Of a stretch of DNA of 64,000 nt, positions 1 to 64,000 are shown piece by piece. Under the pieces are notes generated by a model that worked only from the letters and a program-made list of their open reading frames with translations, was not told the origin of the DNA and ran no database searches. How positions within the stretch are numbered: the stretch's first letter is position 1; each line of letters begins with the position of its first letter. Made by a program: the position numbers and the translations under genes. This DNA comes from Pseudonocardia acidicola (GTDB lineage Bacteria > Actinomycetota > Actinomycetes > Mycobacteriales > Pseudonocardiaceae), in the NCBI RefSeq assembly GCF_012911935.1, contig NZ_JAAXLA010000011.1, positions 1 through 64,000 of the forward strand, read 5' to 3'.

Positions 1-329
1 CGGCGCCGGCCGCGCCGATCGTGCTGCCCACCCAGCGCGCCAGCGCCTACCTGCGCAAGATCCTGGAAGCCGAGGCCGACCGGGTGGTCGCCGCCGTGCC
101 TGGCACCCGGCACGCCACGCTGCTGGCCGCCGCGCGGACCCTGGGTCGGCTGGTCGGGGGCGGGGCGCTCAGCGCGCAGGAGGCCCGCGACGCGCTCACT
201 GCCGCGGCCGCCGGGCACGTCGGGGTGGAGGGCACCACCCGCGCCGAGGTCGACCGGACCATCGCCGACGGGCTCGCCTACGGCGCCCGGCTGCCGCGGC
301 GCATCGACACCACCCGCAGCGCCCGGTGA
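1..329 (+). CDS. C-terminal end of a primase/polymerase-like replication protein (partial)
   Basis: The frame is open to the left edge, so the gene begins outside the window; the GTG at 21 need not be the start. The visible ~108 residues are helical: a segment starting AYLRKILEAE, then a glycine-rich turn (LGRLVGGG) and a segment ending EVDRTIADGLAYG. This resembles the C-terminal tail of bifunctional primase/polymerase proteins of actinobacterial plasmids and integrative elements. That identification is inference from pattern memory. The stop overlaps the next start by 4 bp (GTGA), so the two are probably co-transcribed. Confidence 0.55.
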   Translation, partial: APAAPIVLPTQRASAYLRKILEAEADRVVAAVPGTRHATLLAAARTLGRLVGGGALSAQEARDALTAAAAGHVGVEGTTRAEVDRTIADGLAYGARLPRRIDTTRSAR

Positions 330-616
330 GCGCCGCCCGGTATGTCGCCGAGGCGATCGGTCCCCGCCGGGTCGGCGGGGTCTACCGCTGCGGCTACTGG
401 GGCATCACCTACCGCGTGGAGAGGATCCACACCGGCCCGGGCGGCCCGATCCCCTGGTCGGAGTGGGCGATCGCCGAGCCCGACCTCGACGGCCCGATGC
501 CGGGCCGCACCCGCACGCACTGCACGGCCTGGGACCCCGGAGTCGACACCGAGCGCCCCGACCCTGGCCAGCGCCGGCCGCCACCGAACGAACGACAGGA
601 GGGAGCAGGGGCATGA
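326..616 (+). CDS. Small hypothetical protein
   Basis: This 96-residue protein starts with GTG inside the stop of the preceding gene and ends in an ATGA overlap with the next, so the three look translationally coupled. The N-terminal half is rich in aromatic residues and glycine (YRCGYWGITYRVERI); the C-terminus is proline/arginine-rich and probably disordered. I do not recognise a family. Tight packing between a replication protein and a DNA-binding protein suggests an accessory function of the mobile element. Confidence 0.6.
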   Translation: MSAARYVAEAIGPRRVGGVYRCGYWGITYRVERIHTGPGGPIPWSEWAIAEPDLDGPMPGRTRTHCTAWDPGVDTERPDPGQRRPPPNERQEGAGA

Positions 617-1389
617 CCATCGTGGCGAGCGCCGGGCCGCGGGCGGCCCGGCGCGCCCGCCGGTGCCGGTCGATCGGCCCGGGTGCGGTCCCTAGGCTGT
701 TGCGGGTGCCGACCCCTGAGCGCCGCGTCCACGAGGGCCGCGCGGTGATCAACCGCGCCGAGCTCATGCGGCAGCTGCAGATCGGCGAATCCACCGCCGA
801 GCGCTGGTATCGGGAGCGGGCCGAGAACGGCCACCCCGAGCCGGTGCACCGCGAGGGCCGGCGGCTGTACTGGGACGAGGACGAGCTGATCGGTTGGGCC
901 CGCGACTGGATCGCCCGCGACGCCGAGCCGCAGCAGAAAGTGGTCGAGGGCCGGGCGCTGCTCAGCCGCGCCGAGCTCGCCCGCCGGCTGAACATGCGCG
1001 AGCAGACCCTGGCCGACCTGTACGCCGCACGGGAGACCAGCGGGCACCCGGAGGCGGTGCACCGCGAGGGCCGGCGGCTGTACTGGGACGAGGCCGAGGC
1101 GATGGCCTGGGCGCAGGAGCGGGAGGCGGCGAAGAAGGCCACGCTCACCTCGGTCGATCGCAGCGGCGAGCCCGACGAGTTGGTCGACGCCGAGGAAGCC
1201 GCCCGGCTCCTGGGCTACGCCAGCCCGCGGACGATCACCAGCTATCTCGCCCGCAACGTGGGCTACTTCCCTGACCCCGACGACGTCGAGGGACGGCGCT
1301 GGCACCGGCGCACGCTGTGGGCGTTCGCCGACCGGCGCTCCCGTCCTGGCCGCGCCGGCCACGCCAAGACCCGATCCGACCAGCGCTAA
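613..1389 (+). CDS. Triple helix-turn-helix DNA-binding protein
   Basis: The ATG at 613 is preceded by a purine-rich ribosome site (AGGAGGGAG), giving 258 residues. Three winged-helix or MerR/excisionase-like units can be seen. Unit 1 (about residues 45-100) and unit 2 (about 115-170) share the pattern RAEL.R.L...E.T, then HPE.VHREGRRLYWDE. Unit 3 (about 200-245) reads EEAARLLGYASPRTITSYL. Such domains read DNA in excisionases and plasmid regulators. The position after a primase-like gene suggests control of replication or excision, which is inference. The basic N- and C-termini look disordered. Confidence 0.7.
   Translation: MTIVASAGPRAARRARRCRSIGPGAVPRLLRVPTPERRVHEGRAVINRAELMRQLQIGESTAERWYRERAENGHPEPVHREGRRLYWDEDELIGWARDWIARDAEPQQKVVEGRALLSRAELARRLNMREQTLADLYAARETSGHPEAVHREGRRLYWDEAEAMAWAQEREAAKKATLTSVDRSGEPDELVDAEEAARLLGYASPRTITSYLARNVGYFPDPDDVEGRRWHRRTLWAFADRRSRPGRAGHAKTRSDQR
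842..1093 (+). repeat. Exact 39-bp direct repeat inside the helix-turn-helix gene
   Basis: Positions 842-880 and 1055-1093 are identical over 39 bases and lie 213 bp apart, in the same reading frame. They encode the shared VHREGRRLYWDE segment of the first two helix-turn-helix units. Identity at the DNA level, including third codon positions, points to a recent internal duplication or gene conversion. Confidence 0.9.
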
Positions 1390-1411
1390 CCGCCGCGCCG
1401 GGGACGAGACC

Positions 1412-2512
1412 ATGTCGCTGACCAGTCAGCTCGCCCGGGGAGACCTCGGCCGGTGGTTCGCCCAGACGATGCCCGGCACGACGGCCGTGGCCGCCGAGGT
1501 GGCAGACGCCGCCGCGCGGGTGCGTCCGGTCCGCCCGCAAGCCGGGGCCGTGCTCGGGGACCGGCATTGGGCCGACGTCGGGGGCGCGTTCGGCGCCCGA
1601 TTGGCCGCGCTGGTGCAGGCCGCCCCGCCCTACTACGGGCTGTATGGACTGGTCTCCCCTGGTCTACTGACGCTGCGGGCGGCACACGAGATCGCCGCCG
1701 GCTACCCGTCCCACGCCGCGCTGACCCCGGCCGAACAGCTACGCGCCCTGGACATGCGCCCGACCCCGGCCGGCTGGCGCGACCTCGGCGGGGCCTGCCC
1801 GGACCCGGACCCGGATCCGCCAGCGTGGGGTGACGCTGTGTTCGCTGAACTGGCCGCCCGCACCCGCGGCTACCACGACCGGCACGCCCCGACCGGCGCG
1901 GTCGGCGCACCCGGCGCCGAGGCCGGGCTGGCCCGGGTCTACGGGCTGTGGTCGGCGTGCGAGGACATCTACCGCTCCGGCGTGATCAGCGAAGAGCTCG
2001 AGGAGCTACTCGACCTCGACCGACCCACCGTCGACCAGTTGCGGGCCGCCACCCCGGTAGCGGTCGTGGACGAGCTCGTCGGGCTGACCCGGCGGCTGGC
2101 CGAGTCGGGCAGCCTCACCACGCTGCGCGGCTGGGCCGGGAACCCGGAACAGGGGCAGCCGCTGGGCTGCGCCGGCCCGGTGTTCGCGACCCACTGGGCC
2201 GACGGGGACCTACTGGTCGGGGACACCCTGCTCGACGTCAAGACGGTGATGCGGGCCGACCACCCCGACCGCACCGGCCGGTGGCTGTGGCAGATCCTGG
2301 CCTACGCCTGGCTCGATACCGCCGGCGACCGGTACCGCATTCGGGCCGCCGGGCTGTACCTGGCCCGCCACGGCGTGCTGCTGCGTTGGGGCGTCGACGA
2401 GCTGGCCGCCCGGCTGCTCGGGGACGGCCGCGCGGTATCGACAACGCAGCACGAGTTTCTGGAGATCGCCGCCCGCGCCGCGACCAGCGAGGGTGCCCGC
2501 CTAGCGGCTTGA
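1412..2512 (+). CDS. Conserved mobile-element protein with possible PD-(D/E)XK nuclease-like core
   Basis: This 366-residue protein starts 22 bp after the triple-HTH gene and is probably in its operon. The N-terminal half is helical with no known motif. The C-terminal third has an acidic strand (ADGDLLVGDTLLDVKT), then a helix with WQILAYAWLD and a strand pair (YRIRAAGLYLARHG). The order D-x(n)-DVK followed by a helix with a conserved Q resembles a PD-(D/E)XK nuclease fold. Family knowledge supports this only loosely, so the nuclease role is a hypothesis; a non-catalytic scaffold of that fold is the alternative. Confidence 0.55.
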   Translation: MSLTSQLARGDLGRWFAQTMPGTTAVAAEVADAAARVRPVRPQAGAVLGDRHWADVGGAFGARLAALVQAAPPYYGLYGLVSPGLLTLRAAHEIAAGYPSHAALTPAEQLRALDMRPTPAGWRDLGGACPDPDPDPPAWGDAVFAELAARTRGYHDRHAPTGAVGAPGAEAGLARVYGLWSACEDIYRSGVISEELEELLDLDRPTVDQLRAATPVAVVDELVGLTRRLAESGSLTTLRGWAGNPEQGQPLGCAGPVFATHWADGDLLVGDTLLDVKTVMRADHPDRTGRWLWQILAYAWLDTAGDRYRIRAAGLYLARHGVLLRWGVDELAARLLGDGRAVSTTQHEFLEIAARAATSEGARLAA

Positions 2513-2546
2513 TCGCCGCGTCAGGCCGGGCGTTACACCGCGGCTC

Positions 2547-3161
2547 TCATGCGCCGAACCTCCACTCCCATCCGCCGCTGCCGCCGAAGAAGCCTGGCCG
2601 GAATGTGAGCGTGCCAGACGTGCTGCGGGTGTCGAGCACGATCGACCCTCGGTACTTGGATGCTGGGGTGAGGGGATCGGTGGGGAACATGTCGCTCGAG
2701 CGGAGACAGGAGAATGACGGCCCGGACGCGACCGACGACTCGGTCACTCCGTCTGGTCCGACGACCGCCCACTCGCTGGGGCTGATCGCGTACCCGGCGT
2801 TGGTCTCCATTGCGGTGGTGGTCTCTGCGCGAATGTCGACCCGCACGAAGTGACCGTTCTCCGGCTTCTGCGAGTACGAGGCCTCGCACTTCGGATCAAC
2901 CGTGATCTTGTCAATGACGAAGGTGACCTCTTGGGTGCTGCCGTCGGCTGTGGTCCATCCGGCTGGCTGGCCGACCTGCTTGATGGTCAGGCCACGTTCG
3001 GACTTCGGCAATGCCGCCGCGGTGGTTGTTGGCGGTGCCGCGGTCGGAACGTTGGGCGCGGGGGGGTTGCTCGCGGGCGGGCTGTCGCTGCAAGCGGTGA
3101 GGACGAGAGCCGCCGTCGCGACGGCGGTGCAGAGCAGGGTGTGGCGGGCGGCGCGGCGCAT
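2547..3161 (-). CDS. Secreted lipoprotein, DUF4352-like
   Basis: The 204-residue protein begins with a lipoprotein signal: basic start, hydrophobic stretch and lipobox LTAC with the lipidated cysteine at residue 24. A proline/threonine-rich linker follows to about residue 50. The remainder has the look of the DUF4352 immunoglobulin-like fold (KITVDPKCEASYSQKPENGHFVRVDI), common in actinobacterial lipoproteins near mobile elements. It would sit on the outer face of the membrane; its function is unknown. It converges on the preceding gene with 34 bp between stops. Confidence 0.7.
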   Translation of the reverse strand: MRRAARHTLLCTAVATAALVLTACSDSPPASNPPAPNVPTAAPPTTTAAALPKSERGLTIKQVGQPAGWTTADGSTQEVTFVIDKITVDPKCEASYSQKPENGHFVRVDIRAETTTAMETNAGYAISPSEWAVVGPDGVTESSVASGPSFSCLRSSDMFPTDPLTPASKYRGSIVLDTRSTSGTLTFRPGFFGGSGGWEWRFGA

Positions 3162-3237
3162 GCTTGATCATCGCCGCGTTTCGCGTGAGCGTTATGGGTC
3201 GGTCGCCGGTTTATCGCCAGATCGCCAACTTTGTTGA

Positions 3238-3492
3238 TCAGGGCTGACGAGGCGGTGACTTGAGCAGTCCCTGCGAGGCCCGCACGACCTGCGTCCGCAC
3301 CGGGTCCGGCACTTCCCGAAGGTGCAGCGCGAGGACGGCGAGGACCTCTGCCACGGTGAAGGCGATGTTCTGCCGTTCGAGGCCGGCGTACTGCTAGTGG
3401 ATCGCGTGGTGGCGCAGCCATCGGCCGGTCTCGTCGATCAGAGCCTGGCCGGCGCGCAGGGCTTCGAAGCGGCGGCGCTGGTGCTCGTTCAC
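3238..3492 (-). pseudogene. Small ORF interrupted by an in-frame amber stop
   Basis: From the GTG at 3492 the minus strand reads VNEHQRRRFEALRAGQ and on to RHHAIH, then meets a TAG at 3394-3396. The same frame continues with QYAGLERQNIAFTVAEVLAV to a TGA at 3238-3240. Both halves have coherent amphipathic helical sequence in one frame, so an 83-residue gene with a nonsense mutation is the simplest reading. An alternative is restart at a downstream GTG. I do not recognise the family. Confidence 0.5.
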
Positions 3493-3516
3493 GGGGGTCT
3501 GTCGCGGTGACTCACT

Positions 3517-3702
3517 ATGACCACCGACCCAGCTCAGCCTCCGCCCCGCCGGTCGGCTCTCACTGAGGAGGACCTCGAACACGCCCGCGTGCTCACCCGC
3601 AAGGCCCGGCCCATCGGCCCTGAGCAGGCCGTGGTGATTCGGGGGTCTTCGGGGCCCGCCGCCCGGGCGATCAACAAACCGGCCCGCAGGCTCGAGGGAT
3701 GA
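3517..3702 (+). CDS. Small hypothetical protein
   Basis: This 61-residue ORF starts with ATG and diverges from the amber-interrupted ORF, 24 bp away. It has a proline-rich start, one acidic helix (LTEEDLEHARVLTRKA) and a basic end. Third codon positions are strongly G/C, as in real genes here, but no family is recognised and no clear ribosome site is visible. It could be spurious. Confidence 0.3.
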   Translation: MTTDPAQPPPRRSALTEEDLEHARVLTRKARPIGPEQAVVIRGSSGPAARAINKPARRLEG

Positions 3703-3881
3703 CCTCAAGGGGAACTGAGGGTGAGCGCCGCGGGTGACGTTCGTCGAGCCCGCCTCGGCGATAGGGCGCGCTGACCGAACTGGGCGCACCGGTCACGGTC
3801 ACCGCCCTGGCCCCCCTTCGCCGAGACCACCGCATGCCTGGCCCAGCTCGCGCCGAGCCTCCACAGCTGAGAGAGACCGTC

Positions 3882-4250
3882 ATGAACATCGTCGACGTTG
3901 CCGGCGCACCCGCACGGCGGGCCCCCATTCCCGACGGGCCGACGGTGCGGCCGCTTCTCGCCTCGGACAGCGGGGCCCCGGTCGCGGTCCTCCACGTGAC
4001 CCTGCCCGCCGGCGGTCGCCTGCCCGAACACGACCACGGGCCTTCCCACGTCGTGCTGTTCCCACTGCAGGGTCAGGTCCGGCTGCATTACGACGGCAAC
4101 GACCACGACCTGGGCCCTGGAACCGCGACCCACATCCGGGTCGGCGAGCGTGTCAGCCTCGCCAACCCGGGCCCTGACCCTGCCGAGCTGCTCGTCGTGG
4201 CCGCCCCGCCCGACTTCGCCGCCGCCCTTTCCGCATGGCCGACCGTGTAG
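3882..4250 (+). CDS. Cupin-domain protein
   Basis: The ATG at 3882 follows a GAGAGAGA ribosome site and gives 122 residues, the length of a single cupin barrel. The first cupin motif is visible as PEHDHGPSH (His50, His52, His56), and the second half (LGPGTATHIRVGE) has the glycine turn typical of motif 2. Small single-domain cupins bind a metal and act as isomerases, dioxygenases or sensors. The substrate cannot be told. The gene stands alone, between small ORFs and a degraded region. Confidence 0.75.
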   Translation: MNIVDVAGAPARRAPIPDGPTVRPLLASDSGAPVAVLHVTLPAGGRLPEHDHGPSHVVLFPLQGQVRLHYDGNDHDLGPGTATHIRVGERVSLANPGPDPAELLVVAAPPDFAAALSAWPTV

Positions 4251-4714
4251 TCCGGCGCCCGGGACCGACCAAGGGACGCTGCATCGCGGCTGCGGCGCGG
4301 TACCGGAAGCACCGGCGGGTCTGAGTTGGGTACCGGCGCCGGCGCCGCGGGCTCGGCATCACGGCGGCCGAGAGCTTCGGCAGGGTCGTCGGTGACGCTG
4401 CCGCTCAAGAGCGATCTTGGGACGTGTCGCAGCTGCTTTGTTCTTTATTGCTTGCCCGTCGGCATGCTGCGACGGCGACGCCGCATGCGCTGGAAGCGCT
4501 TGCCGCGCGGATTGACTACTGATACCTCACGAGACCGGACAGGCCGAAGTGCTCAGAGGGCCCGCATGATGTGGTGGCACGGCCCGGATGGCTACCGGCC
4601 CGCGTTCCCACATCCACGAGGCGGCCTACCTCACCCAGGATCTCGACGCGGCGCTGGCGATCACCCGCAGCCGACTGCGTGCTGGCGAATGCGCCGATAC
4701 AGACCGGGGCCAGC
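4251..4714. other. Gap without an intact gene
   Basis: I find no credible complete gene here. A short plus-strand frame around 4406-4510 (reading DVSQLLCSLLLARRHAATAT, then a stop) looks like a decayed helical protein end but cannot be assigned. The base composition is locally less GC-rich near 4430-4450. It probably belongs with the neighbouring SnoaL-like remnant. Confidence 0.4.
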
Positions 4715-5065
4715 ACCGGAGAGGGCCTGCGCCGTTACCTCGCCGAGGACGTCCTGCCGCACGTGCCCGCCGACCTGGACTTTCGTCGCGTCTCCCGGAT
4801 GGTGGACCAGCGCCGAGTCGTCGAGGAGGCCGTCGTCGGTTCACCCACGACCGGGAACTGCCGTGGCTGCTGCCGGGTGTTGCGCCGACCCACCGGCGCG
4901 CGCAGGTGGCCGCGATCTCCGTCGTCACGTTCCGGCACAAGGCGAATCCCGGTGTCGTCGAATCGCGGATCTCCACCCACCGCACGCTGTGGGACTACTT
5001 CGGGCTGCTGGCGCAGCCGGGCCTCGACCCCGAGTGGGATCACGCCGTGGGCGGCGCGGCGCCGG
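4715..5065 (+). pseudogene. Frameshifted SnoaL-like (NTF2-fold) protein
   Basis: One frame reads GEGLRRYLAEDVLPHVPADL and on to RVVEEAVV (about 4720-4840). A second frame then continues FTHDRELPWLLPGVAPTHRR to ISTHRTLWDYFGLLAQPGLD (about 4845-5035). Joined, they make the core of a SnoaL-like ester-cyclase-type protein common in actinobacteria. The frame changes near 4840. No start codon with a good ribosome site is visible, so the 5' end may also be lost. Identification of the family is from remembered sequence patterns. Confidence 0.6.
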
Positions 5066-5269
5066 TAGGCGTGGCTGACGGTGGCCACCGTGGTGGCCCC
5101 GCTCCGGGCCAGGTCCCGGACACTGGCCAGCTCGGCGCCCGGCGAAGACCTGCCTGGCGGTGTCGGCGCCGGGCTCGAGGTAGCGGGTCATGGCTGTCCG
5201 CGACGTCCCCGTTCGGGATAGCCTCGTCCAGCTCTTGTTCGGTTCTGGCACCGTACAGAAGGGCTACAG

Positions 5270-6268
5270 ATGCGACGTGGTCCCCGGTTCGTGGTGGCGC
5301 TCGCGGCGCTGTGTGTCGCGGCGCTGCTGGTTTCTTGCGGGTCGTCCGCCTCGCCCGCTGCCCCCGGCACGGCGACCGCCTCCGGCGCCCTCATCGTCAA
5401 CGGCGCCGGCACCTTGGCGGCGCCGTTCGAGCAGGTCATCGCCGCGTTCAAAGAGCGCAATCCGGGGGTGACGGTGCAGTCGCGGTTCGCCGGCAGCGTC
5501 GAGTTGATCCGAGGGATCACCGAGCTGAACACGCCGGTCGACGTGCTCGGCGTGGCGGACTACTCGCTGATCCCGGCGAAGATGTTCGGCGCCGCCGGCG
5601 GCCGCCGGTTCGCCACCTGGTACGTCGGCTTCGCCTCCAACCGAATCACCTTCGCCTATACCGACCGCAGCAAAGGCGCCGCCGGGCTGACCCCCGACAA
5701 CTGGTATCGGGTGCTCGCCCAGCCAGGGGTCCGTATCGGCCGCTCCAACCCGGACACCGACCCGTCGGGCTACCAGGTCCTGCAGATGCTCGCGCTCGCG
5801 CAGGCTTACTACCGCGCCCCGGACCTGGCGGCCGGGGTGCTGGCCAACTCCCCGCCCGCGACCCTGGTCGGCACCGAGACTCAACTGCTGCCGGCGCTGC
5901 AGTCCGGGCAGATCGACTATCTGGGGATCTACCGCTCGGACGCGCTGCAGCACCGGCTGCGCTTCATCGACCTCCCGCCGCAGGTCGACCTGTCCGACCC
6001 GGCGCAGGCCGCCACCTACGGGACCGTCAGCACCCCGACGTCCTCGGGCGCCCAGACCGGGAAGCCGATCGTCTACGCCCTCACCGTGCCCAGCGATGCA
6101 CCGAACGCGGCGCTGGGGGAACGGTTCGTCGCGTTCGTCCTCAGCCCGGCCGGGCAGCAGATCATGCGCGACAACGGGTTCACCGTGCTCAGCCCGCCGG
6201 TCGCCGGCGGGCGGGTGCCCCCGTCGCTCCAGCCGATGACCACCCCGGCCGCGCTGCCCGGAGGCTGA
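5270..6268 (+). CDS. wtpA: Tungstate/molybdate ABC transporter, substrate-binding lipoprotein
   Basis: The 332-residue protein has a lipoprotein signal with lipobox LVSC (Cys23), so it is anchored outside the membrane. The mature part has the WtpA-type oxyanion-binding layout: GAGTLAAPFEQV at the start, then RGITELNTPVDVLGVADYSL, in which the ADYSLIP motif is typical of WtpA rather than the bacterial ModA of E. coli. It would capture tungstate or molybdate and deliver it to the permease that begins at the next base. Molybdate versus tungstate preference cannot be read from sequence. Confidence 0.85.
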   Translation: MRRGPRFVVALAALCVAALLVSCGSSASPAAPGTATASGALIVNGAGTLAAPFEQVIAAFKERNPGVTVQSRFAGSVELIRGITELNTPVDVLGVADYSLIPAKMFGAAGGRRFATWYVGFASNRITFAYTDRSKGAAGLTPDNWYRVLAQPGVRIGRSNPDTDPSGYQVLQMLALAQAYYRAPDLAAGVLANSPPATLVGTETQLLPALQSGQIDYLGIYRSDALQHRLRFIDLPPQVDLSDPAQAATYGTVSTPTSSGAQTGKPIVYALTVPSDAPNAALGERFVAFVLSPAGQQIMRDNGFTVLSPPVAGGRVPPSLQPMTTPAALPGG

Positions 6269-7105
6269 ATGCGGCCCGCAGCCGACATCGCACCGCGCCG
6301 ACCGTGGCCCGCGGGGCTGTTCTCGGCGGCGCTGTGGCTGCTGAGCGGGCTGTTGCTGGGCTTCATCGCGCTACCGGTGCTCCGGCTGGTCACCGCCAGC
6401 TCAGTCATCAGCCTCGGGCACGCTCTCACCGACACCGACCTGCGGGCCGCCCTGGTCCTCAGCGTGCAGGACGCCGCCCTCACGGCCGTCCTCGCGACGC
6501 TGCTCGGGGTACCGCTGGGTTATCTGCTGGCCCGCCGCAGCTTCCCCGGCCACGCCCTGGTGCAGGCGGTGGTCGATCTGCCGTTGGCGGTGCCGCACAC
6601 CGTCGCCGGGATCGCGCTGCTGTTGGTGTTCGGGCGAGCCGGCTGGATCGGGGCACCGGCCGACGCAGCCGGGGTGAGCTTCTACGGCAGCCAGGCCGGG
6701 ATCGTCGCGGCGATGCTGTTCGTCAGCGCACCGTTCGCGGTGAACAGCGCCCGGGTCGCGTTCGAGGCACTCGACCCGAACATCGAACGCGCCGCGCGGA
6801 GCCTGGGCGCCACCCCGGGGCAGACGTTCCGGCGGGTCAGCCTCCCGCTGGCCTGGCGCGGGGTGCTGACCGGCACCGTCCTGGTCTACGCCCGCTCGAT
6901 CAGCGAGTTCGGCGCGGTGGTGATCCTGGCCTACTACCCCGCAACGGCCCCGGTGGCGATCTACAACCGGTTCCTCACCTCCGGGCTCACCGACTCCGCC
7001 GCGGCCGCGGTGCTGCTGCTGGCCGTCGCGCTGGCCACCTTCCTCGTGCTCCGCACGCTGGCCTCGGGATGGCTCGTGGCCGGCAACCAACCGGCCCGGG
7101 GCTGA
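6269..7105 (+). CDS. wtpB: Tungstate/molybdate ABC transporter, permease
   Basis: The ATG follows the stop of the binding protein directly, showing translational coupling. The 278 residues contain about six membrane segments and the permease coupling loop EALDPNIERAARSLGATPGQ (EAA...G motif), which contacts the ATPase. The final helix ends with a short cytoplasmic tail. The length is normal for ModB/WtpB. It forms the channel for the oxyanion. The operon order binding protein, permease, ATPase is the classical one. Confidence 0.85.
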   Translation: MRPAADIAPRRPWPAGLFSAALWLLSGLLLGFIALPVLRLVTASSVISLGHALTDTDLRAALVLSVQDAALTAVLATLLGVPLGYLLARRSFPGHALVQAVVDLPLAVPHTVAGIALLLVFGRAGWIGAPADAAGVSFYGSQAGIVAAMLFVSAPFAVNSARVAFEALDPNIERAARSLGATPGQTFRRVSLPLAWRGVLTGTVLVYARSISEFGAVVILAYYPATAPVAIYNRFLTSGLTDSAAAAVLLLAVALATFLVLRTLASGWLVAGNQPARG

Positions 7106-7110
7106 TCCGG

Positions 7111-8232
7111 GTGCTCGCGATCTTCGGACTCGTCACCCGGGCCGGGTCCTTCCGGCTGGGCCCGGTCGACCTGGTCGTGCCCGACGACCGGGTCCTGGTC
7201 GTGCTCGGCCCATCCGGTGCCGGCAAAAGCATGCTGCTGGACACCATCGCCGGGTTCCGGGCCCCCCGGCACGGGCAGGTGCGCCTGGGCGGGCGCGACA
7301 TCACCGCCCTGCCCGCCGAGCAACGCCGGATCGGGATGGTTTTCCAAGACGCTGCGCTGTTCCCACACCTGTCCGTCCGAGACAACGTCGGCTTCGGCCC
7401 GCGCCTGCGCCGGCGCAGCCCGACGGTCGATGACCTGCTCGATCGCTTCGGGATCGCCCACCTCGCCGACCGGGCACCCCGTTCCCTCAGCGGCGGGGAG
7501 CGTCAACGCGTCGCCCTGGCCCGGGCCCTGGCCACCCAGCCGGCCGCGCTGCTGCTCGACGAACCCCTTACCGCGCTCGACCAGCCCGTCCGCGAGGAGC
7601 TGCGCGACGTACTGCGCGGCACGCTCCACGACCTGCAGGTACCAGCCATCCACGTCACCCACGACCGCGACGAAGCGCTCCGCCTCGCCGACGACCTCGC
7701 CATCCTCGACGCCGGGACCCTGCGCCAGACCGGCCCGGCGAACCACCTCACCCGCCACCCCACCGACGAGGTCACCGCCCGCCTGCTCGGCTGGACCGAA
7801 CTCGGTCCAGCCCACCGCGACATCGACGGTCTCCACGTCGGCGAGCTCCCGATCGACCACCCCGCCCCGATCCTGCCGGTGGCCGCACTGACCGTTTACT
7901 ACCGGCCCGAAGAAGTCGTCATCGGGCCAGCAGCCGAAACGTCCGAGGCAGCACTGCGCTGCCATGCCCGGATCGCCCACGTGCTGCCCACCCTGCCGCT
8001 GGCCCGAGTGCAGCTGCACACCACCCCCACGATCACCGCGCTACTACTGCACCGCGAACTCGAACACCTGCCCCAGACCCCCAGCCTCGAAGTAGAGGTC
8101 GCGATACCACCCCACGCCATCCGCGTCATCAGAACCGGGGGAACAGCCGGCACCAACACCGCCCTGAACAGCGCCACATCACCATCACGGTGCCCCTCGG
8201 AGCAGCACACACGGATTCCTCATCATGACTGA
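7111..8232 (+). CDS. wtpC: Tungstate/molybdate ABC transporter, ATP-binding protein
   Basis: I choose the GTG at 7111, five bases after the permease stop; the frame is open far upstream but only because of the high GC content. The 373-residue protein has Walker A GPSGAGKS (residues 33-40), signature LSGGERQRVALARAL, Walker B LLLDEPLTALD and the switch histidine in HVTHDRDEA. A C-terminal region from about residue 230 looks like a regulatory TOBE-type domain, as in ModC/WtpC. It powers import of molybdate or tungstate, needed for molybdenum cofactor enzymes. Confidence 0.85.
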   Translation: MLAIFGLVTRAGSFRLGPVDLVVPDDRVLVVLGPSGAGKSMLLDTIAGFRAPRHGQVRLGGRDITALPAEQRRIGMVFQDAALFPHLSVRDNVGFGPRLRRRSPTVDDLLDRFGIAHLADRAPRSLSGGERQRVALARALATQPAALLLDEPLTALDQPVREELRDVLRGTLHDLQVPAIHVTHDRDEALRLADDLAILDAGTLRQTGPANHLTRHPTDEVTARLLGWTELGPAHRDIDGLHVGELPIDHPAPILPVAALTVYYRPEEVVIGPAAETSEAALRCHARIAHVLPTLPLARVQLHTTPTITALLLHRELEHLPQTPSLEVEVAIPPHAIRVIRTGGTAGTNTALNSATSPSRCPSEQHTRIPHHD

Positions 8233-8295
8233 GACATCCGGGCGCAATGACCGACGACCCCGACCACCAGGGCACGTCCCGGCGATGGATCATTC

Positions 8296-8367
8296 GCGAG
8301 GTCGAGGGCCCGCTGGGCCGTCGAGACCCACTACATCGACCTGTACCAGATGCACCGGCCGCGCGAC
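8296..8367 (+). pseudogene. Aldo/keto reductase scrap
   Basis: A 24-codon plus-strand stretch reads RWAVETHYIDLYQMHRPRD. It contains the YIDLYQ(M/I)HRP motif that is diagnostic of aldo/keto reductases. Nothing on either side continues the family, and the next bases belong to a monooxygenase remnant on the other strand. It is a small fragment left by a deletion or recombination. Confidence 0.6.
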
Positions 8368-8747
8368 GGCGGTGTCGTCCCAGGTGGCAGCGGGCTGACG
8401 CCAGGCGATGTAGCCGTCGGGGCGCACCAGCAGCGCCCCGGCTTCGCGGATCTCGCGGATACGGGCCCAGTCCCGGTAGGGGTCCTCGACAGCCCTGTCG
8501 CCGATGACGACGGCGCGCAGGAAGGCAGGCCGAGCTTCGCGACGGCGCGCTCACAGGACCGTCCGGCGAGGCCGGTCACGAGGGAGAACTTGCCCTTGCC
8601 GGTGACGTCGAGGGTGGAGATCCGCTGCCCGTCGGCGTCGACGAGCCAGGTGTGCCGGAGCTCGGCGCCGGGACGGGTGGTGGCCTGCAGATAGAGCTGC
8701 GGGTCCCGGGCGAAGGTCTCCTCACCGACGCTGGGGTCGGGCGGCAT
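8365..8747 (-). pseudogene. C-terminal remnant of an FAD-dependent aromatic monooxygenase
   Basis: The minus strand reads DPQLYLQATTRPGAELRHTW and on to VTGLAGRSCERAVAKLGLP. After a frame change near 8525 it continues RAVVIGDRAVEDPYRDWARI, then LLVRPDGYIAWRQ. These are the thioredoxin-like C-terminal domain motifs of pentachlorophenol or dichlorophenol-hydroxylase-type flavoproteins. The FAD- and NADPH-binding parts are absent, so this is a truncated and frameshifted relic. Confidence 0.65.
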
Positions 8748-8750
8748 CAC

Positions 8751-8825
8751 GCGATCGCCACCCGCTTCGACCTGCTCGGCACCGGCCCGGCCGGCAGGCG
8801 CTGCACCGTGCTGCGGATCGGCTGA
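8751..8825 (+). other. Possible 3' end of a lost plus-strand gene
   Basis: A short plus-strand frame reads TRFDLLGTGPAGRRCTVLRI and stops at 8823-8825, just before a perfect hairpin. A coding tail followed by a terminator suggests the 3' end of a gene whose body was deleted. The family is not identified. Confidence 0.3.
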
Positions 8826-8840
8826 ACGCCGGCCACGACC

Positions 8841-8874
8841 GAAACGCCGGGAACCCAAAGGTCCCCGGCGTTTC
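8841..8874. terminator. Perfect 11-bp inverted repeat, likely terminator
   Basis: GAAACGCCGGG at 8841-8851 pairs perfectly with 8864-8874, leaving a 12-base loop. It lies 15 bp after the short plus-strand coding tail. There is no T-run, which is usual for actinobacterial terminators. Confidence 0.65.
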
Positions 8875-9062
8875 CCCATGCTCAGCCGCGCGCCGCCGCC
8901 GGGTGGGAAGGCGCCGCGTTTCGGATCCGCCCCGGGCCAAGCGCCGAGCCCTGGCCCGCTGCGCGAGATACAGACGCAGAGCACATAGGTGCGGCTCCCC
9001 CGCCGGGCGTTCGCCCAGGTCAGAACCGCATCGACGTCAGCGCCGATGATCTCATGGTCATC

Positions 9063-9410
9063 CGAGGGCACCCGTACCGAAGGCAGCTCCCCGATCCGCA
9101 ACAACCGCGCCAGCCACTCCGCATCACGCCGGTCGGTCTTCACCCGATCCCCGGGCGGGCGTTCCAGCTTCGACGGCGCCACCACCTCACACCGCACCCC
9201 CGCCGCGGCCAACGCCCGGGCCAGACCGAACCCCGTCGGACCGGCCTCATAGGTCACCGCCACCGGCCCCGGCAACGATCGCACCCAGTCGAGGATCGCC
9301 TCGGTCCGCGGCGACAACCGCAACGTGACGATCTCCCCGACCTCGTTGTCGATCATGCAGCCCACGACTGATCGGGCGTGAACATCCAGGCCCACGCACG
9401 TACGCTCCAT
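9063..9410 (-). mobile_element. Truncated IS110-family transposase (N-terminal part)
   Basis: From the ATG at 9410 the protein starts MERTCVGLDVHARSVVGCMI and continues through EAGPTGFGLARALAAAG, then DRVKTDRRDAEWLARLL. These are the RuvC-like (DEDD) N-terminal motifs of IS110 transposases. Homology stops after VRVPS near 9063; the frame then runs on into unrelated sequence. The C-terminal serine domain is missing, so the element cannot move by itself. It sits within a patch of other fragments and may mark a recombination point. Confidence 0.8.
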
Positions 9411-9564
9411 CAGCACCGGCGCCTCCCGTAAATGCGGCACCGCCACCCGCCGTGACGGTGACCCGCGCCAACTTACGAGCGAGGCGCCGGCCCTCATACG
9501 GTCTAGTCGTGGCCCCCGCGCGCTAGACCCGTGAACCTCGCCGGCCGCAGTCGGCGGGCGCCGG

Positions 9565-10059
9565 TCAGCCGGCGACAGGGGCGGGTGGCGCCGGCTCCGG
9601 TACGGGCGCCGCCGCCACCGGCGCGGTGGCCATGGCCGCCGTCGGGGTGGCGTTGGCACTGGTCGCGGCGTGTCCCCGGTGCTCCCGCAGCAGCGCGCGG
9701 ACCCGCTTGACCGGCAGGTCGAACAGTGCGGCCAGGTCCTCGGCGCGCCGGCCGAGGGCGTGTAGCTCGGCGAGCACCGTGGTCTGCCGCTGTTCGAGGG
9801 CGGCCAGCGCGGCCGCGGCGTCGTCCCGTACGGCCTGGCGCTGGCGGTCCAGGTCGGCCAGTGCGGCATCCCGGCGGGTGATCACCGCGTCGGCCTCACC
9901 GGCCGCCGTGGCGTAGTCGGCGAGCGCGGCATCCTCGCGCTTGCGTCGCTCGGCCTGCTCGGTGTCGAGCCGGTCCCGCGCCGCGGTGAGCCGCTGCAGG
10001 CGGTCTGCGCCGGCGTCGGAGCGGCGGGCACGGCGCGGCCGGGTGCTGTTGGAAGTCAT
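9565..10059 (-). CDS. Coiled-coil protein with a C-terminal HTH-like segment
   Basis: The 164-residue protein has a long predicted coiled coil (about residues 20-100) rich in Ala, Arg, Glu and Asp. A short segment then reads LGRRAEDLAALFDLPVKRVR, which looks like a sigma-type helix-turn-helix. The tail is proline/alanine-rich and disordered. The family is not recognised. Its place before a NERD protein and the relaxase suggests a role in plasmid maintenance or transfer, by inference only. Confidence 0.6.
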   Translation of the reverse strand: MTSNSTRPRRARRSDAGADRLQRLTAARDRLDTEQAERRKREDAALADYATAAGEADAVITRRDAALADLDRQRQAVRDDAAAALAALEQRQTTVLAELHALGRRAEDLAALFDLPVKRVRALLREHRGHAATSANATPTAAMATAPVAAAPVPEPAPPAPVAG

Positions 10060-10268
10060 CGTGGGTCCCCCATCCCTTGGTGATCATCCCTGTCTGGGTG
10101 AGCGTAGGTGGCGACCAGCGCGAACGCCTCAAGTTTGTGATCGCTGCGAGGGGGAGACGGGCCGTCGACCGCTGTGCGGGCGGGCCAGGCCGGAGCGAGA
10201 GCCACCGGAGCGGGCGGAAGCGGGCCGGAACGGCCGCTGAGGCCTCCAGCCGGGAAGCAGGCCGGCAC
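10056..10268 (-). CDS. Possible small hypothetical protein
   Basis: This 70-residue ORF ends in a 4-bp ATGA overlap with the coiled-coil gene. Its second half (DHKLEAFALVATYAHPDRDD) looks protein-like, while the first half is proline/alanine-rich and could be non-coding. It fills the space between the NERD gene and the coiled-coil gene on the same strand. It could equally be leader sequence. Confidence 0.3.
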   Translation of the reverse strand: MPACFPAGGLSGRSGPLPPAPVALAPAWPARTAVDGPSPPRSDHKLEAFALVATYAHPDRDDHQGMGDPR

Positions 10269-10287
10269 GCCGCTCCCGATCTCCGCC

Positions 10288-11151
10288 TCATCCGCGCCAC
10301 GTGTCGGCCTGGCGGGCTACCGCGTAGAGCTCGTGAACCCGCTGGTCGGACAGGGTGCGACGGGCGTGGCGCAGTGCCCGGGGCAGCTGCGGAGCGGGCA
10401 CGATGAGGACGCCGTCGCGGGTCTGGCGGCGGCCGGTGACCCGCGCCCCGACTACGGCGGTCACCGGCCGTACCGGCACTGGTGCACCGCCGGCGGCGGC
10501 GGCCAGAAGCCGGGCCGCGCGGGCGGCTTCGGTGAGGGCGTTGCGGGTGTAGAACGTCGCGGCCCCGTTCACGGTGACGACGTGGTCCCCGACCCACACG
10601 GTGGCCCCGGGGTGATGCTTGGTGTTGACCGTGGCCACCCCGGCGGGGCCGAGCACGACGTGGTCGATGTCGGCGCCCTGGTCGCCGACCGGGACCGCGT
10701 GCAGCACGTGCCAGCGCGTCGAGCGGTCGGTCAGCCGGGCCCACCACGGGTCGGTCAACCGGCGCAGGTGGCGGGCGGTGATCCGCTCCCCGGCCGCGCC
10801 CACCCGCCAGGCACGTTCGCGGGTGCGCAGCCCGAGCAGCCGGGCCAGGGCACTGCGGATGGGCGTCGCGGCGCGCAGCTCGGCGGCGACGTCGGCGGCC
10901 GCCTGCCCGGGCCGGTCGGCCGGCAGGTCGTGCCCCTCCCCCGCGGGTGGCGGCCGCCGCGCGGTGGCGGGGCCGGCGGCCGGTGGGCCGCCGTGCGGGA
11001 CCGCGAGATCGGCGTCTGGGTCGTCGTCGAACAGCCAGTGCGGCGGCGGGGCCGGTACCCCGGCGGCGGCCCGGACCGCACCGTCGGCCGGCTGCCGCGG
11101 TGGAGCGATATGCATCCCGATGAGGTCCGGGGAGAAACCGGTCCCGCCCAA
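10288..11151 (-). CDS. NERD (nuclease-related) domain protein
   Basis: The C-terminal half of this 287-residue protein carries the NERD core: VGAAGERITARHLRRL, then HAVPVGDQGADIDHVVLG (metal-binding aspartates), then ATVNTKHHPGATVWV with the catalytic-type lysine. The N-terminal ~115 residues are proline-rich and disordered, so the true start may lie further in. NERD proteins belong to the restriction-endonuclease-like superfamily and are frequent on actinobacterial plasmids. Direct nuclease activity is not established for most of them. Confidence 0.75.
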   Translation of the reverse strand: MGGTGFSPDLIGMHIAPPRQPADGAVRAAAGVPAPPPHWLFDDDPDADLAVPHGGPPAAGPATARRPPPAGEGHDLPADRPGQAAADVAAELRAATPIRSALARLLGLRTRERAWRVGAAGERITARHLRRLTDPWWARLTDRSTRWHVLHAVPVGDQGADIDHVVLGPAGVATVNTKHHPGATVWVGDHVVTVNGAATFYTRNALTEAARAARLLAAAAGGAPVPVRPVTAVVGARVTGRRQTRDGVLIVPAPQLPRALRHARRTLSDQRVHELYAVARQADTWRG

Positions 11152-11452
11152 GGACGGCGGCGGGCCCGGTTGAGCCGGCGCCTGCGGGCCGGGCCGGTCA
11201 CGTAGAGCCGGTCATGTCCAGCGCGGCGCCAGCGCCACACCCTGTCTCGCCCCTCACCCATACGCCTCGTTGCCTCTCCGAACGCCTCACACGCCTCTAC
11301 AGGCTCTCCAATCGGCCTTCCTGCGCTACTCCGCCTGCCGCACTTCCTCACCCGCCAACCTGCTCGCCAGCCTGCACTGGCACAAGCCAGCACAAGCCCA
11401 ATCAGCCACAATGGACCTATGCATTAGTTAATGATCTTGGTATGGTGGCCCC
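11152..11452. promoter_or_regulatory. Intergenic region before the relaxase; candidate oriT and promoter
   Basis: This 300-bp divergent spacer holds short direct repeats: the core ACGCCTC occurs at 11262, 11282 and 11291, and GCACAAGCC occurs twice, at 11380-11388 and 11390-11398. A clearly AT-richer patch (around 11420-11445, containing TATGCATTAGTTAATG) precedes the GTG of the relaxase. MobF relaxases usually nick an oriT next to their own gene, so an origin of transfer here is plausible. No nic site can be assigned. Confidence 0.35.
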
Positions 11453-14400
11453 GTGCTGACGATCACCGCGGTGTCCGCCGGGGCGGTGGACTACCTACTA
11501 CGCGGCAGTGGTTGCGCTCAGCACGCCCACGCCTCCTCCCCCGCCGAGGCGGGCGTGGAGCGGGCGGTAGACCTGGATGGTGGCGGCGCGCAATACCTGC
11601 TGGCGTCGGCGGAGCACGAGCCGGCCGGGGTGTGGTTCGGGGCCGGGCTGGAGATGGTCGGGATCGCCCCGGGAACCCAGGCCGGCGAGGCCGATGTGCG
11701 GGCGGTGTTCGGCAAGTTGCAGCACCCGAGTGCGGTGGACGAGGACGGCAGCCCGGCGTTTCTGGGGCGCCGGCCGCGGCAGTTCCGCTCGACCGCGGAC
11801 CGGGTCGCGGCGCGGTTGGCGGCGGAGCCGGACGCGTCCGAGGAGCGGATCCGGGAGATCAGCAATGAGGTGCGGGCGTCGGGTCGGAAGCCGGTGGCCT
11901 ACTACGACCTGACGTTCTCCCCGGTGAAGAGCGTGAGCGTGTTGCACGCGGCGCTGCTGGCCGAGGGGCGGACCGCGGACGCCGCGAAGGTGGTCGGAGC
12001 CCACCGGGAGGCGATCGCGGAGGCGATGGCGTGGGCGGAGGAGCAGGCCGCGTACACGCGCTCGGGCTATCACGGCAAGACGGTGGACGGGCGCTCGGTG
12101 GGTGTCTACGAGCGGGCCACCGGGCTGGTGTGGACCCGCTGGGATCACTCCACGAACCGCAATCAGGAACCGCAGCTGCACTCGCACGTGGCGGTGCTGA
12201 ACCGGGTGGTGACGGCCTCGGATGGGGAGATCCGGGCGTTGGACGGGGCCGGGTTCAAACCGATCAAGCAGGGCATCGACGCGCTCTACCGCAGCGCGTA
12301 TGAGCGGCTTTTGGGTGAGTGGCTGGGGGTGGTGTTCGCGCAGCGTCCGGACGGCAAGGCGCGGGAGATTCTGGGCATCGACCAGGAGCTTCTGGCTGCC
12401 GCGTCGGGGCGGGCGCGCCAGGTCGAGGCGAACCTGGAGGTCATGGTTCGTGAGTTCGAGGCGACCCACGGTCGGGCGCCGTCGCCGGCGCAGCGCAAGG
12501 CGATGCACCACCGGGCCTGGGCGCAGGACCGGGCCGCGAAGACCCACGACGTCAGCCCCCGCCGCCAGCTGGACAACTGGGCCGCCACCCGCCGCGGTGA
12601 GCTGCGGACCAGCCTGGTCAACGCCGCCGGGCACGCCCAGCACGTGGCCGAGTACGGGCACCCCGACCAGCGCGATTATGCCCACCGCACCCGCGAGGAG
12701 GTGCTGGCCGCGGCGGTGGAAGCGGTGCAGGCCCAGTACCCGACGTGGCGGCTCGGGAACTTGATCGACGAGATCGAAAAGCAGGTGCGGCGCACCCCCA
12801 GCATGGTCGGGTCGTACCCGGAGCTGGCGAACGAGGTGCTGCGCCAGGGCGCCCGCTACGGGGTGGTCGCGGTGACCGCGCCGGACCCGGGGCCGGTCCC
12901 GGTGGCGCTGCAACGGGAGGACGGCAAGAGCAAGTACCGGGCGCTCAACGACGAGCGCTACACCACGGTTGACCAGCTGGCGACCGAGGTCGGGATTGTT
13001 GCCCGGGCCCGGCTGACCGGGGCGCCGGCGCTGGCGGGTGCGGAGCTGGAGCTGGCCCGGGTGGAGCTCATCGCCGCTGGTCTGGGCCCGGATCAGCAGG
13101 CTGCGGTGCTCGGCATCTTGTCGTCTGGCCGGTGCGGGGACGTGCTGATCGGCCCGGCCGGGGCGGGTAAGTCGACCACCGTGGGGGCGCTGGCGCGCAC
13201 CTGGGAAGACCGGGTCGGGGGCCGGGTGATCGGGCTGGCCACCTCCCAGGCGGCGGCGATGGTGCTGGCCGATGACGGTGTGGCGGCGGTCAATACCACG
13301 GTGTTCCTCAACCGCTTCACCCCGGACGCGAACGGGAACGTGGCCGAGCGGGTGCGTCCGGGCGATCTGTTCATCCTCGACGAGGCCGGCATGTCCTCCA
13401 CCGCCGAGCTGGAGGCGATCTCGCGGATCGTGGCCACGGGCGGGGGCAAGCTGCTCTACACCGGTGACCACGAACAGCTGGTCGCGGTGGGTGCGGGCGG
13501 CATGCTCGAGCTGCTGGCCCGGGACAACGGGGCGTTCGAGCTCACCGAGGTCCACCGCTTCACCCAGGAGTGGGAGCGCGAGGCGTCGGTGCGGCTGCGC
13601 GCCGGGGACGAGTCCGTGCTCGACCTGTATGAGACCCACGGACGGCTGCGCGGCGGGACACGGGACGAGATGGCCACGGCCGCGGTCCGCGGCTACCTCG
13701 CCGACACGATCGCGGGGAAGGAATCGCTGCTGATCGTCGGCCGCAACGACGAAGCGACCGAGTTGTCGGCGCAGATCCGGGCCGAGCTGGTCGCGCTGGG
13801 CCGGGTGGCGCCGGAGGTCATCGGCACCGCGCGGGACGGCAACCTGATCGGGGTCGGGGATGTCATCCAGGCCCGCCGCAACGACTGGACGATCCGGGTC
13901 GACGGGCCCGGGATGGTCACCAACCGGGTCACCTACCGGGTGCTGGGACGCGACCCGTTCACCGGGGCGCTGCGGGTAGCGGACAAGAACGGGCTGGTCG
14001 CGCACCTGCCCCACAGCTACGTCGAGCAGCACGTCACCCTGGCCTACGCGGTCACCGACTACGCCGCTCAGGGCCTGACCGTCGACACCGGACACGACCT
14101 GGTCGACATCTACACCCGCCGGTCCAGCGCCTACCCGGGCGGTACACGCGGGCGGGAGTGCAACACGTTCTACGTGGTCTCGGTCCAGGAGCCCGACGCC
14201 CACCAGCCGGAGCGGCTGGAGTCCACGGCGCGGGCGGTCATGGCGCAGATCCTGGCCAACGCCGATGCCGATGGGACCGCGGCGGAACTGGAGCGCCGGA
14301 CCGGGGTCGAGGCCGGCCGGTCGCTGGCCTTCGTCGGGACGCAGTGGGACCTGCTGACTGCCGAGTACGGCCGCGACCGCTACACCGACACCCTCGCCGG

Positions 14401-16003
14401 GCTGCTGCCCGAGGGCTGGATGGACCAGGTGATCGGCGAGACCGGGTACGGGCGGTTGATGCGCACCGTGCGGGAGGCCGAGCTGGCCGGGCACGACCCC
14501 GCCGCGGTGCTGGAAGAGGCGGTGACCGCGCGCGGGCTGGTCGGGGCGGACTCGGTGTCGGACGTGCTGCGGTGGCGGATCCGGAGCCTGACCGGGGACC
14601 GCACCCCCGAGCGGCAGGTCCCCGCCGGGGACTGGGCCGCGCTGACCGTCCCGATGGGCGGGCCGGTCGGGGACTACGCCCGGGTGCTCGCGCAGGTTGC
14701 GACCGCGCGTCAGCGCGAGCTGGGGTGGCGCGCCGCCGAGGAGCTGCCCGCGTGGGCGTTGGAGCACCTCGGCGCGCCCCCCGCCGACCAGCAGCAGCGG
14801 GTTGAGTGGGAGCGCCGCGCCGGCATCGCTGCGGCCTACCGGGACCTGGCCGGGGTCGCCGACACCTCGATCTCGCTGGGGGCGGCGCCGTCGCGGGAGC
14901 AGGTGTTCCACCGCGTGTTGTGGCAGCAGGCCTACGCCGCGCTCGGGGCGCCGACCGACGCGCTGGACTACGCGATGGCCAGCGACAGCGAGCTGCGGGG
15001 GATGCGGGAGGACTACCGGCGCGAGCAGACCTGGGCGCCCTACTACGTGGCCGAGGAACTGCGCGATGCCCGGCTGGCCGCGCAGAGCTACCGGCAGGAC
15101 GCGGTGCTGTGGCGGGCCGAGGCCGAGCAGCTGGCAGCGGGCTCCCCCGAGCGTGCCCAGGCCGACGCCGACCTCGCCCAGGCCGAGCAGCTCGCGGATC
15201 TGTACGCCGCCCGCGCTGAGCACCTAGCCGCCATCAACACCGCCCGCGACCAGTGGTTCCGCGACGCCGCCCCCGCGCGCACCCGGTACGAGATGGCCGG
15301 GGACGAACTGGTCCGCCGCGGCCTGCCTCGGGACCCGCAGCCCACCGTCGGGGAGCAGACCGAGCTGTTCGGCGTCGTCGAGCCCGACGAGACCCCCGCC
15401 CGCCAGCGCGGGCGAGATGTAGAGCCCAACGACACACAGCTGCGGCTCGACCTCGACCTCGACCGCGGCGACGAAACGGTCGCGGACGAGCCCGTCGTGG
15501 TGGTGCGGGCGCCGGCGCAGGGCGAGCCCGCCCCCGGGCAGGAAGCCGGTCGCGACCAGCACGAACACACCGGACCGCGGCCCACGAGGAGCGCCCAGGA
15601 CCTGGATGACGAGTCGTTGCGGCGGGAGGTTGTCGATGAGAACCAGGTTGAGTTTTTCGCCGCCGCCCCCGCCGTGGCCGATGTCGCCGCAGCGGGGCCG
15701 CTGCGCGGCGAGCCGGGCGCAGTGACCGCCCCCGAGCACGGCGCCGGGGCCGGCCCGGTGACCGTCGGGGAGGCCCGTCGGCAGGCCAAGATCAGCGCAG
15801 CACTGCGCGCCGCGCGCGGTCAGGACCCGGAACCGACCGGACGAGTGCAGGACTGGGAGATAGACCGCGATCAGGCCGCAGACCAGCGCGCCGACGCCCA
15901 CCGCAGCCGCGACCACGGCGAAGCCCCCGACCGCAGCCGCGAGCTTACCCTGGACCGCGACCTCGACAAGGACGCCGACATGGGAATGAGGATCGGCTTC
16001 TAG
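11453..16003 (+). CDS. TrwC/TraA-type MobF conjugative relaxase-helicase
   Basis: This 1516-residue protein has the MobF plan. The N-terminal relaxase has candidate nicking tyrosines (Tyr14, Tyr48), and its metal-binding histidines lie in EPQLHSHVAVLN near residue 243. A RecD-like helicase follows with Walker A GPAGAGKSTT near residue 566 and Walker B LFILDEAGM near 640; a late helicase motif reads YAVTDYAAQGLTVD. The last ~200 residues are acidic and disordered. It would nick oriT, stay bound to the 5' end and unwind the strand. GTG start. A coupling protein is encoded at 33-35 kb. Confidence 0.9.
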   Translation: MLTITAVSAGAVDYLLRGSGCAQHAHASSPAEAGVERAVDLDGGGAQYLLASAEHEPAGVWFGAGLEMVGIAPGTQAGEADVRAVFGKLQHPSAVDEDGSPAFLGRRPRQFRSTADRVAARLAAEPDASEERIREISNEVRASGRKPVAYYDLTFSPVKSVSVLHAALLAEGRTADAAKVVGAHREAIAEAMAWAEEQAAYTRSGYHGKTVDGRSVGVYERATGLVWTRWDHSTNRNQEPQLHSHVAVLNRVVTASDGEIRALDGAGFKPIKQGIDALYRSAYERLLGEWLGVVFAQRPDGKAREILGIDQELLAAASGRARQVEANLEVMVREFEATHGRAPSPAQRKAMHHRAWAQDRAAKTHDVSPRRQLDNWAATRRGELRTSLVNAAGHAQHVAEYGHPDQRDYAHRTREEVLAAAVEAVQAQYPTWRLGNLIDEIEKQVRRTPSMVGSYPELANEVLRQGARYGVVAVTAPDPGPVPVALQREDGKSKYRALNDERYTTVDQLATEVGIVARARLTGAPALAGAELELARVELIAAGLGPDQQAAVLGILSSGRCGDVLIGPAGAGKSTTVGALARTWEDRVGGRVIGLATSQAAAMVLADDGVAAVNTTVFLNRFTPDANGNVAERVRPGDLFILDEAGMSSTAELEAISRIVATGGGKLLYTGDHEQLVAVGAGGMLELLARDNGAFELTEVHRFTQEWEREASVRLRAGDESVLDLYETHGRLRGGTRDEMATAAVRGYLADTIAGKESLLIVGRNDEATELSAQIRAELVALGRVAPEVIGTARDGNLIGVGDVIQARRNDWTIRVDGPGMVTNRVTYRVLGRDPFTGALRVADKNGLVAHLPHSYVEQHVTLAYAVTDYAAQGLTVDTGHDLVDIYTRRSSAYPGGTRGRECNTFYVVSVQEPDAHQPERLESTARAVMAQILANADADGTAAELERRTGVEAGRSLAFVGTQWDLLTAEYGRDRYTDTLAGLLPEGWMDQVIGETGYGRLMRTVREAELAGHDPAAVLEEAVTARGLVGADSVSDVLRWRIRSLTGDRTPERQVPAGDWAALTVPMGGPVGDYARVLAQVATARQRELGWRAAEELPAWALEHLGAPPADQQQRVEWERRAGIAAAYRDLAGVADTSISLGAAPSREQVFHRVLWQQAYAALGAPTDALDYAMASDSELRGMREDYRREQTWAPYYVAEELRDARLAAQSYRQDAVLWRAEAEQLAAGSPERAQADADLAQAEQLADLYAARAEHLAAINTARDQWFRDAAPARTRYEMAGDELVRRGLPRDPQPTVGEQTELFGVVEPDETPARQRGRDVEPNDTQLRLDLDLDRGDETVADEPVVVVRAPAQGEPAPGQEAGRDQHEHTGPRPTRSAQDLDDESLRREVVDENQVEFFAAAPAVADVAAAGPLRGEPGAVTAPEHGAGAGPVTVGEARRQAKISAALRAARGQDPEPTGRVQDWEIDRDQAADQRADAHRSRDHGEAPDRSRELTLDRDLDKDADMGMRIGF

Positions 16004-16045
16004 AGGCTGCCCGCCCGGCACATCAGCCGAGACTGGGTCAGGCGG

Positions 16046-16714
16046 TCAGCGCTCCACCCCAGGGGGCAGCACCATGTCCTGCACGATCCACCGACTCACA
16101 GAAGAGCTCGGACAGAACACCCGGGGGTAGTCGTCGACGTACTGCTCCAGTGGCGGCTCGACGAGCTCCATCTGACCGTAGGCCGGGATCGACCACACCG
16201 CGCCGATCGATTCCATCAGCGACCGGTGCAGCGCGCCGCGGTGCTCGGCGTTGAGGATCGACACGACCTGCGTGCGCAGGCTGTAAAAGTCGGTCGGCCA
16301 GTGCTGGCCGTCCTCGTCGGCGATGCCCTGGGCGCCGATGTAGATGTGATCGTGTAGCCGCGGGACATCGTCCCAGCCCTCGACCCACAGGTGCGTAATC
16401 CGGGTGATGTAGAGCCGGCCGGGAAGGAACAGCCCGACCGTGCCGCCGCCGGGCCGCCGGTAGTGCGGCCCGACCTTGAGGTGACTGCCCTCGCGACGCA
16501 GGCTCGCCAACGCGGCCGCCACCGCCGCCTCACGGGCCTGCTCAGCAGCGGTGACGATCTCCCGATGACCGCCCTCGGTCGCGGCCTGGTGCAGCACCCC
16601 CAGGGTCACCGGGGTCTCCAGGTACAGCTCCACCGCATCCCGCGGCGGCCGCTCCCCCGCAGCCGGATCGAACAACGGCAGGGCGGGGGTCCGCGCAGGG
16701 TTGAGGGTCGTCAC
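16046..16714 (-). CDS. Conserved hypothetical protein of the mobile element
   Basis: The 222-residue protein converges on the relaxase gene, 42 bp apart. It has a helical alanine-rich part (residues 35-70) and a mixed region with VGLFLPGRLYITRITHLWVE, RLHDHIYIGAQG and HWPTDFYSLRTQVVSILNAE. No catalytic motif is recognised. Similar proteins tend to travel with relaxase genes in actinobacteria as far as I recall, but the function is unknown. Confidence 0.6.
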   Translation of the reverse strand: MTTLNPARTPALPLFDPAAGERPPRDAVELYLETPVTLGVLHQAATEGGHREIVTAAEQAREAAVAAALASLRREGSHLKVGPHYRRPGGGTVGLFLPGRLYITRITHLWVEGWDDVPRLHDHIYIGAQGIADEDGQHWPTDFYSLRTQVVSILNAEHRGALHRSLMESIGAVWSIPAYGQMELVEPPLEQYVDDYPRVFCPSSSVSRWIVQDMVLPPGVER

Positions 16715-16958
16715 TGGTCTTGCCCCTCCCCCAGCCGCCTGGAACAGCCCGTTCGGGGCATGAGGGTACGGCGTCGTCCGGACACCAGTTCCTCACCGAG
16801 GTCGGATGCTCTGCCGATCGGCCACGCACCCGCCGTCCCCGCCGGTACCTGCGGCGCAACGTTGCCACAGGGCAGGGAGCGGACTTGCTCCCAGCGTTCC
16901 TGCGGCAGCCCCGATACCGGGGCTCTCGCGCCTTTGCGATGGCGACTCGTGGGGGGGC

Positions 16959-17285
16959 TCAGTGCGCACTAGAACCGGTCAGGTTGAGCCCGACGACCCC
17001 GGCGACGATCAACAGGACGGAGGCGACCCGCACGAACTCGGCCGGGTCGCCGAACCAGATCATCCCCGCCAGCGCGGTCCCCACCGCCCCGACACCGGTC
17101 CAGGCGGCGTAGGCGGTCCCCACCGGCAGATCGCGCAGACCGGCCGTCAGGAACGCGAAGCTGATCACCGCACAGGCCACGAACGACACGGTGGGCCACA
17201 GTCGCCGGAACCCCTCGGAGTACTTCAGCGACACGGCGAAGGCAGTCTCGAAGAAGCCGCCGAGGACGACGAACACCCAGGCCAC
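16959..17285 (-). CDS. Small multidrug resistance (SMR) family exporter
   Basis: I choose the GTG at 17285, which follows GGAGG with good spacing; this gives 108 residues, the standard SMR length. There are four membrane helices, with the essential glutamate in helix 1 (GGFFETAFAVSLKYSEGF) and the GTAYAAWTGVGAVGTALAG motif of helix 3. The pattern is closer to SugE/Gdx, which export guanidinium-type cations, than to broad QacE pumps. It lies downstream of the alcohol dehydrogenase on the same strand but beyond a hairpin. Confidence 0.85.
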   Translation of the reverse strand: MAWVFVVLGGFFETAFAVSLKYSEGFRRLWPTVSFVACAVISFAFLTAGLRDLPVGTAYAAWTGVGAVGTALAGMIWFGDPAEFVRVASVLLIVAGVVGLNLTGSSAH

Positions 17286-17316
17286 GGGAGACCTCCAGGG
17301 AGCGGGGACAGGGACG

Positions 17317-17360
17317 ACCGCCTGCCCGGGTCGTGCAGAGGGCACAGCCGGGCAGGCGGT
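17317..17360. terminator. Perfect 13-bp inverted repeat between dehydrogenase and SMR genes
   Basis: ACCGCCTGCCCGG (17317-17329) pairs with 17348-17360 around an 18-base loop. It lies 22 bases after the alcohol dehydrogenase stop and upstream of the SMR start, so it should end or attenuate transcription from the dehydrogenase gene. Confidence 0.7.
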
Positions 17361-17382
17361 CAACGGCGTGGCTCTCCGCCGG

Positions 17383-18402
17383 TCACGGCACGAGGACCGC
17401 GCGGCCCCGGACGAGCCCCTTCTCCAGGTCGTCGAACGCCCGGTGGGCCTCAGTGAGCGGGTACGACACGACGTGGGACTGCAGCAGGCCCCGCTCGTAC
17501 AGCGCGATCAGCTCCGTCAGGTCCTGATAGGTGCCGACCATGTTTCCCTGCACCCGGAGCTCCTTGAGCACCAGTTCCATGGTGGGGATGCTGCTGGTGC
17601 CGCCGTAACCGACGGCCGAGTACAAGCCCTGGGCGCCGAGCAGGCTCACGCTCAGGGCCGGGGCGTCCCCCTCACCCACGAAGTCGAAGACCGCGGTGGC
17701 GCCGGCACCGCGGGACGCCTCGGCGACGACCTCCGCGGCATCGTCACCGGCCACGTGGTCGGCGCCGACCGACTTCGCCAGGTCACGAGCCGCCTCCTTC
17801 GGGTCGACCGCGACGATGACGCAGTCGCTCATCGCCCGCAGCATCTGGATGGCCAGGTGGCCGAGGCCACCGCACCCCAGGATGACCGCGACGCTCTCGG
17901 AGGTGAGGTGGGAGACCTCCCGGTGGAGCGCGTGGTAGGCGGTGATGCCGGCGTCGGCCAGCGGGGCGACCTCACGGGTGTCCGTCGTGGACGCGAGCGG
18001 GACGAGCGCCCGCGCGTTCGTCCGCACGAACTGGGCCATCCCGCCGTCCACGGCGAGACCGACGAACTGGCCCTCGACGCAGTGCTGGTCCTCGCCGCGG
18101 CGGCAGGCCCGGCACAGGCCACAGGTCATCAGTGGGTGCAGGACGACCTTGGTTCCGAGGTCGACGCCGCGCGCGCCGGCACCCTTCTGGACCACGACGC
18201 CGGCGACCTCGTGCCCCAGCGTGAACGGTAGCGGGGTCGGGAAGACGTCGGCCAGCTCGCCGTGGACGGCGTGCAGGTCGGTCCGGCAGACGCCGGCGCC
18301 CTCGACCGCGACGATGACGTCGTCGGGGCCCTGCAGGACCGGCTCGGGCACATCGGTGACGGTGGGGATGTGACCGTACTGCTCCAGACGAACGGCGAGC
18401 AT
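17383..18402 (-). CDS. Zinc-dependent NAD(P) alcohol dehydrogenase (MDR family)
   Basis: The ATG at 18402 has an AGGAGA ribosome site; the 339-residue product has normal MDR length. Catalytic zinc residues are seen in GVCRTDLHAVHG and GHEVAG, structural zinc cysteines in CGLCRACRRGEDQHC, and the cofactor-binding loop in GCGGLGHLAIQML. It should oxidise an alcohol or reduce an aldehyde. Placement between an NCS1 transporter and an SMR exporter, in a block with a Rieske oxygenase, suggests it handles an intermediate of the same pathway. The substrate is unknown. Confidence 0.85.
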   Translation of the reverse strand: MLAVRLEQYGHIPTVTDVPEPVLQGPDDVIVAVEGAGVCRTDLHAVHGELADVFPTPLPFTLGHEVAGVVVQKGAGARGVDLGTKVVLHPLMTCGLCRACRRGEDQHCVEGQFVGLAVDGGMAQFVRTNARALVPLASTTDTREVAPLADAGITAYHALHREVSHLTSESVAVILGCGGLGHLAIQMLRAMSDCVIVAVDPKEAARDLAKSVGADHVAGDDAAEVVAEASRGAGATAVFDFVGEGDAPALSVSLLGAQGLYSAVGYGGTSSIPTMELVLKELRVQGNMVGTYQDLTELIALYERGLLQSHVVSYPLTEAHRAFDDLEKGLVRGRAVLVP

Positions 18403-18526
18403 GACCGTCTCCTCCTTGGGATCGGCGTAGTGGACTCCCCCGGTACACACACCGGGTGAGGCGTGCCGGGGGGTCCCGGCTGGTCTTACGACCCGCCCGC
18501 GTCGGTGCGGGATGGGGCGGAGCGGT

Positions 18527-20095
18527 TCAGGCGCTCGGGACCCCTTCGGGTCCGTGCGGGGCGGTGGCTTCGGGGGCGGCTAGCGGCGCGGCGCGGTCCG
18601 CAGGGGCGACGCCGGCCGCGGCGGCGAGGTCGACCATCGGGGTCCCCGACGTGGCCGGCAACGCGCGCCCCGGGACGAGCCACAGGAACGCGCCGTAGAT
18701 CAGGAAGGCGACCAGCGCGGCGGACAGGAAGCTGAGGTCGATGCCGCCGGCGGCGTTGCGCCACGGCCCTTCCATCAGCGGCGGGGTATTGGCGAACAGC
18801 AGCCCGAGGACCACCGAGGGCAGCCAGGCCGCCATCGCGTACCAATTGACGCCGCGACGGAACCAGTAGACCCCACCGGTCGTGCCGACGTTGAACACCT
18901 GCAGGTCCTCGGGCACGTAGCGCCCGCGCAGGGCCAGGTGCCCCATCACGTTAATGACCAGCCACGGCGCTGCGATGACCGTGAGCAGGACGGTGAAGGT
19001 CGACACCAGGCTCAGGGCGTCCCAGACGAGGGCGCCCAGGTACACCAGCCCCACCCCGACGACGCTGACCACGACGGTGGCGTTCACCCGGCTCAACCGC
19101 GGGATCAGCGACGAGGTGTCCAGACCGGTGCCGTAGAGGGCCAGCGAGCCCTGACCGAAGCCCCCGAGCAGCCCGATGACGACGATGGGCACCGCGTACC
19201 AGGTCGGCGAGACTTCGACCAGGCCGACGACGAAGTCGGCCGTCCCCGGAGCCATCATGGACGTGAAGAACGCGGCGAAGAGCAGGGCGGACCAGCAGCC
19301 GAAGAAGATGCCGGCACTGCCCCACAGGGCGCCGCGGCGCGCGGCCCGGGCGGGCAGGTACCGGGCGTAGTCGTTGGCGAAGGGGCCGTAGGACAGCGCG
19401 AGCGAGGCCGAGGCGACCATCGAGAGCACCCAGGTCGGCCAGAAGCTCCCGAGCACGTACTCCCCGCCCGCGTAGCCGGGGTCGAAGTCCGGCAGCTCGA
19501 TCAGCACCCCGACGATCAACAGGACCGCGATGAGCGGCGCCATCACCTTCTGGGAGGCCACCAGTGTGGCGTGCCCGATCAGTGCGAGCACGACGGTGAT
19601 CGCGCCGATCAGCCCGTAGGCGGTGGCGAACTCGAGGGTGTCCTGGGGTAGGCCGAACAGCTTGTGGGCGCCCGCGACCACCGCCTGCCCGCCGGTCCAG
19701 ACCGCGAGAGAGTAGAACCCGATCGCGATGACGAGAACGACCAGCGAGCCGATCAGGCGCCCGACGACGCCGAAGAACGCCCCGCTGCTCACCGCGCTGT
19801 TGGTGCCGGTGCGCGGCCCGATCAGCCCGACCGGGCCGAAGAAGGCGGTCCCCAGCAGGGTGCCCACCGTGATGGCCCAGAAGGCCGCCCACCAGCCGAG
19901 CCCGAACAGGATCGGCAGCGCTCCGAGCACGATGGTGCCGAAGCACATGTTCGCGCCGAGGAAGACCGTTCCGATGTCGCGCGGCCGGTCCTGCCGGTCC
20001 TCCAGTGGGACGAAGTCGACCCCCCGGGTCTCGACCCGGCCGACCTCATCGATGGGGGGCCGGTGCGGGGCGTCGTTGCTCACCTGCATCGCCAT
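18527..20095 (-). CDS. NCS1-family permease (nucleobase/cation symporter)
   Basis: The ATG at 20095 gives 522 residues and about twelve membrane helices. The N-terminal region GANMCFGTIVLGALPILFGL and the segment GLIGPRTGTNSAVSSGAFFG match the NCS1 pattern of cytosine, uracil, hydantoin, allantoin or thiamine transporters. The C-terminal ~40 residues are disordered and alanine-rich. It lies downstream of the ferredoxin, reductase and Rieske genes on the same strand, so uptake of a nitrogen heterocycle or related compound for that pathway is a reasonable inference. Confidence 0.85.
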   Translation of the reverse strand: MAMQVSNDAPHRPPIDEVGRVETRGVDFVPLEDRQDRPRDIGTVFLGANMCFGTIVLGALPILFGLGWWAAFWAITVGTLLGTAFFGPVGLIGPRTGTNSAVSSGAFFGVVGRLIGSLVVLVIAIGFYSLAVWTGGQAVVAGAHKLFGLPQDTLEFATAYGLIGAITVVLALIGHATLVASQKVMAPLIAVLLIVGVLIELPDFDPGYAGGEYVLGSFWPTWVLSMVASASLALSYGPFANDYARYLPARAARRGALWGSAGIFFGCWSALLFAAFFTSMMAPGTADFVVGLVEVSPTWYAVPIVVIGLLGGFGQGSLALYGTGLDTSSLIPRLSRVNATVVVSVVGVGLVYLGALVWDALSLVSTFTVLLTVIAAPWLVINVMGHLALRGRYVPEDLQVFNVGTTGGVYWFRRGVNWYAMAAWLPSVVLGLLFANTPPLMEGPWRNAAGGIDLSFLSAALVAFLIYGAFLWLVPGRALPATSGTPMVDLAAAAGVAPADRAAPLAAPEATAPHGPEGVPSA

Positions 20096-20229
20096 GTCGT
20101 GTGTCTCCAGTCCGCGGAACGCGACTCGGAAGGGGTGTGGCGGCTGCCACAGAGGAGAAGGCCGGGAGAAATATGGCCGCGGTGCGGGGGTCCGCACAGT
20201 GGCGGAAAAGCCACTCTCCGGGCTTCGGT

Positions 20230-20490
20230 TTAGTCGGCCGGGCTCGGCGGCGCGGCACTGCCGGCGGCGGCGTCGGCCGTGCCGCCGCCGTCACCGGGAC
20301 CCGCGATCCACCGGATGGCCCGCACGGGGCAGTCGGCGATCGCTTCGGAGACCGCCTCGACGTCGGCCTCGGTCACGTCGACGACCAGCGCCTGCGCGAA
20401 TCCCCAGTCGTCGAGGGTGAAGTGGCGGGCCGCTATCTCGGTGCAGATGGCGTAGCCCTGGCACTTGACGGGATCTACACGCAGTCTCAT
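20230..20490 (-). CDS. Ferredoxin of the 3Fe-4S type
   Basis: The ATG at 20490 overlaps the stop of the NuoF-like gene (ATGA), so the two are translationally coupled. The 86 residues contain Cys10, Cys16 and Cys54 in the pattern C-x5-C...CP, which holds a 3Fe-4S cluster; the residue in the usual second-cysteine place is absent. Such ferredoxins commonly serve P450s in actinobacteria. Here no P450 is present, and the nearby Rieske oxygenase is the probable acceptor, by inference. The alanine/proline tail is disordered. Confidence 0.85.
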   Translation of the reverse strand: MRLRVDPVKCQGYAICTEIAARHFTLDDWGFAQALVVDVTEADVEAVSEAIADCPVRAIRWIAGPGDGGGTADAAAGSAAPPSPAD

Positions 20491-21854
20491 CGAGCACCCA
20501 TCACGGTCGGCACGAGCTCGGCGGCTCGCGGGTCGGTCGGTTCGCCGGTCGGTTCCGGCAGGGTGACGACGAGATGCGCCCATCGCGGGTCGCTCTCGAC
20601 CCGGCGACACCGGTCGCACCCGGTGGCGATGTGCCGCGACACCGTCTGCGGGTGGTGGCGCAGGAGAGCGCGCAGCAGCACGGCGATCGCGTCCGGCACG
20701 GCGCAGGCGCCGCGGCCGCGCAGCTGGGCGGCCCACCGCGGGAGCAGCGCCGCGTAGTTGGGGGCGGGGCGGGGATCGCCCAGCTCGGCGAGGGCGGCGG
20801 CGATCGCGGTGGACGAGGCCATGCACATGCCGCACTGCCCCGCGTTGTGCTTGGCGTAGAACGCGATCACGTCGGCGGTGATCGCGACGGGGCATGCAGG
20901 CTGCTCGAGGAGGTGTAGGGAGCCGCAGCCCAGGCCGGCGCCCCGGCGCGCGACGCCGGGGTGGCTGAGCTCCAGGTCGGGCCAGGCCGGGATGACCCCG
21001 CCGAAGAAGCCTCCGATGAGCACGTCGAGGCTGGAGTCCTGGCGGCCCAGGTGCTCACGGAGCAGGTCTCCCAACGGAAACCCGGTGGGCAGCTCGTACA
21101 GGATCGGCGGCCGACCGGCCCCGGAGACCGTGGCGAGGAAGGTCGCGCCTGCCTCCTGCCCGCCGGGCTGACCGGCCCGCGCGATGCATGCCAGCGTCTC
21201 CACGTTGAGCACGAGCGTGGGCGCCCCCCGCACACCCACCTGGAACGGGCGGGGTGGTTTGTCGGTGGGGCGGGCGATGCCGGTGGTCAGGGCCCGCACC
21301 ACGGCGGTCTCCTCACCGGCGACGTAGGTGTCCTGCGCCGCGAAGACGTGCACCTGGGTCGCCGGGTTGGAGTCCCCGAGCTCGGCCAGAGCGGTCTCGA
21401 CCGCAGCCCGGGCCGCCGCGTCGGCCACATAGACGTAGGCCTCGGGTGCGCCGAGGGCTGCGGCGACGGTGAGCAACCCGTCCAGCACCAGATGCGGGCG
21501 GTAGCGCATGAGATAGCGGTCCTTGACGCTGAGCGGTTCGCCCTCCGCGCCGTTGGCGACCACCACAGGCGGGCTCGGCGCCGTGACAGCGCCGCGCGCG
21601 ACCGCCCGGATCTTCGTCAGCGCCGAGAAGGCCGCTCCCCCGCGTCCCCGCAACGCGGGCATCCCGGGCGCGGCGGCAAGTCGGTCAAGGAGATCGGCGG
21701 CCCCCGCATCGCGGGCCGGATAGCCACCGATGCGCGCGTAGGCGTCATGGGTCTCCCGGACGAACGGTGCGGGTCCGAGGAGCCCGCTGTCGTCCCCACG
21801 CCAGGAGCGGACCTCGTGCAGGGCGAACCGGGAGGACAGGGGATCCACGACCAT
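20487..21854 (-). CDS. NuoF-like NADH-dependent FMN/iron-sulfur oxidoreductase
   Basis: This 455-residue protein has the complex I NuoF motifs: RGRGGAAF (NADH site), VVANGAEGEPLSVKDRYLM (FMN site), YVAGEETAV and LVLNVETLACIAR. The C-terminal cluster region reads GQCGMCMASS near residue 338: two cysteines of the NuoF CGxCxxC motif are kept, but the third is replaced by serine. Further cysteines occur in RGACAVP and TGCDRC. No NuoE or NuoG is nearby. Coupled to a ferredoxin, it probably passes electrons from NADH to ferredoxin. Confidence 0.8.
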   Translation of the reverse strand: MVVDPLSSRFALHEVRSWRGDDSGLLGPAPFVRETHDAYARIGGYPARDAGAADLLDRLAAAPGMPALRGRGGAAFSALTKIRAVARGAVTAPSPPVVVANGAEGEPLSVKDRYLMRYRPHLVLDGLLTVAAALGAPEAYVYVADAAARAAVETALAELGDSNPATQVHVFAAQDTYVAGEETAVVRALTTGIARPTDKPPRPFQVGVRGAPTLVLNVETLACIARAGQPGGQEAGATFLATVSGAGRPPILYELPTGFPLGDLLREHLGRQDSSLDVLIGGFFGGVIPAWPDLELSHPGVARRGAGLGCGSLHLLEQPACPVAITADVIAFYAKHNAGQCGMCMASSTAIAAALAELGDPRPAPNYAALLPRWAAQLRGRGACAVPDAIAVLLRALLRHHPQTVSRHIATGCDRCRRVESDPRWAHLVVTLPEPTGEPTDPRAAELVPTVMGAR

Positions 21855-21945
21855 GGGGGGCTGACCCTTCGACGAACTTCGACGGAAGCGGTGCCGGTCG
21901 GTCGACCGGTGGAGTGGGGGAGCAGGGCGGCCGCGGGTCCGCTCT

Positions 21946-21976
21946 CGGCCCGGGAAACGGGGCGTGTCCCGGGCCG
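21946..21976. terminator. Perfect 10-bp inverted repeat
   Basis: CGGCCCGGGA (21946-21955) pairs with 21967-21976 around an 11-base loop. It lies just past the stop of the 22008-22475 gene and before the NuoF-like start, so it may separate or attenuate the two parts of the minus-strand block. Confidence 0.6.
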
Positions 21977-22007
21977 GGCTGGGTCGATCCGCGACGACCG
22001 GTACCGA

Positions 22008-22475
22008 TCAGTCCGGGAAGGAGAACTGACCGGTGCCCTCGATGAACCCCATGACGCGGACCGGCTCGCCGGTGGTCACGGAGTCACCACTACGGGCCGT
22101 GCCGAACTCCAGGTCGATCGACACCGTGCCGGTGACGCCCTTCCACGGGCCCGTGCCGCCGTCGACGGTCAACGTGCCCTTGTCGCGCCCGTCCTCGATG
22201 AACCAGTCGACGTGCCCGATCAGCAGTTCGTCGGTGTGCATGTCCTCCAGGCGCACCGCGCCGTAACCGCGCGGGACCGAGCCGTCCGGGGCGACCTCGT
22301 CCTGCCCGGTGAACAGGGTGCGGAAGTAGGTCGGGGACTCCGAGCCCGCGACGACGAGCTTCGTGACGAGATCGGCCTCGTAGCCGACGGTCCTGTGGTC
22401 GCTGCCGCGCAGTGGAACCTGCCGGCCCCACTGTGCGAAGCCACCCGAGATCCACGTGACCTCACGCTGAGTCAT
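22008..22475 (-). CDS. Uncharacterised protein, possibly a small beta-barrel
   Basis: The 155-residue product lacks a signal peptide. It alternates short strands and has GTLTVDGGTGPWKGVTGTVS followed by IDLEFGTA, a glycine-turn repeat that recalls allene-oxide-cyclase or dirigent-type barrels; this resemblance is weak. Its start is 74 bp from the Rieske stop on the same strand, so it probably belongs to that unit. It could be a small isomerase, a lipocalin-like carrier or an NTF2-like partner. Confidence 0.55.
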   Translation of the reverse strand: MTQREVTWISGGFAQWGRQVPLRGSDHRTVGYEADLVTKLVVAGSESPTYFRTLFTGQDEVAPDGSVPRGYGAVRLEDMHTDELLIGHVDWFIEDGRDKGTLTVDGGTGPWKGVTGTVSIDLEFGTARSGDSVTTGEPVRVMGFIEGTGQFSFPD

Positions 22476-22502
22476 GTCCGGGTTTTCCTTTCGATCGGTC
22501 GT

Positions 22503-22553
22503 CCGCCGGGACACGGGCCGCACCCGGCGGCTGAGCGGAGCAGCCGCGCTCAG
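22503..22553. terminator. Two adjacent hairpins after the Rieske oxygenase gene
   Basis: CCGCCGGG (22503-22510) pairs with 22523-22530. Immediately next, CTGAGCG (22531-22537) pairs with 22547-22553, which overlaps the Rieske stop codon. They could reduce read-through to the downstream small gene, setting unequal expression. Confidence 0.4.
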
Positions 22554-23764
22554 TCCTGCGCGGGCAGCCGGGAGGCCAGGTACTTCTGGAGCTGCCAGAG
22601 CGGCTGCTCGTGGGTCTGCAGGACGCCGTCCGTGGCGTAGCGCGACTTCGACGACGACTGCACGGCCTCGTTGACGCTGGCGTCCTGGGCCTGCACGAGC
22701 TTCAGGAAGTCGGTCGCTTCCTTCATCTTCGCGTCGAAGTCCTCGGCGCCGAGGTTCTCCTTCGGCACCAGCAGGTGGATCTCGAGACGGTGGGTCTCGG
22801 GGCCCGTCGGCAGCGAGCGGAACCAGAACGTGATGTCCGGGCCGGGCGCACACAGATAGGCGGGGAACTTCGCGAGCAGCAGCGTGTGCGACCGCTGGAA
22901 CGCACTCAGCCCCTGCTTGGCCGGCAGGAACAGCGGGTGCAGCAAGTGGCCGTCCTCCTCGCCGATCGCCACCTCGGCGCCGGCCATCATGCGGGAGTAG
23001 TAGAAGTCGGGACCGGTGAGATGGCCCTGCTGGCACTTACCGAGGCGCCACAGCGGCTGCAGCACGTTCTTGTGGATGCCGATGTGGTGGTAGACCTCAA
23101 GGAAGTTCTCCACGACGATCTTCCAGTTGACCCTGGACTCGCCCCAGTCGATGACCGAGGCGATCTCCCAGTCGGTGAGGTCGTAGCCGTCCTGGATCTC
23201 CGCGACGGTGGTCATGTCGAACGGGATGTCGGTGTCGTCGTCGAGGTTGACGAAGACGAATCCCTGCCAGATCTCGGTGCGGATCTCGCGCAGACCGTTG
23301 GCGTTCTTGTCGAAGCCGGGCCGCCCCGACATCTCCGGCGCGCTGAGCAGGCTGCCGTCGAGCCGGTAGATCCACGCGTGATACGGGCACTCGAACCGGG
23401 CCACGCAGCCGCTGACCCGTTCCTCGTCGGTGCGCTCACCACCCATCAGGTCGGCGTAGCGGTGCCGACAGACCCGGGAGAAGACCCGGACCTGCTCGTC
23501 GTTGCCGCGCACGACGATCAACGGCTCCCCCGCCAGGTCGATCGCCCGGTAGCTGCCCTTGTCAGGCACCTCCTCGACCCGGGCGATGCAGATCCAGTCC
23601 TTGCGGAAGATGTGCTCGAGTTCGTAGGAGTAGAACTCCGGGTCCCAGTAGGCACGGGCCGGCAGCGCGCGGCTCTCCTCCAGGGGCAGAGCGGCCTGCT
23701 CGCCGATCCGCCGCACCAGCTCCCGCACCCCGTCCGTCGTCGGGCGGCTCAGAACCTCAGTCAC
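22550..23764 (-). CDS. Rieske non-heme iron oxygenase, alpha subunit
   Basis: I choose the GTG at 23764, after a GGCAGG ribosome site, giving 404 residues. The Rieske ligands are Cys99, His101, Cys126 and His129, in CRH and CPYHAW. The 24 residues between His101 and Cys126 exceed the usual 15-18. The mononuclear iron site is NWKIVVENFLEVYHHIGIH. It should hydroxylate or demethylate a small substrate using two electrons, probably from the NuoF-like protein and ferredoxin downstream. No beta subunit gene is present, so it is likely an alpha-only enzyme. Confidence 0.85.
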   Translation of the reverse strand: MTEVLSRPTTDGVRELVRRIGEQAALPLEESRALPARAYWDPEFYSYELEHIFRKDWICIARVEEVPDKGSYRAIDLAGEPLIVVRGNDEQVRVFSRVCRHRYADLMGGERTDEERVSGCVARFECPYHAWIYRLDGSLLSAPEMSGRPGFDKNANGLREIRTEIWQGFVFVNLDDDTDIPFDMTTVAEIQDGYDLTDWEIASVIDWGESRVNWKIVVENFLEVYHHIGIHKNVLQPLWRLGKCQQGHLTGPDFYYSRMMAGAEVAIGEEDGHLLHPLFLPAKQGLSAFQRSHTLLLAKFPAYLCAPGPDITFWFRSLPTGPETHRLEIHLLVPKENLGAEDFDAKMKEATDFLKLVQAQDASVNEAVQSSSKSRYATDGVLQTHEQPLWQLQKYLASRLPAQD

Positions 23765-23879
23765 CGGTCTACCTGCCTTCGCCGAGTCGTCTGTGCTGGT
23801 GCCAGGTCGGGCACCCGCTCGACGCGAGGCTATGGCGGCGGTGATCCGGAGCACATTGGCCGAATAGCCACACCCACAC

Positions 23880-24908
23880 TCAGGGCATGAGCAGGCCCTC
23901 GCGGATGGCGCGGGCCACGGCACCGGAGCGTGAGCCCACCGCGAGCTTCTCCATCACGCGCTCCACGTGAGCCCGTACGGTCCGCGTGGTGACGACGAGC
24001 TCCGCGGCGATCTCGTCGTTGGTGCTCCCGGCCGCCAGGTGGGTGAGGACCTCGAGCTCCCGGCGCGTGAGCCGGTGGCGTTGTTCGCAGCCGGTCATGG
24101 TGAGGACGACGATCCCGTCGCGGCAGCGCAGCAGTCGGCAGCTGTACCAGGCGCCCTCGTCGTCCAGCCAGGTGAACGGGGTGTCCGCCGACCGCCCGCG
24201 GGCCAGGCGGTCCGCCGCCTGCCGCAACCGCGATCCGCGGTCCAGCAGGTCCGGCGGGGCCGCGCCCCGTAGTGGTGCAGTGGTGCCGTCCGGCAGGATC
24301 GCGACGGCCGTCTGCTCGTCGCCGAGCACGGAGGCCAGCCGGCGCGCGTCGCCGAGCGGGTCCACCAGATTGCTGAGCAGAGCGGCGACGTGCCCGATGG
24401 ACGTGATGGCCTCGTCCGACGGCGGGGTCCGGGCGTCGTCCACCGACATGATCAGGAACCCGACGTCGCGGTCGTCGTCGACCGTCAGTGTCATCAGCAG
24501 GCCCTCCGGGTAGCCCGCGGGGCGGAGGTGCTCGGCGATCGGCCGCAGTGACAGCGGGTCCATCGGCAGATCGCACTCGCGCATGGGCCACCCCCGCAAG
24601 CTGTGCGCGAAGGGCTCGATCATCTCGGTCCGGAAGCCGTCCCCGATCATGTACTCCGACAGGCGCGCCGGGTACCCGGACTGGACGACCTCCCGGGTCC
24701 GGCCGCTGACCGGGTCGGTTCCGGCGAGCATCACCGCCTGGTACGGCACGACCGTGCGGAGTTCGTCGAGGATCAGCTGGACCCGGTCCTCCACACGCGC
24801 ACCGGAGGCGCCGACCGCGGCGATCCTGGCGACCGTCCGCAGGGCCGGTTCGCCGAGCGTGGTCCAGACGCGGCGGGGTACGACGGAAGTCGACACCGGC
24901 GTGTCCAT
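23880..24908 (-). CDS. LuxR-family transcriptional regulator with GAF-like sensor
   Basis: The 342-residue protein has an N-terminal GAF-type region (about 25-190) and a C-terminal LuxR helix-turn-helix, LTRRELEVLTHLAAGSTNDE continuing to TVRAHVERVMEKL. There is no receiver domain. It lies 115 bp upstream of the Rieske gene on the same strand, so it probably controls that catabolic block in response to a small effector. An imperfect palindrome upstream is described separately. Confidence 0.85.
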   Translation of the reverse strand: MDTPVSTSVVPRRVWTTLGEPALRTVARIAAVGASGARVEDRVQLILDELRTVVPYQAVMLAGTDPVSGRTREVVQSGYPARLSEYMIGDGFRTEMIEPFAHSLRGWPMRECDLPMDPLSLRPIAEHLRPAGYPEGLLMTLTVDDDRDVGFLIMSVDDARTPPSDEAITSIGHVAALLSNLVDPLGDARRLASVLGDEQTAVAILPDGTTAPLRGAAPPDLLDRGSRLRQAADRLARGRSADTPFTWLDDEGAWYSCRLLRCRDGIVVLTMTGCEQRHRLTRRELEVLTHLAAGSTNDEIAAELVVTTRTVRAHVERVMEKLAVGSRSGAVARAIREGLLMP

Positions 24909-24980
24909 TGCTCATCCACCAATCCGGGTCCTGGAAGCCGGACGGATGGTATGCCGCAGGTCAAGCCTGCAGGTAAACAA

Positions 24981-24999
24981 TTTCGCTACCGTATCGAAA
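24981..24999. promoter_or_regulatory. Small palindrome upstream of the LuxR-type regulator
   Basis: TTTCG at 24981-24985 pairs with CGAAA at 24995-24999, in an unusually AT-rich patch (24973-25003) 70-95 bp ahead of the regulator start. The patch is a good candidate for the promoter or an autoregulatory site; five-base arms are not decisive. Confidence 0.3.
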
Positions 25000-25049
25000 A
25001 AGCCACCGAGGAACCGGACATCCGGCCAGCGACCGGGCGTGAACGGTGG

Positions 25050-25628
25050 TCAGAGCACATGGGCGAGCGGATGGCCGGCCAGCCGCCCCCGGTCGAACAC
25101 CCAGCGTTGCCGGGCCTCGTCCCAGGCCCAGGCCCGGGTGGTCAGCGCGAGCGTGAAGAAGCCGAACAGCTCCGCCAGCGAGGGCACCGACGGCGGTGCC
25201 GGCGTGACCCTGGCCATCCGCAGCACGGTCACCCCGCTGTCCGGACCGGGATCAGCGTGGCAGTCCACGGCGAGGATGTAGCCGTTGCCGGCCCGGAACA
25301 GCGGCAGCCAGCCGGGTCCCCACACGCCGTCGGCGTCGTCGGGTTCGCCCCCGAACTCCTCGCACGCCATCGCGCGCCGCACCTCTCGCTCCGCCAGGGC
25401 CCCACTCAACGACAGCGGCAGCCAGTGCCCGATCAGCCACGGCGCCAGCACCCGGGAGGTGGGCGCGACGCCGTCGTGCCGGCGCAGGTAGGCCCGGACC
25501 TCGGCCGGCAGCACCAGCCCGGACGGGCGGAGCAGTTCCTCGATCTCCGCGTCGCTGCGCCCCGGGGCGAACCGCTGCTCACCCAGTACAGCGGTGAGGG
25601 CACTGTCGAGTGCCTCGAGACTGGTCAC
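25050..25628 (-). CDS. SMI1/KNR4 (SUKH) family protein
   Basis: The 192-residue protein has the SUKH pattern: an N-terminal acidic helix (SDAEIEELLRPSGLVLPAEV), then RAYLRRHDGVAP, later WGPGWLPLFRAGNGYILAVD. SUKH proteins often act as immunity proteins for contact-dependent or other toxins. No toxin gene is adjacent, so an orphan immunity or regulatory role is possible. It starts with GTG and points away from the divergent TetR gene, 130 bp apart. Confidence 0.75.
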   Translation of the reverse strand: MTSLEALDSALTAVLGEQRFAPGRSDAEIEELLRPSGLVLPAEVRAYLRRHDGVAPTSRVLAPWLIGHWLPLSLSGALAEREVRRAMACEEFGGEPDDADGVWGPGWLPLFRAGNGYILAVDCHADPGPDSGVTVLRMARVTPAPPSVPSLAELFGFFTLALTTRAWAWDEARQRWVFDRGRLAGHPLAHVL

Positions 25629-25758
25629 TGGTCAGGTCCTTCCCGCGACACCGGGACCGTACGGCGGTGCAAGCCTAGCCCCGGCCCGGTGGTGTCCGAT
25701 CGGACGTCGCTGGGCCCGGGCGCCGTCAGTACGCTGGAACGGATCATGAACGGGGGTC

Positions 25759-26532
25759 ATGACGATGGCAGGGACCGGCAGCTCGGCCTCCGCCCGCCGG
25801 CCACTGGGCCGCCCCCGCCGCGACGGCTCCCCGCCGGCCGGACCGGTGCCCGACGTGATCGTGACGGCCGCCGCGAAGCTCTTCACCGAGCAGGGCTACG
25901 CGGCCACGACGATGACTCAGATCGCCCGGGCGGCCGGGCTGCGCCAGTCCTCGCTGTACTACTGGTTCAGCCGCAAGGAGCAGATCCTGCAGGCGGCCCT
26001 CACGGTCAACCGGCTGGCTCTGACCCACGCCTCGGTGGTGGCCGCCGGCGACGGGACACCGGGGCTCCGGCTCTTCCGGCTGCTGCGCTACGACACCCTC
26101 CAGCTCTGCCTGTCCCCGTGGGATTTCACCGAGATCGAGCAGCTCGCCGAGGCGCAACCCGACGACTTCGCCGACTTCTGGCGCGACTACGACGCGCTGG
26201 TCCGCCATGTGGCCGGTCACATCCGTGACGGCATCGCCTCCGGGGAGTTCCGGACGTGCGATGCGGAGCTCGCGGCGATGACCGCCCTCACTCTCAACGA
26301 GGGCCTGCAGAAGCGCTACCGGGCGCAGTCCCGGCACGGATCCGGCGAGAACCCGTTCTCACACGCACCACACGCGGCGGCCGAGTACGCCCTCACCAGC
26401 GCATCCACGACCCTCGCAGCGCTGAGCCGACGCCCGTCGACGGTCCCGCGTCTGGCCGCGAGGGCGGCGGCGCTCGATCCCGTCGCCGACACGCTGCGCC
26501 CTGAGCCGCCGCGGCCGCCGAACTCGACGTGA
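25759..26532 (+). CDS. TetR-family transcriptional regulator
   Basis: The DNA-binding domain (about residues 30-80) reads IVTAAAKLFTEQGYAATTMT, then QIARAAGLRQSSLYYWFSRK, the classical TetR helix-turn-helix. The C-terminal ligand domain is of normal size and unassigned. Total 257 residues. Two starts are possible, 25759 or 25765. It converges with the ferredoxin oxidoreductase gene, whose stop lies 63 bp away, and diverges from the SUKH gene. Confidence 0.85.
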   Translation: MTMAGTGSSASARRPLGRPRRDGSPPAGPVPDVIVTAAAKLFTEQGYAATTMTQIARAAGLRQSSLYYWFSRKEQILQAALTVNRLALTHASVVAAGDGTPGLRLFRLLRYDTLQLCLSPWDFTEIEQLAEAQPDDFADFWRDYDALVRHVAGHIRDGIASGEFRTCDAELAAMTALTLNEGLQKRYRAQSRHGSGENPFSHAPHAAAEYALTSASTTLAALSRRPSTVPRLAARAAALDPVADTLRPEPPRPPNST

Positions 26533-26595
26533 CACCGGTCGAGGCCGTGATCGAACCAGTCTCCGGTCGAACCCGACGGCCGCGAGGAGGCGCTC

Positions 26596-29500
26596 TCAGG
26601 TGCGCGCGACCCCGCGGTCCCGGTCTGCCAGCTCCGCCAGCGCGGCCGCCGCGCGGACCCGGAACCGCTCCACGCCGGCGAGCTTGACGTCCTCGTAGCC
26701 GCGGACGAGGTCGGGCAGCTCGGCGATCGCCGTCACCGCGTCGACGGTGTCGGCCCGGAGGTGGGTGAGCGCCGCCTGGACCAGGCCCTGGTACTCGGCG
26801 ATGAGCGTCCGCTCGATCCGGCGGACCCGGGCGTAGCCGAAGACGTCGAGCCGGGTGCCGCGGACCGCCCGCGCGGCGCGCAGGACCCGGAACGTCAGCT
26901 CGGCGGAGCGGTGCAGCCGCAGCTTGCGCTTCATGCCCAGGGCCCGCAGCACCGGCGGGTGCAGCAACACCGAGACGGTGGCGTCCGGGCCGTACTCGTC
27001 GTGCAAGCGTGCCTGTTCCACGGTGTCGAGGTGCAGCCGGGCGACCTCGTACTCGTCTTTGTAGGCCATGAGCTTGTGCAGGCCGCGGGCGTAGGCGATG
27101 GCGATCCGGTCGCCGTCCGCGGCTGCGACCTGTGTCCGTGCCAGCGTGGCCACCCGGCGGATCTCGTCGGCGTAGCGCTGCGCGTAGGCCTCGTCCTGGT
27201 AGCCCACCAGATCGGCCACCCGGGTGGCGAGGACCGTGTGCAGCGCGCCGGTCGCGCCGGTCGCCGCGGTGATCGTCCGTGCCGAGGCTCCGATCTCGAC
27301 GGTCGGCCGGGGCGTCGGGACGGTGGCCGCCGCGACGGCCCCCGGGTCCACGACGGCCGTGCGTCCCCAGCGGAAGGCGGTCAGGTTGAGCTCGACCGCG
27401 GCACCGTTCAGCCGGACGGCCTGCTCGATCGCCTCGGCGCTCAGCGGGAGACATCCGTGCTGGTAGGCCGCACCCACTAGCACCATGTTGGCCGGCATGT
27501 GATCGCCGAACACCGCCTCGGCGATGCCCTGGGAGTCGAGGTACAGGTTGGCCGCGGCCGCGGTGGCCCGTTCGATGCGCTCGATCGCCTCGTCCGGTGA
27601 GCCCGGCAGTGGGACGCGGTGGGTCACCATCGCGGCGGTCGGCACCACGGCGGTGTTGACGACGGCGATCGTGCGACCGGGCACGGCGACGTCGAGATTG
27701 GACTCGGCGGCGGCGCCGAGCAGGTCGAACCCGAGCAGGACGTCGACGGTCCCGGTGGAGGCGCGCAGGGCGCCGGCCACGGGCTGCTTGGAGATCCGTA
27801 CGTCGCTGATGACCGGTCCGCCCTTCTGTGCCAGGCCGGTCTGGTCCAGGCCCGCGGCGTGCAGGCCGTCGAGGTGTGCGGCCATCTGCAGGATCTGCGA
27901 CGTCGTGACCACACCGGTGCCTCCGATCCCGGGCATCCGCAGCAGGGTGTCGTCGCCCGTGAGCTGCGTCGTCGGCGCCGGCAACTCCACGGCCGGTAGC
28001 TCGATCTCGCGGTGCCGGCGCGGTCCGGGCTCGACGAGCAGGAACGACGGGCAGTCGCCCTTCAGACAGGTGAGATCGGAGTTGCAGGACGCCTGGTGGA
28101 TGCGGGTCTTGCGGCCGAACTCGGTGTCCACGGGCTGCACCGACAGACACGTCGACTTGTCCCCGCAGTCCCCGCAGCCCTCGCAGACCCGTTCGTTGAT
28201 CACGACCCGCTCGGCCGGGGTGGGTAGCACGCCCCGCTTGCGCAGCCGGCGCTCCTCCGCGGCGCAGCGGTCGTCGTGGATCAGCACCGTGACCCCGTCC
28301 ACGGTGGATAGTTCGTGCTCGGCCTCGGCGAAGTCGTCCCGGTGCCGGACGGTCGCGACGGCGTGCAGCGTCTGCCCGCGGTAGTCGTCGGGCTCGGCCG
28401 TCGTGATGATCACGCGTCGGACGCCCTCGGCCGCGAGCCAGCGGGTCAGCGTCGGGATGTCGAGGCGGCCTTCGGCCCGCTGGCCGCCCGTCATCGCCAC
28501 CGCGTCGTTGTAGAGCAGCTTGTAGGTGATGGTGACTTCGGCGGCGACCGCGGCCCGGACGGCCAGCGACCCGGAGTGGTGGAACGTGCCGTCGCCGAGG
28601 TTCTGCACGAAGTGCCGGTCGGCGGTGAACGGCGCCAACCCGAACCACTGCGCGCCCTCTCCGCCCATCTGCGTGATCCCGATCCGGCGGCCCCGGCCGG
28701 CACCGTCGAGGGCGACCATCGCATGGCAGCCGATGCCGGCGCCGACCAGCGTGTCGTCCGAGGTCCGGGTCGAGGTGTTGTGCGGGCACCCCGAGCAGAA
28801 GTACGGCGTCCGGGACGCCACCATCGGCAGGTCGATGCGGGAGCGCCGCTGCGGGCTCACCGCCTGAAGGTGGAGTGCCGCCCGGCGTGGCAGCCGGTCG
28901 GCCCCGATGCGCGCACCCAGGGCCCGCGCGACCTCCTCGGCGCTCAGCGTCCCGCGCGCCGTGAGCAGCGGACGGCCGCGCTCGTCGCGGCGCCCCACGA
29001 CGACCGGGGCGCCGTCCCGGCGGTACAGCGCCTCCTTGAGCTGCCCCTCCAGGAACGGCGTCTTGTCCTCCACGACCAGGACCTGCTCGAGGTCCCCGGT
29101 CATCGCCGCCAGCTCGTCGTGGTCGGCCGGGAACGGCATCGCGAGGCGGATCAGGCGCAGACCGAGATCCTCCATGACTGCCTCGTCGATGCCCAGGTCC
29201 TCCAGCGCCCGCAACACGACGGCGTAGGAGGTGCCGGCGGCGATCACGCCGAACCGCGCGGTGCGGGCCCCGAAGGCGACCGTGTTCAACCCGGCGGAGC
29301 GGGCGTAGGCGCGGGCGAGGTCGAGACGGCGGGTGAGCATGTCGTGCTCGGCGTCCAGTGACGCCGCGCCGAGGAGCGTGGGCGGCGCGCCCCGGTCCAC
29401 CCGCTCCGGCACCGGGACACCGTGCCGTAGCGCTCCGACGTCGATGGTCGCGGACGCGTCGGCGATGTCGGCGACGATCTTCAGTCCGGTCCACAGACCG

Positions 29501-30084
29501 GTCGCTCGGGAGAGCGCGACGGCGTGCAGTCCGAACTCGACGATCTCGGCGACAGAACCGGGGGCGAGCAGCGGCATCGAGAGGCTCTGGCACATCGGCT
29601 CGCACGAGCTGGGGATCGTGGAGGACTTGCTGCCCGGGTCGTCGCCGATCCACGCGACGAGCCCGCCGAGCGCGGCCGTGCCCGCCACGTTCGCGTGCCG
29701 GATCGCGTCGGCGGCGCGGTCGAGCCCGGGGTTCTTGCCGTACCAGAATCCCGTGACGCCGTCGTGGCGGCGGCCGGGGACCTGGCCCAGCAGCTGCGTC
29801 CCGGCGACCGCGGTCGCCGCGAGCTCCTCGTTCAGCCCGGCCTGGAACACGACACCGGCCGGGCCCAGGAAGCGGGCCGCGCGTCCCATCTCCGTGTCGA
29901 CGCCACCCAGGGGCGAGCCCTGGTAACCACTGACGAAGACCCGGGTGTCGAGACCCCGCGACTCGTCGAGCCGGCGCTGTTCGAGGGTCAACCGCACCAG
30001 CGCCTGCACGCCGGAGATGAGGACGCTGCCGCGGTCGGCGGTGTACTTGTCGTCCAGGGACACGGTGGTGAGGGGGGTGCCCAC
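26596..30084 (-). CDS. Fused indolepyruvate ferredoxin oxidoreductase
   Basis: The GTG at 30084 has an AAGGAG ribosome site and gives 1162 residues, normal for the fused alpha/beta/gamma form. The N-terminal pyruvate-oxidoreductase part has VSGYQGSPLGGVDTEM; the TPP-binding part carries FCSGCPHNTSTR and GIGCHAM. A cysteine-rich segment (VCEGCGDCGDKSTC, later CNSDLTCLKGDCPSF) binds 4Fe-4S clusters. The C-terminal part (MPGIGGTGVVTTSQILQMAA) is the gamma domain. It oxidatively decarboxylates aryl pyruvates to acyl-CoA, reducing ferredoxin. Confidence 0.9.
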   Translation of the reverse strand: MGTPLTTVSLDDKYTADRGSVLISGVQALVRLTLEQRRLDESRGLDTRVFVSGYQGSPLGGVDTEMGRAARFLGPAGVVFQAGLNEELAATAVAGTQLLGQVPGRRHDGVTGFWYGKNPGLDRAADAIRHANVAGTAALGGLVAWIGDDPGSKSSTIPSSCEPMCQSLSMPLLAPGSVAEIVEFGLHAVALSRATGLWTGLKIVADIADASATIDVGALRHGVPVPERVDRGAPPTLLGAASLDAEHDMLTRRLDLARAYARSAGLNTVAFGARTARFGVIAAGTSYAVVLRALEDLGIDEAVMEDLGLRLIRLAMPFPADHDELAAMTGDLEQVLVVEDKTPFLEGQLKEALYRRDGAPVVVGRRDERGRPLLTARGTLSAEEVARALGARIGADRLPRRAALHLQAVSPQRRSRIDLPMVASRTPYFCSGCPHNTSTRTSDDTLVGAGIGCHAMVALDGAGRGRRIGITQMGGEGAQWFGLAPFTADRHFVQNLGDGTFHHSGSLAVRAAVAAEVTITYKLLYNDAVAMTGGQRAEGRLDIPTLTRWLAAEGVRRVIITTAEPDDYRGQTLHAVATVRHRDDFAEAEHELSTVDGVTVLIHDDRCAAEERRLRKRGVLPTPAERVVINERVCEGCGDCGDKSTCLSVQPVDTEFGRKTRIHQASCNSDLTCLKGDCPSFLLVEPGPRRHREIELPAVELPAPTTQLTGDDTLLRMPGIGGTGVVTTSQILQMAAHLDGLHAAGLDQTGLAQKGGPVISDVRISKQPVAGALRASTGTVDVLLGFDLLGAAAESNLDVAVPGRTIAVVNTAVVPTAAMVTHRVPLPGSPDEAIERIERATAAAANLYLDSQGIAEAVFGDHMPANMVLVGAAYQHGCLPLSAEAIEQAVRLNGAAVELNLTAFRWGRTAVVDPGAVAAATVPTPRPTVEIGASARTITAATGATGALHTVLATRVADLVGYQDEAYAQRYADEIRRVATLARTQVAAADGDRIAIAYARGLHKLMAYKDEYEVARLHLDTVEQARLHDEYGPDATVSVLLHPPVLRALGMKRKLRLHRSAELTFRVLRAARAVRGTRLDVFGYARVRRIERTLIAEYQGLVQAALTHLRADTVDAVTAIAELPDLVRGYEDVKLAGVERFRVRAAAALAELADRDRGVART

Positions 30085-30280
30085 GAGGTGCTCCTTCGGG
30101 TCGTGCACGTTCCGGGGGGTGTGCGACAGCACACCGCCGCGCTTTCCGAGCACGCAAGTACCTATCGGGAGTTCGGCCGCAAGAGGCAATTCTCGATTGA
30201 TTTCAGTCCGCAACAGCGATATTTCTTGCGTGGTTGGGCCCTGCCGAGCCTCGGTCAGGGCGGCGACAGGAGGCCCCGGC
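30085..30280. promoter_or_regulatory. Divergent promoter region between the oxidoreductase and Lrp genes
   Basis: This 196-bp spacer separates two divergent starts and contains a patch of lower GC content (30170-30235, with ATTCTCGATTGATTTCAG and GATATTTCTTG). The adjacent Lrp-type regulator very probably binds here to control both genes; no perfect palindrome stands out, as is common for Lrp sites. Confidence 0.5.
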
Positions 30281-30721
30281 ATGTCCGTCGACGTCGATGC
30301 GATCGACCACTCCCTGCTGCGACTGCTGAGGCAGGACGGCCGGCGTACCTACTCGGAGATGGCCGAGAAGGTCGGCCTGTCCGTCGCCGCGGTCAAGCGC
30401 CGCGTCGACCGACTCCGCGAGATCGGGGTGATCACCGGGTTCACCGTCGAGATCGACCACGCCAAGCTCGGCTGGGGCATCGAGGCGTTCACCGAACTGC
30501 GCTACCTGGGTACCACCGGGGTCGAGGAGATCGTCCGGTCCGCGTCGATGCTGCCGGAGGTGCAGGCGGTGTTCACCGTGGCCGGCGAGTCCGACGCGCT
30601 CATCTGGCTGCGGGTGCGCGACATGGCCCACCTCAAGCAGGGCATCGACCATCTGAGGCGCACCGGGAACGTCACCGGCACGAAGACGATGATGATCCTC
30701 GGGTCCTGGATCCGGGACTGA
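30281..30721 (+). CDS. Lrp/AsnC-family transcriptional regulator
   Basis: The ATG at 30281 follows AGGAGG and yields 146 residues, the usual length. The N-terminal helix-turn-helix reads DHSLLRLLRQDGRRTYSEMA, then GLSVAAVKRRVDRLREIGVI; the rest is the RAM ligand domain (VQAVFTVAGESDALIWLRV). It is divergent from the indolepyruvate ferredoxin oxidoreductase and probably activates or represses it in response to an aromatic amino acid. Confidence 0.9.
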   Translation: MSVDVDAIDHSLLRLLRQDGRRTYSEMAEKVGLSVAAVKRRVDRLREIGVITGFTVEIDHAKLGWGIEAFTELRYLGTTGVEEIVRSASMLPEVQAVFTVAGESDALIWLRVRDMAHLKQGIDHLRRTGNVTGTKTMMILGSWIRD

Positions 30722-30730
30722 CCAGCCGCA

Positions 30731-30988
30731 TCAGGCCCGCTCGGCGGCGCCCGCGGGCACCGCCGCGCCGAAGTCGACGTCGCGGGTCTCCGGCCCCATC
30801 GCCGCCCCGACCGTGATGAGGACCGAACCGATCACCAAGAGCGGCAGGACCGTGTACTGCGCGGGCATGAACGACGACAGGCCGGACTGGTAGAAGGCGT
30901 AGAACGACGGGATCACGACGGCGAGGCTGTAGCCGAGGCCGAACCCGGTGGCCCGGATCCCGGTCTGGAAGCGCTCGTTGATGTACAC
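30731..30988 (-). pseudogene. C-terminal end of an MFS transporter (truncated)
   Basis: The minus strand encodes YINERFQTGIRATGFGLGYS, then two hydrophobic helices and a short tail. RFQT(G/R)IRATGFGLGY is typical of helix 10-11 of the metabolite:H+ symporter (MHS) group of MFS carriers. The other ~350 residues are missing: near 31000 the sequence changes abruptly into the Cas3 fragment. It is a relic of a deletion or recombination. Confidence 0.75.
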
Positions 30989-31009
30989 CGTGCGAGCCCG
31001 GCCGGGGCG

Positions 31010-31823
31010 ACCAGCGCCGCGGATGGTCGAGCTCCTTCCACCCGGCCGCTACCCGGGCAGCGGTCCGGCCCGGATCGGGCCGGCGCGCGGGTCCATGCGC
31101 GGTGTGCAGCGGATCCAGGGGGAACAGCTCGTCATTCGAGGCGATCCAGTCCGCCATGATCACCACGGCGGTGAGCAGCACCTGCGACGGCCGCCCGAAC
31201 GTGGCGTCGGCGAACCGCTTCACGGCGGCTGGGCCACCGACCAGGTCCGTGGCCCAGCGCAGCACCGCCACACGGGCCTGCTCCCACTCGCCCTCACCCT
31301 CCAGGTCGGGCCGCTCACGCACCAGCACGATGTCGCTCAGCATCGACGGGATGCCGTGGTGGGCGCCGACGACGCAGGCGAGCTGAGCGGCCGCTCCACG
31401 GAAGACGAAACCCAGCTCGTCGGCCAGCCACCGCCGCACAGCGTCTTGGCCGACGAACTCGTGTCGAGCCCTCGACCGCTGCGGGTCGTCCTTGAGTCCG
31501 GGCGGTGCCGCCAGCACACGGTCCCGCATCCTGTCGGCCAGGTAGTCGTTCTGCACCGCGAACGCCGGACTCGCCTTGCCGACGTCGTGCACAGCAGCCA
31601 GCCAGCTGACCAGCCGGCGGACCTCGGCGACGTCTCCATCGAAGTCGCGGGCGAGCCGGGCGAGCACCTGCGGGGACACCCACCGATCCACCAGCAGACC
31701 CGCGACCCCCGCGGTGTCGGCGAGATGCTGGTGCAGCGGCAGCCAGTGCGTCACCGCCGTGGTGTCGAGCGGATCCCGCCCTGTCTTGGCCCACACGGAC
31801 AGCCAGGCCTCCGCCTCGGACAA
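31010..31823 (-). pseudogene. cas3: Cas3 HD-nuclease domain fragment (orphan)
   Basis: From a TTG at 31823 the frame encodes about 270 residues of a Cas3 HD domain: THWLPLHQHLADTAGVAG (first His), VSWLAAVHDVGKASPAFAVQ (HD pair), RARHEFVGQ, VVGAHHGIPS (His pair) and VVIMADWIASNDELFPL. All metal-binding positions look intact. Homology ends near AAGWKELDHPR (about 31020), where the MFS tail begins, so the whole helicase is lost. No other cas gene or repeat array is nearby. Confidence 0.8.
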
Positions 31824-32047
31824 GGCGCTCCTCCGTCAACGAACACGAGTCGTGATCATGTCTCGGCTGTCGCGCCCGTTGTTACGTTCCGCAGCTCAGA
31901 CGGCTGCGCTACGTGACCTGCGTCAAGGCGCCATAGGTCATCCAGGACGGACGCCGGAAGCCGGCGCTGGTAGATCAGCGCGCAGACCAAAGTTGGACGT
32001 TGCACGAACACGATCCCCGGCCAGCGCGGCCCGGTCGTCCACCGGCT
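31824..32047. other. Unassigned spacer between Cas3 and DNA ligase remnants
   Basis: No gene is recognised. A minus-strand open stretch (31860-32030) reads FVQRPTLVCALIYQRRLPAS and LDAGHVAQPSELRNVTTGAT, which looks like possible decayed coding sequence but has no start or family. No direct repeats of CRISPR type are present. Confidence 0.35.
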
Positions 32048-32215
32048 TTACGTCCGGAATCGCGGCATCGGCGTGAGCACCAGACCCGGCGGGAGCCACT
32101 GCTGGAGAAGCCGTTCGAGCGCGTCGCGCCACTGCTGATACGACTCGTCGCGGAGGTCGACGCCGTCGTGGCCGAGCAGGTCGAACGCCACATAGGCCGG
32201 CGCCTTGACGAGCAG
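32048..32215 (-). pseudogene. ATP-dependent DNA ligase scrap
   Basis: The minus strand reads LLVKAPAYVAFDLLGHDGVD, then LRDESYQQWRDALERLL, then GLVLTP and a TAA stop at 32048. This matches motif IIIa and the following region of actinobacterial LigC/LigD-type ligases (AFDLLA.DG.DLRD...RR..LE.LL). The catalytic lysine part and the rest are absent. It abuts a strong hairpin. Confidence 0.6.
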
Positions 32216-32243
32216 GCCCCGGACCAAACGGTCCGGGGCCTGC
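32212..32243. terminator. Strong 14-bp perfect hairpin
   Basis: Bases 32212-32225 pair perfectly with 32230-32243 around an AAAC tetraloop. The repeat lies 20 bp past the stop of the conjugation block reading leftwards from 36.7 kb, and is the best terminator in the window. It would work on both strands. Confidence 0.85.
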
Positions 32244-32263
32244 CAATGGGGTCGGGCTGGTTG

Positions 32264-33073
32264 TTACGACGGTGGGGACGTTCCCTCCGCATGTGGTGTT
32301 GCGGTGGCCGTGCGCTGGTCGCGTTCCCGGCGCCACGCCAGGTCGGTGTGGACGGCCTGTTGGTAGAAGGCCCACCAGTGGCGCGGTTCGGCGAGTTGCT
32401 GGTCGGGCAGCGGCTCCCGTTCGCCAGGCTCCCACGGCTGCGTGGGTGGGGGCGGGGCCGGGCGTCGTTGCCGGGATTCCTCTTCGGTGAGCAGGTGTTC
32501 CCCAGGCCGGCACAGCCGGGGAGAGATGACCGCGCGGACGCGGGCCATCGCCGCGGGCCGCCAGCGGGCGTGCCAGTCCGCGGCGAGGTAGGGCTCGGCG
32601 GCGGGCAGGTTGGCGTGTACGTAGGTGAGCCGGAGCCAGGACAGCTCGACGACCGCGGGGCGGTGCAGCGCCCAGCAGTCCGGGAGTTGTTCGCGGGTGA
32701 CCTCGTACCAGGGCATGAGGACCTCGGCGATCCAGCCGCCGAGCAGGTCCCACTGCTCGGCGGCCTGCTCGGCGGTGAGAGCGGGCCAGTTGACCGGCGG
32801 GGTGCGCTCGGCGTCGAGCCGGCCCAGGACCCGGCGCAGCTGGGTCTGCTGGTCGGTGAGGTCCTGGCGCATCTCGGCCAGGACCGGGGCGAGTTCCTCG
32901 GCGACGCTGGAGGCCAACTCGGTGTGCAGCCGGTGGACCCGCTCGACCCGGTCCCGCAGGTGGCGCACCTCGGCCAGCACCGTGGCCTCGGCGCCGGGCG
33001 CCGGGTTGTAGGGGCCGCCGTCGGGGGCGGTCCGCGGCCGCTCGGGCGGGTCGGAGGGTGTGGAGGTGCTCAT
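32264..33073 (-). CDS. Conjugation-block accessory protein with coiled coil
   Basis: The ATG at 33073 overlaps the stop of the coupling-protein gene (ATGA). The 269 residues include a coiled-coil stretch (about 30-95, EVRHLRDRVERVHRLHTELA and LAEMRQDLTDQQTQLRRVL), then a helical tryptophan-rich part (WDLLGGWIAEVLMPWYEVTR). The C-terminus is proline-rich. The family is not recognised. Tight coupling to the VirD4-like gene suggests a partner of the transfer apparatus. Transcription ends at the hairpin just downstream. Confidence 0.65.
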   Translation of the reverse strand: MSTSTPSDPPERPRTAPDGGPYNPAPGAEATVLAEVRHLRDRVERVHRLHTELASSVAEELAPVLAEMRQDLTDQQTQLRRVLGRLDAERTPPVNWPALTAEQAAEQWDLLGGWIAEVLMPWYEVTREQLPDCWALHRPAVVELSWLRLTYVHANLPAAEPYLAADWHARWRPAAMARVRAVISPRLCRPGEHLLTEEESRQRRPAPPPPTQPWEPGEREPLPDQQLAEPRHWWAFYQQAVHTDLAWRRERDQRTATATPHAEGTSPPS

Positions 33074-34803
33074 CGGGGCGACACGGTCTCCTTCACCGGG
33101 TCGGGCACCGGCGCCGAACGCTGCACCGGTGCGGGCGGACCGGGAACAGTCTCCGCGCTCACCCCCGGCTGGGCGCCGTGGTGGGCGGTGAGGGCCGGGT
33201 CGTGTCGGCGGGCGCGGCGCAGCTCGGCGCGGGAGCGGCGGTAGCCGGGCTGGAAGCGGACGACGGCGGGGTGCGGGCCCAGCCCGAGGACGTAGGCGTG
33301 CCAGCGGGGTAGCCCGTAGATGGTGTGCCCGGTGATCACCTGCTCGCGCACCACGGAGGTGCTGCGGGAGCGGGTGCGGCGCCCGTCGGCGGCGTCGCTG
33401 TGGCTTTCGCTGGTCTGGGTGACCTCGCGGTGCCCGCCCAGGTAGGCCAGCGCTTCGAGGTCTTCCTTGATCGCCACCCCGGGCAGGACAACCCGGGTGG
33501 GCAGGTTGGAGAAGATGGTCTGGGCGCGGGTGCGGCCCCACCGGGACTCGAGCTGGGACAGGTCCTGGGCGACCGCGCACACGGTGATGCCCCAGCCGCG
33601 GGAGTCCGCGGCCCAGGTGTCGAGCGGGACGGGGGTGATGTTGGCGATCTCGTCGAGGAACAGCCCGAACGGCGGGTCCAGCCGGCCCCGGGGTGCGCGG
33701 GCGGCGCGGCGCTTGGCGGCGGTGAACACCGCCTCGGTGAGTGCGGTCAGCAGCGGGGCGATGCGCCGGTCATCCTCTCCGGCGATCACGTAGAGGGTTC
33801 CGGAGGAGGCCAGGAACGCGTCGAGGTCGAGCTGGTTGTCCACTCGGGGCCGGCACGCGGCCGCGACCAGCGGGTTGTCCATGAACGACACCGCCGGGAC
33901 CATTGCGGCAAAGTAGCCCGAGCGGGTGTTGGGCGCGGCGGAGAGGTTGGACTGCAGCGTGCCTACCCACCCTGGGGGGACTCGCGGTGCGTGCTGCTGC
34001 AGGATCGTGATCGGAGCGCGGTCGTCGGGGTGGAGCGCCCAGGCCATCACCGCGGCCATGTCCGCTCGGTGCAGGGCGGCGGCGAGCAGGTAGCAGCGGA
34101 TGATCTCCGCGGCCTTGCCGGCCCAGAAGTCGGCGTTCTCCGCGCCGGCCACCCCTCCCCCACCACGGACCAGGGCCCGCGCCCGGGCATCGGCGATGGC
34201 GGGATCGACACACGCGGCGACCGGATCCCAGCAGAACGTGGAGGCGAGCCCGCCGAGCCCGGTCGGGTTGAACACGTGCACCGGACCCCGCTGGGCGCGC
34301 AACTGCGCCGTCAGGTCGGCCAGCTCCGTCTTGGTGGAGGTGACGTAGGCGGGCCCGGGGGCATCCAGGATCGGGCCGACCAACCAGGAGGTCTTACCCG
34401 AGCCCTGCGGGCCGAGCACCAGGATCCCGCGCGACCAGGGCGAATACACCGCCCGCCCGCGGACCCCGACCGGGCCGGACACCAGCGTGCCCACCCGCGC
34501 GCCGTACGTGGTCAGCGACCGCCGCCGGGCGGGCATGCCGGGGTGGGTCACCCCGGCGTGGGCGCGCATCGCCCGTGCCCCGGCGTGCTGGCGCAGCTCC
34601 CGGCGCATCAACCAGCCGGCGGCGCCGAGGCGGCGGCGCAACCGGTGTGCCGGGTGCAACCGCCGCCACGCGCAGATTCCGGCCCCGGCCATCAACACTG
34701 TCACCAGCACAGACAGCGGGATGAAGTAGATCGCCAGACCCGCCACCGCGGTGGCGACAGCAACGGTGGTCCGGGTGCTGGTCCGGGTCGGCGAGGTGGT
34801 CAC
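33070..34803 (-). CDS. VirD4/TraG-type conjugative coupling protein
   Basis: The 577-residue protein has one or two N-terminal membrane helices (about residues 13-45), then an ATPase with Walker A GPQGSGKT (131-138), a conserved TSTKTELA segment and Walker B FGLFLDEIANI. The sensor region GITVCAVAQDLSQLESRWG matches the TraG/VirD4 pattern (QxxxQ...YG). It would link the relaxase-DNA complex to a membrane channel and pump DNA. GTG start overlaps the upstream stop (GTGA). Its relaxase partner is probably the one encoded at 11.5-16 kb. Confidence 0.9.
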   Translation of the reverse strand: MTTSPTRTSTRTTVAVATAVAGLAIYFIPLSVLVTVLMAGAGICAWRRLHPAHRLRRRLGAAGWLMRRELRQHAGARAMRAHAGVTHPGMPARRRSLTTYGARVGTLVSGPVGVRGRAVYSPWSRGILVLGPQGSGKTSWLVGPILDAPGPAYVTSTKTELADLTAQLRAQRGPVHVFNPTGLGGLASTFCWDPVAACVDPAIADARARALVRGGGGVAGAENADFWAGKAAEIIRCYLLAAALHRADMAAVMAWALHPDDRAPITILQQHAPRVPPGWVGTLQSNLSAAPNTRSGYFAAMVPAVSFMDNPLVAAACRPRVDNQLDLDAFLASSGTLYVIAGEDDRRIAPLLTALTEAVFTAAKRRAARAPRGRLDPPFGLFLDEIANITPVPLDTWAADSRGWGITVCAVAQDLSQLESRWGRTRAQTIFSNLPTRVVLPGVAIKEDLEALAYLGGHREVTQTSESHSDAADGRRTRSRSTSVVREQVITGHTIYGLPRWHAYVLGLGPHPAVVRFQPGYRRSRAELRRARRHDPALTAHHGAQPGVSAETVPGPPAPVQRSAPVPDPVKETVSPR

Positions 34804-35927
34804 TGGGACTCCCCCATCACGGCGGTGCCGCCGTCGTCACCGGGGCGGAGCATCTTCAGCGCGTCATGGGTGGCCTGGGCCTTGCGCTTCTCGCAGTTGA
34901 AGTACCGGGCGATGGCAGAGACGCTGGGCAGGCCGGTATCGGCCCAGGGCTCCAGCTCACCGCCGGCGATCGCCTTGCGGGTCTTGACCACCATCGACAG
35001 CGTGTTCACGGTGTCGACGCTCATCCGGCTGCCGCCGGCGTCGGCGACGTCGACGTGGGCCTCGGCGAGGATCCCTGCCAGGAAGGACGCCGCAAGGGGC
35101 TGGAGCACGACCGCGACCAGGATGAGCACCGGCGGGGCCAGGTGCGCGAGCAGCGTCGTGGCGTCGCGCCAGATGCCCAGTCCCGGCAGCACCGGGGCGG
35201 TGTTGATCAACATCGTCGCGAGGAGCAGCCCGACCTCGAGCGCGTACACCTTGCCGCGGTGGGTCTTCGCGGGGAACGTGCGGCCCCACTGCGCGGCGCG
35301 CGCGTGCAGCGTCATGATCACCAGCAGCGGCAGCGAGAACAGCGGCTCGACGACATAGGCCAGCGGTGAGCCATCCGGGCCGACCAGGGCGTCGTGCACC
35401 CCGGCCGAGGTCCACACGATCCCGGCGAGGGCGAGCCCGAGCAGCGCGAGGGTGGAGAACACGTGGGTGCGCTGCAGCGACGCCGGCCGCGAGGTCGGGT
35501 CCAGCAGCCGGGTTCGGCGGGCCAGCGCGCGACGCTGCCACAACTGATCGGACAGCTCGTAGCGGGCCAGACGCTGCTCGGCGCGGCGTTCGCGCCCTGC
35601 CGACCTCACCGTCGCCGTGGCTGCGGAGACCTGCTGGCGGCGGCTCATTGCGCGCAGGCGCTTCGCCGCCCAGCGCTCGCGGGCCACCTCGCCGGCGGAC
35701 AAGACGTCCAACCAGGCGTCGTCACGCTGGAGCACGGCCTTGCCGCGGGCCAGCGCGAGCTGCTGGCGCATCGCGGTGAGCTTCTCCTCCACCGCGGGAT
35801 CGATGGCCTCGATCTCCTCAGAACCCACCGTGGTGAGGGCGGGGGCAACGGGGTGGCCGTTGGCGCGGTGCTCGGGTCCGGTGCTCTCCAGCCACCGCTG
35901 CAGGGGTCCGGTGCTCAGCTCCGTCAT
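34800..35927 (-). CDS. Membrane protein of the conjugation block
   Basis: The 375-residue protein has a coiled N-terminal region (about 50-150, rich in Arg and Ala), four hydrophobic helices between about 165 and 290 (VFSTLALLGLALAGIVW, YVVEPLFSLPLLVIMTL, LEVGLLLATMLI and PPVLILVAVVLQPLAASFLA), and a C-terminal segment with GLPSVSAIARYFNCEKRKAQ that resembles a helix-turn-helix. A similar membrane-plus-DNA-binding layout occurs in Streptomyces Spd/DUF2637 transfer proteins, so a role in DNA transfer is inferred. It overlaps both neighbours by 4 bp. Confidence 0.7.
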   Translation of the reverse strand: MTELSTGPLQRWLESTGPEHRANGHPVAPALTTVGSEEIEAIDPAVEEKLTAMRQQLALARGKAVLQRDDAWLDVLSAGEVARERWAAKRLRAMSRRQQVSAATATVRSAGRERRAEQRLARYELSDQLWQRRALARRTRLLDPTSRPASLQRTHVFSTLALLGLALAGIVWTSAGVHDALVGPDGSPLAYVVEPLFSLPLLVIMTLHARAAQWGRTFPAKTHRGKVYALEVGLLLATMLINTAPVLPGLGIWRDATTLLAHLAPPVLILVAVVLQPLAASFLAGILAEAHVDVADAGGSRMSVDTVNTLSMVVKTRKAIAGGELEPWADTGLPSVSAIARYFNCEKRKAQATHDALKMLRPGDDGGTAVMGESQ

Positions 35928-36133
35928 TGGGTCGTCTCCTCGGAGCCCCGGGGCAGCGGAAGGGGGGCGTCGGTGATGACGAGCCAGGTCCAGCCCCCGC
36001 AGCGGGGGCACCCGGTGCTGCTGGGGTCGCTCCAGGCGGCCGGGCTCGGCGTCCAGAGGTGCTGACAGGCCGTGCAGGACAGCAGTACGCGGGGCGGGTC
36101 GGGCCGAGTGAGGTCAGGTCCATGACGGCGCAC
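35924..36133 (-). CDS. Small zinc-ribbon protein
   Basis: The GTG at 36133 gives 69 residues; an alternative start at 36193 would add 20. The motif LLSCTACQHLWTPSP... CPRCGGWTWLVI is a C-x2-C...C-x2-C zinc ribbon. It ends in an ATGA overlap with the membrane-protein gene, so it belongs to the conjugation operon. Such ribbons often bind nucleic acid or protein partners; the exact role is unknown. Confidence 0.65.
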   Translation of the reverse strand: MRRHGPDLTRPDPPRVLLSCTACQHLWTPSPAAWSDPSSTGCPRCGGWTWLVITDAPLPLPRGSEETTQ

Positions 36134-36464
36134 CTCGCCGGGGCGAGCCGTGCACGGCGTTTGAGCAGGTGCGCAGCCAGCCCGAGACCGCACGCCGCAC
36201 CGAGCGGGAGTGCTGCTCGGAGGCGGCGAGGCCCGGAGCCGGAGACAGCGCGGCCGTGCAGGCCACGCAGGGCCGGCCGGGAGCGGCGGTCATCGACGTC
36301 GGCGCAACCCACGCCCCACACACCGCCCGGTAGCGGCCCGTGGTCGAACCTGCGAGGAGATCTTCTTCGACGATCTCGTGGGCCAGCCCATCGAGCTGCG
36401 AGGTAATCGAGGTGGTCTGCATGCGGGGACGGCGGCCCGAGCGGCCGCGGGCGCGGGCGCTCAC
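36114..36464 (-). CDS. Small conserved actinobacterial protein with cysteine pairs
   Basis: The ATG at 36464 overlaps the stop of the next upstream gene (ATGA), favouring the full 116-residue form. The core DGLAHEIVEEDLLAGSTTGR followed by YRAVCGAWVAPTSM and GRPCVACTAAL is a pattern I know from small proteins beside actinobacterial transfer genes. The C-x30-C-x2-C spacing suggests metal binding. Function unknown. Confidence 0.65.
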   Translation of the reverse strand: MSARARGRSGRRPRMQTTSITSQLDGLAHEIVEEDLLAGSTTGRYRAVCGAWVAPTSMTAAPGRPCVACTAALSPAPGLAASEQHSRSVRRAVSGWLRTCSNAVHGSPRRGAPSWT

Positions 36465-36676
36465 CGCTGCCCCGCCGGAACAGCGGCGGTGTCGCCGAGA
36501 GCGGCTTGCGCGCGCAGCTCGGAGGTCCGGTCCCAGCGGGGGTCCCGGTAGGTCCGGCTGCCACGAGGGCCGGCGGTCACCGTCCAGCCCCGGGCCAGGG
36601 CGTCAGCGTCTTGGGCGGCGAGACGATCGCGGAGACGCTGTACTGGACGGCGCAGCGCACGAGGGAGAATGGACAC
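36461..36676 (-). CDS. Small basic hypothetical protein
   Basis: The GTG at 36676 follows AGGAGGA, a strong ribosome site, and gives 71 residues rich in arginine. It is the first gene of the leftward conjugation operon (36.7 to 32.3 kb), whose members are nearly all start/stop overlapped. No family is recognised; a small DNA-binding role is possible from its charge. Confidence 0.6.
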   Translation of the reverse strand: MSILPRALRRPVQRLRDRLAAQDADALARGWTVTAGPRGSRTYRDPRWDRTSELRAQAALGDTAAVPAGQR

Positions 36677-36841
36677 GGATCGTTCCTCCTGGTGATGACG
36701 GGTTGTGCGATCCACTGGCCCCGGCAGGTGTTCGCAGCACCTGCCGGGGCCTTCCTCTGGTCCCGAGGGGGGGACGTCGCCTCGGCACCGGTCGTCTCGT
36801 CGTACCGAGAGGGGAACCCAGGCGACCAACGAGACGATCTG

Positions 36842-36895
36842 AGATTGCACACCGAGCATGCAATCTGTCAAGCGGGGTTGCACAGTCAACGTGCG
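36842..36895. promoter_or_regulatory. Palindromic operator candidate upstream of the DUF6879 gene
   Basis: AGATTGCA (36842-36849) pairs perfectly with TGCAATCT (36859-36866), nine bases apart. A second related motif, TTGCACAGTCAACGTGCGA (36878-36896), repeats the TTGCAC core. The site lies between the leftward conjugation operon and the rightward DUF6879/XRE pair, and is a good target for the XRE regulator. Confidence 0.55.
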
Positions 36896-36946
36896 ACCCG
36901 GGAGACTCGCCCGCACCGGGACATCCGGGTGCGGGAGGGGAGCCCC

Positions 36947-37690
36947 ATGAGGATCAGCAGGCTGTTGGCCGACGACTGCCCGAACAACTTCGACTGCCCG
37001 CGCATCTACGACACCGCGGATGGGGAGAACGTGATCGTCCAGGGATCGACCGTCACCGATCCGGAGGCGCTAGAGCGCCTCCGGATGCCCGAGCACGAGT
37101 CCGCTGTCGAGGTGCCCCGCAGGCTGATCCAGGGAGTCCGGCCGATCCTCACCATCGACGAGTTCGGCGAGTGGGTCGGCCGCCACCACGCCACCGACCT
37201 GTTCCGCCTGGAGACGCTTAGCACGTACGCCTCCGCCTCCGACGATCAAGACTTCCAGCGGTATCTGCGGGGGGAGGACGCACCGACCGCGGCCGCGAAG
37301 GAGCCGTGGCTCAAGCGCCTCCGAGCAGACACAGACGCCGGCCGGCGGTGGCGGAAGGTCCACCTCGTGCGGGGTGAACTCTCCGATTACGAGCGCTACG
37401 AGTTCGAGTGGGGCTTCACCTACACCGTGGAGGCAGGGGAGGACGTCCGGATCCTCGACCTCGCCCACGACGATCGTCTGGCCAAGCTCGGCGAGCTCGG
37501 CGACTTTTTCGTTCTCGACGGCGAGTACGTCGCCCGCAGCCGCTACGGCGACGAGGGGCGCCACCAAGGCTTCGAAATCCTGACCGAGCCGGCGGCGCAC
37601 ATCGTGGCTGCCGAATTCATCTGGGACGCTGCCGAGCCGTTCACGTCCTGGTGGGAGCGTCACCGGCAATACCACCGCCACGCTGCGTAG
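36947..37690 (+). CDS. DUF6879-domain protein with an extra N-terminal module
   Basis: The ATG at 36947 follows GGGAGGGGAG; the product has 247 residues. Residues 1-65 form a separate module (RLLADDCPNNFDCPRIYDTA, then VTDPEALERLRMPEHESAVE) known to me as a small stand-alone actinobacterial protein. The rest is DUF6879: LFRLETLSTYASASDDQDFQ, then VHLVRGELSDYERYEFEWGF, then VEAGEDVRILDL. DUF6879 genes usually neighbour XRE-DUF5753 regulators, as here. The pair resembles Scr1/Scr2-type toxin-antitoxin-like regulators; which partner is toxic is not known. Confidence 0.75.
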   Translation: MRISRLLADDCPNNFDCPRIYDTADGENVIVQGSTVTDPEALERLRMPEHESAVEVPRRLIQGVRPILTIDEFGEWVGRHHATDLFRLETLSTYASASDDQDFQRYLRGEDAPTAAAKEPWLKRLRADTDAGRRWRKVHLVRGELSDYERYEFEWGFTYTVEAGEDVRILDLAHDDRLAKLGELGDFFVLDGEYVARSRYGDEGRHQGFEILTEPAAHIVAAEFIWDAAEPFTSWWERHRQYHRHAA

Positions 37691-37701
37691 AAAGGGGGCC
37701 A

Positions 37702-38547
37702 GTGGGCACCGAACCGCCCGGCCGAGACGAGCTGTCCCGGTCACTCCGACGTCTACTCGAGGCCTCCGGGCTGACCGGCAAGGACGTCGCGGCCACGACC
37801 GGGTTCTCCAGGGCGAAGGTGTCTCGGCTTCTCCAGGGAAAGCTCGTTCCGACAGAGGCGGATGCCGATGCGCTGCTGCGGGCGCTGGATGCGTCGGCGG
37901 AGGAGCGCCGGCGCCTCGTCGACCTGGCTGCAGAGCTGCACGAGCAGCGGACCTCACGGGTGGTCGTCCTCCGCGGCGGCATGGCGACCTACCAGCGCCG
38001 CTACGGGGAGATCGAGCGGGAGTCCAAGCACATTCGGACGTTCTGCCCGCAGATGGTGCCCGGCCTCGTTCAGAGCCCCGACTACGCTCGGGTCATCTTC
38101 CAGTCCAGTGGCCGGCCGCCCGAGGAGGTCGAAGCGGGTATCGCTGCTCGGCTCGAGCGGCAGAAGCTGCTGAACGAGCTGGGAGACCGCCAGTTCACCC
38201 TGATCGTCACCGAGGGCGCGGTCCGCTGGAACCTACTGGGCCCCGAGGGCATGGCCGAACAGCTCGACCAACTGGCGGACCGGGCCCGCTGCCCCGGCCC
38301 CGTCAGAATCGGGATCATCCCCTGGCACGTCCAGGCCGACTTCGTGACCACGACATCGTTCGACCTGCACGACGAGCGCGCCGTCATCACAGCCACCGAT
38401 GTGGGGACGAGCATCCTCACCGCGCCGCGGGACGTGGTCGAGTACATCACCCGGTTCGATCGGATCGAAACTCTGGCGTTCTTCGGAGACGCTGCTGGAG
38501 ATGTCCTTGCGGGTATCGCCGACGACTTCCGCCGGCTGTTGCACTAA
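37702..38547 (+). CDS. XRE-family regulator with DUF5753 domain
   Basis: The GTG at 37702, after AAAGGGGG, gives 281 residues. The N-terminal helix-turn-helix reads SRSLRRLLEASGLTGKDVAA, then TTGFSRAKVSRLLQGKLVPT. From about residue 95 comes DUF5753 (IRTFCPQMVPGLVQSPDYAR, then IVTEGAVRWNLLGPEGMAEQ). Such proteins (Scr1/WhiJ-like) pair with small DUF397 or DUF6879 proteins and regulate development or act in toxin-antitoxin-like systems. It lies 11 bp after its DUF6879 partner. Confidence 0.85.
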   Translation: MGTEPPGRDELSRSLRRLLEASGLTGKDVAATTGFSRAKVSRLLQGKLVPTEADADALLRALDASAEERRRLVDLAAELHEQRTSRVVVLRGGMATYQRRYGEIERESKHIRTFCPQMVPGLVQSPDYARVIFQSSGRPPEEVEAGIAARLERQKLLNELGDRQFTLIVTEGAVRWNLLGPEGMAEQLDQLADRARCPGPVRIGIIPWHVQADFVTTTSFDLHDERAVITATDVGTSILTAPRDVVEYITRFDRIETLAFFGDAAGDVLAGIADDFRRLLH

Positions 38548-38606
38548 CTTCGGGCGTTCACCGACGTTGATCTTGTGACGACACGCGGGCCCTGGATGCG
38601 CGAAGG

Positions 38607-39025
38607 GTGACATGTGGCGGGACCCCCTCGGCACGGGAGCATCGGTCCGGCGAGCTCGAAGCGTCCACCCTCGACCTCATCGAGTGGGCGGCGACGCTGG
38701 GACCGACGGCGCAGGCCGAGTGCGAGCACGCGCTCGCCGACGCCGGCCAGGCCTACCTGCGCTTGTTCGAGCGCTGTGACGTCGGGCTCAGCCCGACGCT
38801 CGCCCGTCCCCCTGGCCGCCGGGTCACGCCGTCGGCTACACCCCCGTCCACAACGCCGCGGGCTGCCCCGCGATGTCGGTCCCGCTGGGCCGTCACGACG
38901 GGCTGCCGGTCGGCATCCACTTCGCCGTCCGGCCCGGCGCGGACAGGCTCCTGCTGGCGCTGGCCTACGAGCTCGAGGCGGCCGCCCCGTGGGTCGGCGT
39001 CCGGCGGTCACGCCCGACACGGCCT
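38607..39025 (+). pseudogene. Amidase C-terminal remnant with a frameshift
   Basis: One frame reads ELEASTLDLIEWAATLGPTA and on to LRLFERCDVGLSPTLARPP (38640-38815). Another frame continues YTPVHNAAGCPAMSVPLGRH, then GLPVGIHFAVRPGADRLLLA and LAYELEAAAPW (38840-38992). Together these are the last third of an amidase-signature enzyme; the catalytic Ser-cisSer-Lys region is missing. The frame changes near 38820. The second frame runs straight into the chimeric ORF described next. Confidence 0.75.
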
Positions 39026-39070
39026 GGCTGGCCCGGGCGGCTTGAATGGCCCAGGTCCTCAAGGAGGCCG

Positions 39071-39136
39071 TCCGCGCGCATCCGGGACGCCGCGCTGCGG
39101 TGCTTCGCCGAGCAGGGCTACGCCGGAACGTCGACG
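39071..39136 (+). pseudogene. N-terminal scrap of a TetR regulator
   Basis: The 22 codons read SARIRDAALRCFAEQGYAGT, the first helix of the TetR DNA-binding domain. It is in frame with the amidase tail upstream and the ISAs1 fragment downstream. The remaining TetR helices are missing: sequence after GTST switches to transposase. Confidence 0.65.
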
Positions 39137-39367
39137 GCCGAGATCATCCGCGGGCACTGGGGTATCGAGAACCGGCTGCACTGGATCCGCGATGTCGTCC
39201 TCGCCGAGGACCACCCCCAGATTCGCACCGGCGCCGGCCCCGCGGTGATGGCCACCCTGCGCAACCTCGCCGTCAGCCTGCACCGCCTGCACGGCGCCAC
39301 CAACATCGCCCGGGCGTGGCGGGACGTCGCCCGCCATCCGCACCGGGTTCTCGACCCACTCACATAA
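39137..39367 (+). mobile_element. C-terminal fragment of an ISAs1-family transposase
   Basis: The 76 codons before the TAA read IIRGHWGIENRLHWIRDVVL, then EDHPQIRTGAGPAVMATLRN, then LAVSLHRLHGATNIARAWRD. This is the conserved C-terminus of ISAs1 (H-repeat/ISL3-like DDE) transposases, including the catalytic glutamate in IENRLHW. The N-terminal two thirds are absent, and no terminal inverted repeat was identified. Confidence 0.8.
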
Positions 39368-39692
39368 CGGCCAGATCAACTTCGCCGAGGCCCTGGGTGC
39401 CCCCGCCCGTCGGGCCTTCCAGGGGATGTGTGGGCCGAAGTCTGCGGAGCGGACGCAGTGGGCCGGCGTTGACAGGTCGGGCGGCCGGTCGCGCCAGTCA
39501 CAGGAGCCACTGGTCGACACCCCAGCACCTTGAGCGCGCCGCCGCAACGGGATCCGGTCGCCGACGAGTTCACGACCCGGGTAGACGCGGTTCAGTTGCT
39601 CACTGCTGACGATACTCTGGAGATTGAACATTATCCTTGCCGATAGTCAAGGTACGTGATAGACATCCAGCGGTCCAGACAAAGGAGTCAGG
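39368..39692. other. Spacer between transposase remnant and the catabolic cluster
   Basis: No convincing gene lies in these 325 bp. The right half contains an AT-richer promoter-like zone (39605-39690) with a palindromic site described separately. The left half may be the outer part of the ISAs1 element. The binding-protein gene starts at the right edge. Confidence 0.5.
39634..39652. promoter_or_regulatory. Imperfect palindrome, candidate MarR operator
   Basis: CCTTGCCGATAGTCAAGG at 39635-39652 has CCTTG/CAAGG arms and 14 of 18 symmetric matches. Its left part, TCCTTGCCGATAGT, recurs with one change at 49047-49060, in front of the MarR-linked dioxygenase operon. It lies 41 bp before the start of the ABC importer, the position of an operator. 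Confidence 0.6.
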
Positions 39693-40757
39693 ATGTCAAA
39701 CCTCGTCGTTTGCGCTACCGGGCGGCTCCGCCGCACAACCGCAGTGATCACTGGTTTGCTCATCGCCACCGCCACCCTCGTAGGTTGCGGAAGTGGCGGA
39801 AGCGCGAATTCGAGCGGCCGCCTGACGATGAACGTCGGCGTGCAGTCGCTCGTGCTCCAGACCTATTACCCACAGTTGGCGAAGGCCCTTGGCTACTTCG
39901 ACGACGAGAAACTCGACGTCAACATCACGGTCGGAGAAAGCACCGCGAACTCCGTGCAGGGGCTGCTCGGCGGCTCGATCGACGCCTACCTGGGCGGGCC
40001 GGAGGGCCTCACGGCGACCGAGCAGGGCGCCGACCTCAAGTTCGTCGCCGCCGCCGCCAACAGATCGATCTGGAACGTGGTCGCCTCCCCAGGCGTGACC
40101 TCCTTCCAGAACCTCGCAGGTAAGGACATCGGAGTGTCCGCCCTGCAGTCCATCAGCACCGTCACGATGCGCCAGGCGCTGAAGGCCAACGGCGTCGACG
40201 TGAACCGCCTGAACTACATCGTCACGGGAGGTACCGCCAAACGTTTCGCCGCCTTGCAGGCCAACCGTGTTGCCGCCGTACCACTCGGACTGCCGATCAA
40301 CTATCAAGCGGCGGATAGCGGCGGGTTTGTCGACCTGGGGAATACCAACGACATCGGAGCTCCGCCGTTGGTGGCTGCTGTGGTCACGGTGAAGCAGTCC
40401 TGGGCGCAGTCGCACAAGGAGGAGCTGCGCCGGTTCCTGCGCGCTTATCAGCGAGTCATCAACGCTCTGTATGACCCGGCGATGACCCAGCGTCTCGTCG
40501 ACCTCACGTCGAAGGGGCTGCAGGTGGAACCCAGGTACATGGAGCGCGCCATCAAGGAACTCTTCCTCGAAGGCCCGTCGGTGGGCCAGTCGATGCCGAA
40601 GGATGCCCATATCGACGCCGCCGCCCTGCAGACTTCGGCCGACGCGTTCCTCGAGTTCGGCGGTCTCAAGCAGAAGATGGACCCGTCAGGCCTGATCGAC
40701 ATGTCCTACCTCGAGGACGCCCAGCGCAGCCTGGCCACGAATCCGCCCGCTCAGTGA
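39693..40757 (+). CDS. ABC transporter substrate-binding lipoprotein (SsuA/NMT1-like)
   Basis: The 354-residue protein has a lipoprotein signal with LVGC (Cys32). The mature part follows the NMT1/SsuA pattern: YYPQLAKALGYFDDEKLDVN, then GGSIDAYLGGPEGLTATEQG and a long C-terminal helical end (GLIDMSYLEDAQ). Such proteins bind sulfonates, nitrate, pyrimidine precursors or aromatic acids such as phthalate. Given the downstream genes an aromatic or heteroaromatic acid is likely. It starts the operon of three ABC genes. Confidence 0.85.
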   Translation: MSNLVVCATGRLRRTTAVITGLLIATATLVGCGSGGSANSSGRLTMNVGVQSLVLQTYYPQLAKALGYFDDEKLDVNITVGESTANSVQGLLGGSIDAYLGGPEGLTATEQGADLKFVAAAANRSIWNVVASPGVTSFQNLAGKDIGVSALQSISTVTMRQALKANGVDVNRLNYIVTGGTAKRFAALQANRVAAVPLGLPINYQAADSGGFVDLGNTNDIGAPPLVAAVVTVKQSWAQSHKEELRRFLRAYQRVINALYDPAMTQRLVDLTSKGLQVEPRYMERAIKELFLEGPSVGQSMPKDAHIDAAALQTSADAFLEFGGLKQKMDPSGLIDMSYLEDAQRSLATNPPAQ

Positions 40758-40825
40758 TCCAGCCGCCATTCGAGCAGGAATACCCGGTCGATTCTCCTCA
40801 GAGCCGACGGAAAGGATGACAGCAG

Positions 40826-41770
40826 ATGGACAGCGGGGATCCGACGGCCGGCTCGGTGGCTGAGCATCAACGCACGAACCATCACGGCCCAGAGTCGGCC
40901 ACCCGGCCGGTGCCGGTGTCGCCGTCCGCGTTCGGGAGCAGGCAGCTACCGGAACGGACCGGCATTGCCGCGCTGCTGGGCGGCAGCAACCGGCCCAGCC
41001 GGCTCGGACAGATTTCCCTGCGCCGAGGTCTGGTCTCGGTCGTGGTCGTGTTCGCGCTGTGGGAAGCGGCAGTCCGGGTCTTCCGGCCCAGCACCGTGAT
41101 CATCGTGGCGCCGAGCGCCATCGCCCAGTCGTTCTGGCAGCTCACCCTGAGTGGGGAGCTGCTGCGGCACTTCTGGGTCAGCATGTACCAGTTCATGCTC
41201 GGTTATCTCGTCGCTGTCGCGATCGCGATCCCGCTCGGACTGTTCATGGGGGCCAGCCGGCGGGCCCACGACTACGGCGACCCGTGGCTGACCGCGCTGT
41301 ATGCGACGCCCAGCGTGGCGCTGGCCCCACTGTTCGTCGTTTGGCTCGGCTTCGGCGATGCCGCGCACGTCTCGATCATCGCGCTGGTCGCCTTCTTCCC
41401 GGTCATCATCAACACCATCGACGGCGTGCATGCGGTCGAGCGGGACCTGCGTGAGGTGGGAATCGCGTTCCGGGCCAACCGACGCGAGGTCTTCGGCCGC
41501 ATCGACCTGCCGGGGTCACTTCCCTATATCTTCACCGGGCTGCGGCTCGCGCTAGCCCGTGCTCTGGTCGGCATCGTCGTGGCCGACCTCTTCGGCGCCC
41601 AGGCCGGCCTGGGCTACCTCATCCTGACCTCGTCGCAGTTGTTCCAGACCGGAGCAGTGTTCGTCGGGGTCTTCGTCCTGGCGGCGCTCGGGGTCGTGCT
41701 CACGTGGGCGCTGCGGGCGCTGCAACGGAAGTTGACGCCCTGGCAGCTCGACGTGAAGGGAAAGCTATGA
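40826..41770 (+). CDS. ABC transporter permease (SsuC-like)
   Basis: The 314-residue protein has a ~65-residue hydrophilic start, then six membrane helices. The coupling loop reads GIAFRANRREVFGRIDLPGS; family members usually have GASRREVFRRVVLPAALP there. It ends in an ATGA overlap with the ATPase gene. It forms the channel for the substrate bound by the preceding lipoprotein. Confidence 0.85.
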   Translation: MDSGDPTAGSVAEHQRTNHHGPESATRPVPVSPSAFGSRQLPERTGIAALLGGSNRPSRLGQISLRRGLVSVVVVFALWEAAVRVFRPSTVIIVAPSAIAQSFWQLTLSGELLRHFWVSMYQFMLGYLVAVAIAIPLGLFMGASRRAHDYGDPWLTALYATPSVALAPLFVVWLGFGDAAHVSIIALVAFFPVIINTIDGVHAVERDLREVGIAFRANRREVFGRIDLPGSLPYIFTGLRLALARALVGIVVADLFGAQAGLGYLILTSSQLFQTGAVFVGVFVLAALGVVLTWALRALQRKLTPWQLDVKGKL

Positions 41771-42603
41771 CGACCTCGGACGGCCCCCCCAGGATCGACG
41801 GCGTCGGTGGTGTGCGGGTGCGCGCCCTGACCAAGCGGTTCACCAGCCCACGGGGCGAGCCGCTGCACGTGCTGGACGACGTCTCGATGGACGTGCGCCC
41901 GGGCGAGTTCGTCTCCATCGTCGGCCCGTCCGGCTGTGGGAAGACGACCCTGCTGCGGATCATCCAGGGCCTCGACGACGCCGGCTCCGGCGAGGTGCTC
42001 GTCGACGGGCAGGCGCCCGGCAGCGTCGCGACCGGCTTCGTGTTCCAGCGGGCGTCGTTGTTCCCGTGGCGCACGGTCGAGCGCAACGTGGCCTTCGGGC
42101 TCGATCTCAAGGTCCTCCGGTCCACGCAGAACCGGCCGTCGAGCAAGGCCGAGCGCCGTAAGCGGGTGGCCAACCTGCTCGCGCTGACCGACCTGACCGA
42201 CTTTGCCGACTACTACCCCAGCCAGATCTCGGGGGGTATGCAACAGCGCGTCAACCTGGCCAGGGCGCTGGCCATTCAGCCTTCGGTGCTCCTCATGGAC
42301 GAGCCGTTCAGCGCGCTGGACGCTCAGACACGGGAGAAGCTGCAGCGCGATCTGCAGCGGGTCGTCGCCGAGACCGGTACCACGACCATCTTCATCACCC
42401 ATGACATCCGTGAAGCCGTCTTCCAGGCCGATCGCGTCTTCGTGATGGCGGCGCGCCCGGGCCGCTTCGTCAAGGTCTTCGACATTGCGGAGCCACATCC
42501 GCGCACTGCGGAGTTCCAGCAGAGCGACCGCCTGGCGGAGACGGCCCGCGAGATCTGGGGCCTGCTGCACTCCAAGCCACCGGCGGTCCCGGTCACGAAC
42601 TGA
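41767..42603 (+). CDS. ABC transporter ATP-binding protein (SsuB-like)
   Basis: The 278-residue ATPase starts at the ATG at 41767 inside the permease stop. It shows Walker A GPSGCGKT (53-60), Q-loop FVFQRASLFPWRTV, signature ISGGMQQRVNLARAL near 155, Walker B LLMDEPFSALD near 178 and the switch histidine in FITHDIREAVFQADRV. It drives uptake. The SsuB/TauB subfamily features (LFPWRTV, HDIREAV) agree with the binding protein type. Confidence 0.9.
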   Translation: MTTSDGPPRIDGVGGVRVRALTKRFTSPRGEPLHVLDDVSMDVRPGEFVSIVGPSGCGKTTLLRIIQGLDDAGSGEVLVDGQAPGSVATGFVFQRASLFPWRTVERNVAFGLDLKVLRSTQNRPSSKAERRKRVANLLALTDLTDFADYYPSQISGGMQQRVNLARALAIQPSVLLMDEPFSALDAQTREKLQRDLQRVVAETGTTTIFITHDIREAVFQADRVFVMAARPGRFVKVFDIAEPHPRTAEFQQSDRLAETAREIWGLLHSKPPAVPVTN

Positions 42604-42652
42604 CCGCACGAGCACACCCATCGATCGGCACTGAACCACAGGGGGTTTCTCC

Positions 42653-43753
42653 GTGACCATCGAAGCAAGCACAGCGCCGAGGTTCCTCACCGACCCGTAC
42701 CTGGACTGGACCGCGGGCGAGGGGATCCCCGTGATCGAGGACTTCGGGGTCGACCTGCTGGCGGTCGAGACCGCACCGTGGGCGCGGCTCGGCGCGCACG
42801 GTGCGTTCGTGCACCTCAAGGGGCGGGGCGACTTCATCGATGTCGTCGTGGTCGAGATCCCGCCGGGCGGTAGCACCGAGCCGCAGCGCCACCTCTACGA
42901 AGAGGTGGTCTACGTGTTGTCCGGCACCGGCAGCACCACCATCGAAAGCGCCGACGGGAGCCGCACCCATAGCTTCGAGTGGGGCCCCAAGAGCCTGTTC
43001 GCGCTGCCACTGAACGCCCGTTACCGGCATTTCAACGCGAGTGGCTCTGAACCGGCCCGCTTCGCCTCGACCACCAGCCTGCCGATCATGATGAACCTGG
43101 TGCACAGCGAGGACTTCGTCTTCGACCACTCGGGCTCGTTCCCCGAGCGGCTCGGCGACGACCGCTTCTTCACCGGCGAGGGCGAGTTCATCAAGATGCG
43201 GCCCGGGCGGCACATGTGGGAAACCAACTTCGTCCCCGACCTCGCGACGTTCGAGCTGCAGCACTGGTCGGCCCGGGGCGCCGGGGGCAGCAACATGATG
43301 TTCGTGCTCGCCGACGGCACCATGCACGCGCACATCTCCGAGATGCCCGTCGGCACCTACAAGAAGGGCCACCGGCACGGCGCGGACTTCCACGTCTACG
43401 CCGTGACCGGCAACGGGTACTCATTGCTCTGGTACGAGGGTGACGAGGAGTTCCGGCGCGTCGACTGGCGCCACGGCGTCGTCTACGCCCCGCCGGACAT
43501 GATGTTCCACCAGCACTTCAACACCAGCCCTGAGCCCGCGCGCTACCTGGCGGTCGCCATGGGCGGGCTGCGCTACCCGTTCACCACGGACAAGCGCAAG
43601 ACGTTCATGGGAATGGACGTCAGCGTCCGCGACGGCGGCCGTCAGATCGAGTACGAGCACCAGGACCCGCGGATCCACCAGCTCTACATCGACGAGCTCG
43701 CCCGCCGCGGCTTGACCGCGAGGATGGACGCGGTCCTCGGCTCTGGTGCCTGA
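42653..43753 (+). CDS. Bicupin protein
   Basis: This 366-residue protein starts with GTG after AGGGGG. Two cupin halves are visible: IPPGGSTEPQRHLYEEVVYV with GTGSTTIE (about 80-110), and MPVGTYKKGHRHGADFHVYA with GNGYSLLW (about 235-265). The second half keeps the H-x-H...D/E/H set, so it may hold the metal. Bicupins include gentisate-type dioxygenases, oxalate decarboxylases and isomerases. Placement between the importer and the EutA-like gene suggests an early catabolic step, not yet defined. Confidence 0.75.
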   Translation: MTIEASTAPRFLTDPYLDWTAGEGIPVIEDFGVDLLAVETAPWARLGAHGAFVHLKGRGDFIDVVVVEIPPGGSTEPQRHLYEEVVYVLSGTGSTTIESADGSRTHSFEWGPKSLFALPLNARYRHFNASGSEPARFASTTSLPIMMNLVHSEDFVFDHSGSFPERLGDDRFFTGEGEFIKMRPGRHMWETNFVPDLATFELQHWSARGAGGSNMMFVLADGTMHAHISEMPVGTYKKGHRHGADFHVYAVTGNGYSLLWYEGDEEFRRVDWRHGVVYAPPDMMFHQHFNTSPEPARYLAVAMGGLRYPFTTDKRKTFMGMDVSVRDGGRQIEYEHQDPRIHQLYIDELARRGLTARMDAVLGSGA

Positions 43754-45314
43754 GGTGGCCGACCACCATCACCACCCCCCACCCGCGCACGAGGACCTTG
43801 CCGCGGTGGAGTCCGAGTTGTGGCGGCTTGAGAACGTCGAGCTGACCACCGTCGGCATCGACATCGGGTCCTCGACCTCGCACCTGATGTTCGCCCGCGT
43901 GCACCTGCAGCGGCAGGCGCAGGCGTTGTCCAGCCGGTTCGTGGTCGTCGACCGCGAGGTGCTGTGGCGATCACCGGTCCTGCTCACCCCGTACCTGGCC
44001 GACTACACCATCGACGCCGACGTGCTGGACGAGTTCGTCCGACGCTGCTATCGACAGGCCGGCCTGGAGCGCTCCGCAGTGGACAGCGGCGCGGTCGTGC
44101 TCACCGGTGAGGCACTGAAGCGACGTAACGCCCGGGCCATCGCCGACCTGTTCGCTGCCGAGTCCGGGAAGTTCGTCTGCGCGTCCGCCGGCCACCACCT
44201 TGAAGCCGTGATGGCCGCGCACGGCTCAGGCGCGGTGGCCGCATCGCGGGAGGAGCCGGGGGTGCGGCTCCACGTCGACATCGGGGGTGGGACGAGCAAG
44301 TTGGCGGTGCTGGCCGGCGGCGACGTCCTGGGGACCGCAGCCGTGGCGGTGGGCGGGCGACTCGTGGCCCTGGATGGCCGCCGCGTCGTGCGCGTCGAGG
44401 GACCGGCGATGCAGATGGCCCAGGCCGCCGGTGTCCCGCTTCGACTCGGCGACCAACTGTCCCGGACCGACGAAGCCCGGCTGGTCGAGGCGTTCGTCGA
44501 GGTGCTCCTCGGCTGCATCCACGGCAACACGCCTCCGAGCGGATACCCGGCGAACCTGCTGCTGGTCGATGACCGGCCACTCCACCCACGCCCCACCTCC
44601 ATCAGCTTCTCCGGCGGCGTGGCCGAGTACCTCGACGAGGAGGGATCCGTCCCAGGGTTCGGTGACTTGGCCAGGCCGCTGGCCGAGGCGATCCGCCGCG
44701 CACTGGGCGATGGCCGGCTCGACCTGACCCGGCGGGTGGTACGGCACCGGATCCGGGCAACCGTCATCGGAGCCTCCCAGTTCTCGGTGCAGGTCAGCGG
44801 CAACACCTCCGGGCTCTCCGGCCCGACGGTGCTGCCCCTGCGCAACCTCCCGGTGCTCTACCCCCGCCTCGACCTGTCGGGGGCGGTGTCGGCAGACGAG
44901 ACGGCGGCGGCGATAGCAGCGGCCGCCCGGCGCTTCGACGTCACTGGGGCCGAGGATCCCGTCGCGGTCGCGTTCCGCTGGCAAGGCGACCCCGCCTATC
45001 CCCGGTTGCGCGCGCTTGCGGAGGGCATCGTGGCAGGCCTCAGGCCGCACCTGAACAGCGGCCATCCACTGGTGGTGCTGCTCGACCGGGACGTCGCACA
45101 ATCGCTGGGCCACCTGCTGACTCGTGAACTCGGCATCCAATCGCCGCTGGTCTGTCTGGACGGGTTGACGCTGCAGGAGTTCGACTACGTCGACATCGGC
45201 GACCCGATCCAACCCGCCAACGTCGTGCCACTGGTGATCAAGTCCCTCCTGTTCGCGGGACCCACCTCACCGCGGTCCGACACCGGGCTGCTGAGCGAAG
45301 GGGTCGCGTCGTGA
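43746..45314 (+). CDS. EutA-like ATPase (reactivating-factor family)
   Basis: The 522-residue protein overlaps the bicupin gene by 8 bp. After a histidine-rich start it has the ASKHA fold: phosphate loops VGIDIGSSTSHLMFARV and VRLHVDIGGGTSKLAVLAGG, and the conserved SGAVVLTGEALKRRNARAIA. This matches EutA, which reactivates B12-dependent ethanolamine ammonia-lyase. No eutB, eutC or other cobalamin enzyme gene is in the window, so its client is unclear. It could serve a distant ammonia-lyase, or have been recruited for another task. Confidence 0.8.
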   Translation: MPEVADHHHHPPPAHEDLAAVESELWRLENVELTTVGIDIGSSTSHLMFARVHLQRQAQALSSRFVVVDREVLWRSPVLLTPYLADYTIDADVLDEFVRRCYRQAGLERSAVDSGAVVLTGEALKRRNARAIADLFAAESGKFVCASAGHHLEAVMAAHGSGAVAASREEPGVRLHVDIGGGTSKLAVLAGGDVLGTAAVAVGGRLVALDGRRVVRVEGPAMQMAQAAGVPLRLGDQLSRTDEARLVEAFVEVLLGCIHGNTPPSGYPANLLLVDDRPLHPRPTSISFSGGVAEYLDEEGSVPGFGDLARPLAEAIRRALGDGRLDLTRRVVRHRIRATVIGASQFSVQVSGNTSGLSGPTVLPLRNLPVLYPRLDLSGAVSADETAAAIAAAARRFDVTGAEDPVAVAFRWQGDPAYPRLRALAEGIVAGLRPHLNSGHPLVVLLDRDVAQSLGHLLTRELGIQSPLVCLDGLTLQEFDYVDIGDPIQPANVVPLVIKSLLFAGPTSPRSDTGLLSEGVAS

Positions 45315-45350
45315 GAGGCCTACAGCATGGTCCGATGACCGGCCGCCGCC

Positions 45351-46328
45351 GTGGGTGAGGCACTCGCGCTGCTGGCACTGGCGCTGTTCAGCAGCAACGT
45401 CCTGCTGGTCAAGATCGCCTCCCCCCGGTTGGGCCAGGACATCGGCTTCCTGATCGGGCTGGCCAGCAACGTTGTGTTCTCCGGGCTGCTGTTCCTGGGT
45501 GAACGCCGGCTGAGCGCGCAGCCCTTCCACATCGAGTGGCGGCCGTTCGTCATGTTCGTCATCGGCGGGCTCTTCACCGCCTATCTCGGCCGCCGGTTGT
45601 TCTTCCGGACAGTGCAGACGATCGGGCCGTCGCGGGCCAGCGCACTGCAGATCACCAATCCGGTGGTCGCGGGGATCATCAGTTGGCTATTCCTCGGGGA
45701 GGTCCTCGGGCCGTCGGCGATCCTGTTCGTGGCGCTGGTGGTCGGTGGGCTCTACCTCACCTCGCAGGTCCCGGCCCGGGCTGCAGTGACCGTGGCGCCG
45801 GGCACCGGCGACGTGCCGACCGGGACGGCGCCCGCCCAGCCGTCGGACAGCCGGCCAGCCGAAGCGCCGCCAGCCAGCCGAAGCGGGACGCTGCCCCGCC
45901 GTGAGCTCATGCTCGGTCTGGTCGGCGCAGGCTCCTACGCCGTTGGAAACGTCATCCGCAGCAGTGCGGTCCGCGACTGGAACGAGGCCGTCTTCGGCGG
46001 CTTCCTGGGCGCGATCGCGGCGACCCTAGCCTATCTGCTGCTGCACACCCGGATGCGCACGCTGATCCAGCGGATCCGCGAGGCCGACCGAGTCGGAGTG
46101 GCTCTGTGGGGACTATCCGGGGTGCTGACGATCTCGGCGCAGATCTCCCTCATCGCCTCGACCCGGCACATCCCGGTGGCCGTCGGTGTGGTCGTCGCGG
46201 CGGCGATCCCGGTGCTCGTGATCCCGGCCAGCCTCGCCCTCTTCCGCAACAGCGAGGCCATCACCGTGCGGACTGCAGTGGGCAGTCTGCTCATCCTCGG
46301 CGGGGTCGCCGGCCTGATTCTCACATGA
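45351..46328 (+). CDS. EamA/DMT-family transporter
   Basis: The 325-residue protein has ten predicted helices in two halves, separated by a hydrophilic linker (about 140-180) rich in Ala, Pro and Ser. Each half has an EamA-type segment (SRASALQITNPVVAGIISWL; TAVGSLLILGGVAGLIL). These carriers export or import amino acids, nucleosides and other metabolites. It lies 36 bp after the EutA-like gene and probably shares its transcript. Confidence 0.8.
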   Translation: MGEALALLALALFSSNVLLVKIASPRLGQDIGFLIGLASNVVFSGLLFLGERRLSAQPFHIEWRPFVMFVIGGLFTAYLGRRLFFRTVQTIGPSRASALQITNPVVAGIISWLFLGEVLGPSAILFVALVVGGLYLTSQVPARAAVTVAPGTGDVPTGTAPAQPSDSRPAEAPPASRSGTLPRRELMLGLVGAGSYAVGNVIRSSAVRDWNEAVFGGFLGAIAATLAYLLLHTRMRTLIQRIREADRVGVALWGLSGVLTISAQISLIASTRHIPVAVGVVVAAAIPVLVIPASLALFRNSEAITVRTAVGSLLILGGVAGLILT

Positions 46329-46348
46329 TTCGCTTAAAGGGGGCGCAG

Positions 46349-47341
46349 ATGCCACAGACCGTTTCACTGACCTATGCGGGAGCCGTGTACGACCGGACAC
46401 GGGCACTCTACGAGGGGACCATCCAGCCGGAAGGCATCGAGCTGCGCTATCTCAAGACCGGCATCGAGGAACTCTTCTGGCGGCAGGGCCGATACATGGA
46501 ATACGACACGGCCGAGTTCTCCTTCGGCGCCTACCTCGCCGGCGTCGAAGACCCGGACCGGCCGTTCCACGCCATTCCGGTCTTCCCGTCCCGCGCATTC
46601 CGGCACTCCGCGCTCTACGTGCGGGACGACTCGGGCATCTCCGAACCCGAACAGCTCAATGGCCGCGCGGTGGGCACCCCGGAATGGAGCATGACGGCAT
46701 CGCTGTGGATGCGGGGCATCCTCGGCGAGCACTACGGCGTCGACCTCGAGAGCATCCGCTGGCGCACCGGCGGGCTCGAGGAGCCCGGCCGACAGGAGAA
46801 GTCCCGGGTCAAGCCACCCGGCCGGCTCTCCGTCGAGCCGGTCCACGAGCGGACGAGCCTCACCGAGCAACTGCTGGCCGGCGGCGTCGACGCGGTGCTC
46901 ACCGCCCGCCCACCGCGGGCGTTCCTGGCCGGGGATCCGCGCATCCGCAGGCTGTTCCCCGACGTGCGATCAGCGGAGGAACGGTACTTCCGCGACACCG
47001 GCATCGTGCCCATCATGCATACGGTCGTGCTGCGCCGCGAGGTCATCGCGCGCCATCCCTGGGTGGCCAACAACCTCCGCCACGCCTTCGAGCTCGCGCG
47101 CCGCCCCGCGGTACCCGAGCTCCGCGACACCGCGGTGTGCTCCACCTCATTGGTGTGGGAGTCGGCTTATGCCGAGCAGGAGGCGGCGCTGCTCGGCGAC
47201 GCATTCGCGTACGGCCTGGAGGCCAACCAGGCGGCGCTCTCCGCCATCCTGCGCTACGCCGCGGATCAGGGTTTCACCTCGTCGGTGCTGGACGTCTCCG
47301 ACATCTTCCTCCCGCAGACCTTGACCGACGCGAAGATCTAG
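46349..47341 (+). CDS. 4,5-dihydroxyphthalate decarboxylase-like protein
   Basis: The ATG at 46349 follows AAAGGGGG; 330 residues. The sequence has the family pattern: AGAVYDRTRALYEGTIQPEG, then FHAIPVFPSRAFRHSALYVR, then VGTPEWSMTASLWMRGILGE and GLEEPGRQEK. The fold is that of periplasmic binding proteins, without a signal peptide, so it is cytoplasmic. Relatives act as 4,5-dihydroxyphthalate decarboxylase (Pht5) or are of unknown function. It fits the phthalate-type Rieske oxygenase at 51-52 kb. Confidence 0.8.
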   Translation: MPQTVSLTYAGAVYDRTRALYEGTIQPEGIELRYLKTGIEELFWRQGRYMEYDTAEFSFGAYLAGVEDPDRPFHAIPVFPSRAFRHSALYVRDDSGISEPEQLNGRAVGTPEWSMTASLWMRGILGEHYGVDLESIRWRTGGLEEPGRQEKSRVKPPGRLSVEPVHERTSLTEQLLAGGVDAVLTARPPRAFLAGDPRIRRLFPDVRSAEERYFRDTGIVPIMHTVVLRREVIARHPWVANNLRHAFELARRPAVPELRDTAVCSTSLVWESAYAEQEAALLGDAFAYGLEANQAALSAILRYAADQGFTSSVLDVSDIFLPQTLTDAKI

Positions 47342-47350
47342 GACCGGCGC

Positions 47351-47384
47351 GGTGGGCCGGAGTCAGCGGCACCCCCGGCCCACC
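47351..47384. terminator. Perfect 10-bp hairpin between convergent genes
   Basis: GGTGGGCCGG (47351-47360) pairs with 47375-47384. It sits in the 66-bp gap between two convergent genes and should stop transcription from both sides. Confidence 0.8.
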
Positions 47385-47407
47385 GTCGCAGTCGGCGGCG
47401 GGGCCCC

Positions 47408-48397
47408 TCAGGAGTCCAGACCGAGCAGATCCAACGCGGTGCCGTGAAGCACCGCCACCGTGTCGGCTCCAGGCAGGCCAGCGGCCTCGACCGCGGCGCC
47501 GGCAGGGCGCTCGGCGATCGGGAACGGGTAGTCGGTGCCGACCATGACGCGGTCCGCGCCCCCGATCTCGACCAACCGGCGGACGCTGCCGGGATCGTAG
47601 ACAAGCGAGTCGTACCAGAAGCGGCGGACGTAACTCGCGATCGGCTGCTCCGGTTCGGCGACCCCGGGCAGCATGGACGTACAGGTGGTAATGCGCGGCA
47701 GCATCGCCAGGAAGGCTCCGCCGCCATGGGCGAGGACGACTCTCAGCCGCGGGTGCCGGTCGAGCACCCCACCCAGTATCAGCGTGGTCGCGGCGACGGC
47801 GGTCTCCGCGGGATTCCCCACCGAGTAGGATAGCCCGTGTGCACGGAGCCGTTCGGCGCCGAGCACCTGCCACGGGTGCAAGAAGACCACCGCGTCGTGC
47901 TCCTCAACGGCGTGGAAGAACGGGGCGAGTTCTGCCGCGTCCAGCGGAGCGCCGGCGACATTGCTGCCGATCTCGATCCCGGGCAGGCCGAGGTCACGCA
48001 CCACCTCACCGACCATGGTGGCAGCCATTTCAGGGGCCTGCAGTGGCACCGTACCCAGCCCGGAGAACCGGTCCGGGTGGTTGCCGACCACCTCGGCGAT
48101 CCACTCGTTCTGAACCCGCGCCAGTTCCACGACACCGGTCGCATCGAGTCCGTAGCTGAAGGTCACCGGAATCGGCGAGATGACTTGGCGGGCCACACCC
48201 TCAGCAGCCATGTCGGCCAGCCGACGCTCGGGGTTCCAGCAGCGGTCGTCGACCGCGCGGAAGAAGTTCCCTCCGAGGGTGATGTCCGCCGTGCACGGTC
48301 CGGTCGAGACGAGTTCGGGCCAGGCCCCGGCGTAACGCTGCGCCAGACGGGGCAACCTGGGCGGTAACCCATGCGTGTGGATGTCGATCCGGTCCAT
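47408..48397 (-). CDS. Amidohydrolase of the ACMSD type
   Basis: The 329-residue TIM-barrel enzyme has the metal motifs RIDIHTHGLPPRLP, VVFLHPWQV, LRVVLAHGGGAFL and DRVMVGTDYPFP, typical of the ACMSD/gamma-resorcylate decarboxylase group (amidohydrolase family 2). These enzymes decarboxylate aromatic acids or ring-cleavage semialdehydes using zinc or manganese. Its ATG overlaps the stop of the MarR gene (TGATG), so regulator and enzyme are co-translated. Confidence 0.85.
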   Translation of the reverse strand: MDRIDIHTHGLPPRLPRLAQRYAGAWPELVSTGPCTADITLGGNFFRAVDDRCWNPERRLADMAAEGVARQVISPIPVTFSYGLDATGVVELARVQNEWIAEVVGNHPDRFSGLGTVPLQAPEMAATMVGEVVRDLGLPGIEIGSNVAGAPLDAAELAPFFHAVEEHDAVVFLHPWQVLGAERLRAHGLSYSVGNPAETAVAATTLILGGVLDRHPRLRVVLAHGGGAFLAMLPRITTCTSMLPGVAEPEQPIASYVRRFWYDSLVYDPGSVRRLVEIGGADRVMVGTDYPFPIAERPAGAAVEAAGLPGADTVAVLHGTALDLLGLDS

Positions 48398-48954
48398 CAG
48401 GATGCCGCGGTGGACGGACCAGCTGGCACGGGGGGCTGCGCCGGAGCGTCAGCCTCCTGCACCGAGCGCATCAGGCGCTCCAGGAGGGTGGTCAGCTGCT
48501 TGCGCTGGCGCGGGCTGAGCCCGCTGGTCAGCGACTGCAGATACCGCCAGTGCCCCGGCAAGAAGCCCGCCAGAAACTCCTCGCCGGTCGGGGTGAGGCC
48601 GACCAGGAACGACCGGCGGTCGTCGGGGTTGAGCCGGCGATCGACCAGCGAGTTCTTCTCCAGGCCGTCGACCACGCTGGTCAGGTTGGCCGGACGGACC
48701 GACACCGCATGGGCGAGCTCCCCCATCGTGAGTGGCCGACCGACTCGATGCAGCACGCTGATGACGTTGAACTGCACCAGGTTCAGCCCATGCGGGCTCA
48801 GCTCGGCCGTGTGCGCCCGGTCGAAGACACTCATCGTGCGATACAGCATCAGGGTCAGCTGAAGTACGCCTGGATCGAGCTCTGCTGCGTAGACCGAGGC
48901 GGATCGTGCCACTTGCTCAGACACCGAAAGCTCGGTGTCCTCACCCGACGCCAT
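48397..48954 (-). CDS. MarR-family transcriptional regulator
   Basis: I choose the ATG at 48954 with GAGGGGGA upstream; 185 residues, with a possible longer start at 49023. The winged helix reads NVISVLHRVGRPLTMGELAH, then VSVRPANLTSVVDGLEKNSL and DRRSFLVGLTPTGEEFLAGF. MarR proteins usually repress catabolic genes until an aromatic ligand binds. It is divergent from the dioxygenase operon starting at 49124; a motif in the spacer recurs at 39.6 kb. Confidence 0.9.
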   Translation of the reverse strand: MASGEDTELSVSEQVARSASVYAAELDPGVLQLTLMLYRTMSVFDRAHTAELSPHGLNLVQFNVISVLHRVGRPLTMGELAHAVSVRPANLTSVVDGLEKNSLVDRRLNPDDRRSFLVGLTPTGEEFLAGFLPGHWRYLQSLTSGLSPRQRKQLTTLLERLMRSVQEADAPAQPPVPAGPSTAAS

Positions 48955-49046
48955 CGTGCGCTCCCCCTCGAAGTACTCATGTTTAGAAAGTTCACAGCTG
49001 AGCTTATCACTCATCCCGAGCATATTGTCTGAGACTGCGATACTAG

Positions 49047-49060
49047 TCCTTGACGATAGT
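49047..49060. promoter_or_regulatory. Candidate MarR operator in the divergent spacer
   Basis: TCCTTGACGATAGT matches 13 of 14 bases with the site at 39634-39647. It lies in the 169-bp spacer between the MarR gene and the dioxygenase operon, in an AT-richer patch (49020-49085). Here only the left arm is conserved; the right arm is TTCTGA instead of CAAGG. Confidence 0.55.
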
Positions 49061-49123
49061 TCTGATTCATGAGTAACGTTCTGTGAAAGCGGCCACCGAC
49101 GCCCGCCGGTTGAGGAGGATCCC

Positions 49124-50191
49124 GTGGCAGAGCTGCTCGGAATCGGACTGTCGCACTATCCACCGTTCAGCGGGACCGACGAGGACATGGCCGGCATCCT
49201 GCGCCGGACCCTGGAGGACCCCGCGATCCCGGACCGCGAGAAGGACCCCACCAACTGGCCGGAGCTGATGCGCCGCGAATGGGGCTCCGACGAGGGCCGC
49301 GCTTCTGCTGCCGACCACCGGGCCGCGCTGATCAAAGGCTTCGAGCGCACCCGGCAGGCGCTGGACGACTTCGGCCCCGATGTCGTACTGGTTTGGGGCG
49401 ACGACCAGTACGAGAACTTCCGTGAGGACATCATCCCGCCCTACGCGGTGCTCGCCTACGACGATCTCGAGGTCCGCCCTTGGGCGCACGCCGCCGATTC
49501 CTCGGACATGAAGGGCAGACCCAACGTCTGGGGCGAGCCGGCAGACACGACGATCACCGTCAAGGGCCGCCCGGACATCGGCCGCTACCTGGCCACCCAG
49601 CTGCTTGAGCGCGGCGTCGACGTGCCCTATGCGTACCGGCCGTTGCACCATCCCGGCCTGCCGCACGCCTTCCTGAACGCAGTGCTCTATCTCGACTATC
49701 ACCGCGCCGGCTTCGACTACCCGGTACTGCCGTTCCCGATCAACTGCTACGGCCGCCGCGTGGTCAGCTACAAGGGCTTCATGAGCCGCTTCGACGACGT
49801 CCGCGAGCTGGACCCGCCATCGCCGCGCCCCTCCAGCATGGTCGATATCGGCGGCACCGTCGCCGAGATCCTCGCCGAGTCTCCATGGCGGGCCGCACTG
49901 GTCGCCTCCTCGAGCTGGTCGCACGCGTTCATCTGCGACAAGACCTGGCGGTTGCGCCCCGACACGCCAAGCGACCGGGCCCTCTACGACCATCTCGTGG
50001 CCGGAAACATTGACGCCTGGCGGTCGGTCCCGCTCGATGACATCGAGGCGGCCGGACAGCAGGAACTCCTCAACTGGTTCCCGCTGCTCGGCGCGATGGA
50101 ACGCATCGGCAGGCCGACACCGACGTGGTCGGAGTTCACCGAGACCGACGTCTTCAACTCCAACAAGGTCTTCGCGACCTACGAGCCATGA
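49124..50191 (+). CDS. LigB-family class III extradiol dioxygenase
   Basis: GTG start after AGGAGG; 355 residues. The fold is recognisable from GIGLSHYPPFSG (metal His near residue 11), FGPDVVLVWGDDQYENFRED (strand with the second metal ligand region), and the late SSSWSHAFICDK with a conserved histidine. These enzymes cleave aromatic diols next to one hydroxyl with Fe(II). It starts an operon with a hydrolase and a Rieske oxygenase, so it likely opens the ring that the Rieske enzyme prepares. It may act on substituted protocatechuate- or pyridine-type diols. Confidence 0.75.
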   Translation: MAELLGIGLSHYPPFSGTDEDMAGILRRTLEDPAIPDREKDPTNWPELMRREWGSDEGRASAADHRAALIKGFERTRQALDDFGPDVVLVWGDDQYENFREDIIPPYAVLAYDDLEVRPWAHAADSSDMKGRPNVWGEPADTTITVKGRPDIGRYLATQLLERGVDVPYAYRPLHHPGLPHAFLNAVLYLDYHRAGFDYPVLPFPINCYGRRVVSYKGFMSRFDDVRELDPPSPRPSSMVDIGGTVAEILAESPWRAALVASSSWSHAFICDKTWRLRPDTPSDRALYDHLVAGNIDAWRSVPLDDIEAAGQQELLNWFPLLGAMERIGRPTPTWSEFTETDVFNSNKVFATYEP

Positions 50192-51045
50192 GCGCGCGGA
50201 CGGGTGTGATCCCGAGCTCCGACGTCGCGGAGCCGGTGCGAGCAGAGATCTCCCACGGCGGCTTCCGCACCGTCTACCACTGTGCGGGCGAGGGCCGGCC
50301 GCTGCTACTGATCCATGGATCTGGTCCAGGGGTGTCCGCGCTGGCGAACTGGCGGGGAACGATGGGCTCGGAACTGGCCGATTCGTTCCGAATGATCGCG
50401 CCGGATGTCGTTGGCTTCGGCGAGACCCAGGCGGACCCCACCATAGAGTTCACCCACTCGGCGCGGGTGGAGCATCTCGTCGATTTCCTGGACGCGCTCG
50501 GGCTTGACGGGGTCGACGTCATCGGCAACTCGATGGGCGGCGCACTCGCCCTCGCGCTGGCGCACCGGCAACCGAACCGGGTCCGGCGCATGGTGCTGAT
50601 GGGCACCGTCGGCATCGGCTTCCCGATCTCACCCGGCCTGGAGGCGGTATGGGGGTACGAGCCGTCCGAGGAGAACCTCGCCTCGTTGTTCCGCATCTTC
50701 GCTTTTGACCAGACTCTGGTCAGTCCGGAGCTGGTCCGGCTCAGGCACGAGGCGAGCATCGCCCCAGGAGTACACGAGCGGTATGCGGCCGCGTTCGCCG
50801 CGCCCCGCCAGCGGCACCTGGACGCGATGGCGCTGCCCGAGGACGACCTCCGCCAGATCAGCACGCCGACGCTGCTCGTCCACGGAGCTGAGGACCAGGT
50901 GATTCCACTGCAGCAGACCAGCCTGCGGCTGGTGAGTCTGCTCCCCGCAGCCGACCTCGTCGTCTTCGGCCGCTGCGGCCATTGGACCCAGATCGAGCGC
51001 GCCGCCCACTTCGTCCGTGAGGTCGCGGCGTTCCTGGGCGACTGA
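50188..51045 (+). CDS. Alpha/beta hydrolase, meta-cleavage product hydrolase type
   Basis: The ATG at 50188 overlaps the dioxygenase stop (ATGA); 285 residues. Motifs: oxyanion region LLIHGSGPGVSALANWRG, nucleophile VIGNSMGGALALALA (Ser in GNSMGG), acid HGAEDQVIPL, and histidine GRCGHWTQIERA. The GNSMGG elbow and the HGSGPG start are typical of BphD/MhpC/HsaD C-C hydrolases that split ring-fission products. Its coupling to a ring-cleaving dioxygenase supports that role. Confidence 0.85.
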   Translation: MSARTGVIPSSDVAEPVRAEISHGGFRTVYHCAGEGRPLLLIHGSGPGVSALANWRGTMGSELADSFRMIAPDVVGFGETQADPTIEFTHSARVEHLVDFLDALGLDGVDVIGNSMGGALALALAHRQPNRVRRMVLMGTVGIGFPISPGLEAVWGYEPSEENLASLFRIFAFDQTLVSPELVRLRHEASIAPGVHERYAAAFAAPRQRHLDAMALPEDDLRQISTPTLLVHGAEDQVIPLQQTSLRLVSLLPAADLVVFGRCGHWTQIERAAHFVREVAAFLGD

Positions 51046-51114
51046 CCGAGACGCATCTCCACCACCACGAATTCGGGTCTTGACCCCGTCGTCGGCCCGA
51101 GAGAAGAGGTCAGC

Positions 51115-52368
51115 ATGCTATCGCCGGCCCTGAACGAGCGCCTTACCCGGATCGGGCCCGGGACTCCGATGGGAACCCTGCTGCGTCGCTACTGGTACCC
51201 AGTCGCCGCCGTCTCCGAGCTCGGCCGGGTACCGATCTCCCGGCGGCTGCTCGGCGAGGACATCGTCATCTACCGCGACGGCACGGGAAGGCTGGGCTGC
51301 ATCGAGGCCCAGTGCCCGCACCGGCGCGCCTCGATGCGCTACGCCGTGGTCGAGGAGGAGGGTCTGCGCTGCGGCTATCACGGGTGGCTCTTCGGCCGCG
51401 ACGGCCAGTGCCTCGACCAGCCGGCCGAGCCCGCGGACAGCACGTTCAAGGAGCGGGTGCGCGCGGTGACCTACCAGGCCGAGGAACTCGGCGGGCTCAT
51501 CTTCGTCTACATGGGTCCGGCACCGGCGCCGCTGCTGCCGCGCTTTGACCTGTTCGTGTGGGACAACTGCCTGCGCGACATCGGGCACGCGATGCTGCCG
51601 ATGAGCTGGCTGCAGGTCATGGAGAACTCCGTCGACCCCCACCATGTCGAATGGCTGCACGGGCATTACATGAACTTCGTGCGCGACCTGGCCGGCGACC
51701 CCCGCGCCAAGGTGCTCGCCCGCAAGCACGAGAAGGTTGCCTTCGACCTGTTCGAGTACGGGATCATCAAGCGCCGCGTGCTGCAGGGCATGACCGAGGA
51801 AGACGAGGACTGGAAGGTCGGCCACCCCCTGGTCTTCCCGGCCATGCTCCGGGTCGGCGGGGGCGGACACTACCAATTCCAGATCCGGGTGCCCGTGGAC
51901 GACACCCACACCTCCCATTTCTGGTACTCGGTCTACAAGCCCGACGGCGAATACACGGTGGAGCCCCAGGAGTCGGTCCCGCTGTTCACCGTCCCCTTCC
52001 AGGACGAGGAGGGCGACTTCCTGGTCGACTTCGTCGACGGGCAGGACATCATGGCCTGGGCCAGCCAGGGTCCGATCGCCGACCGCAGCCGCGAGCACCT
52101 CGGCAAATCCGATGTCGGCGTGATCATGCTGCGGCGCCTCTTCCAAGAACAGCTCGACCGCGTCGCCGAAGGTGAAGACCCGCTGGGCGTCGTGCGCGAC
52201 GAGGCGACGAACGAGTGCATCGTGCTGCCTCAGGAGAAGAAGAAGTTCGGTGCGGGCGGAGCATTTCGCTCGGAGTTCCTCACGATGGGACAAGGACGCT
52301 ACAGCCCCATAGCGGAGCAGGTGCTGGAGCTGTTTGAGCGGGTCGAGCAGCAGGGCGCCTCCGTGTGA
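51115..52368 (+). CDS. Rieske oxygenase of the phthalate 4,5-dioxygenase type
   Basis: The 417-residue protein has Rieske ligands Cys67, His69, Cys86 and His89 (CPHRRAS ... CGYHGW) with normal spacing, and the iron site MENSVDPHHVEWLHGHYMNF, characteristic of the phthalate dioxygenase/vanillate demethylase (alpha-only, trimeric) group. It would hydroxylate or demethylate an aromatic or heteroaromatic acid. Its reductase is not encoded next to it; a small zinc ribbon gene follows with a 4-bp overlap. Confidence 0.85.
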   Translation: MLSPALNERLTRIGPGTPMGTLLRRYWYPVAAVSELGRVPISRRLLGEDIVIYRDGTGRLGCIEAQCPHRRASMRYAVVEEEGLRCGYHGWLFGRDGQCLDQPAEPADSTFKERVRAVTYQAEELGGLIFVYMGPAPAPLLPRFDLFVWDNCLRDIGHAMLPMSWLQVMENSVDPHHVEWLHGHYMNFVRDLAGDPRAKVLARKHEKVAFDLFEYGIIKRRVLQGMTEEDEDWKVGHPLVFPAMLRVGGGGHYQFQIRVPVDDTHTSHFWYSVYKPDGEYTVEPQESVPLFTVPFQDEEGDFLVDFVDGQDIMAWASQGPIADRSREHLGKSDVGVIMLRRLFQEQLDRVAEGEDPLGVVRDEATNECIVLPQEKKKFGAGGAFRSEFLTMGQGRYSPIAEQVLELFERVEQQGASV

Positions 52369-52562
52369 GGACAGCGGACACGGATGGCAGGCCAGCTGTC
52401 AGGTTCTGCCCGCACTGCGGGCACGAACTCGCCGTCACGGCGTTCGTCCAGGAGTACTGGACGGGGCAGACGCGCGTATTCCATCTGTGGTGCCGGGCGT
52501 GCCGGTTCACCGCGGACGTTGTCCCGACGGAGCGGATGCTCGGCCACGAACCGGCCCACTGA
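52365..52562 (+). CDS. Small zinc-ribbon protein coupled to the Rieske gene
   Basis: GTG start overlaps the Rieske stop; the gene ends 1 bp into the ATG at 52562. The 65 residues hold two cysteine pairs, FCPHCGHEL and LWCRACRFT, forming a C-x2-C...C-x2-C zinc or rubredoxin-like site. It may be a rubredoxin-type electron carrier, an assembly factor or a DUF35-like ribbon. The tight overlap argues that it works with the oxygenase. Confidence 0.65.
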   Translation: MRTADTDGRPAVRFCPHCGHELAVTAFVQEYWTGQTRVFHLWCRACRFTADVVPTERMLGHEPAH

Positions 52563-52588
52563 TGGCGTTTGCCAATGGAGGCCCGCTG

Positions 52589-53770
52589 ATGGAAACACTG
52601 CGCCTCGGCATCGTCGGCCTGGGCGTCGCGGGTGAGGTGCTGCTGCCGTTCGTCGAGCGGCACCCGGACTACGTCGTGGCCGCGGGGGCCGACCCCGCGG
52701 CCGCGGCGCGGGACGCCTTCGCCGGTCCCGGACGCGCCGTGTTCGCCGAGCTCGAGCAGATGTGCGCCTCGGGTGCGGTCGACGTCGTCTACGTGGCCTC
52801 GCCCACCCACCTGCATGCCGAGCACGCGATCACCGCACTGCGGACCGGGCACCACGTGATCGTCGAGAAGCCGATGGCGGTATCGGTCGAGTCCGCTGAG
52901 GCGATGGTCGCGGCCGCGGACGAGGCCGGGCGCATTCTGGTTGTCGGCCACTCGCAGAGCTTCGAGGCCCCGGTGCGTGCGATGCGCCGGATCGTGACAT
53001 CCGGCGAGCTGGGGGCCCTGCGGGCCGTCAATGCCTGGTACTACACCGACTGGATGTTTCGCCCCCGCACGCCGGACGAGCTGGACCCCACGATGGGCGG
53101 GGGCGTCCCGCTGCGCCAAGGTGCCCATCACGTCGATATCGTGCGCTACCTCGGCGGCGGCCTGTTGCGCAGCGTGCGCGGCCGGGTCGGGCGCTGGGAC
53201 CCGCGGCGCCCAGGCGCGGGTGCATACTCCGCCTATCTCGAGTTCGAGGACGCCACCCCGGCCACGATCGTCTACAGCGGCTACGACCACTTCGCCAGCA
53301 CCGAGCTGACCTTCGGCATCGGCGAGACCGGCCAGCCGATGACCGGCTACGCCGTTGCGCGACGCAGGCTGACCCAGGCCGCGGGCACGCCCGAGGCGGA
53401 GGTCAAGCGTGGCATCGCGGCCGCACCGAGTCGGCAGCGCGAGCTGTTGCGCGGCGGCGACCACCAGCCGTTTTTCGGACTCGTGGTGCTCAGCTGCGAA
53501 CGCGGGGACGTGCGCGTCTCGCCCAACGGTCTGCGCGTCTACGGCGACGAGCGGGTCACGGAGATTCCGCTCGCCGGCGAGGAGGTGGGCCGCACCGCGA
53601 TGCTTTCCGAGGTCGCCGACGCCGTCCGCACGGGCTCCGCGGCCGAACACGACGGGCGGTGGGGCCTGGCCAACCTCGAGGTCTGCCTGGCACTCGTCGA
53701 CTCATCGCGGACCCGCTCGGAGGTGTTCCTCACCCGCCAGGTGCCGCTCCCTCGCCACCGACCTCGGTGA
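52589..53770 (+). CDS. Gfo/Idh/MocA-family oxidoreductase
   Basis: I prefer the ATG at 52589, seven bases after GGAGG; the ATG at 52562, overlapping the ribbon gene, is the alternative. The 393 residues start with the Rossmann motif LGIVGLGVAGEVLLPFV and contain the family signature VIVEKPMAVSVESAEAM and GGGVPLRQGAHHVDIVRYLG. Relatives reduce or oxidise sugars, inositol and, in phthalate pathways, dihydrodiols (4,5-dihydro-4,5-dihydroxyphthalate dehydrogenase, Pht4-like). The place after a phthalate-type oxygenase suits the diol dehydrogenase role. Confidence 0.8.
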   Translation: METLRLGIVGLGVAGEVLLPFVERHPDYVVAAGADPAAAARDAFAGPGRAVFAELEQMCASGAVDVVYVASPTHLHAEHAITALRTGHHVIVEKPMAVSVESAEAMVAAADEAGRILVVGHSQSFEAPVRAMRRIVTSGELGALRAVNAWYYTDWMFRPRTPDELDPTMGGGVPLRQGAHHVDIVRYLGGGLLRSVRGRVGRWDPRRPGAGAYSAYLEFEDATPATIVYSGYDHFASTELTFGIGETGQPMTGYAVARRRLTQAAGTPEAEVKRGIAAAPSRQRELLRGGDHQPFFGLVVLSCERGDVRVSPNGLRVYGDERVTEIPLAGEEVGRTAMLSEVADAVRTGSAAEHDGRWGLANLEVCLALVDSSRTRSEVFLTRQVPLPRHRPR

Positions 53771-53786
53771 CGGATGAGCGCGGGCG

Positions 53787-54683
53787 TCAGGTGTTCAGGA
53801 ACCCGACGACCACGCCATTGAACGCCTTGGGCTGGTCGCGGAACACCTGATGACCGGCCCGGTTGATGATGTACATCGAACAGTTCGCCGTCTTCCGGGA
53901 CAGGATTTCGAAGAACTGGTGTCCGAGCTCCACGGGCGCCGAGCGGTCGTCCTTGCCCCAAACGACGAGGACGGGAACCGCGAGGCCCGGTCCCTCCAGG
54001 TGATCAAGCGTCTGCTGCTTGGCGCGCACGAGGCTTGGGATCCAGTACTCTTCGCTGTTGCGCGCGTAGCCGTCCACTGACTCCTTGTGGTTGCTCCCCT
54101 CCATCATCTCGGCGGCGATACGCAGGTACTCCGGGGAAAGCGGGCCCTCGGTGACGGCCTGAGCGGAGTGGTAGTGGCTGATCACTCCCTCCGCCCCGGC
54201 GTCGGTCGGTGCGGTGGCCTCGACGTTGTCGTAGAAGCCCATGTCCGACTGCCCTGGGGGAGTAGGGGCGGTCGTGGCGCTCGACACGACGACGAGCCGG
54301 CTGACCCGGTCCGGCAGATCGATCGCCAGCCTGGTGGCCAGCAGGCCGCCGCGCGAGTGTCCGACCACGGTGATGTCGTTGAGCTCCAGCTGCTCGATGA
54401 ACGACCGGGCATGCTCAAGGACGCTCTCGAACGTCCAGTGCTCATCGTCAGGGGGAAGGTCCGTCCATCCCTGCCCCAGCTTGTCGAACGCCACCACGCG
54501 GCCGTGCCGGGACAGCGCGTTGACGCTCTCGCTCCAGACCTCGATGCCCATCGGCACGAAGATGCCGAAGTGCCCACCGTGGATGAGGACGATGGGGCTC
54601 CCTGTCCCGGAGTCGAGGTACCGGGTCCGGATCCCGTTTACGGTCGTGTAGTGGATGTCGTCTGTGTTCAGCGGTTCGCCCAT
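53787..54683 (-). CDS. Alpha/beta hydrolase
   Basis: The 298-residue hydrolase has the oxyanion region PIVLIHGGHFGIFVPMG, the nucleophile elbow TVVGHSRGGLLATRLAI, the acid VVWGKDDRSAPVELGH and the histidine INRAGHQVFRDQP. It is six bases downstream of the flavin reductase gene and thus the last gene of a three-gene unit with the RutA-like monooxygenase. It probably hydrolyses the product of that enzyme. Confidence 0.8.
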   Translation of the reverse strand: MGEPLNTDDIHYTTVNGIRTRYLDSGTGSPIVLIHGGHFGIFVPMGIEVWSESVNALSRHGRVVAFDKLGQGWTDLPPDDEHWTFESVLEHARSFIEQLELNDITVVGHSRGGLLATRLAIDLPDRVSRLVVVSSATTAPTPPGQSDMGFYDNVEATAPTDAGAEGVISHYHSAQAVTEGPLSPEYLRIAAEMMEGSNHKESVDGYARNSEEYWIPSLVRAKQQTLDHLEGPGLAVPVLVVWGKDDRSAPVELGHQFFEILSRKTANCSMYIINRAGHQVFRDQPKAFNGVVVGFLNT

Positions 54684-54689
54684 GGCGGC

Positions 54690-55280
54690 CTACCTCACCG
54701 GAAATGGATCACGGGATGGGGACTTCGTCGTGCTGCGATCTGGGAGCGGCGCTGTCCTCTCCAGCACGGTACGGCCGATCACCGGGCCCGCTTCGGTCAT
54801 CCATCGCGCCACCGTCGAGTCGAGGTCGTCGATCTGGCTCTCTATGACGTACAGGCCCCGGGTCGGGGCGATTCCGCCGATCTCCACGAGGAGGGGCCGC
54901 AGGTGTACCTCGACGGCGAGCGCGTGATGGGGGGCCGCGCCGACCATCACCGGCACGACCACCGCGTCCTGCAAGCTCGTGCGGTCGAACCAGTCGAGGA
55001 AGGCCTTGAGCAGACCGGTGTAGGCCGCTTTGTAGATTGGGGAGACGAACACCGCGACCGAGGAGTTCGACACCTGCCGCACCCGTTTGGCTACGCGAGG
55101 GGAGGAGCGGTCGAACAGCTCGGCGGCGAGGTCGGCCAGCTCGATCGTGTCGTGCTCGGTCCGATCCGGTTCGTCGAACCGCACGGCGATCTGGCGCGCG
55201 ACTTCTTCCCCCACTGTCCGTGTCCTGGAGTTCGCCTTCGGGTTGCCGACGACGGTGACGATGCGCAACCGCTGCTCCAT
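54690..55280 (-). CDS. NAD(P)H-dependent FMN reductase
   Basis: The 196-residue flavodoxin-like protein starts RIVTVVGNPKANSRTRTVGE (phosphate-binding loop) and has VFVSPIYKAAYTGLLKAFLD, characteristic of SsuE-type reductases. It reduces FMN for a partner monooxygenase. The partner is the gene 3 bp upstream on the same strand, so the two form a two-component flavin monooxygenase. Confidence 0.85.
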   Translation of the reverse strand: MEQRLRIVTVVGNPKANSRTRTVGEEVARQIAVRFDEPDRTEHDTIELADLAAELFDRSSPRVAKRVRQVSNSSVAVFVSPIYKAAYTGLLKAFLDWFDRTSLQDAVVVPVMVGAAPHHALAVEVHLRPLLVEIGGIAPTRGLYVIESQIDDLDSTVARWMTEAGPVIGRTVLERTAPLPDRSTTKSPSRDPFPVR

Positions 55281-55283
55281 CAG

Positions 55284-56333
55284 TCAGCTCCTGGTCAGCA
55301 GGGGCATGACCTCGCGCCCGAAGCGGTCGACGTCGACTAGGTAGTCCTGGAAGGACAACATGACGCCGGCGGTTCCGGGGACCTCCCCGAAGGAGCGGAG
55401 CTTTTCGGCGATGGTCTTTGCATCGCCGAGGACGAGCGGGAAGGAGATCATGAAGGCGTCGGAACCCAGCATGAGGCTCTTCGTCGACTCCTCATTCTCG
55501 GTGAGGTCTTCCCGGGCGATTCCCATGAGGTTGGTGACGGCCGGGAAATCCATGTTCTCGCGCCAGTTCTGCACGACGTCCTCGGCTTCGGCGAGGCTGT
55601 CCCGCAGCACGATCTGGAACAGCGGGAGACTGCCGACGGCACGGCCCGCCTTGTCCGCCTGTTCCTGGAGCCGGTTGTTCTGCACCCGCAGGCTGTCGAC
55701 GTCGGGCTTGCCGACCACGAATTGGTAGTCGCCGACCTCGGCGCAGAACTGCATGCCTCGGTCGGACTGGCCCGCGCACACCAGCTCGATCGGCGCCGTC
55801 GGGAGGGGGCCGAGGCGGCAGTCCTCCATCTGGAAGTACGTGCCGACGAAGTCGGACTGCCCCTTCGTCCAGAGCTCGCGCATGATCCGTACGTACTCGT
55901 CGGCGTGATCGTAGCGGGTCTGGAAGTGCTGGTCACCGGGCCACAGGCCCATCTGGGTGTACTCGGGCTTCTCCCACCCGGTGACGATGTTCAGCCCGAA
56001 GCGGCCCCCGGACATGTCGGAGATGGTGGCTGCCTGCTTGGCGGCGAGGACCGGCGGAGTCAGCAGGGTGGCGATCGAGCCGAAGAGCTTGATGCGCTTG
56101 GTCGTCACGGCGAGGCCAGCCATGACCGACAGGGAGTCGAGCGAATAGTTCCACGGGTTGGTATCACCGTCGAAGCCCCGGAACTTCACGGCCGACAGCA
56201 GGAAATCGAAACCATAGTGCTCCGCCTTGGTGGCGGACTGTTCGGCCAGGTACCACTCAGGCATGGAGGTGGGTGACGTGTTGGAGAACACCCAGTTCTT
56301 ATTCATGGTGGGCATGAACATGCCGACTCGCAT
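55284..56333 (-). CDS. RutA-like flavin-dependent monooxygenase (luciferase-like)
   Basis: The ATG at 56333 follows GGAGCA; 349 residues. The sequence follows RutA (pyrimidine monooxygenase) closely: KAEHYGFDFLLSAVKFRGFD, then SGGRFGLNIVTGWEKPEYTQ, then LGPLPTAPIELVCAGQSDRG. RutA-type enzymes use a flavin-N5-oxide chemistry to cleave amide or carbon-heteroatom bonds. The remaining rut genes are absent, so the substrate may be another amide, lactam or halogenated ring. It is the first gene after the AraC regulator. Confidence 0.85.
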   Translation of the reverse strand: MRVGMFMPTMNKNWVFSNTSPTSMPEWYLAEQSATKAEHYGFDFLLSAVKFRGFDGDTNPWNYSLDSLSVMAGLAVTTKRIKLFGSIATLLTPPVLAAKQAATISDMSGGRFGLNIVTGWEKPEYTQMGLWPGDQHFQTRYDHADEYVRIMRELWTKGQSDFVGTYFQMEDCRLGPLPTAPIELVCAGQSDRGMQFCAEVGDYQFVVGKPDVDSLRVQNNRLQEQADKAGRAVGSLPLFQIVLRDSLAEAEDVVQNWRENMDFPAVTNLMGIAREDLTENEESTKSLMLGSDAFMISFPLVLGDAKTIAEKLRSFGEVPGTAGVMLSFQDYLVDVDRFGREVMPLLTRS

Positions 56334-56465
56334 GATGCTCCTCCTCGGAACCCGACTCCCGGCGGAATAACGCGACGCTACGGGTGGGTGGGGCACCGGG
56401 CTATCCGCATTGCGCCGGGCGTTCGCCGGATCGCGTACGTGCGCCGGGCAAAGGGCCAAGGAAGA

Positions 56466-57476
56466 TCAGTGCATGCGGCGTAAGGTGTCCGAGGGCGCCA
56501 CGCCATATTTCTTCCGGTACGCGGCAGCGAACCGGCCCAGATGGGTGAAGCCCCAGCGGTAGGCGACCTCAGTGGTCGTCAACTCCGCACGATCAGCATC
56601 CATCAGTTCCATGTGCACCCGCCGGAGGCGCACCTCGGTGAGGTAGGCCATGGGTGACATGCCCAGCTGCCGGCGGAAACCCGCCTGCAGCGCTCGGAGG
56701 CTCACGCCGGCGTGAGCGGCCAGGTCACCGGCCGAATATGGCACCTCCGGACGCGCGTCCACCAGCTCCATCACCTGCTGCACGGCCCGCGGCCGCACCG
56801 GCACGGCGGGGCGGGTCAGGGCCTCGGAATGGTTGTGCTGCTGGGCGAACAGGAGCGTGGTCATGAGCAGTCGCGCGAAGTGGGCACCGGCGAGCGGCTG
56901 ATGGATCACGCTCTGGGGGCGTTCCATCTCGGCTAGGAGGAGGTACAGGCTGGCCAGCCAGCTGTATCCGGCCGAAGTCGTGACGTCCATGCCGAGCTCG
57001 AACCGCACCGTCGAGACCCGCTGACCGAGGATGTTTTCGAGCTCCGTCTGCAGCGCGTTGCGGTCCAGCTTCACCGCCAGCTGAGCGCAGTCCGGCGACC
57101 ACCTGATGGTCATAGGCTGATCCGGGCTGAACACGGCCGCACGCCCGGTAGAACTGATAATGGAGCTGTGCCCGCAGGTTGACTCGGTGAAGCCGGAGCG
57201 GGGCACGTTGATGTGGTAGCACGAGGACAGTGGCGCGGGGATCATCCGGATCTCCGTGCCATAGCTCAGGTAGCCGACGGTGACGTCGCCGAGCACGGCC
57301 GCATTGAGCACTGCGCGCAGGTGCCGCTTCCGCTCGAGGACGATCGTCTGATGGGGCGCGTATACCCGGGGAACGATCTCGCGCACCTCGTCCAGCGCTG
57401 AGCTGTGCATGATCGCGTACCGCGAGAGCGGCTCTGCCCGGTGGTGCTGGTGAGGGGCGTTCGGTAGACCACTCAT
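56466..57476 (-). CDS. AraC-family transcriptional regulator
   Basis: I choose the ATG at 57476 (CGGAGA upstream); 336 residues. The N-terminal half is an AraC-binding-2-like sensor (TVGYLSYGTEIRMIPAPLSS, then YHINVPRSGFTESTCG). The C-terminal domain has both helix-turn-helix units: GDLAAHAGVSLRALQAGFRR and EVAYRWGFTHLGRFAAAYRK, ending YGVAPSDTLR. It lies 132 bp upstream of the RutA-like gene on the same strand and presumably activates it. Confidence 0.9.
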   Translation of the reverse strand: MSGLPNAPHQHHRAEPLSRYAIMHSSALDEVREIVPRVYAPHQTIVLERKRHLRAVLNAAVLGDVTVGYLSYGTEIRMIPAPLSSCYHINVPRSGFTESTCGHSSIISSTGRAAVFSPDQPMTIRWSPDCAQLAVKLDRNALQTELENILGQRVSTVRFELGMDVTTSAGYSWLASLYLLLAEMERPQSVIHQPLAGAHFARLLMTTLLFAQQHNHSEALTRPAVPVRPRAVQQVMELVDARPEVPYSAGDLAAHAGVSLRALQAGFRRQLGMSPMAYLTEVRLRRVHMELMDADRAELTTTEVAYRWGFTHLGRFAAAYRKKYGVAPSDTLRRMH

Positions 57477-57727
57477 CGTTCTCCGCATGACAGAGGAGAT
57501 CTCTGAGGGCTCTGTATAAACGGCGGCCCGGAGCGTGTCAATGCAGGTCGGACAGCCAGGGTAGGAAGCGGGCGCGTGGACACGACCCTGACACGTGGCG
57601 AGGTTGCCTCCGGAGAAGTGGTGTACGGCGTCGTTGCTGATCAGCGGCGTGGCGTCGGGATGTGAGACGGCCACCGCGTGATCCTTCGAGTGCTTCGGTT
57701 CTCGAGGGAGAAGACGTGATGGCCGCG

Positions 57728-58020
57728 TCAGACAGTGTGGACGTAGGCCCGGACCGACCAACCGTCCTTGATGACCAGCGACTCACCGGTAGGAGTCAGG
57801 CCGGAGCTGATTAGCCCGATGTACCCGAGCCCTGGACCGGTGACGAAGCCGGACATGGCCGACCCGGCTTGAACGATCCGGGTACGACCAGCTGACCGTA
57901 GAACAGCTCGTGGGCGAACCTCGCAGGGTCGGTGAACGCACTCGGGCCACCTCGATGCCGGGACGGCATCGCCTCCAGATCTGCGACCGCTGTGTCGGCC
58001 CCTTCGCCGCCGAGCAGGCC
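57728..58020 (-). pseudogene. Frameshifted remnant of unknown family
   Basis: The minus strand reads DTAVADLEAMPSRHRGGPSA, then FTDPARFAHELFYGQLVVPG in one frame, and continues FVTGPGLGYIGLISSGLTPT, then GESLVIKDGWSVRAYVHTV in another. The halves look like one protein end broken near 57860. I do not recognise the family. It separates the RutA-like and LigAB-like units. Confidence 0.45.
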
Positions 58021-58041
58021 GGCCCCGAGGTCGGGCGGCGC

Positions 58042-58347
58042 TCACGCGTCGCCACTTCCCGCGCGATCTACACGGGCGGTGTTCCTTTCTGTCTGTATGG
58101 GGGCCGGGGCTGCAGAGTGGAAGCGGTCGATCGGGTCGATACCGAGTGCACCGGCCAGCTGCATGATCAGCAGCGGATGTCCGCCGCGGCGGTGCAGCGC
58201 GGACAGGTCGCCCTCGAGGACGGCGGTCAGGTCTGCGAGCGGGACACGGGCGCGGTCCGCGGCTTCCTGCGGCGCCCGCCGGGCCTCTTCGCGGAAACCG
58301 GGATCGCGGGCGGCCCAGCGAAGCAGCTCGTCGAGCGGAAGGTTCAC
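58042..58347 (-). CDS. LigA-like small subunit of an extradiol dioxygenase
   Basis: The GTG at 58347 overlaps the stop of the LigB-like gene (GTGA); 101 residues. The helical sequence LDELLRWAARDPGFREEARR, then LEGDLSALHRRGGHPLLIMQ with GALGID has the LigA-superfamily pattern, in which the small subunit caps the active site of class III dioxygenases. It completes a LigA/LigB heteromer with the upstream gene, in the reverse of the usual ligAB order. Confidence 0.75.
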   Translation of the reverse strand: MNLPLDELLRWAARDPGFREEARRAPQEAADRARVPLADLTAVLEGDLSALHRRGGHPLLIMQLAGALGIDPIDRFHSAAPAPIQTERNTARVDRAGSGDA

Positions 58348-59168
58348 GGCTCTAGTTCCGGGTAGAGGCGCGCGAGTGCGATCCCGGTCGCCCAGTCGGG
58401 CACGGGCTCGTAGGCCAGCACGGTGCCCCGGCTGGGCTGCGCCGCCATGACGGTGACCCAGTTGCGGATCTCGGGAGCGCCGTTGCCGGCCTCGGCGACG
58501 ATGTAGGCGGTCTTCATCGCCACGATGGCGTCGAGGTCGCCGCCGCGTACGCATTCGAGGAACCGGCCGTCGAAGTCGGTGTTGACCGCACCCATCTGCG
58601 GGGTGCCCACCCAGTGCGACAGCCCCCCGGTGCCGAGCAGGACGACCCGCTCGGCCCCGGGGCGCCGGGCGACGACATCCCGAATCAGCTCGCCCAAGTC
58701 GGCCGACCGCCGCAGCGGCGGCAGTGGCTCGGTGCTCGCGTTCTGGAACACCGGGACCACCGGGATGTCCATCTCCGGCCGGAGGAGCGTCAGCGGTGCC
58801 ATGAACGCGTGATCGATCCGGGGATTGGCCGAAAAGGCCAGGTCGAAGCCCGCGTCCAGACCGTCCTCGAGTAGTTGCGCGGCAAACCCTCCGGCGAGGG
58901 ACACCCGAGCGCTCGCCACACCGGCGTCGCCCCAGCCAGTGCAGCTCTCCCCGATTCCCACACAGATCTGCGGAAAGGCCTCGTAGCCGAAGGAGTTCAG
59001 GTGCTCGCTGCTGATCACGACGATCAGATCGGGGGCCAGCCGGTCGAGCTCCTCCCGGAGCCGGCCGAAGGCCCGGTGCACCGTCTGGTGCCCGCTGTCC
59101 TCGGGCCGGTACTTGCGGATCATCATGGCCGTGTGGGAGACGCCGTAGCCGGCGACGAGGACGCCCAT
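58344..59168 (-). CDS. LigB-like catalytic subunit of an extradiol dioxygenase
   Basis: The 274-residue protein has the LigB pattern: VAGYGVSHTAMMI with the first metal histidine (His12), LAPDLIVVISSEHLNSFGYE with a second metal position (His56 region), and a late LLGTGGLSHWVGTPQMG with the catalytic histidine. Fe(II)-dependent ring cleavage of a catechol-type diol is expected. Start overlaps the stop of the hydrolase gene (TGATG), so diol cleavage and hydrolysis are translationally coupled. Confidence 0.85.
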   Translation of the reverse strand: MGVLVAGYGVSHTAMMIRKYRPEDSGHQTVHRAFGRLREELDRLAPDLIVVISSEHLNSFGYEAFPQICVGIGESCTGWGDAGVASARVSLAGGFAAQLLEDGLDAGFDLAFSANPRIDHAFMAPLTLLRPEMDIPVVPVFQNASTEPLPPLRRSADLGELIRDVVARRPGAERVVLLGTGGLSHWVGTPQMGAVNTDFDGRFLECVRGGDLDAIVAMKTAYIVAEAGNGAPEIRNWVTVMAAQPSRGTVLAYEPVPDWATGIALARLYPELEP

Positions 59169-60115
59169 CAGACGATCCCGTCTGCGACGTCAGTACAGCC
59201 GGCCACCGAGCGCAGGAAGCCGCCGACCACCTCGAGGAACTCGGCCGGCTTCTCGAACTGCGGCCAGTGCCCGGCGTCCTCCATGAGGTAGAAGGAGGCG
59301 CCGGGGATGATGCGGCTGGCCGCCTCCCCCACCTGCCACGGCATCGTGGGGTTCTGCCGGGTCCACAGCACCAGCGTCGGACTCGAGATGCGGGCCAGTC
59401 GTTCGGCGGTGAGCAATTCATCGGGCCGTGGGTGGGCAGTGAACGCCTCCACGAGCCGACCTGCAACGGTGGCGAAGTCGGGTCGCGTGTAGATGTGCAA
59501 CCGGGTCTCCACCAGCTCCTGGGTCACGACGGTGGGGTCATGCATCAGCCACTCCAGCCGGGTGCGCACCTTGTCCCGGGTCGGCTCGTCCAGGGCCTTC
59601 CTGGTCGCGTCCCCCACCTTTCGGCCCACCCGGGCGGTGAGGTCGGCGCCGTCCTCGGTCAGTTCCAGCCCGGCTCCGGTCGCGCTGACCAGCGAGGCGA
59701 CCCGGTCAGGGTGGTGGATGGCGAGCCACGCGGCCACCCAACCCCCGAGGGACTGGCCGACCAGGTGAGCCCGGCGAGCGCCGATGGTGTCCAGGAATCC
59801 GAGCACGTGTTGCCCGAGCGCCTGGACCGAGTAGTCGAGGGCCGGCTTGGCGGTGAAGCCGTGCCCGAGCATGTCCAGGGCGTGCACGCGGAAGCCCTGG
59901 GCAAGGGGTGTCACCGTGCGTACCCACGTCTCGGCGTGCCCGCTGATGCCGTGCAGCAGGACCACCGGCTCGCCGGCCCCTGCCTCGATGCTGCGTGTGA
60001 GGTGACCACCCGCGTCCCGGAAGCGGACCTCGGCACCGAGCAGGTCGAGCCAGAACGAGCGCGTCGGTTCGGCGCCGGGTCCCGCTGCCCTCTGACGGAC
60101 GTCCTCGACTGTCAT
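59168..60115 (-). CDS. Alpha/beta hydrolase, ring-fission product hydrolase type
   Basis: The ATG at 60115 follows GGAGAGAGAG; 315 residues. Motifs: oxyanion VVLLHGISGHAETWVRTV, nucleophile HLVGQSLGGWVAAWLAI (Ser in GQSLGG), acid LVLWTRQNPTMPWQ and histidine EDAGHWPQFEKPAEF. It resembles C-C bond hydrolases of aromatic meta-cleavage. Coupling to the LigB-like subunit supports action on the ring-fission product. Confidence 0.85.
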   Translation of the reverse strand: MTVEDVRQRAAGPGAEPTRSFWLDLLGAEVRFRDAGGHLTRSIEAGAGEPVVLLHGISGHAETWVRTVTPLAQGFRVHALDMLGHGFTAKPALDYSVQALGQHVLGFLDTIGARRAHLVGQSLGGWVAAWLAIHHPDRVASLVSATGAGLELTEDGADLTARVGRKVGDATRKALDEPTRDKVRTRLEWLMHDPTVVTQELVETRLHIYTRPDFATVAGRLVEAFTAHPRPDELLTAERLARISSPTLVLWTRQNPTMPWQVGEAASRIIPGASFYLMEDAGHWPQFEKPAEFLEVVGGFLRSVAGCTDVADGIV

Positions 60116-60349
60116 GGACTCTCTCTCCGATGTAGTGACATCAGTGCCGGCCCGACTCTCCAGCCGTAGCGCATCGAGGTCCGCCTCATGGTCGGTGCGC
60201 AGGCTCCGGGCGGCCATCGCAGATCCGCCGGGCCGGCACAGGCGGGGGAAATCTCCGCCCGACGCGGTCCCGGCCCAGATCAGGTGGGCGGACTCGCGGC
60301 GACAGGAGATCCACGTACCCTCTCCGGATATTCCTCGGCCAAGGTCCGG

Positions 60350-61438
60350 TCATTGAGTAGGGCCGCCCGCCCAGTTCTCCTGCGAGCCGAGATTCGCCAT
60401 AGCAGCCGCATAGAGTGCGCCTTGGGCGTCGAACGGTAGGTGCGGAACGCCGGCTCGCTCGTACTTCGGCATCGCCGCCTCGAGCCGGCTGTACATCTCT
60501 TCCATGTCCGACGGCAGCTCGTGGTCCAGCCAGGCGGCGTAGTCGCCGTAACCGTGGTCGTAGTTCCACTCAGGCACGTAGTACAGCCGACCGGCTGCTC
60601 CGCGACCATCCTGAGCAGAGAGGAACAGCGTGATCGGCAACAGGTGCTCGGCGATAGCCGGCCGCATGAAGTAGACGACGCCGATCTCGTTGAACGCGCG
60701 AGCCGTGGCGTCGAACCACGATGTCCGGGTATGCCCTGGCATGATCGCGTTGACCGCGACACCGTCGCTCCGCACCTCTTCACCGAGGTAGAAGGTGAGC
60801 GCGGTAACGGCCGCCTTGGTCGCCTGGTACGGCATCTCCACTGTCCACGGGCGCAGGCCGTGGTAGCCGCCTCCCGCGGCGACGGGGAGGACGCCGCTGC
60901 TGACGACGTTGATGATGCTGCCGCGTCCTCTTTCCCGCATCGGCTGGATGAACCGGCGGATGACCTTCAGAGTGCCGAAGACGTTGACGCCGAACATCGC
61001 TTCCCAGTCCTGGTCTGTCGTGTCCAGGGTGTTGCGGTGCCCGGTCGGGTAGAAGAGCGTCTCGGAGACCAGCGCGGCGTTGTTGATCAGGACGTCGACG
61101 GTCCCGAACCGGTCCATCACCGCGGCGAATGCAGCGTCGAGCTGGCTGTCGTCGGTGATGTCCACCTCGACGGCCAGCCCCTGCTCGGCTTCGAGCTGCT
61201 TGCGGAGGTCCTCGGCCCCGTCCCAGCTCTTGTCGGCGGCGACGACCTTCGCGCCGGCACGCATCAACCCTTCGGATATCGACCGGCCGATCCCGCGGGC
61301 ACCGCCGGTGACGACCGCCACGCGGCCCTCGAGTTCACCCTGCCACTCGCGCAGCGCCCGCTCCACCATCTGGTTCTGCCTTGCCCTGACCGCGACTGCG
61401 CTCGAGTTCTCCGCGTTCCCCACCTCGTCCATCGCCAT
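60350..61438 (-). CDS. Short-chain dehydrogenase/reductase, probable diol dehydrogenase
   Basis: I choose the ATG at 61438, which has GGGAG upstream; an ATG at 61519 would lie beside the operator. The 362-residue protein has the NAD motif VAVVTGGARGIGRSISEGL, the structural INNAALVSE and the active-site MPYQATKAAV (Y-x3-K). It is longer than the common 250-280 because of a C-terminal extension (about 290-362, YGDYAAWLDHELPSDMEEMY). With a Rieske dioxygenase at 63 kb it most likely oxidises the cis-dihydrodiol, by context. Confidence 0.85.
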   Translation of the reverse strand: MAMDEVGNAENSSAVAVRARQNQMVERALREWQGELEGRVAVVTGGARGIGRSISEGLMRAGAKVVAADKSWDGAEDLRKQLEAEQGLAVEVDITDDSQLDAAFAAVMDRFGTVDVLINNAALVSETLFYPTGHRNTLDTTDQDWEAMFGVNVFGTLKVIRRFIQPMRERGRGSIINVVSSGVLPVAAGGGYHGLRPWTVEMPYQATKAAVTALTFYLGEEVRSDGVAVNAIMPGHTRTSWFDATARAFNEIGVVYFMRPAIAEHLLPITLFLSAQDGRGAAGRLYYVPEWNYDHGYGDYAAWLDHELPSDMEEMYSRLEAAMPKYERAGVPHLPFDAQGALYAAAMANLGSQENWAGGPTQ

Positions 61439-61547
61439 ACTCGCTCCCAATCCGAAGGATCCCGCTCCGGCGAGTACGAGCCGGTTCAGATACGGCGGTC
61501 TCTCCGGGGTGAGGCTCATGGAACGCTATGGCGGCGATCACACGCGC

Positions 61548-61578
61548 GTCTATAGAATAGATTGGATTCCATCTATTC
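61548..61578. promoter_or_regulatory. LysR operator candidate, copy 1
   Basis: GTCTATAGAAT begins this site, followed by an inverted pair GAATAGAT (61555-61562) and ATCTATTC (61571-61578). It lies between the divergent SDR and LysR genes. The reverse complement of the site matches 62833-62863 at 23 of 31 positions, and similarity continues leftward for about 30 more bases. A LysR protein encoded next to it is the obvious binder. Confidence 0.75.
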
Positions 61579-61591
61579 AGCGGGAGTATTA

Positions 61592-62479
61592 GTGGAGCTT
61601 CGCCAACTGCGTTACTTCGCTGAGGTGGCCCATGTCGGCTCGTTCCTGGGTGCGGCCCATCAGCTCGACGTGGCCCAGCCGTCGCTATGGCGGCAGGTCA
61701 AGGCGCTAGAGGCGGAGTTGGGCGTGACACTCTTCGAGCGCTCCGGGCGGGGGGTGAAGATCACCAGCGCAGGTTCGCAACTGCTCCCCCGCGCCGATCA
61801 GCTGCTTGCACAGGCGGAGGCGATCCGAGTGCTGAGCAGCGAGCTGACACAGGGTCGCGCCGGTGTGGTGACGGTCGCCTGCGCCTACCCCCACGTACCC
61901 CGCTTCCTCGCGCCACTCATCGGTCGCTTCCGCGAGACGCATCCGGGTGTCCACGTCGCCGTGCACGAATCAGCCGGGCTGCCGCCCGTGGAGCAGGTCC
62001 TCTCCGGCGACGTCGATTTCGTAACCGCCCTGCCGCGAACCGATGAAGGACTGGCCGGTGGGCGACTGGGGGACGCGGGGATCGTCGTCGTCACCTCCGA
62101 GGATCACCCCTGGCGGCACCGGACTCAGATCCCGGTGTCGGACCTGGCAGGAGTGCCGGTCATCATCGGCGGGCCCCTCAGCCTGACCCGACGCCTGCTG
62201 GAGCCCGCCCTGCGGGCCAGCGGATTCACGCTGAACATCGCCCTCGAATCGGGGAACACCACCACGCTCATCGCGATGGCGCGCGCTGGCCTGGGAGTCG
62301 CCGTCCTGGCCGACGACAACCTCGCTGGGGACCCGGTCGCGACCTGGCCGGTCCTCGTGGACGAGCGCTACCCCATGACCACCCCGATCTGGATCTACTG
62401 GGCCCGGGGTCGGTCCCTCGCTCCCCCGGTCCGGGCCTTCGTTCGCCACGTTCAGGGCGCAGAGATCTGCGAGGACTGA
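61592..62479 (+). CDS. LysR-family transcriptional regulator
   Basis: I choose the GTG at 61592 with GGGAG upstream; the ATG at 61562 would fall inside the operator. The 295 residues start with the LysR helix-turn-helix ELRQLRYFAEVAHVGSFLGA, then VAQPSLWRQVKALEAELGVT and LFERSGRGVKIT. The effector domain has normal length. It sits between the SDR and the Rieske dioxygenase genes, with one copy of a shared motif before each, so it probably controls the whole third catabolic unit. Confidence 0.9.
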   Translation: MELRQLRYFAEVAHVGSFLGAAHQLDVAQPSLWRQVKALEAELGVTLFERSGRGVKITSAGSQLLPRADQLLAQAEAIRVLSSELTQGRAGVVTVACAYPHVPRFLAPLIGRFRETHPGVHVAVHESAGLPPVEQVLSGDVDFVTALPRTDEGLAGGRLGDAGIVVVTSEDHPWRHRTQIPVSDLAGVPVIIGGPLSLTRRLLEPALRASGFTLNIALESGNTTTLIAMARAGLGVAVLADDNLAGDPVATWPVLVDERYPMTTPIWIYWARGRSLAPPVRAFVRHVQGAEICED

Positions 62480-63000
62480 GACCCGACGTCGCCGACCTGC
62501 AGCACCCGAAGAGCCGGCGGGTCTGCTCTCGAACCCGTCGAGCGGCCACGCCCGGCGGTACCTCATGTGAGGTGAGCCGGGAGCCCGGCCATCCCGCCCG
62601 CATCGGTGTGGCTCCGCCGACGGCCTTCGATTCACCTCACGCCAGCGGAGGCGGCGCTCGGCCAGGGCGAGCCTGGCCGGGAGGGCGCCGGACTCGGGTG
62701 ACGACCCAGCCTCGGATGTGCAGCCCAGTCACTGACGCCGTCGACGTGGCCGGCCTGCTCGGTCTCCGGCGCAGACGACACCCCGCCCCCTGATGTGGCA
62801 GGTCCGAACTGTGAGCGAGCAATGCTGAAACTGGATAATTTCAATCCGAATTATTCTATAGACATGAGTGTGACCGCCGCCATAACGTCCTGCTGCACAC
62901 CGCACGACGGCGCTCTGCGGCTGGTATGGGCCCACGACTTTGTCCGGCGACGTCACCTACGCACAGGAGCGCAGACCCGGGACCAGGCGCCGACCGACTG
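62480..63000 (+). promoter_or_regulatory. 520-bp spacer before the Rieske dioxygenase; promoter region
   Basis: No convincing gene is present. The left part is ordinary GC-rich sequence; the right part (62825-62895) is AT-richer and carries the second copy of the LysR-type motif. A leader of some 200 bases between that motif and the oxygenase start is unusually long. Short ORFs overlapping this spacer on both strands look like shadows. Confidence 0.6.
62833..62863. promoter_or_regulatory. LysR operator candidate, copy 2
   Basis: The sequence ends ATTCTATAGAC at 62853-62863, an 11-bp exact reverse complement of 61548-61558. Further bases (to about 62891, GTGTGACCGCCGCCATAACG) match the reverse complement of the SDR leader (GTGTGATCGCCGCCATAGCG). 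This duplicated promoter faces the Rieske dioxygenase gene. Confidence 0.75.
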
Positions 63001-63084
63001 ATGAAGGGCAGCAACTCAGCACAGCCCTACAACTACTTCGAGCAGCGGTACGTCCGCATTCTCAACGAGAGGAAGCCATCGTGA
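63001..63084 (+). CDS. Possible 27-residue leader ORF
   Basis: An ATG at 63001 opens a short frame ending NYFEQRYVRILNERKPS and a TGA at 63082-63084, which overlaps the GTG of the dioxygenase gene (GTGA). No ribosome site is clear in front. It may be a leader peptide giving translational coupling, the relic of a longer start of the dioxygenase operon, or chance. Confidence 0.35.
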   Translation: MKGSNSAQPYNYFEQRYVRILNERKPS

Positions 63085-64000
63085 CGAGCGTCGGTGAGCT
63101 GCGGGGGTTAGTGGACTGGCAGAACGGCCTTGTCGCGCCCGCGATCCACTTCGATGAAGACCTGTACCGCCTCGAAGCAGACCGCGTCTTCAGCCGAGCC
63201 TGGCTGGTGGTCGGTCACGAGGACATGGTCCGCAAGCCCGGGGACTACATCACGAACTACATGGGCGAGGTGCCCGTCATCGTGGTACGGGACGCCGCGG
63301 GACAGATCCGTGTGCTGGTGAACAAGTGCGCACACCGCGGTAACCAGGTGTGCCTGTTCGACCGCGGCAACGTCAAGGGGTTCACCTGCTCTTACCACGG
63401 GTGGAGCTTCGGGCTCGACGGAACGCTGACCGGTGCACCGATGGAGCAGATGCTCTACCGGGGGCAGCTGGACAAGACGGCCTGGGGCCTGGAGGAGGCC
63501 GCCAAGATTGCGAACTTCCACGGGTTGCTCCTCGCCTCCTTCGACCCCGACGCTCCCGAGCTGCACGAGTGGCTCGGCGAGGACGTGCGCTGGTGGCTGG
63601 AGAACTTCGTTCTCGGCACCCCTCTCGGAGGGCTGGAGGCGTTGCCCGGATGGCACCGGTATCGCTCACCCGGGAACTGGAAGCTCATTTCCGAGAACTT
63701 CATCGGCGACGACTACCACGTGTACTCCGCGACGCATGTCGCGTGGCTGGGGATCATGCAGGAGTTCAAGGAGAAGGGCATCACGATCCCGATCACCAGT
63801 TACCCCGGTTACGCGGAGCCGCCGATGTACGAGGCCAGCAGCGGCTACGGCCGGGGCTGCCCGATGGGCATGGGCATGGTTCTCGCCGACAACGACTCGA
63901 TGTACCACCGCGATCTCGCCGAGGCCAAGGAACTCGGCCCGGAGGCGGTCGAGTGGGTGGAGTACCGGCAGCAGAAGCTCCTCGAGGTGGTCAAGGACCG
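63081..64000 (+). CDS. Ring-hydroxylating Rieske dioxygenase, alpha subunit (partial)
   Basis: GTG start after AGGAAG; the gene runs past the window end, with 306 residues visible. The Rieske ligands are Cys83, His85, Cys103 and His106 (CAHRGNQ ... CSYHGW). The mononuclear iron motif SENFIGDDYHVYSATH is of the classical naphthalene/biphenyl dioxygenase type, which usually has a beta subunit encoded next. It should insert O2 into an aromatic ring to give a cis-diol for the SDR at 60.4-61.4 kb. The beta subunit and electron carriers presumably lie outside. Confidence 0.9.
   Translation, partial: MTSVGELRGLVDWQNGLVAPAIHFDEDLYRLEADRVFSRAWLVVGHEDMVRKPGDYITNYMGEVPVIVVRDAAGQIRVLVNKCAHRGNQVCLFDRGNVKGFTCSYHGWSFGLDGTLTGAPMEQMLYRGQLDKTAWGLEEAAKIANFHGLLLASFDPDAPELHEWLGEDVRWWLENFVLGTPLGGLEALPGWHRYRSPGNWKLISENFIGDDYHVYSATHVAWLGIMQEFKEKGITIPITSYPGYAEPPMYEASSGYGRGCPMGMGMVLADNDSMYHRDLAEAKELGPEAVEWVEYRQQKLLEVVKD

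Follow-up and report, generated by a model that had tools for sequence, protein, structure and literature searches.

A NuoF-like flavoprotein and a single-cluster ferredoxin as a candidate electron supply for a Rieske oxygenase in Pseudonocardia acidicola

We analysed a 64,000-nucleotide stretch of Pseudonocardia acidicola DNA (the window; contig NZ_JAAXLA010000011.1, positions 1 to 64,000). ORF calls and domain scans revealed a minus-strand operon in which the alpha subunit of a Rieske oxygenase and a small barrel protein are accompanied by a NuoF-like flavoprotein and a CX5C ferredoxin. A LuxR-type regulator (23880..24908; GerE, 5.3e-17) heads the block. It is followed, all on the minus strand, by the genes for the Rieske alpha subunit (22550..23764, with a GTG start at 23764), the small protein (22008..22475), the NuoF-like FMN/NADH flavoprotein that is the candidate reductase (20487..21854; Complex1_51K, 1e-32; NADH_4Fe-4S, 1.9e-10) and the ferredoxin (20230..20490; Fer4_15, 1.1e-9; Fer4_13). 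Further along are an NCS1-family (cytosine/purine/allantoin) permease (18527..20095; Transp_cyt_pur, 2.2e-52), a zinc alcohol dehydrogenase (17383..18402; ADH_N, 1e-25, and ADH_zinc_N, 2.7e-21, in a scan that used the upstream start 18450) and, at the operon's end, a small membrane protein (16959..17285) that is multidrug-resistance-like by sight only. An indolepyruvate ferredoxin oxidoreductase (IOR) family gene (26596-30282; 1333 bits, cut-off 816) lies ~3 kb from the Rieske gene. The domain scans agree with a sequence-only reading of this DNA that had placed a Rieske alpha subunit, a NuoF-like protein and a single-cluster ferredoxin here, and the joining of the last two genes that it described is a 4-nt overlap.

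The oxygenase belongs among the alpha subunits, with a Rieske domain (63.4 bits, cut-off 20.3; E 1.9e-17) and a Ring_hydroxyl_A domain (78.4 bits, cut-off 24.9; E 9.1e-22). The nearest solved structure was carnitine monooxygenase 6y9c (E 8.2e-30, residues 33-231); carnitine and glycine betaine monooxygenases are the named sequence relatives of the alpha subunit. Its score fell short for every NCBIfam family listed, with 144.9 bits against a cut-off of 670 for the GbcA (glycine betaine monooxygenase) equivalog.

The small protein (155 aa) is predicted to form an 8-stranded beta-barrel, allene oxide cyclase/dirigent-like (pLDDT 90). By VIA-align, the predicted fold gave Z scores of 13.1 to 2q03, ~10-11 to dirigent/AOC/PloI4 and 10.1 to PodA 5k21. 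A Foldseek ranking was set aside, with MHC chains on top at TM-scores of 0.1-0.17. The protein had no sequence relative in the PDB at E 1 and no Pfam or NCBIfam match at 0.01 in scans that included the upstream extension.

We compared the NuoF-like protein with its relatives at loci chosen among the highest-ranking similarity matches, not at random, and several rows are near-copies. From 91 labelled NuoF-like genes we dropped five (L059_8, L073_11 and L144_9, fragments of <330 aa; L148_8, frame-split; L079_8, over-long) and added the genome's own NuoF, giving a tree of 87 rows. Neighbour labels come from home-made profiles, not Pfam, unless a domain scan is named; the label "MsrQ-like" rests on these profiles, plasmid annotations of "ferric reductase-like" proteins and a published survey (PMC8238504). 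Most stand-alone NuoF-like rows (51/81) form a clade found beside MsrQ-like proteins/ApbE (100/99), and only one of these 51 has a Rieske alpha gene within five genes. The window protein falls outside this clade, with no membrane or ApbE neighbour within three genes. It belongs to a second clade of 30 rows, 15 of which have a Rieske alpha gene within five genes (12 on the same strand and within three); L166_7, which groups with complex I, is counted in neither. A later sample of 16 places, out of 54 genomes with a match, contained five with a Rieske alpha neighbour, one being a duplicate (L199, of L197) and two having it on the other strand. The sequence-only reading had staked its case on such pairs mostly having an oxygenase beside them. 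This failed across the family, but held for the window's own nine-row clade, in which all nine have a Rieske neighbour (100/95). The NuoF-like/ferredoxin pair also occurs near further Rieske lineages (L044_12/L012_8; the alpha+beta systems L143, L153 and L208; L133/L207). Overall, the pair is not oxygenase-specific.

The NuoF-like protein differs from the NuoF of complex I. It scored 153.8 bits against the NuoF equivalog TIGR01959, below the cut-off of 558.65, and is 26.8% identical to the genome's own NuoF. The FMN/NADH core is shared: G70-G73, K81, N101, E104, E106, P107, G180-E182 and N217, with E219, are presumably the FMN/NADH-site residues, and all are kept in 30/30 second-clade rows except E219, kept in 28. 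Three of the four N3 cysteines (C341, C344 and C384) are also retained. The sequence-only reading had the third cysteine missing; alignments to complex I revealed that, within the C-x2-C-x2-C trio, the first is the one lost, replaced by Ala338, such that the protein lacks the four-cysteine N3 site of complex I NuoF. This first cysteine is present in 0/81 stand-alone rows versus 5/5 complex I/formate-dehydrogenase types. Since the loss is common to the sampled stand-alone family, it is not peculiar to the window protein, and we rejected the idea of a defect in this protein alone. An additional cysteine, C310, is found throughout the window protein's branch (30/30 rows, and 15/16 of those added later) and in 0/51 rows of the MsrQ-like/ApbE branch. 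As the predicted structure had a mean pLDDT of 54, falling below 50 across residues 274-346, we did not use it to judge Cys310 as a ligand.

The ferredoxin contains CQGYAIC...CP, a CX5CXnC motif of [3Fe-4S] type and the form that characterizes type V ring-hydroxylating oxygenase (RHO) systems (Kweon 2008). Its nearest solved structure was 4id8 (E 2.3e-5). A CX5C-type ferredoxin gene adjoins the NuoF-like gene in 29/30 second-clade rows, and in the 30th (L142) it is readable by translation.

The sequence-only reading had noted neither NuoE/G genes nor any other reductase nearby, and the scans agree. They covered 37 proteins of the window, from 17.4 kb onward, and none contained a NuoE- or NuoG-type domain; unlike complex I, the operon has its NuoF-type gene without these partners. 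None of the genome's 10 FAD_binding_6 matches is on the window's contig (C22), and of its 84 Pyr_redox_2 matches none lies in the window, the nearest on C22 being outside it at 70627. A Rieske oxygenase may also draw on a reductase whose gene lies at another place in the genome. The RHO classification describes GR-type reductase genes that are sometimes apart from the oxygenase gene (Kweon 2008, PMC2358900).

The trio of Rieske, NuoF-like and ferredoxin genes recurs in L008-L011, L148, L197 and, on a plasmid, L142, which is more than chance. The NuoF-like and ferredoxin genes are whole in L008-L011, L142 and L197, and we set aside a pseudogene or artefact, though the NuoF frame is broken in L148 (genome G641), where the neighbouring oxygenase is reportedly 100% identical; this break is either an assembly error or a real loss. 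In L008-L011 and L148 the LuxR gene adjoins the Rieske gene; in L142 and L197 none was found within five genes on the Rieske strand. Full-length relatives of the NCS1 permease are present in L008, L010, L011, L012, L044, L142, L148 and L197, with a 64-aa remnant in L009. Relatives of the zinc alcohol dehydrogenase occur in L008-L012, L044, L148, L197, L193 and L198, and none was found in L142; those of the small membrane protein are in L008-L011 and L148. The permease probably takes up the substrate, and the dehydrogenase probably carries out the next catabolic step.

A tree of 31 Rieske rows revealed an exchange of reductases. In the window oxygenase and its seven nearest rows, a NuoF-like gene (one with the broken frame) stands at most three genes away on the same strand (8/8), whereas in the sister clade an FNR-type reductase is within three genes in 5/5, all five consisting of FAD_binding_6, NAD_binding_1 and Fer2. 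Tree values are 99/99 for the joint clade, 100/96 for the FNR clade and 100/100 for the NuoF clade, and the starred branches require the NuoF label to have been gained or lost at least three times. The two groups otherwise share the small protein, which lies no more than three genes from each of the five FNR-type rows and is absent beside L142, and mostly LuxR (same strand in 4/5 FNR-clade loci). They differ in that an FNR + Fer2 reductase stands where the window has a NuoF-like protein and a separate ferredoxin. This looks like a reductase swap. Three Rieske relatives (L181-L183, 29-32% identity) and L194 have neither partner nearby.

Our data suggest that the NuoF-like protein and its overlapping ferredoxin very probably form an NADH-to-oxygenase chain for the Rieske oxygenase of the same operon, since their co-occurrence is conserved and FNR is exchanged for NuoF between sister Rieske clades. 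Electrons would pass from NADH to the FMN of the NuoF-like protein, through a modified N3-like cluster to the single-cluster ferredoxin, and then to the Rieske [2Fe-2S] and the mononuclear Fe; both this flow and the cofactor content we infer from observed genes and motifs. The pair would thus occupy the slot held by the FNR-type [2Fe-2S] reductase in the sister group. The substrate is probably a nitrogen-containing heterocycle imported by the NCS1 permease, with the zinc dehydrogenase handling the hydroxylated product. Against this chain we counted the 51/81 relatives in another context, the Rieske neighbours in just 15/30 and 5/16 rows, the broken NuoF of L148, the many FAD_binding_6 and Pyr_redox_2 matches in the genome, the partnerless L181-L183 and L194 and the similarity-led choice of loci; gene proximity is also no proof of direct reduction. 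Accordingly, the distinct oxygenase electron supply proposed by the sequence-only reading gains from co-occurrence and the sister exchange and loses as a family-wide specialization.

The pair could instead be a general actinobacterial NADH:ferredoxin reductase module that supplies a range of acceptors (Rieske, P450, MsrQ-like membrane proteins); its position by the oxygenase would then reflect pathway regulation more than dedicated partnership. The two large clades with differing partners and the 15/30 second-clade rows without a Rieske alpha gene fit this explanation, as do P450 genes, which are immediate neighbours of the pair in L149, lie six genes off in seven other rows and adjoin three membrane-clade rows (L077, L078 and L082). 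However, the genome contains five such pairs in separate contexts (two by Rieske genes, two by membrane systems, and the fifth where a contig ends), which suggests dedicated copies, and the window's own clade is all Rieske. We regard a general module as rather unlikely.

Alternatively, the oxygenase might receive its electrons from a reductase whose gene lies outside this locus, or reduced ferredoxin might be provided in another way, for example by the IOR-family protein, with the pair serving another pathway role; we consider this improbable. The genome has further reductases, and in L009 an 86.5% relative of the nearby IOR-family gene adjoins the operon. However, no such relative was found in the stretches of L008, L010, L011, L142, L148 or L197, each of which has a NuoF-like gene, and we set the IOR-family protein aside as an electron source; the FNR/NuoF exchange also argues against outside supply. 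As NuoF-type proteins are bidirectional in other systems, the pair might take electrons from reduced ferredoxin and make NADH during substrate catabolism. We consider this highly improbable, as the near loci have no ferredoxin-reducing step in common but all have an electron-consuming oxygenase.

Rieske oxygenases are classed by their electron-supply partners. RHO type V consists of an oxygenase, a [3Fe-4S] ferredoxin and a GR-type reductase, and the reductases in the scheme consulted here are FNR and GR only (Kweon 2008, PMC2358900). The window system resembles type V in its Rieske alpha subunit and CX5CXnC ferredoxin, but its candidate reductase is of NuoF type (FMN/Fe-S, complex I family) and no beta subunit gene was seen beside the oxygenase gene. 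NuoF-like proteins beside MsrQ-like proteins/ApbE are already published: a flavinylation survey counts NuoF-like proteins in 31 clusters versus the PF00175 NAD-binding domain in 1437 (eLife 2021, PMC8238504). Those systems share the NuoF-like NAD-binding protein with the window, whose protein falls in another clade, lacks a membrane gene of this kind within three genes and possesses Cys310. Among the titles and abstract beginnings listed from the open-licence PMC literature, we found no NuoF-type protein paired with a Rieske oxygenase.

Judged from its genes, this soil actinobacterium seems to drive oxygen insertion via a complex I-derived part and a tiny iron-sulfur protein, where the usual reductases would be expected. 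We judge the pair a candidate for an additional type of electron supply to Rieske oxygenases. More speculatively, and with some doubt on our part, such a type may have arisen several times, a complex-I-derived reductase replacing FNR/GR, while the N3-like cluster lost its first cysteine and, in the branch feeding soluble enzymes, not membrane systems, recruited the upstream C310 (LGCG segment) as its fourth ligand. The Cys310 switch raises the question of how an N3-type cluster is re-ligated, and the FNR/NuoF split of sister oxygenases offers a natural, directly testable swap experiment. If true, a NuoF-type reductase would extend the partner-based sorting of Rieske oxygenases by one type, could account for actinobacterial Rieske genes seemingly without a reductase and would provide a ready-made redox module for their expression.

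On the minus strand of the window, which comprises the first 64 kb of contig C22 in the 7.16-Mb, 165-contig genome of Pseudonocardia acidicola, gene order places a LuxR regulator (23880-24908), a Rieske oxygenase alpha subunit (22550-23764), a 155-aa small barrel protein (22008-22475), a NuoF-like flavoprotein (20487-21854), and a ferredoxin (20230-20490) in one operon. An NCS1 permease, a Zn-alcohol dehydrogenase, and a small membrane protein lie past the ferredoxin on the same strand. Pfam supports the principal assignments. The ferredoxin gene shares 4 nt with the end of the NuoF-like gene. The NuoF-like protein scores far below the NuoF equivalog cut-offs and shares 26.8% identity with the NuoF encoded on contig C101 of this genome.

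Since a long relaxase-looking protein (by sight; 11453-16003) and a TraD/TraG-type coupling protein (33070-34803) flank the operon, it may be carried on a conjugative element; a Rhodococcus copy sits on a plasmid. Upstream of the LuxR gene is a SUKH/SMI1-like gene (25050-25628; relatives of 64-88% in L008-L011 and L148). The window also has a TetR gene (25759-26532; relatives in L009, L142, and L197) and an IOR-family gene (26596-30282; an 86.5% relative in L009). A EutA-like gene (43806-45314) lies downstream of an NMT1-type ABC transporter. Two more Rieske oxygenases (51115-52368 and 63081-63998) occur amid LigB-type and alpha/beta-hydrolase genes; no FNR or GR reductase was found in the window, which does encode an FMN_red protein (54690-55280).

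Scanning genome_contigs, which covers 84,980 species, with a pattern recovered six relatives (L008-L013). Four of the six, from Pseudonocardia (L008 and L009) and Blastococcus (L010 and L011), have the window's order of LuxR, Rieske, small protein, NuoF-like, and ferredoxin genes, with the NCS1 gene of L009 reduced to a 64-aa remnant. The order in Geodermatophilus ruber (L012) is small protein, NCS1, Rieske, NuoF-like, ferredoxin, and the Anaerolineales locus (L013) places with the complex I/FDH side. Additional copies of the unit were found in L148, L197, and L142. L197 has the order Rieske, small protein, NCS1, NuoF-like, ferredoxin, while L142, on Rhodococcus opacus plasmid pR1CP1, has Rieske (61% identical to the window's), NCS1, NuoF-like, ferredoxin. 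Neither the small protein nor LuxR was found at L142; its ferredoxin is absent from the PLSDB table, yet is readable in the sequence immediately after the NuoF-like gene. In L148, a broken NuoF-like frame (8315-9916) adjoins an intact, nearly identical Rieske gene, reflecting either an assembly error or a real loss.

We compared reductases among relatives of the oxygenase. Querying with the Rieske protein, we obtained matches in 2 of 298 genomes of the order (E 1e-50), 7 of 62 of the genus (1e-40), 5 of 6 handles (1e-30), and, in G878's family, 5 of 112 genomes (1e-60); listed places that were new to the set were retrieved for comparison. In a 31-row tree, the window's Rieske protein and its seven nearest relatives (at least 59% identity) all have a NuoF-like gene within three genes on the same strand (8/8), while all five members of the sister clade (38-41%) have an FNR-type reductase there, with FAD_binding_6, NAD_binding_1, and Fer2 domains; the pattern resembles a swap of reductases. 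The sister clade also has the small protein (5/5) and LuxR on the same strand (4/5). As the small protein is present with both reductase types, it accompanies the oxygenase rather than the reductase type. One sister-clade locus belongs to the window's own genome, where it directly adjoins a second NuoF-type Rieske operon (L044, contig C6, 4410-14918). The two operons are oppositely oriented, each with a separate small barrel protein, one with an FNR-type reductase and the other with NuoF-like protein and ferredoxin. Thus, one genome pairs two same-family oxygenases with different reductase genes. Near the weaker Rieske relatives L181-L183 and L194, neither a NuoF-like nor an FNR-type partner was found.

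In an 87-row NuoF-like tree, with the midpoint root setting complex I/FDH types apart, 51 stand-alone rows form a membrane clade (100/99) beside six-helix ferric-reductase-like (MsrQ-like) proteins and/or ApbE. The remaining 30, a second clade including the window's protein, group together at 91/84 except for L150, placed beside them. By neighbour, these 30 divide into Rieske (15), P450 (8), and other (7). A Rieske alpha gene lies within five genes in 15/30 second-clade rows versus 1/51 membrane-clade rows; in 12 of the 15 it is within three genes on the same strand. The genome has 17 Ring_hydroxyl_A matches in its 7.16 Mb, five on the window's contig, such that by our own arithmetic about 2% of random genes genome-wide, and more on that contig, would be expected to have one within 4 kb. 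Other Rieske lineages near NuoF-like genes are L044_12/L012_8, the alpha plus beta systems L143, L153, and L208, and L133/L207; in L132/L134 the NuoF-like and Rieske genes lie on opposite strands, and in L151 they are five genes apart. The alpha plus beta loci, one on a plasmid of a Rhodococcus obtained from a quinoline-degrading bioreactor and the others in two genomes, also contain a gene of the isochorismatase family, as annotated for L143 and judged by resemblance for L153 and L208.

The P450 association is mostly loose, with seven rows six genes off and L149 alone adjacent; P450s also adjoin three membrane-clade rows. Among the seven other rows, L045 and L152 stop at the contig end, and five encode, no more than four genes away, a short protein bearing a Rieske-like motif. 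Sixteen further rows (one a duplicate) have this short protein in 13 cases and a Rieske alpha gene within five genes in five, two of them on the other strand. Loci from several families of the order (L122-L131, L200-L204, L206, L207, and L209-L214) have a common block of two amidohydrolase-looking proteins, the short protein, NuoF-like, and ferredoxin, along with an alpha/beta-hydrolase-looking protein (by sight) that is missing from some loci, and sometimes a P450 farther on.

The sequence-only reading held that the NuoF-like cluster motif lacks its third cysteine. Alignment to complex I revealed instead that the first cysteine of N3, the Fe-S cluster site, is missing (Ala338), and C341, C344, and C384 are retained. 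The first cysteine is present in 5/5 complex I/FDH rows versus 0/81 stand-alone rows. All 30 second-clade rows have a cysteine at C310, found in 0/51 membrane-clade and 0/5 complex I/FDH rows; among the later-fetched rows (one a duplicate), 15/16 have Cys and one Asn. C310 is a trait of the second branch, with or without an oxygenase neighbour, and we hypothesize that it completes the cluster. The second clade also has a C-terminal CxxC (413/416), with each of its two positions conserved in 26/30 rows. The FMN/NADH-site residues are retained.

The middle residue of the ferredoxin CX5C is Tyr or Phe in 28/29 second-clade ferredoxins and His in 34/41 membrane-clade ferredoxins; CX5CXnC is the [3Fe-4S] key in Kweon 2008 (PMC2358900). 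Related proteins of known structure include 4id8 (E 2.3e-5) and, as a weak match, the ferredoxin-CYP143 fusion 8amq (E 0.0057).

Most likely, NADH reduces the FMN of the NuoF-like protein, and electrons pass from there to its Fe-S cluster and through the ferredoxin to the Rieske oxygenase. A nitrogen heterocycle is tentatively suggested as substrate by the NCS1 permease, by genes for AllG, an oxamate carbamoyltransferase subunit, close to the L044 and L193 operons, and by a gene near L142 named as a tetramethylpyrazine oxygenase subunit. Kweon 2008 describes five Rieske types with FNR or GR reductases, and its main text contains neither "NuoF" nor "complex I". Among the open-licence texts listed in our searches, none joined NuoF to a Rieske oxygenase.

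There is published precedent for a NuoF-like protein occupying the place otherwise held by an FNR-type domain: in an eLife 2021 study (PMC8238504), 31 MsrQ-like clusters contain a NuoF-like protein and 1437 a PF00175 NAD-binding domain, and our membrane clade matches these MsrQ-like systems as described there. The sequence-only reading would be refuted if most such pairs stood without an oxygenase, which is the case across the family but not in the window's clade. Given the membrane clade and the mixed neighbours of the second clade, the NuoF-like/ferredoxin pair is therefore a general module.
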